From Paulownia fortunei (lineage: Eukaryota; Streptophyta; Magnoliopsida; Lamiales; Paulowniaceae), in contig CM033108.1 of assembly GCA_019321725.1 (NCBI GenBank), forward strand, positions 21,725,472 to 21,789,471: a stretch of DNA of 64,000 bases, written 5' to 3'. Numbering within the stretch: the first letter of the stretch is position 1; every line of letters begins with the position of its first letter. Below are positions 1-64,000 of this stretch, piece after piece. The notes beneath the pieces were generated by a model. The model was not told the origin of the DNA and made no database searches. It saw only the letters and a list, made by a program, of their open reading frames with translations. Both the position numbers and the translations under genes were made by a program.

Positions 1-934
1 AAATCATTGTCATTTCTAAGCTGCCTTGAAAGTCTTTATTTTGGTGAAATTTTTGAATGGAGCAATGCAAGTATAATATACTTAATCCATCCATCATCAT
101 TGGATTAAAGAGAAGTAAGTGGTGAAAAATAACACTTTTTGAAATCCAATGGTTAATAGTAAATCAAGAACACGTCTAGTCCACCATAAAATGACCCTAC
201 ATATAAGATAAATGTCTCTTTATATTTATTGAACACTTCTCGCCATATATAACGTGTGGTTAACATGTGCACCTTTTTTTCTAATTAAGAGGGTGTTTGG
301 TCGAGCTTATTTCAAATATTTAAATTTTATTTCAAAAATAAGTTCTCATAATATTTTAGCAAAATAAGATTATAAAACTTATAAGATATTATTTATAATA
401 ATTTTGTAATTTAAATAGTTAAATTAAAGAGAATTTTAAGATGTTAAAAATTAAGTTGAGATTTTTTATTTTTATTTTTTCTAAAAAGCTTATAAAATCA
501 TAACATATGTTAAGATTTTATCAAATTATAGTTTATAAGTTTAACTTATAACTTTCTGGATAGATATGGAATGAAATGGCTCCACATAAGAGAAAATGTC
601 TCTAGTTAATTTAAATAGAGAAAACTTGATACTTCAAAATTCAAGCTCATCAATGCAACTACTTCAAAAATAAAGAGAAGAACCTAGATTTTATTAACAA
701 TAAGTTAGTTATACGAGAAGTTTTAGTAGATAAAAAAGAGAAATCGATGTGGGATAACATCGATGGGCTTATAAATGGCTGGACTCAATGGAATAGTCCC
801 TATCATGGTGATCTATATGGGCAATCCCTATCTCAGTGAGTGGGATTATATCTCTTTATATTTCTCTAACACAATCATACTTCTGCAATAGAGCAAAAGA
901 AACGTTATGATGCTAATTTAGATGGCTTGTTGTA
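1..934. other. Unassigned AT-rich DNA upstream of the Athila element
   Basis: I find no coding region, RNA gene or complete mobile element here. From about 292 the sequence opens with GGGTGTTTGGTC followed by very AT-rich DNA. That opening is common at the ends of small non-autonomous DNA transposons, but I see no matching inverted end, so I do not call one. The five bases before the Athila LTR (930-934, TTGTA) would be one copy of its target-site duplication. The other copy cannot be checked because the 3' LTR runs into a gap. Confidence 0.5.
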
Positions 935-2547
935 TGATAAGTGCATATTTTGACATATTTTTATATCAAATTCTTTATACTTTTCTTGCTTTATTCTTGT
1001 TAATATTCTTGTTTTATTAATGTTTTGTGTTAGGGAATAAATGGAAGCATGTTTTTAGACTTGTGCAGTTTTTGTAATTTGAGCATAACTTCATGATCAA
1101 AAGCTCTATAGACCTGAAGCTTATTTCATTTGAAAGCCAAGAGATAGAGGTACAACTTTTATGTTGGAGGCTTAGCCCAATTCAGTTTTGATGATAGCAT
1201 AAAATTCGTCCAAGTAATTACACAAAATGGATCACCAAAATTCGGATCAGAGTTCAGCCCAATATTGACTTATTTTACCAATTCGGTTATATATCTTGAG
1301 CCCAAATTTATTTTGGTCTGAAATTAGGATATGTTATATCCAAGAGGTAAATAAACAAGTTTTCTGAAGACAAGATGGTGTGAAAATGTGTCGAAATGGT
1401 AAAACTATAGGCTGCAAGTTGCTGCTGATGTTACAGGGCGGCTCTTGGACATGACTCGGTAATTTGACCATATCTCCTTCATCCGACCGCCAAATTTGAC
1501 AAAAGATATATTAAAATATATCCGAGCTGAAAGATATACAATTTTGATTCTTCACATATCTTCAAAATCTGGCTGTATCTGACCAAAAAATGTAATTCAA
1601 TTCAGTAGATGAGAAATTTGTGTAACAACTTACCAACTTTTGGCAACTAGCATGCCACTTGATTAACCTCTCCATTATTTTTTTGGCCTCTAGCTTACTC
1701 CAAGTACTATAAATAGGCCATGTATTAAGCTTGTAAGAGGAGGGGGAAAAAGGGTTTCTTTAGGCTAAGTTATCTAGTTTGTATGTTTTCTAGTATTGTA
1801 AGTTTTCTAGTAGTAATAGAAATGCATTCTCTAGTTTCTCTTACATTTTTAGTCTTTGTTACTTTTATTATGTCTTTCTAAATTTCATTTTGTTGAGGAA
1901 AAATGGTGAATCTCTTGATGGAGGAAGAGAAATGATTATAAGGGTAGAAATTGTTTAAGTATGTTGTATTATTATTTTTATTTTTGGTCTAAACCCTACT
2001 TGTTTTTGTGGTGATTCTTGATTTATGTATCTCCAATGGTACAACAAATACTTGGGTTCATTTAGCTTATTGTACGGTTTTACCCCATCGACTGCTAATG
2101 TGAAACCTTGATTTGTTGTTGACGAAGGAGTACATAAATGCTTGATCCCATAAATAAGTGTTGGCGTTAAGAGATAATTTGCAATAGTAAGACAATATCA
2201 TGATTACCTTATTGCATGAGTTATTTGATAATATCTTCCCATTGAAACCTTCATTATGTATGGATTCCAATTGTGGCAATTAATAGAGGTAAAAAAATAA
2301 ATAAACATTTCTCTATCCAAAACTCAAGAGTAGATCCCTAATCCTCAGTACTTTTATTACTTTGGTTTTTTCTTTAGTTACATCATACATTAATTGTTCA
2401 TATATTTTGATTCACATAAACTCCATCTTTTTATAAATATAAACTTGAATTCTTCAAACAACTTCCCTGTGGATCGACCTCGGACTCACGAGAAATTTAT
2501 TACTTACTACAACCTGCACTTGGGTTTGCAACCTTAAAGTTGTAGCA
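935..2547 (+). repeat. 5' LTR of the Athila element
   Basis: The LTR runs from TGATAAG at 935 to a terminal CA at about 2547, a few bases before the primer-binding site. Its first 493 bases match 11370-11862 without net length change. The exact 3' boundary is inferred from the TG...CA rule and primer-site position, because the corresponding part of the 3' LTR is missing. Confidence 0.85.
1707..1717 (+). promoter_or_regulatory. LTR TATA box
   Basis: CTATAAATAGG lies inside the LTR in the position of the U3 promoter. A purine-rich, then T-rich stretch about 30 bases further on is compatible with transcription start. Inferred from consensus only. Confidence 0.6.
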
Positions 2548-2553
2548 AGTTTT

Positions 2554-2570
2554 TGGTGCCGTTGCCGGGA
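2554..2570 (+). other. Primer-binding site, tRNA-Asp type
   Basis: TGGTGCCGTTGCCGGGA differs at one position from the reverse complement of the plant tRNA-Asp 3' end (TGGCGCCGTTGCCGGGG) over the first sixteen bases. This primer is usual for Athila-type gypsy elements. The C-to-T change may be deamination damage. Confidence 0.85.
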
Positions 2571-2644
2571 AGGCAAGGTAAGTATTCAGGTTTGTTAATA
2601 TTTTTCCTTTGTAAATATAGTTTGTTTATTTTCTTTATGGATAT

Positions 2645-3629
2645 ATGGTTATATGGTATCGTAGTCATAATTCTCGACGTTTAGTAAGAAATAATTCCGA
2701 AACTTTGTTTGAAAATTTGTTTGAATCATCTCCACACACTTCCACCATGGCTGAAAATGAAAGTGTCCAGGATGAAAATGAGAATCAACAGGTGCGTACC
2801 ATGCGTTATTACTTGCAACCTCCTCGAAATTCTTCTCCTTCTTGTTTCATTTTTCCTCTAAATGCAAACAATTTTCGATTCAAGTCAGGTATGATCCCTT
2901 TACTTCCTAATTTCCATGGTTTAGACTCTGAAAGCCCTTACTTGCATTTAAAAGAATTTGATAAAGTATGTGCCACTTTTGATGATCAAACTTGCACAAA
3001 TGAGATTGTTAAGCTCAAATTATTTCCTTTTTCTTTAAAAGATAAAGCAAAAAATTGGCTTAATTCTTTTAACCTAGGTCAATTGGCACTTGGCAAGAAA
3101 TGCAAGCTGAATTCTTGAAAAAATTCTTTCCAACTCATAAAACTAATGCTTTGAAAAGACAAATTCAAAATTTTTCTCAAAATTCGAATGAAGTTTTCTT
3201 TCAATGTTGGGAAAGATTTAAAGATTTGTTGAATTCATGCCCACATCATGGTTTTGAAAAATGGCGCTTAATTAGTTTCTTTTATGAAGGTTTAACTCCT
3301 GAAACAAAACAATTTGTTGAAACAATGTGTAATGGTGAGTTTCTTGATAAGGAATCTGATGAAGCTCTAGAATATCTAGATCATTTGGCAGAAAACTCTC
3401 AATCATGGCATAGTGTTAATTCTTCCGAAGGTTCTATTAGATCTAATCTTGCTAATAGTAATAAAGAAAAATATTACCTTAGTCCAGAAGATGATCTAAA
3501 TGCTAGGCTTGCTAGTTTAACAAGAAAAGTTGAAGCCATGGAACTTAAAAAGTAAAGGAAATCAAATCTGTACAAGAGGAAGAAGTTTGTAGCAATTGTG
3601 AAATTTTGGGGCACTCCACCAATGAATGT
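2645..3629 (+). pseudogene. Athila gag (capsid-like region and zinc knuckle), frameshifted
   Basis: Gag would form the retrotransposon capsid and package its RNA. The first frame (2645-3118) contains the conserved stretch around FKSGMIPLLPNFHGLDSE and the run KLKLFPFSLKDKAKNWLNS. The frame then slips near 3100-3118 and continues to 3555 through FEKWRLISFFYEGLTPETKQ. A further frame change leads to a CCHC knuckle, CSNCEILGHSTNEC, at 3588-3629, which keeps the C-x2-C-x4-H-x4-C spacing. At least two frameshifts make it non-functional as a continuous protein. A degraded linker reaches the protease near 4218. Confidence 0.85.
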
Positions 3630-4217
3630 CCAAACATTCCAGTACAAGAAAATTTTATGAACACATTCAAAAACCTTTTCATTCTCCATATTCTGAAACT
3701 TACAATCCACAATGGAGAAATCATCCCAATTTCAGTTGGCGAGATGATAACCGTGCCCAACCACTGCATTCACAAAAACCATAAAACTTTCATTCTTATC
3801 CACCTCCACATACAAAATCCATTGAGGAGACTTTGCAAGCATTTATGCATGAACAAACAAACATCAATAATCAGACTTCACAAGCTATCAATGAGATCAG
3901 AAGCACACTTTCAACACTGACAACTTCTTTGCGTACTCATGAAAAAGGTAAATTCCTGCTCAACCTCAACCTAATCCTTCTACTCAGTGTCATGTTTCTT
4001 CTTCAGGTGAAAATGCAGTCAAGGAGGCTAATTCAGTTACAACTCTTCGGAATGGAAAAGTTGTTGACAAGACTATTCATCCCAAGGAGAAAGTTTCTAA
4101 TCCACCTCCAGAAATGAAAAATGGAAATAGTCTTGACGATGAAGGTAAGTTTGAAGAAGGTAATGTGAAAATGATGAAAAAACAAAAATATTACCTCCAG
4201 CACCCTTTCCTCAAAGA

Positions 4218-5122
4218 TTGCAAACAACTCAGAAATTGAACTCAAATGCTGAAATTTATGAAATTTTTAAACAAGTCAAGATTAATATTCCATTATTGGA
4301 TGCAATCAAGCAAGTTCCACCTTATGCCAAATTTTTGAAAGATTTGTGTACAATCAAAAGAAAACATCATGTACAAAAGAAGGCATTTTTAACTGAAAGT
4401 GTTAGTTCAATCATTCAACAATTCACTCCACCCAAGTACAAAGATCCAGGTTGTCCAACCATTTCATGTATCATAGGAAACACTAGAATAGAGCGTGCTT
4501 TGCTTGATCTTGGTGCTAGTGTAAATCTTCTACCTTTCTCAGTTTATGAACAGTTAGGTTTGGGAGAACTTAAAACAACTTCTGTTGTACTCCAACTAGC
4601 TGACCGTTCGATTAAAGTTCCAAAGGGAATAGTAGAAGATGTGTTGGTACAAATTGATAAGTTTTACTTTCCAGTTGATTTCATTATTTTGGACACAGAG
4701 CCTGTTGCACAAACACATACACAAATTCCTATCATTTTGGGTCGTCCTTTTCTTGCAACTTCAAATGCTTTGATCAATTGTAGAAATGGTATTTTGAAGT
4801 TATCATTTGGAAATATGACTTTGGAACTAATGTGTTTAATGTTTGTATGCAACCTGCAGAAGATGTCGAAGTACATGAAGTGGATTCAATTGAGGAACTT
4901 GTTCATGAATACTTTACTACTTCTAACTCTTCAGATTCTTTGGAGACTTGTTTTGAAAGTGAAAGTATTTATAAAAAGGAACAAACTAATACTATCTCTG
5001 AATTTTTGCAGGTACAAGAAAAATATTTTTGGAAGCCAAGGTTCGAAGAACTTTCATCATCAACAGTAAAATCTATTCCATCAAGTATTAAAGCTCCCGT
5101 GGTTGAATTGAAACTTTGCTAA
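4218..5122 (+). pseudogene. Athila aspartic protease region
   Basis: The open frame 4218-5069 carries a retropepsin-like domain around residues 90-190. It contains DLGASVNLLP, where the catalytic triplet reads D-L-G as commonly seen in Athila elements, then LQLADRSIKVPKGIVEDVLV and the closing motif IPIILGRPFLAT. After about 4825 the Athila-like sequence continues in another frame (4832-5122, acidic and Ser/Thr-rich), so there is a frameshift just after the protease. The protease would process the Gag-Pol precursor. Confidence 0.85.
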
Positions 5123-5188
5123 GTTAATTTGAAATACTCTTCTTGGGTGAGAATGAGACTTTTCCAGTAATAATTTCTTCCAAACTCG

Positions 5189-6588
5189 ATGCATCAAGAA
5201 GGTAAGTTGATCGAAACTCTGAAAATGCATAAGAATGCTTTAGGATGGACCATTGCTGATATTAAAGGTATTAATCCTTTTATTTGCACACATAACATCT
5301 ATCTAGAGGAAAATATTAAACCTTCTAGAGAAATGCAACGAAGGCTAAATCCTAATATGAAAGAAGTAGTGAGAAATGAAGTCATTAAACTCTTAGATAA
5401 TGGAATCATTTATTCTATTTCTGATAGCAAATGGGTAAGTCCTACTCAAGTTGTACCTAAGAAATATGGAGTTACTGTAGTCAAGAATGAGAATGATGAA
5501 TTAATTCCAACTAGGACTGTTACTGGTTGGCGAATGTGCATTGACTATAAAAAACTCAACTCAGTTACTAGAAAAGATCATTTTCCATTACTTTCATGGA
5601 TCAAATTTTAGAAAGAGTTGCGGGACACAAATTTTATTGCTTTTTAGATGGATATTCTGGATATAATCAAATTGCAATTGCACTTGAAGATCAAGAGAAA
5701 ACAACTTTTACATGTCCTTTTGGTACTTTTGCATATCGAAGATGCCTTTTGGATTATGTAATGCACCAGCTACATTCCAACGATGCATGCTTAGTATTTT
5801 TAGTGACATGGTTGAACGTTTTCTTGAAGTCTTCATGGATGATTTTTCTATTTTTGGTAATTCATTTGATGATTGCTTATCTAATTTAGAAAATTTTGAT
5901 CAGGTGTGAAGAAAAGAATCTTGTGCTCAATTGGGAGAAATGTCACTTCATGGTAACAACTGGTATTGTTCTTGGACACATTATATCATCAGAAGGTATT
6001 GAGGTTGATAAATCTAAAATTGAGTTAATTGCCAATTTGCCAACACCAAAGACTGTGAAGGAGATTAGATCATTTTTAGGACATGCTGGTTTTTATAGAA
6101 GATTTATCAAAGATTTTAGTATAATATCTAAACCTTTGTGTAATCTTCTAACAAAAGACACTATTTTTGAATGGACTGAAAACTGTGAAAATGCTTTTGT
6201 TAAGCTTAAAAGCATGCTTATGTCTGCTCCAATCATGCAGCCTCCAGATTGGACTTTACCTTTTGAAATAATGTGTGATGCTAGTGATTATGCTGTTGGA
6301 GCTGTCTTGGGACAAAGAAAAGATAAAAAACCATATGTTATTTACTATGCAAGTAAAACTTTAAATGGTGCTCAATTGAATTATACAACAACTGAAAAAG
6401 AATTACTTGATGTAGTTTTTGCATTGGATAAATTTCGATCTTATCTTGTTGGCTCACCAATTGTTGTTTTCAGTGATCATGCAGCTTTGAAATATCTTTT
6501 TTCAAAAAAAGATGCTAATCCAAGACTGATTAGGTGGATTCTCTTACTCCAGGAATTTAATTTACTATTCGAAATAAAAAGAGAGTAG
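5189..6588 (+). pseudogene. Athila reverse transcriptase and RNase H, frameshifted
   Basis: The palm begins in 5189-5611 (WRMCIDYKKLNSVTRKDHFP), slips to 5596-5760 (FYCFLDGYSGYNQI), then to 5712-5909, where the active site reads VFMDDFSIFG. The thumb and RNase H domains follow in 5896-6588 with [33 protein letters not shown] and [11 protein letters not shown], which hold acidic catalytic positions. Three reading frames are needed to follow one polypeptide, so at least two single-base indels have accumulated. The YSGYNQI and FMDDFS signatures favour Athila over chromovirus or Tat RT. Confidence 0.9.
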
Positions 6589-6699
6589 AGAATGTAGTGG
6601 CTGATCATTTGTCGAGACTTGTTTGTGATGACTCATTTCAAACCACACCTATTAATGACACTTTCCCTGATGAACAATTATTTAATGTTTCTATTTTAC

Positions 6700-7950
6700 A
6701 TGGTTTGCTGACATTGTTAATTTTCATTTTCTTGTGACAGGAAAGATGCCATCGCATTGGAACTCTCAAGACAAAAAGAAGTTTTTGACTGAGGTTAATT
6801 TTTTATTGGGATGATCCATACCTATTCAAATATTGTCCGGATCAAATCTTTCGAAGATGTGTGCCTGACAATGAGATAGGTAATATTGTCAAATTTTGTC
6901 ATTCAGAAGCATGTGGTGGTCATTTTCTCTGTAAAGAAATCTACTGCAAAAATCTTGCAATGTGGATTTTATTAGCCAACTCTTTTCAAAGATACTTACA
7001 CTTTCTGCAAAATTGTGAAAATTGTCAAAAGTTAGGGTCATTTTCAAAAGAAATATGATGCCCCTACACCTATCCTAGTGATTGAAATCTTTGACTGTTG
7101 GGGTATTGATTTTATGGTCCATTTCCATTATCATTTGGTTTTCTTTACATATTGGTTGCCATAGATTATGTTTCAAAATGGATCGAGGCAATTCCTTGTC
7201 GAAACAATGAACACAAAATAGTGATAAAATTTTTGAAAGAAAATATTTTAAGTCGATTTGGAATTCCTAGATCTATTATCAGTGATGGGGGAAAACATTT
7301 TTGTAACAAAGTTTTCGGAACTTTAATGAAGAAATATGGAATCATACATAAAGTTGCAACCCTTATCACCCTCAGACAAATGGACAAGTTGAACTTGCAA
7401 ATAGGAAGATAAAATAAATTTTGGAGAAAACAGTTAACCCAAACCGTAAAGATTGGTCTCTTAGACTTACCGATACACTTTGGGCATACAGAACTACTTT
7501 CAAAAATCATTAGGCATGTCTCCTTATAGGATAGTTTATGGAAAACCTTTTCATTTACCTGTTGAATTTGAACATAAAGCTTATTGGGCAATCAAAATGT
7601 TTAACTTCAACCTTGATGAAGCTTCAAAATTGCGCAAATTGCAAATCAATGAACTTCAAGAACTGAGAAATGATGCATATGAGAATTCTAAAATTATAAA
7701 TCAAGAATCAAAGATTTTCATGATAATAAAATTTCAAGAAAAATATTTGAGGTTGGTAAAAAGGTTTTGCTTTATAATTCTCGATTGCATTTTTTCTTGG
7801 AAAATTGAGATCAAGGTGGAGTGGTCCTTTTGTTGTAAAAAAATATATCCTTATGGGGCAATTGACATTGAAAATCCTAGAAATGGTAAATATTAAAGTA
7901 AATGGACAAAGAGTAAAACCATTTCTAGAAAATCAATTTTTACAAGAGGA
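6700..7950 (+). pseudogene. Athila integrase, frameshifted
   Basis: The N-terminal zinc-binding module is in 6861-7058 (HSEACGGHF followed by CENCQKLG). The catalytic core is in 7152-7412, with the first Asp in AIDYVSKWIEAIP and the second in IISDGGKHF. The expected third acidic position (GQVEL-type sequence) is found near 7378 in a shifted frame. A C-terminal region follows at 7480-7896, containing MSPYRIVYGKPFHLPVE. Stops and frameshifts separate these pieces. Integrase would insert the element cDNA into the genome. Confidence 0.85.
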
Positions 7951-8091
7951 AAATCTTTTTCTTTCTAACCCTTGTTATGATTAGTGTTGTATATACTCAT
8001 TCTCTGATATTATTTATTTATTTATTTTTTCTTCTTCTTCTTTTATTTTTTTCTTTTTCCGGTTAAATGGCGGATAACGGTACTCCGTGGC

Positions 8092-8099
8092 TATAAAAG
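8092..8099 (+). promoter_or_regulatory. Possible internal TATA box ahead of the extra ORF cassette
   Basis: TATAAAAG follows a short GC-richer stretch (about 8060-8090) immediately after the pol region. It lies about 93 bases before the ATG at 8185, with a C/T-rich, leader-like sequence between. The arrangement looks like a compact plant core promoter and 5' UTR rather than retrotransposon pol sequence. Function is inferred from pattern only. Confidence 0.4.
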
Positions 8100-8184
8100 T
8101 CGGACTTGTCAGTTTTCCCAAACAACTGAAATCTTTGTAAAAATTTTCTTGCTTTTCTCATTCTCTTTTCTTGTTCTTTTCAAA

Positions 8185-8752
8185 ATGGGTGACATTTTTC
8201 TAACTCTCAAGAAGCGATTTTCTTTTCTTCCTAAAAATACAATTTTGAAAATTTATAAAATTAGGATTGAAAGATTGAGGATGCTTATGCACAAGGGCAT
8301 TCCGGAGGACATACGATGGATAATTGAAGCAAAGGTAAGGGCAGGTGAGTTTTCACATGAGTTTCCAGATTTGCTTACTAGATACATGTTTGGTTTTGGT
8401 AAAAGCACATATTCAAAAAACAAAGGGCGAAAAAAATGAAAGTTTGTCATATTTGTGCTAGATGGACTTGCAATACAAAGTGTCGTTCTTTAGGATGGTT
8501 TCTAAAAATCGAGAAGATAAACTTAAATTCATTATGGATGAACTGAGTAACGAGTCTTTAGATCATATTATATTGACTCTTGAGACGCATTCATGTGGAT
8601 TGGTACAACGTGCAATTCTTGATTTATGGGATCATTTTCGAAATGAATGTGAGCTTTATAGTCTTGGGAATCTGACATTAAAAAGACCCTGTTTGCCAGT
8701 TTATAAGAAAACTGGATGGGAAGCATATCCTCGACCCATAGAGGGCGTTTAA
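8185..8752 (+). pseudogene. Unknown ORF with a Cys-rich motif, position of Athila env-like gene
   Basis: I do not recognise this protein. The first frame starts at 8185 (MGDIFLTLKKRFSFLP) and ends at 8439 after a Lys/Arg-rich tail. A second frame starting at 8436 reads into CHICARWTCNTKC (C-x2-C-x5-C-x3-C), then the sequence continues in a third frame to 8752 through VSKNREDKLKFIMDELSNES and a Trp-containing stretch. Together they would make roughly 190 residues with two frameshifts: basic N-part, possible zinc-binding middle, acidic/hydrophobic C-part. There is no hydrophobic segment long enough to suggest an envelope protein. It sits between integrase and the LOG-like sequence, downstream of the possible TATA box. 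Confidence 0.45.
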
Positions 8753-8867
8753 GCCATTACTGGACGTAAAACCAGAGGAAGATGTGAGCCACAATCACAA
8801 CTACATGTACATACACGTGTTAGTAGGTAATTTTTAATTTCGTATGTGTCCTTATTTTTAACCTTTT

Positions 8868-8970
8868 TGACAAAAGAAAAAGACATGCAATAAATGCATT
8901 CGCTGTTCACACCTCAATAAATATCACCGTGCTCACTCTATTTTTGCACAACTTATTTTCAAAAAGAAAA
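8868..8970 (+). other. Second Cys/His cluster between the unknown ORF and the LOG-like sequence
   Basis: One frame through this stretch reads basic residues, then CNKCIRCSHLNKYHRAH at about 8886-8936, followed by a Lys-rich run. Three Cys and three His in 17 residues could form a zinc site, and the stretch may be the tail of the unknown ORF or a linker into the LOG-like domain. It has no start codon of its own and the frame is short, so it could be chance. Confidence 0.25.
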
Positions 8971-8984
8971 AAAATAAAAAAAAA

Positions 8985-9632
8985 ATGGAAGTTTTTCAAC
9001 TCGCAAATTTAATTCCATTTGTGTTTTTGTGGATCCAATCTAGAAAAAAATGGTGAGTTTATAGGGGCAGCCAATAACCTTGGTAGAACTTTAGCAGAAA
9101 TAAAAATTCATTTAGTGTATGGGGGAGGCAGTTTGGGGTTAATGGGTGTGCTATTTCTGCTTATGTAGGAGGTGTCAAAGTTCTGGGAGTTATCCCAAAA
9201 TCTTTAACAGTACAGAATATCACAGGTATGACCATTGGAGATGAGATAAAAGTGTCACACATTTAGGACAGAATGCCTAATATGTTAAACAATGCGGATG
9301 CATTCATCATTCTACCTGGCGGTTTTGGTACACTGGAGGAATTATTCCAAATTGTCTCTTGGGCACAACTCAACATTCACCAAAAATCTATAGGTATTCT
9401 TAATGTTAATGGTTTTTATGATGGTTTGCTATCTTTTGTAGATCATGCTGCGAAAAAAGGGTTTATTTCAACTTCTGCGAGAAGAATCATCATTTCTGCT
9501 CCGACACCTGACCAACTGATTGATCAACTTCTAGCATATGTGTCAAAACCTGATCCAGCCTTGGCTAATGTGGATTGGTCCAACAGGAACAATGGTCGAA
9601 AACGCAAATTGAAATTGACTCTCAGTCTGTGA
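8985..9632 (+). pseudogene. LOG-like cytokinin riboside 5'-monophosphate phosphoribohydrolase carried in the Athila element
   Basis: LOG enzymes release active cytokinin bases from their nucleotides. The domain is readable end to end: ICVF at 9017-9028, CGSN and AANNLGRTLAEIKIHLVYGGG at about 9029-9126, SLGLMG, VKVLGVIPKSL, then an intact 119-codon frame (9273-9632) with NADAFIILPGGFGTLEEL, which contains the family motif PGGxGTxxE, plus SWAQLNIHQK, GILNVNGFYDGLLSF and SARRIIISAPT. The C-terminus has a basic tail (GRKRKLKLTLSL), as in the divergent LOGL10-like subgroup as I remember it. Breaks: one base missing in a T run near 9025, one missing near 9148, and an in-frame TAG at 9264-9266 where a CAG codon is expected. 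There are no introns, whereas plant LOG genes normally have several, so this is probably a retro-captured copy. Cellular activity of this copy is unlikely. Confidence 0.85.
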
Positions 9633-11353
9633 TACTTATTGTTAATGATTTTATCTAATAGTATGTGTGTTTTTTTGTTGTTTCAGCTTTATTAACCGCA
9701 TTTCAGGTGATATCTTTCAAACTTTACTTTCCTATCTATTTTTGACATTGGGGACAATGTCTCGATTAGGTTTGGGGGAGGGATAATTGATATCATGATT
9801 TGTATATTCAATGTGTGTTTTTCTAGTATTTAAAAAAAATAAATAAAAAAAATAATAAATATAAATCAAGCGTGTTTTTTTTATGGGCCCGTTGAAATCA
9901 TGAAAAAAAAGGTGGCTGAGTAAAGGGTAATTGTAACACTCTTGAGACGCATCCCTATTTTTTGCATAACATGGCAGGTTTGTAAAGTTTTTAATAAATG
10001 TTTGTGAATTACCAATTTTTTTTATTTTTTATTTAGTCGTATAGGTTCTTCCAACTTCAATGATTAAAATTAAAGCATGATAATATGGTTTGATTGATGA
10101 TGGGTGTTGTTTTGGACTTTGATGTTGTTATTTGGTTAATATATTTTTGCGATAATTATACTCAAATTTTATTTTGCACAAATAGTTATGTTATTTAGTG
10201 TGAAGACAATCATGTCAAAATAGATAGTTCTTATGCCCTTGCTCTAATCATCACTTGAATCTTCAACATGTAGGGGTTGAGTATTAGAACTTTTACTTTT
10301 GGTCTGTCGAGGCGAACAATTGATAGTGCACCACTAGAAAATGATTAAGGCATTAGGATTTCTAGCACCATTGCCAAATCAGCTTGTTCCCTATATGATG
10401 TTTCAAGAAAACATCCCCTAGTAAACCACTTTGAGCCTTACAATAAATAATATTTTTTTTTTGTAGCCATATCTTTTTACCTAGCCTAAATACACTATTA
10501 TCAACTCTTGTTCTAAAAATGATTGGAGTTTAAGAGACATTCAATTGACAGCTTGAACTTACAAAAGAAATTCAGGTTGGAATAGAAGATAAGTGTGGGG
10601 GAGTTTCTCTTAAAAAAGAAAAAAACAATAAAAAAAAAGAAAAAAAAGTTGCAAAGTGCTACAAGTTGCAACTAAAAATGAGATGTTGCAAGATGAATAA
10701 GAGGGGTCCAATTCAATAACAATAGACTCCAGTGTGAAATTTGTGGAGTTGGAGAATTCTTCATCGATAAATTTTATGTCTCTAATTCCATGAAGTTTTT
10801 AGAACCTTTGTTGCTTCCTATCCTTTTATTTCTTAGCTACATCACCACCCTTTGCCCATTACAACCTTTGTTGAAGACCTTTTGATTTCATGTGGTGCTT
10901 CAGTGTAGTGGAGATTTGCACCAAAGGAAGAGCCTATGATGTTTAACTTTTATGTTAGAGATTGGGTGATGGTTTTTGTAAGGTTTTATGAGAATTCACT
11001 TATTTAAAACATGCATAGTTTCATCACTATTGACATTAACTGTCCACACACAACACTTGAGTATGATTATTGTGGAAATGTATTGATTTTTGAATGACTA
11101 AGAGTTAAACTCAACACTTGTTTGATTTTATTTCCATATTACTTTGTTGCTTCATGAGAATAAAAGTTGGAAGATAGTTATTATAGGTGTTTGTAGGTAT
11201 CACTGCTGGAAACCTTCACGAGACTACAACTCGTCCTCTATGGGCCACCTAGGGGTTTAAAGGCTTGTTGCATATGCTAAATGCAATCGTGATTTCCTAC
11301 GAAAGTGGATTAGTTTATGTTTGTTTTAAGCTTGCTCGAGGACAAGCAAGGGT
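9633..11353 (+). other. Athila 3' non-coding region with two extra polypurine-like motifs
   Basis: No convincing protein frame is present. At 9744-9761 a perfect 7-bp hairpin (GACATTG, loop GGGA, CAATGTC) precedes AGGTTTGGGGGAGGGA (9768-9783). A second G-run motif, AAGTGTGGGGGAG, is at 10591-10603. Both resemble the true polypurine tract at 11354. A stretch with a GCTTG/CAAGC stem at about 11330-11348 precedes the final tract. The arrangement suggests duplicated or shifted 3' end modules. A-rich runs lie near 9830-9860 and 10610-10650. Confidence 0.6.
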
Positions 11354-11369
11354 TAAGTGTGGGGGAATT
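11354..11369 (+). other. Polypurine tract of the Athila element
   Basis: TAAGTGTGGGGGAATT directly precedes the 3' LTR start TGATAAG at 11370. This is the usual primer site for plus-strand cDNA synthesis. Confidence 0.85.
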
Positions 11370-11862
11370 TGATAAGTGCATATTTTGACATATTTTTATA
11401 TCAAATCCTTTATACTTTTCTTGCTTTATTCTTGTTAATATTCTTGTTTTATTAATGTTTTGTGTTAGGGAATAAATGGAAGCATATTTTCAGACTTGTG
11501 CAGTTTTTGTAATTTGAGCATAACTTCATGATCCAAAGCTCCATGGACCTGATGCTTATTTCATTTGAAAGCCAAGAGATAGAGGTACAACTTTTATGTT
11601 GGAGACTCAACCTAATTCAGTCTTGATGATAGCAGAATATTCGTCCAAGTAATTACACAAAATGGATCACCAAAATTCGAATCAGAGTTCAGCCCAGTAT
11701 TGACTTATTTTACCAATTCGGTTATATATCTTGAGCCCAAATTTATTTTGGTTTGAAATTAGAATATTTTATACCCAAGAGGTAAATAAACAAGTTTTCT
11801 GAAGACAAGATGGTGTGAAAATGTGTCAAAATGGTAAAACTATAGGCTGCAAGTTGCTGCTG
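11370..11862 (+). repeat. 3' LTR of the Athila element, truncated by an assembly gap
   Basis: These 493 bases match the start of the 5' LTR (935-1427) with about 21 differences by hand count and no net indel. The remaining ~1.1 kb of the LTR is absent: the sequence enters the N run at GCTGCTG, and the sequence after the gap is not LTR. Confidence 0.9.
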
Positions 11863-11962
11863 NNNNNNNNNNNNNNNNNNNNNNNNNNNNNNNNNNNNNN
11901 NNNNNNNNNNNNNNNNNNNNNNNNNNNNNNNNNNNNNNNNNNNNNNNNNNNNNNNNNNNNNN
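11863..11962. other. 100-base assembly gap
   Basis: Exactly 100 N. This is a conventional placeholder for a gap of unknown size, so distances across it are unreliable. The gap begins inside the 3' LTR, consistent with assembly failure between near-identical repeats. Confidence 0.98.
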
Positions 11963-12988
11963 ACCATACATCGAATGTGTGGATCATGAACAAATACTCC
12001 ATTTCATAAAAAAATGAGATATTTATCCATCATCCAACCGCCTAATGGACAATAGATCAGGTGTAGTATAGATATTACCATAATACCCTTAATAATAAAA
12101 TGAAAGTCCTTTATTTAGTCAAGATGCTAATGGAGCTAGGTTTGATGGGCTCAAGCCATAAGCTCATTAGATGGTTCAAGTCTCACATATACACAAACTC
12201 TTTCTATAAGTTTAATTTCAAACTCGAACTTCAAATCATTTTTTTCTGATTTAGCTATACTTAGCTCATTTGCAACCCTAGTCCACATAATATTATTGAC
12301 CGAATGCGTAGTTGACCTAAACTTGGCCTTCTCAATCATATTTTTTTGATGTGCTAGTTTTATTGTCCAAACAAAACAAACAATAGATTTGATGTTCTCT
12401 TTATCTTTAAGAGTTGTGATACCTAAGCTCACCTCTTACAGATAAGGTTAGATGTTCGAATCCTGCCCCTCCCCTCATTCCCATAATTCAAGGTTCAAAT
12501 TAAAAACTATATGATTAATGCTCTTTTTGTCATATAGAGTGGATGAAAATTATGCTTTATTATCAGAGCATCAAGACCTATGATGAGAAATTGATAAATA
12601 CCAATGCTTACTTTTGATGAGAAAAATTGACCATGAAATTTTGTAGTACTTCATGTGCTAAGTTAGACCCATCAAATATTCATGCAAAACTATGAAAAGT
12701 TTCCTCAACCAAATCTTGTATATCATTTCAAAAACATTCATAAGTTGCTCCAACTTTTTAAAAAAACTATAATTATCATAAACATCATCTAAAATAGTCG
12801 TTATCCCATGAGAGTGAGCTAAACTCAAAAACCTACCTCATTTTGGATTGTGGACGCTTACCTAAATATCCTAGGATTAAGAGTTTCCTCATCAACCCAA
12901 TACCCATATGGGTTAAAAATGACTAAATTTCCTTGGGTGTGCTATAGACTTTCCATTTTTTTCTATGCGGTGGTTAATTGGATCCTTT
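11963..12988. other. Unassigned DNA after the gap
   Basis: I see no gene. A stretch near 12445-12475 contains GTTCGAATCC, which resembles the internal B-box of tRNA genes and tRNA-derived SINEs. I cannot find a convincing A-box or cloverleaf, so no RNA gene is called. Confidence 0.4.
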
Positions 12989-13118
12989 ATTGTAAAATTA
13001 TATTTTATCTCGTATTTTATTTCACCAATACATGCCACATATGTATTTATGATGTCATCAATATACACGTGACGTGTATTGGTGAAATGGAATATGAGAT
13101 GGAATACCATTTTACAAT
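12989..13118. repeat. 130-bp gapless inverted repeat (foldback or MITE-like hairpin)
   Basis: The left arm starts ATTGTAAAAT at 12989 and the right arm ends ATTTTACAAT at 13118. Every left position x faces 26107 minus x without indels. The central arm pairs ATTTCACCAATACA (13019-13032) with TGTATTGGTGAAAT (13075-13088). Mismatches between the arms are mainly C/T differences. There is no clear target duplication or transposase, so it could be a small foldback element or an inverted duplication that yields hairpin RNA if transcribed. Confidence 0.75.
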
Positions 13119-14245
13119 GCGATAGTTTGATGGAGAATTTTATCTAAGGTCTTTTTACAATGTAGTGGGGAGACTCCAAATTGAAGACTATCGATGTCTC
13201 AAAACAAATGGGTCCTGGAACTAGCTAAGTATTACCCCTGAAGGCTTGGTATTAGTAGGTGTTAGGGTTCTTGGTACAAGAGGTGCTACAGCTATTCAGT
13301 ACCATATCAAGCCCTAATGTACAAAACTAGTAATTGTGCAAAACTCTCAAATCGTATGATTTTTTTGAAAACTAGTTTTTTTTGGTAAGTTTATAATCCC
13401 ACCTCACCAATATCCTCCAAAACATGACAATATTATTTAAAAAAATTCACAATACTACAAATATATCATCAATTTCCTTTAAAATGGTAACAATGTTGAG
13501 TTTGACAAAACTACAAAAATATACAGTAATATATTAGCAAAATTTCATCAAGCAATATATTTATGATACAAAAGAATGAGATGAGACCACGTTTTCCTAC
13601 CAAAGTATCCATCTCCATGATTGAAGAAAAAATATACAAATAGGAAAAAGCTACTGATGAGCTTGATCGTGTGGTGGGGGGCAAGAGGCAGTAGTGGATG
13701 AATTCCAGATTGAAGACTAAAAGTTGACAGTATTCTAGGAGTATTTGGATTTCCAAACTACACTTAAAGTATCTAGATTAGTCTCAAAAAGAACTAACAA
13801 AACATGTAGAGAAAACTGAATTCCGAAAGAAAGACTAGAAACGAATAATTTTGACCAAAAAGTTTGATTAGAGACTAATCGCATTCATATACCAATTCAG
13901 AATCCTAAAACATGGAAAATGTGTTATTAGAAAGAAAATTACATCATCGTGAAAGAGTTCTCCTAAAAGAGAGAATTCGGCAGTTCCAGGTCCACACAAT
14001 TCCCACTTCCCATTAAAATACATTATTTAGTAATTTTGATTGAAAATACATATTCATATAAACTAATAAGTTAAAGTCTTTGTCAAAAAGTGAAGGTTAC
14101 AAGCTACAACTATAGGTACATCTCACATGTGTCAATATAATATGAGCACGTTTACATTGATTCTCTCTTTAATTGGCTACATTAATTGTGTCTCTTTTCT
14201 TTCTCAAGCATACATGTTTACTATCTAATTATTCTACTATATGTC
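13119..14245. other. Unassigned DNA
   Basis: No coding frame, RNA gene or recognisable repeat. The short open frames here have no recognisable domain and unbiased composition. Confidence 0.4.
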
Positions 14246-15202
14246 TAGATAGGCAATGGGCAGGTTCGAGATAGGTTTGGCCAAACTCAAAATTCATCCC
14301 ATCAAAAAAAAAATTAGACATGAGACCTACCCTCTTCCCATCTTGATTGAGGCCCCACCCTGAACCAGAACCTAGTTGGTCCAACCCATTTACCCACAGC
14401 CTGAATTAAGTCTTTCATCCTCTAACATAAACTGACCTAATAAATTCTTGAAAATCCTTCAATCACCATATCGAGTTGACTCATTCGAGCCCACAAACTC
14501 AAAAAACCAAAACGTTGAATAACATAGTTGAAAAAAATTGAAGGATGTAAACTGAAACAGATTATGAAGAAATCAACTTACTAATCAAGAGATTGCCAAG
14601 CAACTAAGAGTGACACTCACAACCGGATGTTGTTGCTGAAAAAGAATGAAGCAGCAAGCTAATGTTGTTCACCACTTTTTGAATGGACTCGAGGGACAAA
14701 CGATCTATGGAAGATTGATGCCGATGTGTGGTGTTGGTATAATGGGAGGCCTTGAGCACCAGTGTAGAGTAAAGCACAGGCAGCGGTGGTGTCTTGTGAA
14801 ACAGGGCGACTAGCGAGACAAAGAAGAAATTTGGAGCAATAGTGTCTTATAAAGCAGAATAAGGGGCATCTAGCAAGAGGAAAATCTCAAAGAAAGGGAA
14901 ACTAGAAACTTTAACTTGAAAATGGTCAAATCGTGAGAACTGATAAAAGGTGAGAGAATTAGTCAATAGACTAAAATGTATAATATCGCATATAATTTTT
15001 AAAAAATCTGTATATAACAATATATATCAGGTCGGGTTCAAAACGAGTCTAGTAAGACCCGTTACCTACCCCAAACTTGCTCGGGTTTAAAAAATTAGAC
15101 CCATTACCCGTCCTATGACACGTTTAACCAGGTTTGGACTTGTCCCGAATAAGACAGGTTAAATACGGGTCTAAATTTAAACTCGTCCCATTGTCATCTC
15201 TA
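14246..15202. mobile_element. Candidate non-autonomous hAT-like element (~957 bp)
   Basis: The left end reads TAGATAGGCAATGGG and the reverse complement of the right end reads TAGAGATGACAATGGG, giving imperfect inverted ends. Both subterminal regions are unusually rich in GGGTT/AACCC-type motifs, a pattern often seen next to ends of the type TAGxGATGxCAATGGG in plant non-autonomous DNA elements. The flanking 8-mers (TATATGTC left, TATATATA right) match only partly. No transposase frame is inside. Assignment to hAT is inference from end shape and the possible 8-bp duplication. Confidence 0.4.
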
Positions 15203-16327
15203 TATATATATCCTAGTGAACTTGTTTGGTTCCATTAAAATTTATGGTTTTAATAAGAAAATAAAAATAGGTTTGGTTGATTAAGTATTTGAGAGAAAAA
15301 AAATCTATAGTTGAGAATGAGATTATATTTATTCATTTGTCATTTCCAGTATGGGAAAGCATTAGAAAACTAAAATATGTTTGGTGATATGTTTTCATAA
15401 GAATCTTCTTGATGTTAGTGGTGAATGGATAATTTTTAATTTGTATAATTATATTTTATTGTGGGCCCATCATATTGATGTAAGAGGTAAGATATGTATA
15501 TTTTATTATAAGTATATGATAATGGTGGGGTCCATTTTGAATAATTATTTTAAATATAATAATTTAGTAGATGATTTGTAAATGATGGATTTCATTACAA
15601 TGATTTTGATTGAATATAGTAATATATTATGTAGATGGGTGGTAGTGGCGGATCCCAATAATTTAATATACGATTGAAAAATATTTTTTGTGAAAAAATA
15701 AGAAAATGAAAGAGATATATCTAATCAAAATGGATAAAACAAATATAATTTATGCATTTAGAATAGTAAAAAATAGAAAAACTCTCATTAGAAATATAAA
15801 CAAACAAGCCAATTAGAAGTTTTCGAGGGTATCACAAACTCTCGTGAAGTAAAATTGATTCCACCTAACAAAAACATTGACATAAATATATGCATATTAC
15901 ATATGGGAGTGCACATAAATAACTTAAAATTTTCAATTCGGTAATTACCCCCATAACATTTCAAAGCTGCAGTAGTATTGCCCTCCTCACACTTATCTCC
16001 ACACATTTCCCCAATTTCACTTTACCACCTAAATTATCTTCCCCCTTTCATAAAGCAAGATATAATTAGCTTTAAACGTCAAAAATGCATTTAGTTAAAG
16101 GAATAGTTGGCGCATATTTATTGAAGTTCAAAACTAGTATTATCCTCAATAATACTTCAACACCACGCTGTATAGACTTGGGTGGTTTCAGGTGCAATCC
16201 TTGTCTTTGTATAGGAGACGATCAAGTATAAATTTTATAGCTTGTGTATATGGCAAAAGATTTGGACATACCAAGTAAAACCTTTTTACTAGAAAAAATT
16301 ATGCATATACTTTTTAGATTATCTAAC
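15203..16327. other. Unassigned AT-rich DNA, downstream side of the FY-like pseudogene
   Basis: No coding region is recognisable on either strand. Because the FY-like pseudogene is on the minus strand, this side would be its intron or 3' region. I looked for a following proline-rich FY exon and did not find one. Confidence 0.4.
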
Positions 16328-16510
16328 CTAGTAAGGCCCAAGTCCTGACATTATTGGCATTTGGCCAACTTGGGTCCTACTGAAGCTACCCCCAGGATGA
16401 TATATTTGATTACCACTTGTGTTAGAAGTGCCCTCCCTATTAGGTAACCTATTTGGAATTCAACCTAAAGGCATATTTTTCGATGGTCGTGATCTAGAAG
16501 GCATGTGATT
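16328..16510 (-). pseudogene. FY: FY-like C-terminal exon, downstream part (split by a copia insertion)
   Basis: FY is a WD-repeat protein of the polyadenylation machinery that acts in flowering-time control. Read on the minus strand from 16510, the sequence gives NMPLG, a TGA stop, IPNRLPN, SNTSGNQIYHPGGSF, GQMPIMSGLGPY, then TAG followed by GTTAGA, which looks like a decayed CAG|GT splice donor. This Met/Pro/Gly/Asn-rich sequence resembles the FY C-terminal region as I remember it. It continues in frame the exon that stops at 47288 once the intervening element and one target duplicate are removed. The in-frame TGA makes it a pseudogene. The FY identity rests on memory of the family. Confidence 0.6.
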
Positions 16511-17303
16511 TGTTAGGTTGGCACCCGTACCAAATGGTACATTCATTTTAATAAGAGAACACTAGAATGATAAAATGAATGAAAAAATATAAAATGACAC
16601 AAGTGTTTATGTGGTTTGTCTAATAACAAGCTTACATCCATGGATAGGGTCGCGATTTCACTATAATAGAAATAACAAACGAGAATTTATAATAATTAGA
16701 GAAAATATTTTCTAATTCATCCCAATTCCCCAAGAGAATAATCTCACTATTCACTCAATATAATTATCTTTTAAGTATTCTCCAACTCTAAATTTTCTAT
16801 CATCTCAAGTCTCTCTATAATGTCTCTCCAATTGTCAGCCTCAAATGAAAGATAGACTTCATGTATTTATAGGAATGAAAATGTGGTGTGTAAGCAATAG
16901 GTTTACCAAGGTACTATGTAGCATTTTTGTTGCAAGAAAATCATATCACGCAACCACGAGTGCCCATGTAATTCTTACTTGCCTTGAAATTTGAACCATG
17001 AAAACTTGGCTTGCTTTTCTAATATTCCAACAGTATTAGCTTTATAAATTTCCTTGGTAGCTTCATGTATATGATGTAGTAGTTGATGTGACTCATTTAT
17101 GTTCATGCAAATTGAAGCCTTCACAATTAAGAAAACACAAGCAAAGTTAAATGAGATTGAACAGTTTATCAACATGACATGGCCATCTAGTTCTTCCATC
17201 AAATTTTTATCTTCACTATTAAGAAACAATGGCAACTGCTAACCATCTTCAAGATACCAACGTGGTTGATTTGCTTTCATAATTCAAGGCACAAAAATCA
17301 ACA
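16511..17303 (-). repeat. 3' LTR of the split Tork-like copia
   Basis: On the minus strand the LTR starts TGTTGATTTTTGTG at 17303 and ends CCTAACA at 16511. It aligns along its length with 46481-47287 with many substitutions and small indels, so the two copies have been diverging for a long time. The purine-rich CAAGGTGAAGATT (17304-17316, minus strand) directly precedes it and fits a polypurine tract. A CTATAAATA box (minus strand, about 16862-16873) fits the LTR promoter. Confidence 0.85.
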
Positions 17304-17370
17304 AATCTTCACCTTGACTTGAATTTAACCATTCTAAAATAGTAGTCTCGCTCCCTTTTATCAAAATAAC

Positions 17371-20030
17371 TCAATTGTTAGCAACTCCAATCAAGTACAT
17401 GTAATGTTTGAACTTAAACTTCAGAAGAGGCTTAGTCAACATACTTGCAGGATTCTCCTGAGTAGAAACCTTCTTCAGTAAGATATCATCCCACGCAATA
17501 ATATCAGCGTGCTTAGTTCTTTCATGAAACATCTTATCTTTAGTCAAATGAATAACACTTTGACTATCACAGAAAATGGTGGTCCTAAGCTCTCCATACA
17601 AGCCTCTTAGCCAAATTCGTTCTTTAATCACCTCTATTACTATAATATATTATGCTTCTGTCATTGATAATGCAACTACGTATTGCAATGAAGCTTTTCA
17701 GCTTACTGCACTTCCTCCAAGAGTGAATACATAGCGCATGTGAGTGATCTTCTTTTATCAAGATCATCAACATAATCATAGTCAACACAACTAACTAGAG
17801 AATTATTATTCCAGCCAAACTCCAATCAAGCTTCTAAAGCATCAAGCAAATATTCTCAAGATCTATTTCATAGTATTCTAGTATGTTTTTTTTCTGGGAC
17901 AAGACATATATCTACTAACCACACTAACAATATGTGAAATGTCTGGACGCGTACAAACCATAGCATACATAATGCTACCAACTAGTTTAACATTTTTTAT
18001 GCCAAACCTCTCCAAGACTTTCTCAATATAACTCTTTTGAGTCAAATACAACTTTCACATCTTTCATCACTTTTGATTTTCGTGTTAAGGATCTTTTTCG
18101 CTGCACCAAGATCCTTCATCTTGAACTCTTTATTCAATTGCCTATTTAACTCATCAATATATGATATATTTTTAGCTGCAATCAACATGTCAACAACATA
18201 AAGAAAAATAAATAAATAAATGAGCCATTATTAATCTAACGAAAATAGAAAAACTATGATAACTGTTGCTACCAACCATAAAGAAAACAAATATTTTGTA
18301 CCACTGTCTCGGAGGCTATTTCAAATTGTATAATAATTTCTTTAATAAGCAAACATGGTATTCTTTTCCTTCAACAAAAAAATCATCTGGTTGTTGCATG
18401 TAAATTTGTTCTTCTAGCTCACCATGCAAGAATGTAGTTTTAACATCAAGCTATTCCAACTCCAAATCATGCATAGCAACTAATGCAAGCAAGATACGAA
18501 CAGAAGTATATTTCACGGCAGCTAAGAAAATATCATTAAAATCTACATCTAATACCTAACTGTAGCCTTTAGATATTAACCATGTCTTGAACTTTGCCTT
18601 TTCAATACTAGGGATTCTTTCATTCCTTTTAAAGATCCACTTACAACCATCAATCCTCTGCCTAGCTGGTAACTTCACAAGTACCCAAGTATTATTTTTG
18701 TGAAGAGACTCAATTTCTTTTACATAGAAATTAACCACTTCGTGGAATCAATGGAAGAAAAAGATTCAGATTATATAGATGGTTCCCCAATAGAATTTAT
18801 TTCTTCTCCAACTGACAAGGCATATGCAACAAGATCTGCATATCTCTGTTGCGGTCTAATTTCTCTTCTTGGTCTATCTTTAACAATGCTTTGTTGCTCC
18901 TTAGGAGATGTTTCTTCAATAGTATCAGACTCTTCTTTTGAAAAAATTTATGGAACAGTAGGATTTTGAGACACCATTGATGGCCTAGTAATGCACTACA
19001 TGTCTCATATGTATCCGAAGAAATTACATACTCTTTTTTCAGGATTAGTTGAGCAAAATCATCAAATATAAGATCTCTACTAATAACAAATTTAGGTGAC
19101 TTAGGATCAAGACATAACAACATATATCCTTTCACCCTTGAAGCATAACCAAGAAAAATACATCTCTTAGCTCTAGGCTCCAATTTTCCTTCATTGACAT
19201 GCATATAAGCAGGATACCCAAAAATTCTTAAATTTGAGTAATGAGCAGGTTTGTTAAAGTATACCTCTTCAAGAGTGTTGAACTCTATCATAGTCGACGG
19301 TGAGCGATTCACTAGAAAATAAGTTGTGGAAGCTGTTTCAGCCAAAAATCCTTGGACAAACTAGCATTAGAAGACAGATAGTGAGACAATCCCTTGAGCT
19401 TCGCAAAACTTATTAAAATCCCTCCGTAAAATTCTAAACCATTATTTGTCCAGAGTCTTTTAATATGTGTTCTAGTCTGTTTCTCAATCAAAGTCTTCCA
19501 CTTTCTAAAAGTATCTTGTATCTTTAGAAAATACATCCAGACTTTTATTGAAAAGTTATCAATGAAAATCAATAAATATCGAGCTCCTTCTTTTGATAGA
19601 ATTGGTGACGGGTCCCAAAGATCAGAGTGAATATAATCCAAAGAACCTTGAGTTATATGAATTCAAGTTCGAAAGTTGAGCCTCCGTTGTTCAAGTCCCA
19701 AAGTTGAGCCTCCACTGTTTTCCAGACACATAATGCTCACAAAAATCCATATCTCCAGTATTTTGGCCACAAAGAAGTCCTCATTTACTAAACAAGGTAA
19801 GAACTTTTTCACTCATATGCCATAATTTTGTAATATCAGTATCAAACATAAATATTGAACAAATTACTGCATAACCTGTAATCGTGGAGCCTTGTAACAC
19901 ATATAGACAGCCAACATTTCTAGCTTTTATCACAACCAACACACTTTTGCTGACTCTCAATACTCCACCTTTGGCTAAAATTTTGCACCCCTCCAAATAA
20001 CTCGAACTAATGATCAACTAGGATATAGGT
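17371..20030 (-). pseudogene. Tork-like copia pol 3' half: pre-integrase, integrase, RT, RNase H
   Basis: Reading down the minus strand: a GAG-pre-integrase segment (20017-19781, GGVLRVSK and LYVLQGST), integrase core (19641-19312), integrase C-region (19345-18797, FGYPAYMHVNEGKLEPRAKR and FLGYASRVKGYML), RT start (18738-18556, NNTWVLVKLPARQRIDGCKW), a more decayed RT body, and the RNase H end (17631-17371, KHADIIAWDDILLKK). The second catalytic Asp of integrase is Asn in LWTNNGLEF. The RT box near 18190 reads YVVD instead of YVDD. Frameshifts separate the pieces. Confidence 0.85.
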
Positions 20031-20082
20031 GTAAGATATTTTACCAACAGACTACATTGTCTCGTCATAGTAAAAATAATTT

Positions 20083-20780
20083 TATTATTTAATAAGTTTG
20101 AGTGTATTATAACTTTCTTAAAAAATAATCTTAATAAAAAAACTAATCGAAAAATATAAAAACGTACAATATAGGCTTAGAGTAAAAGGAGTTTCATATT
20201 GTTATAAAACTAATTAATTATTTAAATTATTTTAAAAAGTTAAGCATACGTATTGTGTGTCGTAACACCACTTATAGCTACTAGTACAAGTTAAATGACT
20301 AAATCGTACTTTATTTAATGAAAAATATTATTGAAATATGGTTAAAAATGGACGATATTGATCATATTTCATTACCCTAGGGAGGTTTTGACATTAAAAA
20401 CTTCATAGATGATTTTGAATTTTTTTCCATCTAATATAAGTTAAACGATTAAAAAATGCTCATTATTCACCGAAAATTGTTATCAGAATTTGATCAAATC
20501 CTCAAGAACGATTTTGAATTTTTCCTGAAGAACATCCAAATACATATTTTTGAAGGATTAATCTTCATATATAATTGAGTATTTGTTGTCGTCATAATTT
20601 ATTAGTATCCTATTATGTGATACTTGTTATGTATGTGTCATGCACATAAGCATCAAGTGTGACACGTGTGTGACACATAAATAATTACTATGTGGGGTCG
20701 ATCAACTAAATCATTCTTAAAAATAAATTTTTTTGAATTTTATGAATATAAATAACTCATATACATATATAACACTCATT

Positions 20781-20823
<43 letters not shown>

Positions 20824-20918
20824 CCCAAGGACATATTTGATCGGCTCAGGTGGTGGATCCAATGAACACTCAACCGTGGCGTCATCATGGCAGCAATAAA
20901 TGTCCAAATATCTTCTCA

Positions 20919-20970
<52 letters not shown>

Positions 20971-23160
20971 GAACTCAATGCAAAGATATTTGGAAATTGT
21001 ATTGTGATCTCTTGAATTGCAAAAAAGATAAATAAAGTAGGGGTCAATTTTTTTTAGTTAAATAAAAGAGACATCTACTTAATATGACAAGGGGACATAT
21101 AAACATGTGTATATGACAATTGAACACTAAATAAAAATGTTGTTGGATGAGTATATGGCAATGAGACACTAAATAAAATGGTGTCTACCACATTCATGTT
21201 TTTTTCCCCAATAAAATGTCACTCACCTAACTACAATTTGTGGACTTTTTCAAATCTGAATTTGAAATAAAATTTCCCACTTTGCCGGAATTCATGACAC
21301 TTTTTATTGTACTTTTTCAAAATGAAGCGAAAGAAAGAAAGAAAGAAAAGATCCTTAACATCCATCGTCTTATAATCTCATAGAGACATAATATTAAGGA
21401 AAAAAAAAAGAATAAAAAGCATATGGAGAAGAAAAAGTTTAAGACTTGAATTTTGAATTGGTCATGCAGCTCTTCAATATAAAATAAAGGGTTACATTTT
21501 GATTGAAGTAATTAGTGATTTGCTTAAATTTAATTAAATGTGGCTTCATATATTTTTTTTGTGATGGATAATATAATATAGGTATTTCAACGATGATCCC
21601 TTTTGAACTGTATTGTGGTTAGGAAATTTATCAAAAAAAATTGCTAATATATGCACACATATATTATGCAACAATCGATTGTTTAAGTCTCTATAAAAAA
21701 AATAAAAAAATTTAGGGCTACATTCTTCGTGCATGATATATATCTTTCATGTAGTTGAATTTATGCTGCTAGTGTTGTTGGTAAATCCACTCATATAGGC
21801 TGCTATCAAATAATAATAATAATAAAAAAAAGATATCAAACATTCAAAAAATGAAGTTATCAAATACTGACAAAATGAAGCTACTTAACATTGACAAAAT
21901 GAAAAAGTTTAATTAAAACATTGAAAATTGGCAGCAACATTGTTTATAAATAGAACTCTTTTTTCATAACTAAAACACAAAAAAAAAAAAAATAGAGGAA
22001 ACAATAGAGTTGAGTGAAAGAAAAATAGAGTGTTTTGAGATAAGAAATAAGGAGAATAATTTTAGAAATTTTTTATTCTCTTTTAAAATAGTTTTCCTAT
22101 TTTTCTTTAATATTTCAAGTTGAGAAACTTGACATATTTGTGATTCAAAAGATATTCTCTTAAAAATTATTTGTATATCCACTAATTTAGGGAGAGTTTT
22201 TGTAAGCCTACTATATATATATATAATGAAAGTTTTGTTTGGATTACGGTTCCGTGATTTTTCTCGATTTAAGGTTTCTATGTAAAAATCTGTGTCATAT
22301 CTTTTACTCTCGCACTATTTTCTGAAATTCTTGATTTGATCTCATTTTTAATCCGATAAGAGAAAAAAATATTTTTCGATTTTGCTACGTTTATATCATT
22401 TATTTTGGCTCTCTTTTCCAACAAATATTTATATATTGAGTGCATAAATTTCAAATGACAATTGACGGTAAATACATGCAATAGCAAATAGCCAATAGCC
22501 AATGCATCAATACAACTTAAATTAAAAAATAATTCCATTCATTCATGTTTGATATATATCATACATGTGTTAGCTCATAAAATTAACATAAATCTTGGAT
22601 AAAGCTAAGTCATTTTGCATGCTTGGCACATGTCATACATGTATGTGTCGACATCATAGACATAGTCATCTAAAATATAGATCATGGACCCGGGCCAAGC
22701 TCGGCACATGTTGCAAATGTGTCAACATAAAAAAATGTAATAATGACTATAGCATGCTGCCTGTCATACATGTGCATGAAGGGGGCATGTCATTACTTCT
22801 ATGTATTGTATCATTAATTTCCCACTTCTTATATTATAGATTTGCCCTTTTATGTGCCATACTTAGAAAACAATACCAACACCTTAGTTTTATAAATTGA
22901 AGCTCCTTTAATTTAATATGAAAGCTCTCTTAAAAAATAATTCATTCTATGATTTTTTTAAAGTATGGCATATTTTTTAAACCCCCAAATTCAGTTATAT
23001 GTGTTGTGAACCTTTTTTTTTCTTTTTTCTATTTTAGAATTTTGCAACCAATGTCAAAAAAACAAAAGAAAAAAAAGATGAAAAAGTCATTTATAATTGG
23101 AGCATTCTTCTCGTTACCTTTTTTTTTTACTTTCTAATTACAATTGTATTGAGAATACCA
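20083..23160. repeat. Copy A of a ~3-kb unknown direct repeat
   Basis: This unit aligns with copy B in the same order: AATAAGTTTGAG start, CTAGGGAGGTTTTGA block (20376), the AATAAAATGTCACTCACC block (21210), the ACATGT-rich block (22560-22800) and the CCCCCAAATTCAGTTAT block (22981). I recognise no protein. A TATAAATAG motif lies near 21948. Composition is strongly AT-rich with microsatellites. It could be an unrecognised non-autonomous element or a segmental duplication. The ends are approximate. Confidence 0.65.
20780..20971. repeat. TA and GA microsatellites inside copy A
   Basis: A (TA)n tract at about 20780-20800 is followed by (GA)n to about 20823, and a longer interrupted TA tract spans about 20919-20970. 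Copy B has only a short TATATATA remnant near 30783, so the tracts expanded or shrank after duplication. Confidence 0.9.
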
Positions 23161-23217
23161 TTATTTAAGTGGCAAGTAAATGTAATTGATCTAATTAAAT
23201 ATGGGAAAGAAAAATTC

Positions 23218-23473
23218 ATTATTTAATAAGCTCGAGTATATTATGATTTTTTCAAAATAAGAAAGCTATAGTAAAAAACAATTGATTGAAAAATATAAAA
23301 ACATACAACATAGGCATACAGTAAAAGGAATTTCATATTGTTAAAAAATATTAATTATTTATTTTTATAAGTAATTTTAAATAATTAAGCACAAGCATTA
23401 AGTGTGCTAACACCACTAGTTAAGTTAAATGACTAAATTGTACTTTATTTATGGAAAACTATTATTAAAATAT
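23218..23473. repeat. Copy B of the ~3-kb repeat, left part before a copia insertion
   Basis: This stretch matches 20083-20345 in copy A (AATAAGCTCGAG start, ATATAAAAACATACAACATAGG, GTTAAATGACTAAATTGTAC). The match is interrupted at 23474 by a SIRE-like copia and resumes at 30287. The unit begins only about 60 bases after copy A loses similarity, so the two are near-tandem direct copies. Confidence 0.75.
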
Positions 23474-24430
23474 TGATAGAATCTGCTTCCTTTAAATTAA
23501 TTATTGAGATTCGTACGTTCAAGTCTGTATTGTAACATATAAATAAAACATGCAGCGAAATATATTACTATTAGTCGATTTTCATAAATTTATGTTGAAT
23601 TTAACATTGCAACATAAGATTAAACATATAATAGAAAAATAAAAATTGATTGAACAATTTTAACGTATTTCAATCACCAAAGTACTCAAAATGTACGAGG
23701 CCACGCAAAAAAAAAAAAAATCCATTATTAAAGATGATTTACACAATACAAATAAATTAAAGACTCCTTCTTTATTTGATGTCATTTTATATTGTTCTTC
23801 AATAGTTGGACTTGTTTATGAACTCCCCTCAATTTGAACTGTTTCGTTGAATTTCTTTCATCGTTGACCTCCATCAAGTAGCATTTCATCTTCTCCCAAA
23901 AACTTCACCTCATTCTCTGAAAAAATATTGAGTGCAGATGTTGCAATATTGTTTACAACGTAGACCAAATCTCCTTGGCTAACTTCAAAGACTAAACTCT
24001 CATTTTTCCCTTAGGAGTTAAAACTTGGCTCTTATTATTTTAATCTCCAAAAGTCAAAGTAAAAATAATGCCACAAATAATCGGCATAAATAGGAAAAGC
24101 CTATAGAATCATCTCTTGATAAGCCAATATATTATAAGATAATTTTCCTTCAATAAAAAGACCTACAAGATAGGATTCACAAAATCTTGGACTTAACAAT
24201 ATATTATAAGATAATCTTTCTTTTTAACAAAATGATCTTCAAGATATAATATCCAAAAACATTGACTTTTCACTTATCTTTCCAAATCTGTAAGGATACA
24301 CACAAATCAAATAAGGTAAGTTCATATAAAATAAATAAATCAATTATTTTATTTTGTTGTCAAATTCACAAAAGTATTTTTGGCCATAAATTGCCAATTA
24401 ATATAATGTATCTAGACAAGATACGTAACA
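23474..24430 (-). repeat. 3' LTR of the SIRE-like copia
   Basis: It aligns with 29362-30286, including the shared blocks AACATTGCAACATAAGATTAA, here limited to AACATTGCAACATAAGATTA, and GATGATTTACACAATACAAA. On the minus strand it starts TGTTACGTATC at 24430, directly after the polypurine run AAAGGGGAAGAT (24431-24442). The left boundary at 23474 is chosen from the TG rule and the flank match. Confidence 0.85.
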
Positions 24431-26499
24431 ATCTTCCCCTTTAATATTTTTTGTCAAAATCTTAGACTTACCTTATTGAGCACACAATATGAACATTTAA
24501 AAATGAACATATGTTAAAACTTGTTCCTGCAATCAATGTAGGAATGCAGATTTGAACATGCAATACAAGATACTCCTCTATAATAAAAAATGTAGTTCAA
24601 ATATGCAATTCGACATTATATATCTCCCTGCAGTCAGCATCCAGTTTTAACATATAAAGAAACATGCAATTAATGTAGACTCCTCTTATAGTCAACTCCA
24701 TGTTCCAACATTCAAAGGAAAATGCTCTCCCTACATATATATACATTTCAAAAACATACAAAAACAAATTAATGTAAATCAATATTAACAAAAAGCAAGC
24801 ATTGCAACATTGCAAAGTAAATTGCAATCATGCAATTAAACTTGAACTAAAGTAGCCTATCTCTTCTTTTTGACAAAAAATGATCAAAGACAATCATGAT
24901 TAGTGTGGTTGAATTCTATCAGTCGAGAGATCGATTTCCTATGTTTCAGCAGGTAGTTGAATTTCTGACTCTATTTCATCAAATGATGCAATAGGGGTTT
25001 GAATATCCACCATTTTAGTAAGAGACCAGCTATAGTCTGGAGTGGAGTGTCATCAACTAGGTCTTCAGCTTGAGAGGTTGATTCATTGTTCACTAGTTCT
25101 CCTAAATCTACATCTACCTTGAGATTTACAATGGTTTGAGCCTAAGCGATCATGAGTGCTGGAAAAATGGTTGCAAAAAGCTATGGTTCACCCTCAGATT
25201 CAGATTGGCCTTTTGTCTTCTTTGCTTTCGTCCCTTTTTAACTTGATCCATCATGTTTTCTCTTCTTAGAGAACCTTGTAACTCTTCCCCTTCATTTCAG
25301 TGAGTGTCTTCTTTCTTATTTTGACCATTGTTAATTTGTGAATTAAAGATACAAGAAACCACCAAAAGAGACGAACAAGAATTGAATAAATGAAATGTGA
25401 CATGGGGCTAATGAAAAACTTGAGAGAAAGGGTTTAATATTGAATCATGGAATTGAACACATAAAATTCCAATAAAATAACCTACCCAAGAAAGAGATAA
25501 TTATTAACTTTCTCTCCAAACATGAAGATTATCTCTTAGAAACAAAACCCAACAAACACACGCTTTATCACTTTATTTTAGAAATTAATAGAAAATAGAA
25601 CATGATTAGGGGCGAGTTGCAACATGATATGCCAGATCTCTTACCACATATCAATCCAAGAGTAATTGATATACTCAAATCAAGCAAAAATGTCCTAAAA
25701 TATGCCTAAACTATAGAGATTGAGCACAATCTGCACATTCCCAAATTAAAATCCTAAGTTGTAGGAATGGAATGATATTCTCACACAACTAAGTTGAAAT
25801 CCCAAAATTGTAGAGATTGAGTGAGATATGCAAATGCAAACTGAAAATATTAAGACAACATTTCTACCCAACAAAAATCTAATATTTCAATAAGGGAATT
25901 TTAATTCAATCATTTTTGAAATTTCACTCTATTCATCACATTAGATTTTCATTCCTTTATAAATACGACAACACTCATTTTTTTTTCTTAATCATACTCA
26001 AGAGATGATTATACTCATGTTTAAACAGATCTAGATAACATGATATTTTAACCAATTGGTAGCTTTCACTCTATACCTAGGGTAGCTCTTTTCATATAGT
26101 AGATCGCTCTTATATATTATCATTCTCTATTTATTTGTAATACATAGGCTCCGATTACTCAACGATAGCTCCACACCATAGGGTAGGTAGCATTTTTAGT
26201 TAAAAGGCTTTCTATGTTCTCAAAATCACAATCAATTTGAGATTTTATCAAAATAAATTTTCAAGTTTAGAGTCCAAAAACAACCAAATCTATATTTTCA
26301 AATTGAAATATCAGGATCTGAAATATCAAAATCTGAATATATACCACAATTATGTCGAAACAAAACTTAGAACAAAATGCATAAATTCCTATCAAACATA
26401 TGTCGAAACCTATGTTTCAATATGTGAAATTATAGTGTTGCAACAATGAATGTTTAACAATAAATCTCCTATGTTGCAACACCAATCTAGACAAATTAC
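24431..26499 (-). other. SIRE-like element 3' region, possible env-like remnant
   Basis: This 2-kb stretch lies between the RNase H end and the 3' LTR. SIRE-lineage elements can carry an env-like ORF here. Around 24860-25340 the minus strand gives short Lys/Arg- and Ser/Glu-rich pieces (KKGTKAKKTKG, SESEGEP), but frames are broken and no membrane segment is visible. The rest is AT-rich with repeated GTTGCAACAT-like words and no recognisable gene. Confidence 0.35.
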
Positions 26500-27380
26500 A
26501 AAATGCACATACCTAGGGACCATAAAAACATTGTGCATCAATTGCCTTGGTGAATAGGTCAATAAGTTGGATCTCCGTTGCAACATTGTCAATAATCAAA
26601 ATTTTATTTTCAACCAACTTCTTAGTAAAAGAGAGCTTTTGGATAAAAAAATTCATGTGTTATGACAAACTTATCACAATAATTAATGAAAATAGTATTT
26701 TTAATTTTTTTTACCTTGATCATTCCTAATTCTAACTATTTCCCATTTTTTTAGTTTTCAAATTAGCATATATGTTTTTAAACACAAAAAATGTATCTGA
26801 TTTTTTTTCTTATAAACTCAACCCATGTAAACCTTGAGACATCAAACATACAAACAAACTCAAATCTTTTTCATTTAACACTTTCTACTTGCATTAGCCC
26901 CATGTTGTCCATATGGAGACATTCAAGGTTTTGTGTTGTATTATCATGTTGTAACATCTTGTGCAACATTTGTTTCTAGTGCAAGATTTCAGCATTGTTA
27001 GATTTCGTATTATAATATATCTCTCCATGTTTTAACATATAACAATTAGTAGTAGATCTCGAACCCATCAAAACACACTTATCAGTCTCATCAAACACTT
27101 AACATAGGTCTTTAGTAAATTTAACAAATAAATTTTAATTGCAAAGTTGATTAATACTTATCAAATTAGCTTTAAGTCCCTCAACAAGCAACACATTCTT
27201 CAACTTTGGAAGACCATTTACATCAAATATTCATTTTCCAATACACGACCTTTAACACAATCACTAAAGGTGACGTTTCCTTTTTCAATGATTTTATAAT
27301 TTCTAAAATTTCCTTTATCACTCCTCATTTGTTTAGAACATCCACTATCAAGGTACCAAGACTCACTAATGTTAGCTTTC
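26500..27380 (-). pseudogene. SIRE-like copia pol remnant: protease, integrase start, RNase H end
   Basis: On the minus strand the protease region reads ESWYLDSGCSKQMRSDKGNF at about 27363-27300, followed in another frame by LPKLKNVLLVEGLKANLIS. Integrase begins with LECLHMDNMG, which holds the first catalytic Asp, and SRFTWVEFIRKKSDTF (about 26930-26770). Only about 100 bases later the sequence is already the RNase H end (NVATEIQLIDLFTKAIDAQ, about 26600-26530). The rest of integrase and the whole RT are deleted. Confidence 0.8.
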
Positions 27381-28278
27381 AATGATGTGTATACCACGAC
27401 ACTTAAGATTAGATTTTCTTATCTAATGCTACTTTTAGTTTTATTTTTTAAGTCAATCTTAATCTTTGGAGTCTGCCTTGGTTGTCTTGGTCTATGTTTT
27501 GATCTATGTTGCAACATACTAGAAAATAATGTTAGAATATGCATTCTATTTTTCAAAGCCTTTTATTTAAAATACTTAGGACGAATATAGCTATAAATGT
27601 TGAAAAAATAACAGATAGCGACAAACCTTTTAGGACGAGATCTTTGAAAAGTTCATTTTTTTATCAGAATGAATGAATGAATGAGGTGAATTTGTACTTG
27701 ACAAACTCTATTTTTCTATTAGGATTAGCTTTTGAGGTTGAGCTCTCACCCACATAGCCTAAACCGTGATGACCTCCTCCCACTCTTCCGCATGAAATGA
27801 TTTTATCTAATTTGGCTTTTCTAGGGTTCATTTTTTATATTGAATTGTGTGCACTTTCCAATTCAGTCATGGTAGTACTAAGCTTTTTCTCATTTTTTGT
27901 GAAGAGAAGTTCACACTATTTTACTTCATGTTCTAACTTAATATTTTGACGAGTCAATTCCAAATGACTTATTAGTTTTACAAACCTCAAGCTATTTTTG
28001 GAATATATTGTTGTGCGCTAACTGGATATCTTCAAAACTAGGTTCTTCATCATCACTGCTGCAATCAGAGTTAATACAACTTAAATCAATAAGAGAAATT
28101 TTAATCTTATCTCCTAATGTTGTAACAAATCTAACAGTAGGATTAGATGATGTTGCAACATGATCAGCAATATAGCAGGACTTAGTTTGGATTTTACTCG
28201 AATTAGTCCTAAAGTTGTAAGCTACATTGTTGTTGAGGTGTTCCTCCTCTTCTAGACTCCCAATCTTAGAGTTGTAAG

Positions 28279-29365
28279 CTACATTGTTGTTGAGGTGGTC
28301 ATCCTCATCTTCTCGACTCCCATCTTATTCATCATTATTCCAGATGGTGTTGAGTGATTTTCCAATCCTTTTGAAAGTGTTGGAACATTCGGATTAAATA
28401 TGTCCAAATCTTTTGCATTCACGATATTAGATGCTCTTGTTTTTTCTATCATCAAAGGAAAAAAAAGGATTAGTAGCACTTACAGACTAGAAGGTTAGAA
28501 ATTTGACCTAATTTAGAACTTTTGTTCTTTTTGTTCATTTGCTTGAGGAATTTTTTGAAATATTTAAAAAGTAAGACAAGAGCTTCATCACCGTTATCAG
28601 CAACCTTTGTTAGATATGATTGAACATCAGATTGCAACATGACTACTTTTTCCTTTCTGTCATTTTTTAGATTCATTTTGAATGTCTTCAAGGATCAAAT
28701 CAGCTCATCTAATCTTATTTTGGTGTTATCATGTTCTTGCTCAAGTACAGTAACTTTGTAAGTAAACCTCTCGGGTAATGAGCTTAGAGTTTTTCTTACA
28801 ATTTTGATATCTGATTATTTTTCTCCAAGGGCACAGGCTTCATTAGCAATATCACATAGTTTTCCATTAAAATCGACTATTGTTTCACTTTCAAACATTT
28901 AGAGGTTCTTAAATCTTGAAGCAAACATTTGTAGTTTTGATATTCTTATCAATGTCATTCCTTCATATGCCATTTGCATAATACCCTACGTCTCCTTGGC
29001 TAATTTACAAGTAGAAATAAGTTTGAACTGATCAATATTGATTGCACTGAAAATAGCATTTAGGGCTTTGGGATTATCATTGGTCAGTCGATCCTCATTG
29101 GTAGTCCACTTGTCTTCATGTTAATCACGTTTTTGCTTTCATCTTTAGTGGTAGGGTGTTTTCATCTGTTCACGATAGATTTCCAAGCCTTGTAATCTAA
29201 GGATTTAATGAATTCTCTCATTCTAGCTTTCCAGTAGGCATAGTTTGATCTATCCAATAATGTGGGGCGTGAAACCAAAGCTCTTTCTCGTAAGTGGTCT
29301 ATTGCTATAATAGACAAAACCCAAAATCGCACTAAGTTTAGTGACATGCCCTTGATGTCAATCAA
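28279..29365 (-). pseudogene. SIRE-like copia gag
   Basis: The N-terminal Gag motif RPTLLDRSNYAYWKARMREF is at 29162-29290 on the minus strand, followed by IKSLDYKAWKSIV. The downstream part at 28470-28691 (KKFLKQMNKKNKSSKLGQ) and 28279-28479 (PTLSKGLENHST) fits the region around the nucleocapsid. The expected CCHC cysteines near 28430 are replaced or frameshifted (NAKDLDIFNPNVPTL), so the knuckle is lost. Several stops and frameshifts interrupt it. A serine/threonine- and acid-rich linker leads to the protease. Confidence 0.75.
29348..29361 (-). other. Mutated primer-binding site of the SIRE-like copia
   Basis: On the minus strand TTGACATCAAGGGC follows the LTR end. It resembles the initiator tRNA-Met site TTGGTATCAGAGC apart from transitions and one extra base. 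The call depends on position as much as on sequence. Confidence 0.5.
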
Positions 29366-30286
29366 TAGAATTTGTTGCCTTAATATTTAAATTAATTATT
29401 CAGATTCGTTTGTTCAAGTCTGTGTTGTAATATACAAATAAAACATGCAACGAAATATATTATTATTAGTCAAATTCCAGAAACTTTTGTTGAATTTAAC
29501 GTTGCAACATAAGATTAAACACGCAATAGAAAAATAAATATTAGCTCAATAATTTTTAATATGCGTCAAGTACAAAATGACTCTAATTGCACGAGACCAC
29601 GCCCAGAGAAAAAATCAATCCACTATTAGAAGATGATTTACACAATACAAATATAGAATTATAAATAAATTAAAAACTTCCTCTTTATTTGATGTCGTCT
29701 TGTATTGTTCTTCAATAGTCGGACTTGTTTGCGAGCTTACCTTGACTTGAACTATTTCGTTGAACTCCTAATCATGCAGTAGTGCATCTTCTCCAGAAGG
29801 ATGTTGAGTGCAAATATTGTAATATGGTTTGCAACGTAGACCAAATCTCATTGGCTAACTTTGAAGACCAAACTCTCATTTTTGCCTTGGAGTAAAAAAT
29901 TTATTCTTATAATTTTAAAATAATGCTACAAACAATCGACATAAATATAAAAAACCTTAAGAATAATCTCTTGATAAGCCAAGATATTACAAGATAATTT
30001 TTCTTCAATAAAAAAATTTTTAAAATATGATTCACAAAATGTTGAGCTTATCAAGATATTACAAGATAATCTTCTTTCTTAACAAAAAGATCTTCAAGAT
30101 ATGATTTCTAACATATTTGACTTTTCGACTTATTCTTCCAAATATGCAAGAATACACACAAATCAAATAAGGTAAGTTCATATAAAGTAAATCAATCATT
30201 TAATTTATTTTCTCATCAAATTTAAAGAAGTATTATTGACCATAAATTGTCAATTAACAGAACGTATTTAGACAAGATAAGTAATA
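29362..30286 (-). repeat. 5' LTR of the SIRE-like copia
   Basis: It aligns with 23474-24430 along its whole length. The minus-strand start would be TATTACTTATC, where TG has decayed to TA. Several short indels separate the two LTRs, so the insertion is old. Confidence 0.85.
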
Positions 30287-32945
30287 GATATGATCAAAGG
30301 CACGATATACATCATATTTCAATACCTTAGGGAGGTTTTGAAATTAAACTGAAACTTAAGAGATGACTTTGATTTATGTTTTCTAACTAATATAAGTTAA
30401 ATATTAAAATGCTCTTTATGCACCGGAAATTGTCACCGAAATTTGACAAGAGGAATGACATCGACAAAATTCAAATCCACAAAAATGATTTTTATTTTTA
30501 CCCTAAAAAAGAAATTTCAAAATACTTACTTTTGAAGGGTTAATCTTCACATGTAATTCAGTGTTGGATACTGTTACAACTAGTATCTTATTCTATGACA
30601 CTTGTTATGTACTTATTATACATATAGTCGTCAAGTGTGGCACATGTATGATAATTACTCATAGTTACATGTCAAGATTTTATTTATTTGCATGATAGTG
30701 GCGGATCAGGTTGAATTGAGTGAGATCGATCAACTAATTATTCTCAAATATAAAAAAAATAAAAATCTATTTGTATCTTTCTCTATATATATACATAACT
30801 CAATGCATGATATTTGGAATTGCATTATGATATCTTGAATTGTAAAAGAGATAAATAAAGCAGAGATAATTTATTTTTTAAAATAAATAAAAGAGACATC
30901 TACTTTATATATGAATTGACAATTGACAAGGGGACAAATAAACATGTGTATATGACAATTGGACACTAAATAAAATGTTGTCTACCACTATCGCATTTTT
31001 TTTTCCAATAAAATGTCACTCACCTAACTACAATTTGAGGACTTTTCCAATATTAATTGAAATCAAAATTCCCAATTTCTCACTTTTTAATGCACTTTTC
31101 CAAAATGAAATGAAAGAAAGAAAGAAAAGAAGATCCTTAAGATCCATCTTCTTATAATCTCATAGAGACAAAAATAGAACAAAAAGTATATGGAGACAAA
31201 AAACTTAAGACTCGAATTTTGAATAGATCATGCAGTTATTCTATGTAAAACACAAGGCTTATATTTTGATTAATGTGACTAGTGATTTTGTTTTTATATC
31301 ATTTTAATTTAATTAAATAAATAAAATGTTGTCTACCATATTCGCCTTTTTTTTCCCAATAAAATGTCACTCATCTAACTACAATTTGTGGACTTTTCCA
31401 ATATTAATTGAAATCAAAATTCCCTATTCCTCACTTTTTAATGCACTTTTCCAAAATGAAATGAAAGAAAGAAAGAAAGAAAAGAAGATCCTTAAGATCC
31501 TTAAGTTCCATCGTCTTATAATCTCATAGAGACAAAAATAGAACAAAAAGTATATGGAGACAAAAAACTTAAGACTCGAATTTTGAATAGATCATGCAGT
31601 TATTATTTTGATTAATGTGACTAGTGATTTTGTGTTTATATTATTTTAATTTAATTAAATAACTTTCGTCCTTTAAACTACTATTGATTTTTATGAGAAA
31701 AATTCTCTTATTCTATACACGAAAGTAAAGGTTAGCTGCCTTAAATTAATACCCAGCTTCATGTATATTTTGTGATGGATAATGTAATATAGGTATTTCA
31801 ACGATGATCTCCTGTGAACTATGGTATATCTTAAGTCTTTAGAAAAAGTACTAAAAAAGATAAATAATTGTGCTCCGTAGCTGTTAGAATTTTCAAAATT
31901 TTGTGGTAATATATGCACATATATATTATGCATTTATCAAATTTTTAAGTATCTATAAAAAGAAATTGTAATGATATGTCAAATATCATTAAATGATTGC
32001 TTTGTAATTTTTAAGTTATTTTTATCATTTAATTATGCTATTTCAAAATGAATATTTTTTCTATTAGTTGTTTCGATATTATAGGAAAGAAATTAAGGTT
32101 TAATGTGTAAAATTGACCCTACTGAAATTTTTAGGGTACGACTTTGGTGCATGACACGTGTCCTTCGTGTCAACCCTCTAGTCATCTGATTAACTTGACA
32201 CACATTAAACATGTCTCAATTCTAAGATAACTTCATCCATACATACAAGATCTGTATCATACATGTGTCAGTTCATAAATATAATTAAGTCTAGGACAGA
32301 GATGAGTCATTTTGTATGCTTGACATGTGTCATACATGTATGTGTCAATATCATAAACGTTGTCAACTAAAATAGAGATAACGGACGCCATATGCTCGAC
32401 ACATGTTGCAAATGTATCAACATATATCTCAAATGTGATAATGTGTTTAGCATGCGCATGTCATACATGTGCTTGAAGAGGCATGCCATTACCTCTACGT
32501 ATTGGATCAATGATTTCCCGCTTGATCGATAATGGATTTGCCCGTTTGTCTGCGATCCTTGGGTTGAAACATATGTTGTTGTAGGAAATAATAACCAGTA
32601 CTAAGTCATAAAATAAAAATTGATGGGTGAGATTTTTTTAAATAAAACCAATACATGAAGAAGTACGTTTTATTTTTTAGAGCGCAAAATTTTAAAATTT
32701 AATAATTTTATATAAATAATAAATTTATATTAATTTTATAAATTTTATGAAATTGAGGGGCGGTCGCGACCCATTCCTATATTAGTACCAACAGCTTTGT
32801 TTTATAAATTGAAGTTCCCTTTAATTTAATATGAAATAAACCTATTAATCTCTCTTGAAGAATAATTAATTCTTTAATTTTTTTTTAAATATGATATATT
32901 TTTTATAAACCCCCAAATTCAGTTATGTGCGTTATGATCTTTATG
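30287..32945. repeat. Copy B of the ~3-kb repeat, right part
   Basis: It resumes the copy A alignment with CTTAGGGAGGTTTTGAAATT (compare 20376), and passes through the shared blocks at 30750, 30975, 32290 and 32790 to CCCCCAAATTCAGTTATG at about 32911. Two differences from copy A stand out: an extra ~350-bp tandem duplication at 30975-31670 and the loss of the long TA/GA microsatellites. Confidence 0.7.
30975..31670. repeat. Two ~350-bp tandem units inside copy B
   Basis: Units start at about 30975 and 31326 with TTGTCTACCA followed by AATAAAATGTCACTCA, and both run through GAAAGAAAGAAAG, ATCCTTAAGATCC and AAAAGTATATGGAGACAAAA. Copy A has a single unit (from about 21180), so the duplication arose after A and B separated or was lost in A. 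The two units are closer to each other than to copy A, which favours a recent duplication. Confidence 0.85.
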
Positions 32946-33361
32946 AACTCAATTTATGGCAAGAAGCTTAATTTAATCCTCATTTTACTTTGATCAGGGA
33001 CTTTGATGTATAAAATCTTAAAATTATACTTCTATTCATCAAATATCACCAAAATATTTTTAAGTGGTCGGAAGTCTGTATCTTTTTATTTGGGACCTGA
33101 ATTTGACTTGACCTGAGATCTCCACCGTTGATGAAATAGACTGATGGAACGGGTGTTTAACCAGAAAATGACATCTGGACCATAGTTTGTATAGCCTAAA
33201 TAGGACCAACTAGTATAAATACCCCGTGTATAACTCTCAAATATTAACTTTTGCATATTTACTCACTTTGTTTACTAGTTCATTAAGATCTCTTAATCAG
33301 AAATACTAACATGCGTTAGGTTAATTGAAGTGGCCCCCAGCTAAGACCCTCGGATGCTTAT
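32946..33361 (+). repeat. Probable end of a Tat-type LTR
   Basis: A TATAAATACCCC box at about 33214 and the position immediately before a Tat-like primer site suggest the 3' part of a 5' LTR. I could not identify its start, nor a clearly matching 3' LTR downstream, so the boundaries are uncertain. Confidence 0.4.
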
Positions 33362-33383
33362 TGGTGGCGTATGTGGGAAACTC
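33362..33383 (+). other. Tat-type primer-binding site
   Basis: TGGTGGCGTATGTGGGAA resembles the TGGCGCCGTCTGTGGGAA sequence that follows the 5' LTR in Tat/Ogre-type gypsy elements, as I remember it. The Gag-like frame begins just after it. Confidence 0.6.
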
Positions 33384-33396
33384 AGGTTGATTATGT

Positions 33397-33965
33397 ATGA
33401 CGGAGACACCTAAGAAGAATATGGAGGCACCGCACCATGTACCCTCATATTTCCCCTACCTCCAACTCTGTGATAACCAACCTGAGGACAGGGAAGAGCC
33501 TATGATCTATATGAGAGCTAGTAATTTTAAAAATTGATAACATATATCAGCAGGCATACCTGGGATGAGAGAAAGAGAAAAGGAAAAAGCCCCATAACTT
33601 CATCTCCACAAGAAATACCCAAGGAAAAAGAAATCGAGGTGTTTGAAAAGAAGGCTCAAAAGCTTAGGTTGGACTAAGATGAAGCCGAGTACGTGGCATG
33701 TCAGACAATGAGACTCAGAAAAAGACCTCAAGAGAGAGCTCCGCAGGAGCCAAAGAATAGAGTCCACTGAGAAGAGATGCAATCAAGATTGGATATGAAC
33801 AAATTTGACTCCGCTTTGCAAAAGAGATGATCCCTTTTCCCACCAGATATTTTGGCGGAGGTCGTTACATCAAATTTCAAGTTGTCGGACTTCCCCAAGT
33901 ATGATGGAAATGGAGACCCACAGGACCACTTAACGACTTTTGAAGAGTGGTATTTCTTTTTATCC
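33397..33965 (+). pseudogene. Tat-type gypsy gag, truncated
   Basis: An ATG at 33397 opens MTETPKKNMEAPHHVPSYFP and a basic, coiled-coil-like region follows. At about 33833 the sequence reads LFPPDILAEVVTSNFKLSDF, then PKYDGNGDPQDHLTTFEEW, which is the conserved start of the Tat-lineage Gag core. It stops abruptly near 33965. No protease, RT or integrase follows, so a large internal deletion links gag directly to an antisense ORF. Several stops are present. Confidence 0.75.
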
Positions 33966-33966
33966 T

Positions 33967-34419
33967 TTAGTGTTTGAAAGAACTATAGGCTTTATCAACT
34001 AGCCTCGTGATAACCTCTTCGACATGTGACTCTTGAACTAAAGTAGGAATAGATAGTGGGGGTACTGTATCAGAAGAGCTGGGGTGGATGTGGGCAGCCA
34101 TAGGGACTTTTTCAGAAGTTGGTGTTGGCGAAGATGGATAGCAGGGCGAGCCCGAGGATGCATGAATTTCCCTTGCTCCCTCATAGCCTTGGCAACCATG
34201 GATGCACGAACCGCCATTTTTGAAACATAAAAAAAGAAAGGCAAGCATGTTAAAAAATTAATGAGTTTCAGTTTGAGAAGAAGAAAAGTGAGGAGAATAA
34301 TCGAGGGTCTGAGTTCCTTGGATAGAAGCAGGACTATGGTCGACCGAAGTGTAAACTTCTTCAGTAAGAAGCTTAGGGGCCTTATACCAAGTTCTAGTTA
34401 GATGACCAGATATGAAGTT
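33967..34419 (-). pseudogene. Antisense ORF of the Tat-type element, 3' part (putative gypsy-type transposon domain family)
   Basis: On the minus strand the sequence enters after a copia insertion with SGHLTRTWYKAPKLLTEEVY, then reads SPASIQGTQ, MAVRASMVAKAMREQGK (in a shifted frame), and ends with SHVEEVITRLVDKAYSSFKH. Tat-lineage elements often carry an ORF on the opposite strand between pol and the 3' LTR. The Ala/Arg-rich and Ser/Pro-rich tail fits that protein class from memory. The 5' part is at 43391-44301. Confidence 0.6.
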
Positions 34420-36576
34420 TGTAAGAGTAGTGTTCGACGTGCTAATTAGATTGGACGTCCTTTATACTCTTGTATTTGTAAAATTAATCTTTTTCAAATC
34501 ATATTGAAATAGGTAATTTCTTTATCTTTAATTGTATTTTGTAATTAGATAAAGTTCTCAGACCAAACGTAGCTGTGGGGCATTATCACGCATTTGATGG
34601 TAATCATGGAGTATGCCTCTATGGTTTTGGTATTAAATTAGTTCCGAGTCAAGGGTTTTTTGAGATGGGACATCGAATAGCCCAATAGACTTGCACATAC
34701 GATGCATGCTCACATGAGGAGGATGTCTCATTTCATGGACATTGGCATAGTGATTGCAGTGCATGTATGCAGGTGCTTATTAGGGAATGAATACACTAAA
34801 CAAGCCTTTTGGAATTTCTTAATTGGAAACTTATTTGTCGAAATAAGAAATTTCATGTTACGATAGTACACGATTAGTCCTTTGACTTGAGGCACCATGG
34901 TAGCTTTGTGCAAGTTGTGTTTAATTTTGATGTATCTTTTGATTGTGTGACCATCACAAAAGGGATATATTGGATATTACATTGATATGAATGGAGGTTA
35001 ATGAGTGGCCAACAAAGGATCTGTCATTTGTCTAGCATAACAAGTAAATCTCCTATATTATCATAGTTCATGGATCATAACTCCTTGGATAAGGCAAGAT
35101 GAATATTAGATGCGAGTTTTTTAATGATTCGTCATGAGTCATTTAAACTTGAAATAAAATCATACTTATTGAACAATTAGGGTTTCGACTATTAATTCAT
35201 GCTCTAGACTAAATCGGAGAGATTAGTTGACAAGACTTTATATGTATAATACTCATAATTGAAATAACTTTACTCGCTATTTCTCCTAAGTTTAGGTAGT
35301 CATGATACACTTGTTAAGTGTTTCCCATGACTTGTGAGATTCGTGAAATTAAGATGTTAATTTCAAGCCGATTAATTAATTAAATTAATTAATTGGAGTA
35401 ATTATTATTTATAAGTTTCAAATATTGCAAGCTCACTACTAGCTTAGTTGTGAAGCTAAAGGATCACACACAATTTGAGATGGAATATTTTTAATTTAGA
35501 AATTGACCCAAGGGGTTGGATCTAATTAATTAATGGAGATTAATTAATTGAAGTTTAAATTAATTAAAGAAGTTTAATTAATTATCCAATTAAATAATTG
35601 AATTATTTAATTGGACCTAATAAGAGTAGAGAGCCTAATTTGAGTGAAATAATTATTTGATTGGATCAAATTAATTGTGTAGTCCATAAATTAATTATTG
35701 AATTAATTTACTTAATTAAATAATTGAATTATTTAATTAGACCTAATTTGATTAGGTGGGTTAGATGAAATTAATTAATTAAGTTTGGGCTAACATAATT
35801 AATTAGATTAATTGTGAAATTTATTTTTAAGTCCATGCCCAATTCACAAAGGTCCATTAAGAGAAGCCCATGAAGGTAGTTGAAAAAGGATGGAAAGTCA
35901 AAAGTTTGGAATTTTTGGAAAACCTTAAATATCTTTGGAAGATATGAAAGAGATAAAGTTGGAAGTAGTTTGGATCAACCAAAATATCTTTCAACCAATT
36001 AAAATGAGACAAAAAATACCAAGAGTAGGACTTTTGAAATTTTGAGCCCCCTATATATATACCTCATGGCCAAAAATTATAGGAAGTGGAAACATCCTTT
36101 AATTTTCAGCCATTCAAAAGAGAGAAGAAAAACTGTTTTCTTCAACCATCCTTTTTCTCTATAAATTCCATATTTTACTTTTAAGTATTAATTCTTTTAT
36201 CACTAGTTGATAACAAGAATTAATATTTTTCTATATACACTCCATAAACTAGATTAGAAAAGAAATCAAAATTGCTAGCGGAATTCTGATTTTGTGTTCC
36301 TGCTCAAAGTGTGGACTACTTTAGAGAGGAGACATTTGGATCTATGTGAACCAAATTCAGAAAATGGGCTAGCAATTATTTGTTTCATACCCTACGACAA
36401 CCGAGTGCAAAGAAATGTATAAATCGATATTTTTATTATTTTATTACAGTCATTAGAAATTGCGATATCTTTAAAATCACATTAGATCCGGGGTATTACT
36501 ATAATTATTATAGTTTAATATTTTTAAAAATTCTAATTTTTCGCTGCTTATACCCTAGGATCACGTGAACCCAACA
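34420..36576 (+). repeat. 5' LTR of copia-1
   Basis: It starts TGTAAGAGTAG and ends CCCAACA just before the primer site. It aligns with 41392-43390, 53659-55802 and the fragment 56185-56605. A CTATATATATACC box at about 36051 fits the LTR promoter. The LTR contains many AATTAATT words around 35370-35820. Confidence 0.9.
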
Positions 36577-36577
36577 G

Positions 36578-36594
36578 TGGTATTAGAGTCATGG
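36578..36594 (+). other. Primer-binding site of copia-1 (initiator tRNA-Met type)
   Basis: TGGTATTAGAGTCATGG differs from TGGTATCAGAGCCATGG by two C-to-T changes. Confidence 0.85.
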
Positions 36595-37760
36595 TTTGCG
36601 CAATTCCATCTGGATTCAATTTATGCCTATGAATTTAATTGTTAAGTTCTGATTGATTTGTTGTAGTTTTGATCGGAATAAAATTATTTTGCAATTTATT
36701 TAATTATTAAATAGAACATGTATGATTGAATTTGATTAGATCAGAATGAGAAATCATACATGGCATGGCGTCGGGTGCTCGTACACCAGTAGCGCGCACT
36801 CGTCGGGTACCGGTGTGTGTCCTCCTAGTACCTGTTGTGCATGCTATCGTGTTGAATTTCAAAATATAATTTTTTGATTTTATAATTAAAATGTTTAATT
36901 TTAAATTTAAAAAAATGATTTTTCTTGAAAAATCAAAATTTTATCCCAAGTCATTAAATTATAATTTTAAAAGAATGATAAATTTACATGCTTTAATAAA
37001 TTCATGTGATGTATTTATTAGTATGTATGGGATGATAATGGAGCCATATAGACCGATATGATTGTATTTATTTATCTTTAGGCTTTTGAAATGGGACCTG
37101 CGAGTCTCTTATTCTTTCCTTTTATGTACTTACATGTTGAATGATAGTAGAGTAGGGTGAGATTTTTCTTTTTTCTTTTTGGTGGACGAAAGGAAGGATC
37201 AAGATGAAGAATCAAGAGAAGACCCATGAATATATGGGATATATTGATGTAATAGAAACTAGTTTTTATTTCCATTCTATTACCCTTATATTAACCAAGA
37301 TCTATTTTTGGCTCAAATGGATCGCATAGGAATGACCCATGATTCTCCAGATTATGTATGTATTAGATACATGTGTAAGGTTTATTTAATTAATTTGCTT
37401 GTCAATTTATTAAATAAATCAAGATTAAAATTGATAAGGTCTTGTTAACATAAATACCCCACTTGAACTAAAAATCAAGTAAATGAATTTTTGAATTCCA
37501 ATTTCAAGCAATTATGGATAAAATTGGGTAAGACCTAATAATCCATACCTACTATCAAAAGTAGTTGACATGACGATGCTACCTTACTTTGTCATTGGCC
37601 ATGAGTCGTGGAATAAATTTGTAATGGAAAGTTATGATCTCTACTAAGCATGGTGATGCCCATGGGATGAGGAGAAGCTTGCAGATTATCACAAGCTGGT
37701 TGAAGATGATCTGCAAGCGTGGTGCTATATAATGACATAGATGTAAAACAAATTTAGAGA
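36595..37760 (+). other. Copia-1 untranslated leader and decayed gag start
   Basis: No clear protein until about 37670, where the gag-like stretch LQIITSWLKMICKRG (stops included nearby) corresponds to the LADYHKLVDNDKQ segment of the sister copy at 50236. The Gag N-terminus seen there (50069) is not recognisable here. The first kilobase is AT-rich leader sequence. Confidence 0.5.
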
Positions 37761-37781
37761 CAACACAAGATACATGAGTAT

Positions 37782-38330
37782 GTGGATGATATCTATCTTC
37801 ACTTACAAGAGTTGTATGGTAAACATACTAAGCAGGCAACACATCATATCTCAAAAGAGTTTTTCAGGACCTGTATGAAGGAGGGATCTTCAGTCCATGA
37901 TCATAGATTGAAGATGATAGGCCTGATTAAAAGGCTTAAGTCACTTAGAGTCATTATAGATAATGAGCTCTATTTGGATCTCATCCTACAGTCGTTGCCT
38001 TTATCATTTGACATCTTCGTTGTCAACTTCGACGTGCATAAAATGAAAACTAGCCTTGCTGAGCTGGTTAACATGTTGAAGATAGCTGAGTATACTATGA
38101 AGAAGGACAAGCAAGTCATGCTTGTTGGATCCTCATCCAACTCAAAGGCTGCAAAGCCAAGAGAAAGAATGGGAGAGAAAAGCGTTCCTCAAAATCTAAA
38201 GGCATGAAGCAAACGGGTGGCTCTCCAAGAGTTCCAACAAGACCAGTGACAAGTGCCACTACTACGGCAAACTTGGGCATTGGAAGAGAAACTTCAAGGA
38301 GTACCTTGCAAGCCTAAAGAGTTCAGGTAT
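37782..38330 (+). pseudogene. Copia-1 gag (UBN2-type) with lost zinc knuckle
   Basis: The 37782-38207 frame reads LHLQELYGKHTKQATHHIS, SSVHDHRLKMIGLIKRLKSL, LILQSLPLSFDIFVVNF and KTSLAELVNMLKIAE, the common UBN2-type copia Gag core. The nucleocapsid region near 38255 gives CHYYGKLGHWKRNF; the second and last cysteines of the CCHC knuckle are replaced by Tyr and Phe. A frameshift lies just after 38207. Gag would form the particle and bind RNA. Confidence 0.85.
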
Positions 38331-38339
38331 TTATTTTGT

Positions 38340-39710
38340 TGAGGTTAATTTATCAGTTAACGATACTTCTTGGGTATTGGATACCGATTGTAGGTCTCAT
38401 GTTTGTAATGATTTACAGGTGATGATAAAAAATAAGAAGTTAAGTAAAAGAGAGATAGTCCTACGATTAACGAATGGAGCAAAGGTTGTTGTATTAGCCA
38501 TAAGAAGTGTCAACTTAGCTTTAGAAAATAGAGTAATTTTAGTTTTAAACAATTCCAAATGTTCTAGAGATAGTCAAGAACATTATCTCCATTCTAGTTT
38601 TGGATGAAGAAAGGTTTTACTTTTTTAATAAAACATGGAAGTTGTTCTATTTTTAAAGATTCAGTTTTGATTACCTCTGGCATATTGATGAATGGCATAT
38701 ATTCTATTAATCCTCATAACCACTTTTTCTATGTTCAAAAAAATAAAAGAAAAATAGATGATCATAGTTCCAAACTCTTATGGAATGCTAGATTAGGTCA
38801 CATCTCTGAGAAAATAATCATAAGTTGGCCCAATTGCTCAATCTTTTGAAAGAGCAAGGAATGTCAATATATGAGTCATGCCTCAAAGGGAAAATGATCA
38901 AATCACCATTTGTTGGACAAGTGGAGCAGCCAAAAATCTATTGGATTTGATCTATTTAGATATATGTGGGTCACTAAGTGTTAGTGATTGTGGAAACTAT
39001 CACTACCCTATAACTTTTACCGATGATTATTCTAGGTATGGTTATGTCTACCTTATAAGGTATAAATCTGAAGCTTTTGAAAAACTTGAAGAATTCAGAT
39101 ATGAAGTAGAGAAACAAACTGGGTTAAGTATCAAGGCTCTTCGATCAGATAGGGGAGGTGAATACTTGAGCACAAAGTTTCTTGATTATCTAAAAGAGAA
39201 TGGGATTCTCTCTTAGTGGACCCCTCTTGTTGCTCCTCAACTTAACGGAGTTGCGGAATGCAAGAATTGAACCTTGTTGGACATGGTTCGATCGATGATG
39301 AGTTTCATTGGGCTTCCTCTTTCATTCTAGGGCTATGCTCTAGAAATGGAAGCATATCTATTAAATAGAGTGTCATCAAAGTCGGTGCCCAAAACACCAT
39401 ATGAGATATAGTATGGGAAACCACTTTCTTACAAATACCTTAAGGTATGGGGGTGTGCTGCTTACGTAAAGCAACAAGTGTGAGATAAATTAGATATGAG
39501 ATCCCTTTTATATAGATTCGTAGGGTATTCAAAAGAATCCATTTGATACTATTTCTACGACCCCTTAGAACAAAATATGTTTATTTCGAGAAATGTCACC
39601 TTTTTAGAAGAGGAGTTTCTATTAGATAGAAATGGCGAAGTCGTAGAACTTAAAGAAATTCAAGAACCACATAGCCTTCTAACAGACACAGTAACGGGCT
39701 AACCAGCTAA
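38340..39710 (+). pseudogene. Copia-1 protease and integrase
   Basis: The protease motif reads SWVLDTDCRSHVCNDLQ (38368 onward), with the usual Gly after DT replaced by Asp. A GAG-pre-integrase segment (38604-38849, LLWNARLGHISEKII) precedes the integrase core (38878-39216) with LDLIYLDICG, TFTDDYSRYGYVYLI and ALRSDRGGEYLS, where both Asp residues are kept. The C-part continues to about 39700 with several TAG/TGA stops (for example YEI-stop-YGK). The element would otherwise cut and join target DNA with this enzyme. Confidence 0.85.
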
Positions 39711-39783
39711 GGTTGAGCCTTTAGACACATAATCTCCTAGGAGATCTCATAGTATCTCAAAGTTACCTGGGAGATATGGCTTT

Positions 39784-41380
39784 TTGTTAGAGAACAACGA
39801 TGAGAATGATAGTGATCCAAGGACTTATGGAGAGGAGATGTCAAACATCAACTCGAAAAGATGGCAAAAAGTCATGCAATCCAAGATGGACTCCCTATAC
39901 TCTAACAAGGTATGGACCTTGGTAGACCCACCACAAGAAATAGTTCTTATTGGTTGCAAATGGGTCTACAAGTAGAAGCTTGGAGTAAATGGAGAGGCAT
40001 CGGCCTAGAAAGCACGATCGGTTGCGAAAGGTTATACTCAGAAGCAAGGAATTGATTATGAGAAAACTTTTTCGCCAATAGCGATGCTTAAATCCATTCG
40101 AATACTACTAGCTATATCAGCGTATTATGACTACAAAATATGACAGATGAATATGAAGATGGAAATATTAAGAAAGAGATCTGTATAAGGCAGCCAGAAG
40201 GCTTCATATCTAGATAGACTGAGCAAAATATTTGCAAACTCTAAAGATCCATTTATGGACTCAAGTAGGTTTTTTGAAGTTGGAACATCCGGTTTGATGA
40301 GCCAATCAAATTATTTAATTTCCATAAGAACCTGGATGAACTTTGTGTCTATAAGAAGGTTAGTGGAAGCGCAGTGATATTTATTGTGCTATATATTGAC
40401 AGCATCCTACTCATTGGGAATGATGTAGGGATTATGCAGTCAACTAAGACTTAGTTGTTTAACTAGTTCTCCATGAAGAATTTGGGAGAAGCATCCTTTA
40501 TTCTTGGAATAAAGATCTATAAAGATAGGTCAAAAAGAATGATCGGACTATCCCAATCAACGTACATATACAAAATGCTAAAAAAGTTTAGCAATGAGGA
40601 ATCCAAGTGAGGATTCTTGCCAATGAGTCATGGCATTTCTCTCTCAAGGGCTATGTCTCTTAAGATTCCTGAAAAAATGGAAATGATGACCTGCATACCT
40701 TATGCATCTGCCATAAGAAGCATAATGTATAGTATGTTATGTACAAAGCCTGATATTACATATGCTCTGAGTGTCACGAGCAGATATCAGTCTAATTCAG
40801 GTGAGAAATATTGGAAGGCCGTAAAGATAAGTTTGAAGTACTTGAGAATGATTAAGGATATCTTTCTTGTATATGGTTCTGGAGAACTAAAACTAGAAAG
40901 TTATATTGATTCTAGTTTTTAGTCCGATATAGATGACTCAAAGTCAATATTTGGATATGTATTCACTTTAAATGGTGGTACGATTAGCTGAAAGAGTTCT
41001 AAGAAGGAGACGACAGTGGATTCTACCACCGAAGTTGAATATATTATGATATGTGATGTGACAAAAGAATATATTTAGATAAGGAATTCATCTAAAAGTT
41101 GGGTGCAGTTCCATCCATTATTGATCATGTATTGATATATTGTGATAACAACAGAGCTATTGTGCAAGCAAAAGAGCCAAGATCTCATCAAAGATCCAAA
41201 CACATCATGAAGAGATACCATCTGATCAGATAGATCATTAGTAAAAGCGATGTTGTAGTGGATAGAGTCGCTTTCGTAGAAAATATAGCAGACCCACTGA
41301 CCAAACCTCTAGCATAGAAGATATTCGATGGACATCTTGAGAAGATAGATCTAAAGTACATGGGCAATTAGCGCTAGGGA
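39784..41380 (+). pseudogene. Copia-1 reverse transcriptase and RNase H
   Basis: RT starts at about 39840 with WQKVMQSKMDSLYSNKVWTL and IGCKWVYK, then a stop. The palm continues in other frames to the active-site region near 40390, where LYIDSILLIG corresponds to YVDD and the second Asp is lost. RT/RNase H continue at 40617-40922 (YASAIRSIMYSML, PDITYALSVTSRYQSNSGE) and to about 41370, ending before the polypurine run AAGTGGGAGA. Many stops and at least two frameshifts. Confidence 0.85.
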
Positions 41381-41391
41381 AAGTGGGAGAT

Positions 41392-43390
41392 TATTAGAGT
41401 AGTGTCTGACATGCCAATTAGATTGTGCATCGTTTATACTCTTATATTTGTAAAAATAATTTTTTTCAAATTATATTAATAAATTAGGCAAATTTCTTAG
41501 ACCAAACTTATCTACGGGGCATGATCATGCATTTGATGGTGATTATGGAATATGCCTCTATGAATTTGGTTTTAGATTAGTTTTGATTCAGGGACTTTTT
41601 GAGATGGGATATCGAATAGCCCAATAGACTCGTGCAAATGATGCATGCTCGCATGAGGATGATGTCTTACTTCATGGACATTTACGTAGTGATACTAGTT
41701 CATATATGTGGTTGCTTATTAGGGAATGAGCACACTGAAGAGGCCATCTGAAATTTTTTAATTGGAAACTATTTATCAAAATAAGAAATTTCATATTACG
41801 ATAGTAGACGATTAGTCCTTTGACTTGAGGCACCATGGTAGCCTTGTGCTATTGTGTTTCATTTTGATATATCTACTGATTGCCTGACAATCACAAATGG
41901 GATATATTGGATATTGCACTGATATGTATGGAGGTTAATAAGTGGTCAACAAAGGATCCATCACTTGTCTAGCAGAACAAGTGAATCTTCTATGTTTTTA
42001 TAGTTCATGACTCAGAAGTCTTTAGCCAAGGTAGGATGAATGTTAGACGAGAGTTTTCCAATGATTTGTCATGAGTCATTGAAACTTAAAATTGAATCAT
42101 GGGTATTGATTAATTAGGGTTTCGACTATTAATCCATGTCTTAAACTCAATCGGGAGATTAGTTGATGGAAGGACCTTACGTGTATAATACTTGTAATTT
42201 AAATAGGTTCACTCGCTATTTCATCTAAGTATAGGTAGTCATGATACACTTACTAGGTGTTTTCCATGACTTGTGAGATTCTTGAAATAAGAGGTTAATT
42301 TCAAATAGATTAATTAATTGGATTAATTAATCAAAATAATTATTCTTCATAAGTTGTAAATGTTGCAAGCCCACTACTAGTTTAGTTGTGAACCTAAATA
42401 GCCATACATAATTTGAAATGGAACATTTTTAATTTAGAAATTGATCTAAGGGGTTAGATCCAATTAATTAATAGAGTTGAATTAATTAGGGCTTAAATTA
42501 ATTCAAGGAGTTGAATTAATTATTCATCTCAATTAAATAATTAAATTATTTAATTTGACATAATTTGATTAGGTGAGCTAGATGGAATTACTTAATTGAG
42601 TTTGGGCTAAGACAACTAATTGGATTAATTGTGGGATTTTTTTTTAGTCCAAACCCAATTCACAAACGCCCATTAAGAGTGACCCATGAAGGTGGTTGAA
42701 AAAAAATGAAAAGTCAAGAGTTTGGAATTCTTTGAAAACCTTAAATATATTTGGAAGATATGAAAGAGATAAAGTTGGAAGAAGTTTGGATCAACCAAAT
42801 ATCTTCCAACCAATCAAAAAAAAACACAAAATACTAAGAATAGGACTCTTGAAATTTTGAGCCCCCTATATATACCTCATGGCCAAAATTGTAGGAAGTA
42901 GAAACATCCTTTACTTTTCGATCATTCAAAAGAGAGAAGAAAAATATTTTCTTCAACCATCTTTTTTCTCCATAAATTCCATCTTCTATTTTTAAGTATT
43001 AATTTTTTTATCACTAGTTGATAATAGAAATTAATATTTTTCTATATACACTTCATAAACTAGATTAGAAAATAAATTATAACTGCTAGCGAAATTCTAA
43101 TTTTGTGTTCCTTCTCAAAGTGTGGACTATTTTATAGGGGAGACATTTGGATCAATGTAAATCAAATTCAGAAAAATGGGCTAGCAATTAATTGTTTCAC
43201 ACCCTATGACAATCGAAGTACAAAGAAAGGTATAAATTGATACTTTTATTATTTTATTACAGTTATTGAAAATTGCAAAATCGTTAAAAATCGCATTGAA
43301 TCTGGGGTATTACTATAATTAATATTATTTAATATCTTTAAAAATTTTAATTTTTCGCTGTGTATACCCCGAGATCACGCGAACTCAACA
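41392..43390 (+). repeat. 3' LTR of copia-1
   Basis: It starts TATTAGAGTAG (TG decayed to TA) directly after AAGTGGGAGAT and ends CTCAACA at 43390. It is shorter than the 5' LTR, mainly because of deletions in the AATTAATT-rich middle. Confidence 0.9.
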
Positions 43391-44301
43391 AAATCATCAT
43401 CCCTAGAGATAGGACCTAAGTTTCAAGGTTGAGGCCTAGAAAGTCTCCATTGATAAGGAACTCTCCACGACCTATTCCTAGGGGCTTTGTGGTAGATAAA
43501 TTTGTCCTTCCAAGAACCTAAGGAAGATGTAGGAGGTGTAACAATTTAAGGTTTAGCTTTGAAGTAACGGAGTCTTGGATTTGTTGCAAGCTTCGGATCT
43601 AGTCGGGACTCCTTCCTCTATCGGATAAGGGTTCACGGAAAGAATCATTTCTCTCCAATCTTAGGGGAAGAATTAATGGAGTTCAAATGCCAAAAATGTG
43701 CAAATGAGGGTTCTTGACGGAAATAATGCATTAAGATAATGAAGCTCATTATATGATGAATGGAGTTCGGCAAGAGTTGAGTTGGGCACACATCTAGCCC
43801 CATAAAAATGCCCTCTATTAGATGGGATAAAGAGAACCTAAGGCCAACGTCTAAACTGGTGATGTGAAAAGCTAAGCACCTAAGAGGTGGCTCGTATCTC
43901 TATGACTAGGAATTATTATTTTGTAGTCATTGGGAATAAAAAACCTACGTCTAATGCTTGCAACCTTAGTTTCTTAGCAATGGACCTAATTAAACCCTAA
44001 GGGGTGATATATTCTAAGTTTGGGTCCTCTTGGTATTCATATTGATCTGATCCCTCATCAACTACATTACCTTCGGGAACAGCTTCTGGGCTTCAGTGAG
44101 AAGGCCAAGAGATCACCTCTTGGTGAAGAGAGTCAGCTTGGACCTCTTGGGAGCCGATAACGTCCCAAAGCTTGAGCTTAAATTATCAGAGCTCGAATAG
44201 AAATTACTTAAAGTTCGCTCAGGAGAGACTAAGTTTGATATTATTATAATGAGAAAAAGGGATGATAGAATGAAAAATAAAAAGATAAAAGGAAAGCTCA
44301 A
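43391..44301 (-). pseudogene. Antisense ORF of the Tat-type element, 5' part (putative gypsy-type transposon domain)
   Basis: Reading the minus strand downward: SPERTLSNFYSSSDNLSSSF (44240-44180), then FHITSLDVGLRFSLSHLIEG, VCPTQLLPNSIHHIMSFIIL, EPSFAHFWHLNSINSSPK and KAPRNRSWR. The order, a short helical domain with PxxxxIMSFIxL and EPSFxxFxxxxxL, fits the family described as putative gypsy type transposon (Pfam Transposase_28, from memory), which occurs on the reverse strand of Tat elements. Frameshifts and stops are frequent. It joins 34419 once copia-1 is removed. Confidence 0.65.
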
Positions 44302-45342
44302 AACTTGTCAAGGATGCCATCTCGAAGATTCAATCTTTGAAAAATGTTGAAAACTTCTTATGTTCTGAGGTCGCTCCGAGCTCTCAAGGTCACTTTACCC
44401 TATTGGATTTTTAATAGCAATATCTCGAGTTTTTTGTATTATGCATATTGAAATACGAAACTTAAGAGAGAGAGTAGCGAGACGGTGCGCATGGCCTAAG
44501 GTTTGTGATGTAAAAAATTTAATAGCCATAACTTGAATTTTTCGTATTGTGAATGTTCAAATACTGAACAAAAGAGAGAGAGAGAGTACCCGCATTCTTG
44601 TCCATAAAGTGTGCAATATCATGGTTAAGAGAGAACCATGTGAGAGAGACACATGTAAGGTTAGAATACTATAAATAGGGTCGAGCTGAAATATTAAAGG
44701 TACGCAATTAATACTATCTTAAATTTTCCTCTTTGACCTTTTTGATCTTATTTGTTCTTTTTAATTTAAATTAAGCATCAAAGGTTATTGTTGAGGCCAC
44801 CCAACAAACATAATGGTCTTTTTATGATTAGTAATCAGGAATCAAGATTTAAGAGTTCATTAAGATTTTCACTCTATCTCAATTTGTTGAGATATTTTTT
44901 GATAAGATCACTTGTACCTTTGTAACACATGATCTAAAATTAGAAAGTGCGTGATCTAAATTAGAAAGTGCTTAGAAGTACAACTTCTTATGAATTTGCA
45001 GCAAAAGTAATGTAGTGAAAACTAGAAGTGTGGAATTTAATAAGTTTCAAAGGCACGATCAAGTATATATGTAATAAAGAATAATGATCCTCTACAGTAA
45101 ATGGCGCAATGAAAAGTATTTGAAATACAAATGTGAGTGGTGGTGATTCAAATCCCCGAAAAATCTAATAAGGCTATAGAGGTTTCTAGGGGTCTTTGTG
45201 TGTTGTTGTTCCTCGAGAAAACAAAATGAATCTCGTGTCAAACTTGGGTGTAAGTACGCTGTGGACACTATTCGGTTGACTTTACTTGGGGGTGTAATTT
45301 TGATGGTTGCTGCTTGGTACCTGTATGTGCATACGATATTTT

Positions 45343-45344
<2 letters not shown>
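44302..45344. other. Possible Tat 3' LTR remnant and unassigned DNA, with a 108-bp tandem duplication
   Basis: Two diverged units start at 44413 (AATAGCAATATCTCGAG) and 44521 (AATAGCCATAACTTGAA), each ending in a GAGAGAGAG run. A CTATAAATAGGG box at about 44672 and GTTGAGGCCACCCAACAAAC at about 44791 look like LTR promoter and LTR end. A short direct repeat (GATCTAAATTAGAAAGTGC) is near 44930-44970. I see no gene. Confidence 0.45.

Positions 45345-45378
<34 letters not shown>
45345..45378. repeat. (TA)n microsatellite at the edge of the Tork-like 5' half
   Basis: About 17 TA units. It sits at the point where recognisable Tork-like protease/pre-integrase sequence stops, so it may mark the insertion border. 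Confidence 0.9.
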
Positions 45379-45379
<1 letters not shown>

Positions 45380-45381
<2 letters not shown>

Positions 45382-46440
45382 TTTGTTGCTCTTTGCCTAT
45401 GTACGTGTAGGGTGCCTAATGAGATGAGATTCTTCTTCAGGTTAGGAACATGCCTCACATCAGCCAATGTTCTTACAATGTCATCATGTATTTGGATACG
45501 GATTATTCCTATGCCAATAGTATTGCATGATGCATTATTTTCCATCATCAATAGATTCATACGTTGAAAACCAATCCTAATGTATATAATTTAATCATCA
45601 TTTGATCTAGCATGATCCGCTATCATAAAGAGAACATCAGTACCATCTCCATGTTCAGCAATACTAGCCTCATCAAAGTCTTTATTTTTATCATGTAGAG
45701 CATTCTTCTTTTGCAATCGGTCACAATTTTTAGGAACATGCCCTAGTTCTTTACAGTGCCAACATATAATTTTATTTATGGACTTCAATCTTGATTTTGG
45801 CCTACCTCTGCTCAATCCCTTTTGTTTGGATCTTCCTCTAGTATATAGACCCTTTGCCTGACTGTCACTAGATTATCTAGTGATATCATAAGAAATCTTT
45901 TCTTTTGTTTGCAAAGCAGGTTTAACATCCTTTCGAGAAATAGTATATTTCCCATACAACATAGTTTCTCTAAAATGTCTATATGAAAAGGGTAATGAAC
46001 ATACCAATAACAAGTCTTATCTTCATCATCTATTATCACATCAAGATTTTGCAAATCCATAATAATAGACTCAAACTCATCAATATGAGAAATAAGAGAT
46101 GTACCTTCACTCATTCGCAGTGAATACAAGAACTGTTTCTTGTGCAACTTATTTGTGAAGGTTTTTTTCAAGTAGAGAGACTCCAATTATCCCACAATGC
46201 CTTTGTGGTCTTCTTAGAGATAACCTCGCGCAAAACTTCATTTGCGAGAGATAACTGGATAGCTGAACGAGCCTTTTTATTGATCTCCTCCCACTTGTCC
46301 TCTATCATATCCAGTAGTCTTACACTTCATAGAGCTTTCTGTGCTCTGTTCTGAACAAAGATGGCACGCATCCTTACTTGCCATAATGTAAAGTTGATCC
46401 TTTGATCAAACTTCTCAACATTAAATTTTGGTCATCAACA
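45380..46440 (-). pseudogene. Tork-like copia gag and protease (5' half)
   Basis: On the minus strand gag starts near 46440, runs through KARSAIQLSLANEVL (about 46280) and FTNKLHKKQFLYSLRMSEGT (46186-45812), and reaches a complete CCHC knuckle, CWHCKELGHVPKNC, in 45815-45591. The protease and following linker (45560-45380) give NNASCNTIGIGIIRIQIHD and RHVPNLKKNLISLGTL. Frameshifts separate these pieces. The integrase-RT half of the same element lies at 17371-20030. Confidence 0.85.
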
Positions 46441-46480
46441 TCCTAACTTAACAAGAAATTACAATACAAATGTACTAGTT

Positions 46481-47287
46481 TGTTAGGCTGGCGGCAAGAC
46501 CGAATGGTACATTCATTTTATTAAGATAACATAATGATAAAATAAATGAAAAAAATATAAAATGACACAAGTGTTTACATAGTTCACCTAATAACAAACC
46601 TATGTTCTACTATAATAGAAATAACAATCGAAAGTTTACAACAATTAGAGAAAGTATTCTCTAATTAATCTCAACACTCTAAAAAAATAATCTCACCATT
46701 CACTAAATAGAATTATCTCTCAAGTGTTTCCAACTTTCAATTTTCTATCCTCTCAAGTCTCTCTACAAGTCTCTCGAATTGTCTATCTCAAATGAAAGAT
46801 AGACTTCCTGTATTTATATGAATAAAAAGGTAGTGTATAAGCAACAAGTTAAAAAAGGTACTACGTAGCATTTTTGATCATTCATCTACGAATGCCCATG
46901 TAATTCTTGCTTGCCTTGAAGTTTGAACCATGAAAAAGTAGCTTGCTTTTCTTCTATTCCAAAAGATATTCAGCTTTCTAAATTTCCTTAACAGCTTCAT
47001 GCATGTGGAATAAAGATATTCAGCTTTCTAAATTTTCTTAACAGCTTCATGCATGTAATGTAGGAGTTGATGTGGCTCATTTATATTCATGCAAATTGAA
47101 GCCTTCACAATTAAGAAAACACAAGCAAACTTAAATGCGATTCAATAGCTTATTAGCATGACGTGGCCATCTAATCACTCCTTCAAATTTTTATCTTTTC
47201 CATTAAGAAATAATGGCAATTGCTAACCATCTTCAAGACACCAACATGGCTAATTTTCTTTCCTAATTCAAAGCACAAAAATCAACA
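46481..47287 (-). repeat. 5' LTR of the split Tork-like copia
   Basis: It aligns end to end with 16511-17303. A local duplication of about 60 bp (TATTCAGCTTTCTAAATTT at about 46970 and 47020) is present only here. No clean initiator tRNA-Met primer site is visible next to it, probably through decay. Confidence 0.85.
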
Positions 47288-47355
47288 GGATTCATGCCCA
47301 TAAGGTGACTTTGTGGCAACTGAGGAACCATCTGATTCGTACCACCCTGTATCCC
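47288..47355 (-). pseudogene. FY: FY-like C-terminal exon, upstream part
   Basis: On the minus strand TATGTAG (a 3' splice-site-like sequence at 47356-47362) is followed by GIQGGTNQMVPQLPQSHLMG and then MN, where the copia LTR begins. After removal of the element and one 5-bp flank the reading continues as NPMPSR in the piece at 16328-16510. The Gln/Met/Pro-rich text fits the FY C-terminal region as remembered. About 212 bases of presumed intron separate it from the WD-like exon. Confidence 0.6.
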
Positions 47356-47567
47356 CTACATATGGATATAAATGATAACCAAAGATAGTTCAAAATCATT
47401 ATGCAATAGAATTTTCTTATCACCACAATTTAGTTTTACTTTCTTATCATTGGATCAGGCATTGGCACAAGGATTCAACTAGATATAGAAGATGTAGATA
47501 AAGATCCAAGCACTGAAGACATGTAAAATAATACATGATATCCTTAAGAAGAGAAAATTAGTGAAAA

Positions 47568-47715
47568 CCTTGATTTTGGTCCAACATTGACTTTATCACG
47601 GGCTTAATCCCCAGGCATATTTTTGCACCAAAATTTAGTTACGTGATCATTGCCACCACTGCGCCAACAACAATTTCAGTCCATTGTAAAAATGAGCCAC
47701 TCTCATTGCCTTTGA
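47568..47715 (-). pseudogene. FY: FY-like exon with the end of the last WD repeat
   Basis: The minus strand reads SGGNDHVTKFWCKNMPGD from 47660, then a TAA stop and ARDKVNVGPKS. NDHxTKFWCxNxPGDxARD is a recognisable FY/WDR33-type sequence. A GT follows at about 47567 (CAAG|GTTTTC). Upstream bases up to about 47715 still resemble the preceding WD strand but are frameshifted. The retained intron indicates a duplicated genomic copy rather than a processed one. The region between this exon and the C-terminal one is much shorter than I expect for a full gene. Confidence 0.65.
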
Positions 47716-49032
47716 GCTATCACTACTCAGTTAATTAATCAAATTTTGAGCAAAATGTATGGAAACTCTACCCCATTGGTTGAGCTCCCCCAACAGACTA
47801 ATAATAAAATATTGATCTTCTTGCAATCAGTTCCAATCCATAAGCTTAGTTTTAACAAAGAAACCAAGTTCATAAGGTTCTTTTTTTCCTACTATTTATA
47901 CCAGACATAAAGTTATGAAATATTTTGTAGTAATTAAATCATTATTCATAATATAAACTAGCAACAACAATGCAACTTCAGTAAAAACTTAGTTGTATAT
48001 TAATTTTTTAAGCAAAGCAGAACTAATAATCTATACACGTAATTTAAATGAGAGACCATATAAATATTGACGTGGCCTAGATTTGGCCTAATTGGTATAG
48101 GCTCAACTAAACAATATTGGGGTTTGGTGTCCTTCTTTGGGCTCGAGCCCTAAGTATCATGCTAGTAGGCTTTTGTGATTCGTATTTGCTCAACCTCGCT
48201 GAGCTAGGCTTTATGATTGAGCTCTTAGTGGGTTCAGGCCCATTATTATTTATACATCATTCTACTTTGAATTCAATGACTCATGTTCTTTTATGAGGAG
48301 TTCGGTCAGTCGAATTATGGTATAAGTCCACTTATTAGCCCAGAACGGCTCCATTATAGTGATTGAACTGATCCTAACCGTCTTAGTTCAACTCGAACCC
48401 AACAGAAATAGATTCCTACTGGTGAGGGGTTTTGGATAATGAATCTTACCTTATCTTGGTTCCTTAAAACAAGAGAGATTTTTCTTGGGTGAGGATTAAA
48501 TAAATTAAGTAATAGAATCATTTCAAAATCAAATACTTTCTTGTATATATAATATATACGTCTCATGAATACAAGGTACATTGACATAGTATATGATATA
48601 TACATATATTTGCTCTTTACAGCATTTTGGAATTTTTTTATTATCCTTGTTGATCGCATACTGATTTAAGTATCGAACAATATTCATTGGGCAAACCCCT
48701 GATTGTTTTGTAGGTTATTGAGAAGGAATTCAAGAATATTCAAAGCAATATTTGAGGTTGAATCTTCAATTCTTGATCATATTATCTTTAAGCACATCAA
48801 ATGTTGATTGAAATTTCTTGGGAAAAATGGCTAAGAATCATTCTGCACATAATGGTCATTGAATTTCTCAAAATAAATGCCTAAGAAAAAGGTGAACCAT
48901 ACATAATGCTTTTTTCACTACCATAACAATTAATAATGTGCTGTGACTAATTCTCAAAAATGGAAAAAGGTGAACCATTTGTGTAGACATTACACAGATC
49001 AAAGATTACTAGCATAACCCACATAAAGGCAT
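47716..49032. other. Unassigned DNA upstream of the FY-like pseudogene
   Basis: I looked for earlier WD-repeat exons on the minus strand and found none that I trust. The stretch 48060-48420 is less AT-rich and contains repeated GGGCTCGAGCCC/GAGCT-type words, possibly a decayed LTR, but has no partner in the window. Confidence 0.4.
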
Positions 49033-49213
49033 ATTTCTAAATATTGTTTTTTTTTTAATCTTTTTTTCCTATATTTCTAAATATTGTCTTTTTTCATTTA
49101 TCTTTTTTTTCTATATTTCTAAATATTATTTTTTTCTTTTTTTTAATATCTTTTTTCCTACATTTCTAAATATTGTTTTTTTTTCTTTTTTTCTATATCT
49201 CTAAATATTGTTG
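49033..49213. repeat. AT-rich minisatellite, about 40-bp unit
   Basis: Five occurrences of TTCTAAATATT lie at about 49034-49036, 49075, 49117, 49162 and 49198, separated by T-rich spacers with CTTTTTTT runs. Units vary between about 36 and 46 bp. Confidence 0.85.
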
Positions 49214-50040
49214 GCATAATTCCAATTTTCTTTATTCGAATTCTAAGACCTTGTTTGTTTTTCTTATTACTTTCTATTCTCAACCTAGGTTTTTTTTGTG
49301 TGCGCAAATGAAAATGTATTTGATATGGTATACAGTTGTTGACTATGATTGAAAATGGAATTATTACGTATTTGATTTAATGTTTCAAAAGAATAAAATA
49401 CATGTGATAATTATATTAGAAAGTAAGACGATAAAATTTACTATAATTTTTGGGTCTCATTAAATTCTTTGTCCCCCTATTTTTGTTGTGACTATATTAC
49501 CTTTTTTACGCCACATCAGCTATGTGGGTTAGAAAGAAAAATTATTTTTAAATTAATAAAATATTAGAGCAAACACTAATAATGTTGGTCTAAATTGATA
49601 AAATGAGGATCCTAGGTTTGAAATGCATGTCATTGGTTTATAAAGTGGACATTTCAATTTTTAAGTTTGACTAAAAATCCTTGAAAAAAGTTGTTCTATT
49701 ATTCTTGTAAATTTGGTAACCAAATACTTTTTGTGATTTAAATAGTAAAAAAAATATAAACGGAAAATGAGGTATATTAAAATAAGTGAGGTAAAATATA
49801 TATTTTATGGGCTCTTTTAATATATTTTATCGTTAAAAGTTAACTACCTTTCAATATATTTTATGGGCTCATAAAATTGGGGCATACGATATATTAATTG
49901 GGCCTCAAGCCCACTGAGAAATAAGATTTCCCAAATTGCCATTAGGGGTGATGGAATTCAAATAAAATAGTGAGAGACATTTATTACTAAATACCTTGTT
50001 ATAAATCAATATGATTTTGAAAGAATGCTAATTTTCTACC
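49214..50040. other. Unassigned AT-rich DNA
   Basis: No gene is visible. The sequence leads into the copia-2 gag without any recognisable LTR or primer site, so the 5' truncation point of copia-2 lies somewhere before 50069. Confidence 0.45.
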
Positions 50041-50068
50041 TCGTTTAAATTTTTAGATTATCTATAAA

Positions 50069-50870
50069 TGGCAAAAAATAAACTTGTATCAATTTTGGAA
50101 GCTAATAAATTAACTGGTCCCAACTATGTCAATTGGTTATGGAACCTTCAGATTGTTCTGTAGTCCGAAAAGAGGGAGTACATACTTCATGTGATCCTGA
50201 CACCATCAGCGCCAGCAAACGCCACTAAGAATGAGCTTGCGGATTATCACAAGCTAGTTGATAATGATAAGCAAGTGCGATACTATATGATGGCATCGAT
50301 GTCAAACGAGTTTTAGAAACAACATAAGATACATGCACGTGCGTATAATATATATACTCACTTACAAGAGTTGTATTGTAAACATACTAGGCAGGCGAGA
50401 TATCAGATCTCAAAAAAGCTTTTTAGGACAAGTATGATGGAGGACTCTTCAGTCCATGATCATAAATTAAAGATGATAGGCTTGATTGAAAGACTCGAGT
50501 CTCTTATGGATAATAAACTCTATTTGGATTTCATCCTACAGACACTTTTGTTGTTAACTTCAACATGCATAAAATGAAAACTAGCCTTATTGAGTTGGTT
50601 AATATTTTGAAAATGGCCGAGTCCACTATGAAGAAAGACAAGTCGATCATGCTTGTTGGATCCTCATCCAACTCAAAGACTACAAAGCCCAAGACAAAGA
50701 AGGGGAGAGAAAAGCATTCCTCAAAATCCAAAGGCATGAAGCTAACAGGTGGCATCTCCAAGAGTTCCAGCAAGACTAATGACAAGTGTAACTACTGCAG
50801 CAAACCTTGGCATTAGAAGAAGAACTGCAAAGAGTACCATACGAGCTTAAAGAATTCAGGTATTTATTTT
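50069..50870 (+). pseudogene. Copia-2 gag
   Basis: MAKNKLVSILEANKLTGPNY opens the UBN2-type Gag, interrupted by TAG at about 50162. It continues with LQELYCKHTRQARYQIS and SSVHDHKLKMIGLIERLESL (50371-50577) and KTSLIELVNILKMAE (50565-50816). The nucleocapsid reads CNYCSKPWH-stop-KKNC near 50788, so the four zinc ligands survive around a TGG-to-TAG stop. Confidence 0.85.
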
Positions 50871-50879
50871 GTTGAAGTT

Positions 50880-53650
50880 CACTTATCAGTTAATGATACT
50901 TCTTGGGTATTTGATACTAGTTCTAGTCTCATCTTTGCAATGGTTTGCAGGTGATGGCAATAAGCAGAAAGCTAAGTAGGGGAAAGATAGTCTTGCAACT
51001 GGGGAATAGAGCAAAGGTTATTGCATTAGCTATAAGAAGCATAACTTAGCTTTAGGAAATGGAGTAGTTTTAGTTTAAATAGTTGTCTTTATGTTCCAAA
51101 TATAGTTAAGAACATTATCTCCATTTCTATTTTGGATAGTGAAGGTTTTACTTTTCCAATAAAACATGGAAGTTGTTCCATTTTTAATGATTCAGTTCTG
51201 ATTACCTCTGGCATATTAATGGATGGCTTATATTATATTACTCCCTATAACTCCTTTTTACATATTTAATAAAATAAAAGAAAAATAGATAATCATAATT
51301 CCCAACTCGATGGCATGCTAGATTAGGTTACACCTCTTAAAATGGCAACATGTGAGCCATATCTCAAAAGGAAGATAACTAAATCACCATTTGTTGGACA
51401 AGTAGATCTAGCTAAAGATCAATCGAATTTGATCCATTCAGATATATGCAAGCTACTAAATGTTAGTGCTTATGGAAACTATCACTACTTCATAACCTTT
51501 ACCGATGATTATTCTACGTATGGTTATGTCTACCTTATGAGGCACAAATCTAAAACTTTTAAAAAGTTCAAAGAATTCAGATGTGAGGTGGAGAAGGTGA
51601 TTATTTGAGCACAAAGTTTCTTGATTATCTAACAGAGAATAGAATTCTCTTTTAGTGGATCCCTCTTGCTACACTTCAACTCAATGAAGTTGCGGAGTGT
51701 AGAAATTAAACTTTTTTGGACATATTTTGATCGATGATGAGTTTCACGAGACTTTCTATTTCATTCTAAGGTTATGCTCTAGAAACTGTGGCATATCTGT
51801 TAAATAGAGTATCATCAAAGTCGGTGCCAAAATGCTATATGAGATATGGTGTGGGACACCACTCTCTTACAAATTCCTCAGGGTATGAGGGTGTGTTGCT
51901 TACGTGAAGCAGCAAGTGGGAGATAAAATAGATATAAGATCCACTTTTGTAGGTTTGTGGGGTATCAAGGAATCCATTGTATACTATTTCTACGATCCCT
52001 CAGAATAAAAGGTGTTTATTTTGAGGCACGCCACCTTCTTAGAGAAGAGGTTTCTATTAGATAGAAATTGAGAATTTAGAGAACTTGAAGAAATTCAAGA
52101 CTTACAGAGCCTCCCAGCTGAGGCTAGGCCTTCAGACACACAATCTCCTAGGAGATCCCATATAATCTCAAAGCTACCTGAAGGTATGGCTTTTTATTAG
52201 AGAACAACAAGAAGAATCTCCCCTTGGAAAGTGATCTAAGGACTTATGGAGAGACGATGTCCGACATCAACTCAGGAAGATGGTAAGAAGCCACGCAATC
52301 CGAGATGGACTTCATGTACTCTAACAAAATATGGACCTTGGTGGACCTACTATAGAGATTAGTTCTAATTGGCTATAAATGGGTGTACAAGCGGAAGCTT
52401 GGAGTAAATAGAGAGGTAGCAATCTACAAAGCATGAATGGCTACGAAAGGTTATACTTAGAAGCCAATAATTGATTATGAAGAAAAAAATTCACCTGTAA
52501 TGATGCTTAAATCCATTAGGATACTGGTTGCCATATCAGTATATTATGATTACGAGATATGGTAGATGATGTGAAGACTGCTTTCCTTAATGAAAATATT
52601 AAGGAAGAGATCTATATGAGGTAGCCAAAAGGCTTTATATCTAGAGGAAATGAGCAAAAGATTTGCAAACTCCACAGATCCATTTATAGAAACAGGATTC
52701 CCACAGTGGAACATCTGGTTCAACGAGGCAATATTGTTTGATTTCCACAAGAACCCGAATGAACCCTCTATCTATAAGAAAGTTAGTGGGAATGCAGTGG
52801 CATTTATTGTGCTATATGTTGATGACATCCAACTCATTGGAAAAGATGTAGGGATACTGCAGTCAACTAAGACTTTGTTATCTAACCAGTTCTCCAATGA
52901 GTCATGGCGTTTCTCCCTCAAGTACTATGTTTCCTAGGACTCCTGAGGAGAGGGAAAGGATGATCCGCATACCTTATGCATCTACCATAGGAAGCATAAT
53001 ATATGGTGTGTTATGAATAAGGCCTAATGTCGCATATCCTTTGAGTGTCATAAGCAGATATCGGTCTAATCCAAATGAGGAACACTAGAAGGCCATAAAG
53101 AATATCTTGAAGTACTTCAAAAGGATTAAGGATATTTTTCTTGTATACAACTCTAGAGAACTAAAACCATAAGGTTATACTAATTTTAGTTTTCAGTCTA
53201 ATATAGACGACTCAAAATCAATGTTCGGATACGTATTCACCTTAAATAATGGTGCGGTCAGCTACAAGAGTTCCAAGCAGAAAACGACCATGGATTCTAC
53301 TACTGAAGCTAAATAGATTATTACATGTGATGCAATAAAGGAAGTTATTTGGATAGAGAACTTCATCCAAGAGTTGGGTATGGTTCCATCTATTGTTGAT
53401 CCTGTATTGATATACTCTGATAACAACAAAGCTATTGCATAAGCAAAACAGGCATCAAAGAACCAAGCACATCATGAGGAGATACCATTTGTTCAGAGAG
53501 ATCAATGGTAGAGATGACGTTGTAGTGGATAGAGTCGCCTCAGCAAAAAATATAGTAGACCTACTAACCAAACCTCTAGCGCAGAAGGTAGTTGACAGAC
53601 ATCTCGAGAAGATAGGCCTAAAGTATATAGACAATTGGAACTATAGCAAG
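50880..53650 (+). pseudogene. Copia-2 protease, integrase, RT and RNase H
   Basis: Protease is decayed (SWVFDTSS near 50902). The integrase core at 51342-51608 keeps SDICKLLNVSAYGNYHYFIT and TFTDDYSTYGYVYLM, but the stretch around the second Asp is deleted. RT at about 52300-52937 keeps AFIVLYVDDIQLIG. At about 52894 a 149-bp segment present in copia-1 (40473-40621) is missing. RNase H follows to 53650 (HIMRRYHLFREINGRDDVVV and NIVDLLTKPLAQKVV). There are multiple frames and stops. Confidence 0.85.
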
Positions 53651-53658
53651 TGGGAGAT

Positions 53659-55802
53659 TGTTAGAATAGTGCCCAGCATGCTAATTATATTAGACCTCTT
53701 TTATACTCTTTTATTTATAAAAATAATATTTTTCAAACCATATTAATGAAATAGGGAATTTTCTTTATCTTAAATTCTATTTTTGTAATTAGATAAAGTT
53801 CTTAGACCAAACTTAGTTATGAGGCATGGTCACACATTTGATGGTGATCATGGAATATGCCTTTATGGATTTGGTTTTAAATTAGTTCCGAGTTAAGGGT
53901 TTTTTGAGATGGGACATTGAATAGTCCAATAGACTTGCACATATGATGAATGCTCACATGAGGTGGATGTCTCGCTCTATAGGCATTATCATAGTGATGC
54001 TAGTATATGCATAAGGGTGCTTGTTAGAAACAAGTATGCTGAACAGGCCCAATGAAAATTCTTAATTGAAAATTTGTTTGTCAAAAAAACAATCCATGTT
54101 ACAATAGTACATGATTAGTTCTTTGACTTGAGGCAAGATGGTAGCCTTGTGCATATCGTATTTTATTTTGATGTATCTTCTGATTGTCTAACAAACACAA
54201 AAGGGGTACGTCGGATGTTGCATTGATATGTATGGAGGTTAATAACTAGCCAACAAAGGATCCGTCACTTTTCGGATAGAACAAGTAAATCTCCTATGTT
54301 TTTATAGTTCCTAACTCAGAAGTTCTTGGTCAAGATAGAATGAATTTTAGATAAGGTTTTCTAAAGATTCGTCATGAGTTATTGAAACTTGAAATGGAAC
54401 CATAGTTATTGAGCAATTAGGGTTTTAACTATTATTCATGCCTTATACTCAATGGAGAGATTAATTGATGGAAGGATCTTATGTGTATGATATTCATAAT
54501 TGAAATCACTCGCTATGTCACCTAAGTCTAGGTAGGCATGATACACTTGCTAGGTGTTTTGCATGACCTATAAGGTTATTTAAATTAAAGAGTTAATTTC
54601 AAACGGATTAATTAATTAGATTTATTAATCAGACTAATTATTATTATTCATAAATTGCAAAATTTGCATGCCCACTGCAAGCTTAGTTGTGACCAAAAGG
54701 GTCACACACAATTTGAGATGGAATATTTTTACCTTAGGAATTGATCAAGGGGTTGGATCTAATTAATTAATGGAGATTAATTAATTGGGGCTGAAATTTA
54801 TTCAATGAGTTGAATTAATTATTTAATTAAATAATTAGATTATTTAGTTGAACCTAGTAAGATTAGGAAGTCTAATTGGAGTGAAATAATTATTTGAATA
54901 AATCAAATTAATTGTGTAATCTATAAGTTAATTTAATTATTAAACTAATTTGCTCAATTAAATAATTAGATTATTTAATTAGGTCTAATTTGATTAGGAG
55001 GGATAGATGGAATTAATTAATTAAATTTGGGCTAAAATAATTAATTGGATTAATTGATGGATTTATTTTAAGTCCAAGCCCAATTCGAAAAGGCCTATGA
55101 AGGTGGTTGAAATGGATTGAAACTCAAGAGTTTGGAATTCTTGGAAAACCTTAAATATATTTGGAGGATTTGAAAGGGATAAAGTTGGAAAAAGTTTGGA
55201 TAAACTAAAATATCTTTCAACCAATTAAGGGGAGACCAAAAATACCAAAAGTGGGACTCTTGAAATTTTGGAATATCCTATATAAACATTGCATGGCCAA
55301 ACATTTGAGGCAAGTAATAGCCTTCATCTTTCGGCCATTTAGAGAGAGAATGAGAAGAAAATTATTTTCTCCTTCATCCTTTTCTACCAAAAATTCTATC
55401 ATTAATTTTAAGTATTAATTCTTTTATCACAAGATGATAACAAGAATTAATATTCTCTATACACACTCTATAAACTAGGTTAGAATAGAAATCAAAATTG
55501 CTAGCATAATTCTGATTTTGTGTTCTTGCTCAAAGTGTGGACCACTTTATAAGGAAGACACATAGATCCTTATGAACCAAGTTTAGAAAAGAAGCTAGCA
55601 ATTAATTGGTTCCAACCCTACGACAACCAGAGTGCATAAAAAGGTATAAATTGAAACTTTAATTGTTTACTACAACCGTTGGAAATTGCAAGATCATTAT
55701 AAATTATATCAGATCTAGGGTATTACTATAATTGTTATGGTATGATGTTTTTAAATTTTTTAATTTTTGTTGTGCATGCCCTGGGATCATGCGAATACAG
55801 CA
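53659..55802 (+). repeat. 3' LTR of copia-2
   Basis: It starts TGTTAGAATAG directly after the polypurine run AAGTGGGAGAT and ends ATACAGCA at 55802. It aligns over its length with both copia-1 LTRs. Confidence 0.9.
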
Positions 55803-56184
55803 CTATTTGTCGCAACTTGAATTTTTGGGTCATGTCTTGGATGCTTTTTCTTTTTTTTCTTTTGCATTTTTATAATTGAGCCCCATTTTTTCCAATTTTG
55901 TACCTACACATAATTATCATAAAATAAGGTAAAATTTTATCAATTGTAAGGAAAAGAAACATGTGCAATTGTGCTCATAGAGTGTGGGAAATATTACAAT
56001 TTATGAGCCTATCAACTATCCCCAAACTTACCTTTGTGCTCATCCTTGAGGTAAATTCAAAATCAAACAATCATAAGCTCATACCTTGATTATGAATTAC
56101 TAAGATTGATCAACTAATTCTAATATCTCATCAAAAATAAATCCCACAATTACTAAGCTTGGTCAACTAATTCAAATGTCTATA
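55803..56184. other. Unassigned DNA between two LTR copies
   Basis: No gene. The stretch 56000-56060 (ATGAGCC...CCCCAAACTTACC, CTCATCCTTGAGG) faintly resembles the reverse strand of an Athila-type 3' end but is too short to call. Confidence 0.4.
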
Positions 56185-56605
56185 TTATTAGAGTAGTGTC
56201 CGACGCGCTAATTAGATTAGATATTTTTTATACTCTTGTATTTGTAAAAATAATCTTTTTCAAATTATATTAATGAAATAGGATAATTTCTTTATTTTAA
56301 ATTGCATTTCGTAATTAGATAAATTTCCTACAGCATACTTAGCTATGAGGCATGGTCACGCATTTTATGATGATCATGGAATATGTTTTTATGACTTTGG
56401 TTTTAAATTAGTTATGAGTCGAGTGCTTTCTGAGATGGGACATCGTAGCCCAATAGACTCATGCATTTAATGCATGTTTGCATGAGGAGGATATCTCGCT
56501 CCATGGACATTGGGTTAGTGACAATAGTGTATATATGCAGATGTTTATTATGGAACAAGTACAATGAACAGGCTTCATGGAGATTCTTAATTGGAAAAAT
56601 ATGAT
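56185..56605 (+). repeat. Truncated LTR of the copia-1 family
   Basis: It starts TATTAGAGTAGTGTCCGACG and follows the first ~415 bases of the family LTR to AATTGGAAAAA, where similarity stops. There is no polypurine run before it and no coding region after it. It could be a truncated solo LTR or the 5' end of a deleted element. Confidence 0.8.
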
Positions 56606-57185
56606 ATGCGATACCTGAGCCTCTCACTACTCACTTGGTCAAATATGATTCATGCATTACATGCTACTTATATGCTAATTTTCATTAATATCTGCATGAC
56701 ATATATAATATTCTTAATCATTAAACTTAATTCTGAAGCTCTACGGTATTGATTATCGAATCCCCTAATATAAAATATTAATTCTATATTGGGATAAGAA
56801 AAAAATTAGGTATCAACATGATGAATATTACTAGATACACGTTATAATTTTTAGAAGTGTTAAAGGTGTCACTAGTTAGTTTATATGGTTTAATTTGATT
56901 TGATCAAGTTATTTCAAAAGTATATATTTATAAATTAACATAATTGGGATATTGAACATTATATAATGTGATTTAAGTGTCATATTACAAGTTCCATATT
57001 TGCATATAATTTTAGAAATGCAAACAAGAAAATCATTTAAGAATTGGATGCCAATCGGTTTAGAGATCGAATGAACGATTAAGAAATTAGGGTAGAATTA
57101 TAATCTGATCGTACAAAAATTAAAATAGGTTGTAAATAGATAAATAAATAATAAGAAACACTAGATTAAATTTGTATAAGGTGTG
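56606..57185. other. Unassigned AT-rich DNA
   Basis: No gene, repeat or RNA is recognisable. Confidence 0.45.
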
Positions 57186-58586
57186 TGTAACATCATATTT
57201 GAACTACCACTTGCCACCTCAGGCTTTTCCACCTCAAGCTTTACCATTTCAAGCTACCACCTCAACCTTTTTTCATTTATGTCATTAAACCACGACCAAC
57301 AAAATCATTTATAAGCTATTTCACCTTCTAAATCTTTGTATTTAATTTTATAAGTTGCTCTCAAGTGCTTCCAAGTAAAGAAACAAGTGAAGGAAGTAAA
57401 GGAAAGCAACGAAGGAGCAAGTAGAAACTTAAAATTGTGCATAGGTGAGCTTAACTCATGTTTTGATTTCAAATCTTGAATTATTTGAGGTTTTATGATT
57501 TATAAAGATTATATTACTATTTATAATCATGTTAGGATATTATTTATGTCTTATAATTCACAAAAGAAGGATTTTCAGTGGCAAAATCACAATAGAAATC
57601 ACTAAGGATAGAAACTATATACTTACTGATTTTTTTCTTTAAAGTTGTATATATGTATAATAACTTGATTAAAACCTATATATTTCACCATATATGTGTT
57701 TATATATGAGTTTAGGGGATGTAGGTAAGTTTGGATAAGTGAGAAAGTGAAATATGGTTTGATATTTGAAGAGACACTCAAAACTATCATGATAGAACTT
57801 ACAGTTTTTGTGCTGTGATAAGTGGGCTGGTTTTGCTGAGGTAAATCAGTGATTTTAGTCAATTCTATTATATGGTTACATTTCTATACATGTTATCTAA
57901 GTGTGGTAAAAATTTAGGATTGATTGGATATGCTTAAGGATGTCAAAGTTAGCATGCAACTAAATTAGACAGTAAGAAAATATAAAAATGTGAATATGTC
58001 CCATTTGATAACTTAGCATGTTTCAACCTAAATATGTTGCTATTAAGTTCTAACAATTAGGTACTTGCTATTATAGTGATAATACTTCAATTACATGATA
58101 TTTACAGTATCTAAGATGAGAAATTAAGGTATTTGAGGGACTATATTAGGTTATAGTTTGTGAAAGCTTGATTATTACCTATATAACTGGTGTTTAAGGT
58201 CTTAATATGAGATTTTGTGCTTTCAACTTGCCAAATTGGGAATGGCGCTTGATGTTGGGTAATATTACAGGCTATTTTGCATCTAAAGTTGGAGAGGAAT
58301 ACTAAACAAATCTAAACTAAGCTACCAACCAAGTGAAAGCTAAGTAAAGATTTATTTGTAACTACAATGCACAGAAATAGTAAATGTGTTATTTATATGT
58401 AATATCATAGATCATATGTGCATAGCAGAGGCCACGAATTACTGCCATTCATATCCATTGACCATTAATATATGGGCATTGGCACGTGCATGTATTATTT
58501 ATGAGCACTGTGATAAATCTTGCATTGCATGGTAAGATTCTGAGAAAAGAAAATATTTTGTTGATCACTACTAGTTCACCGAAGCA

Positions 58587-58680
58587 GGCATGGATTTGCA
58601 TAGTTGTATGCATGGAATTGTAGGTTCGTGTGTATAGATTTGCATGCTTATGAGTATGCATGGATTTGCATGCTTATATG
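58587..58680. repeat. Short repeats of a CATGGATTTGCATGCTTAT-like word
   Basis: Related words occur at about 58589 (CATGGATTTGCATAG), 58635 (ATAGATTTGCATGCTTATG) and 58659 (CATGGATTTGCATGCTTAT). Confidence 0.7.
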
Positions 58681-60427
58681 ATTATTGGTCATTGGATTAT
58701 GGTGGTGTGCGAAGCTCTTTCCTAGTGCAAGGGATAGTAGCATTGGTCAAGGGCCCAAAAAAAAAATTTGAAAGAAATTTTTTGATGCATAGAATTTGTA
58801 ATGCCTAATTCTCTCCTACATAACCAATAATAAGTATCTTGCATGACTATGCATCTAATTAATGTATATTATTGAACTATGGCATACAAATAACATAATT
58901 GCACGAACTTGAATAATTGTTATTATATGCTCTAGTTATGTTTTAACATATATTAGTACATGAAATATGAGATCAAACTTTTATTTCTTGATTTAACATA
59001 TTCCTTAAGTGTCTTTTTGCAGTGAAAAACTCGATATCTCAATTAAGGAAGATTGATGTATTGAATGGCCATGAAATAAATTTTTTGTATTGCTCTATAC
59101 TTTTACATTCTAAAGTGATTATTTGCCTGAATATTTGCTTTAAATATGTTACATTTGGCCAAGAACTAAAAGTATGCAAAATGGTGCAATTAGATTGGTT
59201 GGTTGACTAGGTTGTATGAAATCATTTTAAACCGCATTGCACTTGATTATAACACCAAATGATCATTTTTTGTCATCTTCTTAGCCCATGAACATGGCTT
59301 TTGGCATGAGAAGACACCAAGCATGATGCAACCAATCATCACCCTCCACTTACCTCTCTTTGAAAGGTCAAAGAAATTATTTTCATCCATATTTCTTGTG
59401 GAAACACCTCAAAAACGACCAGCCCTTATTCTCCTAAGTTTTTCCTAAATTTCTACACTCTCATACTCACAAAAATTAAATTCAATCCATATGAATTCAT
59501 AGAACACAAACTAGAACAAGTTCCACCCTTTTTAAACTTGAAAACTATTGATTTTGAAGCCTAATTCCAACTTAATCAAGGTATATTCTGTTTCAATATT
59601 TCTTATGATGAATTTGTAGTATCTTGGATAGTTACATATTTTAGTATGTTTTTGTATGATTGAAAACTTAAGTTATACTTGAAGCCAAAATCAAGCTAGT
59701 AAAGCTAGTTTTTAGCAAAATTGATAGCCTTGTGAAATATGCTTAATTTACTTATTTCTATTAATCTTGTAATGTTTATATTGTGTTTGGAAGTTCCTTT
59801 GAATGATTGAAAACAATAGCAATTAGTTTGCTTAACGGAAGGGTACAATCAATTTAAGTTAGAACCGAATTTATGTCATGTTAATTTGGATTGTGGGCAT
59901 GTTTTAAGGGGTGCCCTAATAATTATGCTTTAGTTATTAGTTATTTAATGGCTGCCCTAATGTTTAATATCTTGAATTAGTAGTAAAATATGGAGTATGC
60001 ATTGTTTTTAAGGTTATGTAATTGATATGGAATTATTTACAAAAGATTAAAAAGTGTATATGAACTTTGACTAGAAAATACTAAATGATTTATAAAAAGG
60101 ATATTAAATGGTACATGATTTGATTATGTTAGGCCTTTAACACATCCTATCTTTCAAAGAGATTGGTCTTTTCACATGCAACAAAGTGGACTTGAGGTAA
60201 GTTGAACTTTTATTTGATGTATCACAAGAATCATATAATGTTTGTTCATGTTTTAACGTGATTGTTATTGTTTGTCAAATGATGTAATGTTTGATGCATT
60301 TATGGTTTATGAAGCATGACACTATTAACAATATAATGAGGTTTTTGAAAAGAAAGTATGGTACTTGATTGATGGTCGGGTAGACAAGGGATACGGGAGA
60401 GACCGGCGGACCCAACAAATGGTGGAA

Positions 60428-60530
60428 AATACTTGAGGTTGAAAAACTGGTATAGGAAAGCCACAATGAATGAGATAGAATACGGCTAATACCTGAGGTT
60501 GAAAGATCAAGTATGGAAACCGGTATTAGT
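60428..60530. repeat. 60-bp imperfect tandem duplication
   Basis: AATACTTGAGGTTGAAAAAC at 60427 recurs as AATACCTGAGGTTGAAAGAT at 60488. Both units continue with TATAGGAAAGCC / TATGGAAACCGG. Confidence 0.75.
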
Positions 60531-61084
60531 TATCTTATTGGTCAATCATTATGAACAGGTTTCGAAAACCACGGTCTATCGCTATTAGTTAGGTACCACA
60601 TTTCAAGGGCCTAAAGAATGATTTATGAATGAAAGTTATTAAATAGAATAGTGCATTTAATGATTTATGAGATGTGCATATATGTTATTTGTTATTGCAT
60701 CAGTTTCATCTTACTGAGCTTTTAACTCATTAGATTCATGTGATGCAGGTGGAAATGTACAAGTTTGGAGGTTGACTGAGTCTCTAGAGAGGCCGGACAG
60801 AGATTTTTTCATATGCCATGCTTCGAACTATTTTGTATTTTATTTTGAAAACTCTGTTTTATTTTTAAATAAGCCGCTCTGTTATGGTTTTGTAAATAGA
60901 TGTACTTAGTTTTGATATATGTATATGGTATGTTTAAAATGATTCAAGTTCTTTCTCTGATAGCTAAAAATGAGAACTTTTATTAAAATTATAACTCTAA
61001 TATTGATGAAAAATTACCATTTCTTAACTTAACTGTATCAGCTTGTTTAGGCTCTGCAGTTAAGTTAAGGGGTGTTACAGTTTG

Positions 61085-61100
61085 TGGTATCAGAACGGAG
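61085..61100 (+). other. Primer-binding site, initiator tRNA-Met type
   Basis: TGGTATCAGAACGGAG matches TGGTATCAGAGC for its first ten bases. It is five bases from the LTR end, as usual for chromovirus gypsy elements. Confidence 0.85.
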
Positions 61101-61282
61101 GTTTAGTCATTCCTGTAGACAGAAGAAAGCATATGAACACATGCTGGCTGGGTAACTCGGTCAACTACTTGTTTATTTGTCTTTATGTCTATTTGATTAT
61201 ATTTCATTCCATGTTATTGTCATGATTATGTATTTATTATTGGCTAATGAATGAAATGACATTGGGTAATGCATATCAAGTC

Positions 61283-64000
61283 ATGGCACAAAAAAGGAAG
61301 ACAATGGATGATCATGAGGTAATCATAGTGTGGTGGACAATTTAACTGATCTCATTCAACAACAAACTAGAATACATGGTGAACAGATACAACAATTGCT
61401 AGATATGCAACAAAGAAGCCAAGAACAAAATCAGCGACTTCTTCCACCACAAGCTCGACAGGATCCTTCACAGGCTGTATATGAGAAGTTTAGAAAAATG
61501 GAACTTGTTGATTTTACTGGTGGGTCTGATCCTATGGTTGTAGAGGAATGGGTTAAATCATTGGATACTATCTTTGACTACATGAGAATTGATGATGCTG
61601 AGAAGGTACTCCATGCAATCTTCTTGTTGAAGAAAGATACTAGAACCTAGTGGGAATGAGCTAAACTTGCAGTGAATATGGAAGAGCTAACTTGGGAGAG
61701 GTTTAAAATAATATTTTATGATAAGTATTTCACTAGAGATGCTAGGTCGCTCAAAGTAAAAGAATTTTTGGAGTTAAAATAAGGAGGGATGTCTGCATGT
61801 GATTATGTGAGAAAATTTGAACAGGGTTGCAAGTACGTGCCATACATCACCAGAGACAACAATGAGAAGATGGATCATTTCTTGAGAGGCCTTAATCCTG
61901 AAATTAGAAGAGATGTGAGAATGTCTTCAGTAACAGAGTTCAGGGAACTGGTGGACAAGGCTTTGATGGCTAATTTAGATGAGAAAGAGATTGAGAAATT
62001 TCATCAACAAAAGAAGCAAGTATTCACTTCTAGAAATCTGAATCAGTGGAAGAAAGGAGAGCAAAAATCAAACCAATGGAATGAAAAACATCCTAGAGTT
62101 GGACAGACTTCTACTACAGTTGAAATGCCTAAATGTGCTAAGTGTGGGAATAATCATTTTGGGGAATACTATAGTGGTACTAATCATTGCTTTAAGTATA
62201 AAAATCCTGGACATATAGAAAATGATTACCCAACAGTGTAGGGGAAAGTTTATGGGAGAGTGTATGCAATGACACAAGAACAATCCGATGCAGATGGTTC
62301 CGTAGTCATAGGTACTATTTTAATTTATGGGATACCTACAATTGCATTGATAGATTCTGGATCTACACATTCATTTGCATCACGTGCATTTCTGAGAAAA
62401 TTGGGTATTACACCAGATTTATTAAAAGTAAGGTACAGTGTGACTGTTCCATCCAGGGAAGAAATGGATTCCAACCAAATGTTAAGGGTTTGTTCTATTT
62501 AGATTAGTGATAAGACTCTCTATGTAGATCTTGTTGTTTTATTGATGCCAAATTTTAAGGTTATTCTGGGTATGGATTGGTTTACCAAATATAATGCAAC
62601 AATTGATTGTAACAAGAAGATTGTGATTTTTCAGCCACCTAGAGAAGAATAGTTTGTGTTTAGTGGTACTTTATTCTCACGGTTCTTACCAATTATATCT
62701 GTTTTGAAAGCTCAAAAGATGTTGAATAAAGGTTATGTTGGATATTTGGCAAATGTTTTGGACACCTCAGTTGAAGCACAATTGAAGCCAGAAAATGTAG
62801 ATGTGGTTCAAGAATTTCTTGAGGTATTTTCAGATGATTTACTGGGACTACCACTGAATTGAGAGATCGAATTTGTGATTGATGTTATGCCAGGAACTAC
62901 TCCTATTTCTAAAGCATCATACCGAATGGCACCAATAGAATTGAAAGAGTTAAAAGTTCAATTGCAAGAATTGCTTGATAAGGGTTTTATTCACCCTAGT
63001 TATTGTCCTTAGGGAGTACCTGTGTTGTTCGTGAAAAAGAAGGATGGTATATTGAGTTTGTACATTGATTATAGAGAGTTGAATAAAATAACAGTCAAGA
63101 ATACTTATCCACTCCCAAGAATAGATTATTTATTTGATCAATTGCAGGGAGCATCTGTATTTTCTAAGATTGATTTGTGCTCTAGGTATCATCAATTGAA
63201 GATCAAAGAAGAAGACATACCAAAGACTGCATTCCGAACAAGGTATGGACATTATGAATTTCTAGTGATGCCTTTCGGTTTAACCAATACCCCTGCAGCT
63301 TTTATGGATCTAATTAATAGGGTGTTCAAGCAATATCTTGATAAATTTGTGATTGTGTTTATTGATGATATTCTAATCTATTCATGGGATAAAGAAGAGC
63401 ACAAAGAACATTTGAAGATTATGCTGCAAGTTCTTAAGGAAAAACAGTTGTATGCTAAATTTAAGAAGTGTGAGTTTTAGCTTGAACAAGTGGTATTCCT
63501 AGGTCATGTAGCATCCAAGGATGGTATTTCTGTTGATCCGGGCAAGGTAGAAGCTGTCATTAAGTGGCCAACACCAACAAATGTATCAGAAGTAAGGAGT
63601 TTCTTATGATTAGCAGGGTACTATCGATGATTTGTTCAGGGGTTTTCCAAGATAGCAACTCCAATGACAATGTTGACAAGAAAGAATGTTAAGTTCTTGT
63701 GGACCGATGCTCGTGAAAGAAGTTTTCAAGAACTGAAACATAAATTAACTACAGCTCTTGTTCTTACCATTCCAACTGGAATTGGTGGATTCGTGGTGTA
63801 TAGCGATGCTTCAAAAAATGGTTTGGGTGTTGTTTTGATGCAAAATGGGAAGGTTATTGCCTATGCTTCAAGACAATTGAAGAAATATAAAAAGAATTAT
63901 CCAACCCATGATTTGGAACTTGCTGTTGTGGTTTTTGCCTTGAAAATTTGAAGACGTTATTTGTATGGTGAGAAGTGTGAGATATACACAGATCATAAGA
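61283..64000 (+). pseudogene. Chromovirus-like gypsy gag-pol in one frame with eleven stops, cut by the window end
   Basis: A start at 61283 needs one frameshift near 61318. From 61330 one frame runs to the end: Gag core ([34 protein letters not shown]), a knuckle with two Cys-to-Tyr changes ([15 protein letters not shown]), protease (ALIDSGSTHSFAS), RT ([34 protein letters not shown], with the D-D pair intact) and RNase H start ([29 protein letters not shown]). Stops lie at 61648, 61657, 61780, 62239, 62500, 62650, 62860, 63010, 63478, 63607 and 63949. Ten fit single C-to-T or G-to-A changes from Gln, Arg or Trp codons. Integrase would lie beyond 64000. Confidence 0.9.

What the first reader, a model, noticed from the sequence alone, without database searches (positions are those of the whole stretch)
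8985..9632. A LOG-type cytokinin-activating enzyme sequence carried inside an Athila retrotransposon
The sequence shows an intronless LOG-like domain (PGGFGTLEEL, LVYGGGSLGLMG, SWAQLNIHQK) between Athila integrase and the 3' polypurine tract, on the same strand. LOG genes are normally multi-exon cellular genes. Capture of a hormone-activating enzyme by a retrotransposon would be a form of host gene transduction, and if kept across copies it could mean the element gains from altering cytokinin. The last 119 codons remain open, with only two small frameshifts and one TAG before them. The decay resembles that of the neighbouring pol genes, so the LOG part was probably present when this copy inserted. 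Persistence as a family feature is inference.
Basis: partly seen in the sequence, partly recalled or inferred. Interest (0 to 1): 0.9.

Follow-up and report, generated by a model that had tools for sequence, protein, structure and literature searches.

The report
Retrotransposon carrying altered hormone-enzyme gene
A plant jumping gene, seen here in dozens of copies, carries an old copy of a plant hormone enzyme whose substrate pocket and tail have changed, next to a small gene resembling one from plant RNA viruses, which points to a kit for acting on the host rather than one accidental capture.

Summary
The LOG-like sequence is real and lies inside an LTR element between integrase and the 3' LTR. 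It is not a one-off capture. Intact relatives occur in Rehmannia, Orobanche and Reevesia and, with the window's copy, form one clade beside the sampled cellular LOGs. LOG (YgdH) domains in Citrus and Populus LTR elements are already in print, so the kind is known.

Not found in my paper searches: (1) the clade keeps the catalytic Arg and Glu but has replaced a Lys and a Glu of the adenine/prenyl pocket that are invariant in 120 cellular and 80 prokaryotic LOGs, so ordinary cytokinin activation is doubtful; (2) it has a basic, disordered tail ending in LxLxL (EAR-like) in 85 of 120 versus 0 of 120 cellular LOGs; (3) an upstream ORF scores above cut-off as carlavirus nucleic-acid-binding (cysteine-rich) protein. 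Best reading: a 3' accessory cassette acting on the host. The function is inferred, not tested.

The parts
935..2547 (+). 5' LTR; start from the repeat, end inferred from a CA just before the primer site
   Evidence: 935-1427 repeats at 11370-11862, 95.74%; end read from the sequence
2554..2570 (+). primer binding site, tRNA-Asp type, 2 mismatches to the recalled complement
   Evidence: 1 match, 0 in 100 shuffles
2621..3555 (+). gag, broken into overlapping frames
   Evidence: Retrotrans_gag in 3073-3552, E 3e-17
4164..5069 (+). protease region
   Evidence: Asp_protease_2, E 5.4e-6
5174..6588 (+). reverse transcriptase (weak) and RNase H, broken frames
   Evidence: RVT_1 18.7 bits, below its cut-off of 29.6; RT_RNaseH E 1.1e-36
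7110..7893 (+). integrase region, broken
   Evidence: rve E 1.8e-13 in 7110-7412; nothing significant in 7465-7893
8091..8099 (+). TATA-box-like CTATAAAAG about 90 nt before the ATG of the CRP-like ORF (promoter role inferred)
   Evidence: present in 36 of 37 copies that hold the region
8185..8752 (+). CRP/NABP-like ORF, broken by a frame change in this copy
   Evidence: window pieces alone: no Pfam match; piece 8462-8749 finds 21 relatives; 6 of 6 naturally open 185-aa relatives in this genome score above the PF01623 cut-off, 0 of 6 above that of PF05515
8985..9632 (+). LOG-like ORF, broken in its first half, open from 9267
9582..9632 (+). codons of the basic LxLxL tail (RKRKLKLTLSL) and stop
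   Evidence: sequence; family comparison
11350..11369 (+). purine-rich stretch before the 3' LTR
   Evidence: sequence
11370..11862 (+). 3' LTR, cut by the N gap 11863-11962

Best explanation
An Athila-type LTR retrotransposon lineage acquired a cellular LOG gene once, long ago, and has kept it as one of two accessory ORFs between integrase and the 3' LTR; the other resembles the cysteine-rich nucleic-acid-binding protein of carlaviruses. SHOWN: the fixed order integrase, CRP-like, LOG, 3' LTR in this genome; one clade of TE-type LOGs with the catalytic Arg/Glu kept, the adenine/prenyl pocket altered and the C-terminus replaced by a basic LxLxL tail. INFERRED: the protein still binds a 5'-phosphoribosyl nucleotide but no longer mainly turns cytokinin ribotides into free cytokinin; the tail takes it to the nucleus and, where LxLxL is kept, lets it bind TOPLESS-type co-repressors; the CRP-like protein damps RNA silencing or changes transcription. 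Together they would favour expression or spread of the element. The window's own copy is dead (frame changes in gag, pol, CRP-like and LOG).
For: Copies: 40 places scored of 2306 candidates, 96-100% DNA identity; order kept, integrase 37/39, CRP-like 38/39, LOG 39/39, LTR 37/39, same strand; converse pick by integrase, LOG in 10/10. Open frames: LOG >=210 aa in 17/39, CRP-like 185-194 aa in 12/39. Clade: support 100/99. Pocket: R98 104/120 and E121 116/120 kept; K99 1/120, E124 0/120; cellular 120/120, prokaryotic 80/80. Tail: LxLxL 85/120 vs 0/120, basic cluster 109/120 vs 1/120; pLDDT < 50 at 202-212 and 215-217. Constraint: LOG-frame ratio 0.33-0.35 in close copies; N:S index 1.09 for singletons, 0.82 for variants in 2-3 copies, 0.50 in 4 or more. 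CRP role in viruses: passages of PMC12172455.
Against: No activity, localisation or expression data. The context outside Paulownia was not seen; 'TE-type' for other species rests on similarity, copy number and tail. Constraint inside Paulownia is modest: 12 older copies give 0.78 (0.65-1.00), one noncoding frame gives 0.55-0.59, and the integrase frames 0.48-0.81 apart from 1.24. LxLxL is lost in the Orobanche tails listed. P0110 keeps the Lys. CRP homology is weak (25 bits; PF05515 cut-off not reached in the Paulownia ORFs). Cellular LOG groups other than LOG1/3/4 and LOG8 were not sampled.
Confidence: 0.55

Rival explanations
1. The element carries a working cytokinin-activating LOG and gains from raising free cytokinin, for example by keeping cells dividing.
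For: Catalytic Arg98 and Glu121 and the glycine-rich loop are largely kept. LOG fold predicted. All 6 TE-type proteins scanned pass the TIGR00730 cut-off, but none of these nor the 2 Arabidopsis-type LOGs scanned passes the NF058542 cut-off, so that model does not decide. Carlavirus CRP p12 induces hyperplasia (passage).
Against: Lys99 (119/120 changed) and Glu124 (120/120 changed) are pocket positions invariant in 120 cellular and 80 prokaryotic LOGs; His96 is kept in 65/120 and Trp128 in 91/120. Mutating the pocket/catalytic set that includes this Lys nearly abolished phosphoribohydrolase activity of CgLOG, though that assay used AMP (PMC4979012 section 6).
Confidence: 0.2
2. The LOG part is a neutral passenger that persists because elements are copied faster than it decays.
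For: Singleton variants are neutral (index 1.09; 51N:20S:1X against 51.7:17.1:3.2 expected). 22 of 39 copies lack a LOG ORF of 210 aa or more, and 0 of the 10 integrase-picked copies has one.
Against: Full-length frames, catalytic residues and the tail persist across proteins about 60% identical between Lamiales and Malvales; older shared variants show constraint (0.50).
Confidence: 0.12
3. The TE-LOG acts as a sponge for or hydrolase of nucleotide immune signals (for example TIR-made ADP-ribose derivatives) rather than a hormone enzyme.
For: Phosphoribosyl-binding and catalytic residues kept while the base/prenyl side is changed. Recalled, no call: SLOG domains bind ADP-ribose-type signals in bacterial defence.
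Against: No direct evidence; no ligand modelled.
Confidence: 0.1
4. A cellular LOG locus lies here by chance between unrelated repeats.
For: None found.
Against: Same order in 37 of 39 copies and LOG in 10 of 10 integrase-picked copies; the window's 121-aa frame is 96-98% identical to the Paulownia TE proteins and nearest cellular LOGs are about 50% identical to P0001.
Confidence: 0.01

Closest known systems
YgdH/LOG domain in Ty3/gypsy elements of Citrus sinensis, C. clementina and Populus trichocarpa (Alvarado-Marchena 2022, PMC9289625; they cite Steinbauerova 2011)
   Same: LOG-family domain as an extra domain of plant Gypsy elements
   Different: The section and passages I saw give no pocket change, tail, tree or neighbouring virus-like ORF; Lamiales and Malvales are not named there for this domain. 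Steinbauerova 2011 was not held, so its content was not seen.
AlkB-type demethylase ORF in Phalaenopsis Gypsy elements (PMC9289625)
   Same: Plant Gypsy lineage that fixed a host-type enzyme ORF
   Different: Other enzyme and host; there activity was shown in vitro
Plant cellular LOG (LOG3, LOG8)
   Same: Fold, catalytic Arg/Glu, glycine loop, same length
   Different: K99 to I/M, E124 to Q/H/N, new basic LxLxL tail
Carlavirus cysteine-rich/nucleic-acid-binding proteins (Pfam PF01623)
   Same: The CRP-like ORF upstream of LOG scores above the curated cut-off in 6 of 6 open copies scanned, with a basic stretch before a Cys cluster
   Different: It lies in an LTR retrotransposon; weak score; direction of transfer unknown

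Membership tests
LOG family (PF03641/TIGR00730) | Family profile above curated cut-off | tested here: met
   PF03641 102.9 vs 27 for the window frame; TIGR00730 165.6-181.7 vs 96.35 in 6 of 6 TE-type proteins
LOG family (PF03641/TIGR00730) | Catalytic Arg and Glu with PGGxGTxxE | tested here: met
   R98 and E121 together in 100 of 120; exact PGGxGTxxE in 94 of 120 (cellular 114 of 120)
Cytokinin-activating LOG enzyme | Adenine/prenyl pocket Met, His, Lys, Glu, Trp (CgLOG 96, 97, 100, 125, 129) | tested here: not met
   TE-type M 76, H 65, K 1, E 0, W 91 of 120; cellular 120 of 120 at each; CgLOG positions
Cytokinin-activating LOG enzyme | Releases free cytokinin from its ribotide | not testable with these tools
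   needs an enzyme assay
Athila (Ty3/gypsy, OTA) | LTRs, non-Met tRNA primer site, PROT-RT-RH-INT order, no aRH | tested here: inconclusive
   LTRs, tRNA-Asp-type site and order found; no second RNase H among the ORFs scanned, but 6589-7109 was not scanned and no RT tree was built. Criteria from PMC6317226 passages
Athila (Ty3/gypsy, OTA) | Athila ORF-1 domain (PF03078; in 16% of Athila elements) | tested here: not met
   no such match in the 14 ORF pieces scanned (13 different stretches); optional
Carlavirus NABP/CRP (PF01623) | PF01623 above gathering score | tested here: met
   6 of 6 open Paulownia ORFs, 25.1-25.6 vs 20.9; 4 of 9 database relatives; not met by the broken window pieces
Carlavirus NABP/CRP (PF01623) | RNA-silencing suppression | not testable with these tools
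   known for viral CRPs (passages)
EAR-motif repressor | LxLxL motif (definition recalled) | tested here: met
   85 of 120 TE-type vs 0 of 120 cellular
EAR-motif repressor | Binds TOPLESS, represses transcription | not testable with these tools
   needs interaction and reporter assays

The most novel reading that the evidence does not exclude
A plant LTR retrotransposon lineage carries a two-gene host-manipulation cassette: a protein of plant RNA-virus type that suppresses silencing or acts as a transcription factor, and a captured LOG enzyme turned into a nuclear, co-repressor-recruiting nucleotide hydrolase or binder with a new substrate. It would have been kept for a long time because it helps the element against host silencing or immunity.
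Probability: 0.3. Interest if true: 0.92.

Novelty: new variant of a known kind. Interest (0 to 1): 0.72.

Why it matters
If right, plant LTR retrotransposons, usually seen as gag-pol copies that evade the host passively, carry selected effector-like genes as viruses do. The altered pocket and tail make specific, cheap tests possible. It also has a practical side: TE-borne LOG copies sit in public databases under cytokinin-enzyme names (several Rehmannia records and P0087) and can inflate counts of LOG genes. In this genome, a cellular LOG3 query returned 150 single-frame matches at 44-53% identity.

Tried and rejected
Bacterial or viral donor: TE-LOG is nearer to plant cellular LOGs (best 224 bits) than to the 17 prokaryotic ones compared (best 177), and TE-type plus cellular rows group apart from 12 prokaryotic rows (98/87). 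Viral contigs: 28 loci, at most 52% identical over short segments, not plant elements judging by contig type and low identity. Plasmids: 3 weak matches. Neutral single capture: rejected. Integrase-H2C2 match in P0129 and P0139: read as deletion derivatives that join an integrase zinc finger to the C-terminal half of the CRP-like ORF; not followed further. Fold search of the model: three tries, each answered busy, so no structural match is claimed. A search of the CRP-like DNA in the own genome did not complete and not sent again. No genuine cellular LOG gene of this genome was located: the 150 matches scored are single-frame and near full length, so the exon structure of the host LOGs here is untested. 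The order of gain of pocket and tail was not dated. Paper searches used, 9 answered; 'not found in print' means these and the passages read.

Full report
WHAT IS THERE. The finding is right about the sequence. 9267-9629 is an open LOG-family frame (PF03641 E 2e-29; nearest solved structure Arabidopsis LOG3). The first half is broken by frame changes. The element around it has LTRs starting at 935 and 11370 (95.74% over 493 nt), a tRNA-Asp-type primer site at 2554, gag, protease, weak RT, RNase H and integrase. At an assumed 1.3e-8 substitutions per site and year (recalled) the LTR divergence would mean about 1.7 million years. The 3' LTR runs into a 100-N gap.

WHOSE GENOME. The own genome G000 has 509 Mb. 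Its contigs have the lengths listed for the four named Paulownia fortunei records among the hits (24664501, 25024, 41063, 27090522). This is inference from lengths.

A FAMILY FEATURE. Searching the own genome with the 648 bases gave 40 near-full-length places (the window's included) at 96-100% identity; only 40 of 2306 candidates were scored. Of the 39 others, fetched with about 2.5 kb on each side, the integrase piece is upstream on the same strand in 37, the CRP-like piece in 38, and the LTR-start piece downstream in 37. Misses: two without integrase (one of them also without the CRP-like piece), one without the LTR piece, one with it on the other strand. Converse test: of 40 integrase hits 13 coincide by position with LOG copies (window included). 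Of the other 27 I looked at 10, eight of them among the least similar ones: LOG was at the expected place in 10 of 10, one of them partial. 17 of 39 LOG copies have an open frame of at least 210 aa; 0 of the 10 integrase-picked ones do. A cellular LOG3 query returned 150 single-frame matches at 44-53% identity, 150 of 3356 candidates being scored.

BEYOND PAULOWNIA. The read-through 161-aa query found 3828 proteins; the 120 best include intact 215-221-aa proteins of Paulownia (94-98%), Rehmannia (63-71% or so), Orobanche and Reevesia (about 53-63%), some standing for 244 or 328 member sequences. In a tree of 33 TE-type rows (32 of the 120 plus the window), 34 of 120 cellular and 12 of 80 prokaryotic rows, TE-type LOGs are one group with support 100/99 and a stem of 0.51, beside the cellular group (100/99). 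The Lamiales rows group together (100/99), with Reevesia apart (100/100), as vertical descent would give; transfer is not excluded. Only LOG1/3/4 and LOG8 types were sampled on the cellular side, so the donor group is open. Genomic context was seen in Paulownia alone.

CHANGED ENZYME. Positions by P0001; CgLOG equivalents from the paper section read. Catalytic R98 is kept in 104 of 120 and E121 in 116 of 120. K99 (CgLOG Lys100, adenine and prenyl side) is K in 1 of 120 (I 59, M 57), and E124 (CgLOG Glu125, prenyl side) is E in 0 of 120 (Q 86, H 29). H96 is kept in 65, M95 in 76, W128 in 91. Cellular: 120 of 120 at each of these positions. Prokaryotic: K 80, E124 80, H 79, W 80 of 80. So two pocket residues invariant elsewhere in these samples are replaced in nearly the whole clade. 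In CgLOG, alanine changes at the pocket and catalytic residues nearly abolished activity on AMP.

CHANGED TAIL. LxLxL lies in the last 15 residues of 85 of 120 TE-type proteins and 0 of 120 cellular ones, a basic cluster in the last 20 of 109 versus 1. The cellular tails differ. The listed Orobanche tails lack LxLxL. An AlphaFold2 model of P0001 (36 sequences) has pLDDT 84.2 and pTM 0.82, with residues 202-212 and 215-217 under 50: an ordered core and a loose tail. Calling it an NLS plus EAR motif is inference from recalled definitions.

SECOND ORF. 8462-8749 finds 21 relatives. Of 9 scanned, 4 pass the PF01623 (carlavirus nucleic-acid-binding protein) cut-off and 2 pass PF05515. In this genome 12 of 39 copies hold an open 185-194-aa ORF; of 6 scanned, 6 pass PF01623 (25.1-25.6 vs 20.9) and 0 pass PF05515. 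The broken window pieces themselves give no Pfam match. A CTATAAAAG lies before it in 36 of 37 copies. Viral CRPs suppress RNA silencing, and that of chrysanthemum virus B acts as a transcription factor causing hyperplasia (passages of PMC12172455). The species of the database relatives are not named, so linkage of the two ORFs outside Paulownia is untested.

SELECTION. Among 17 open close copies the coding-frame ratio is 0.34 (0.35 in all 39), other frames 0.64-1.26, noncoding frames 0.55-1.13, integrase frames 0.48-1.24. For ORFs of 217 codons: 16 close copies 0.33 (0.21-0.55), 12 older copies 0.78 (0.65-1.00), all 28 together 0.54 (0.42-0.74). Against a spectrum-matched neutral expectation singletons have an N:S index of 1.09, variants in 2-3 copies 0.82, in 4 or more 0.50 (26 variants). 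An earlier count gave singletons 51N:20S:1 stop (expected 51.7:17.1:3.2) and shared 23N:15S (expected 26.4:10.1:1.6). This fits neutral decay after insertion and constraint in the lineage that keeps transposing, but the signal is modest, the older copies were picked for lacking stops and for low similarity to a cellular LOG, and NG86 counting ignores transition bias. Full-length proteins with shared residues at about 60% identity between orders are the stronger argument.

WHAT IS KNOWN. PMC9289625 (abstract, passages and the screen section seen) reports YgdH/LOG domains in LTR-element consensuses of two Citrus species and, with a looser filter, Populus, citing Steinbauerova 2011, which was not held. 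So LOG inside plant Gypsy elements is known. The pocket change, tail and CRP-like neighbour were not found in the nine answered paper searches.

VERDICT. Observation confirmed, interpretation partly supported. A new variant of a known kind: an old, kept LOG capture that has probably changed its biochemical role, beside a virus-like ORF. The mechanism is inferred.

Noticed in passing
window 3146-3254 (-): Rfam snoR71 (plant C/D snoRNA) scores 42.6 bits (cut-off 40) antisense inside the gag region; it may be a chance or captured sequence.
   Followed up: no
window 34416-56597: A set of direct repeats 72-85% identical (for example 34416-36569 with 53655-55795, 37676-40473 with 50234-52896), perhaps further old elements or a duplicated block.
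   Followed up: no
window 17371-19662 (-): Minus-strand frames that look like a decayed Ty1/copia polyprotein (read from the translations; no profile search).
   Followed up: no
P0129, P0139: Integrase H2C2 zinc finger joined to the C-terminal half of the CRP-like protein, apparently deletion derivatives; this ties the CRP-like ORF to an integrase outside the window.
   Followed up: partly
C-terminus of the CRP-like ORF, window about 8680-8752: Two alternative reading-frame endings recur among relatives, at a run of A; slippage or repeated indels.
   Followed up: no
one search list: TE-type LOGs carry cytokinin-enzyme names in public records (several Rehmannia records, P0087 of Orobanche minor).
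   Followed up: no
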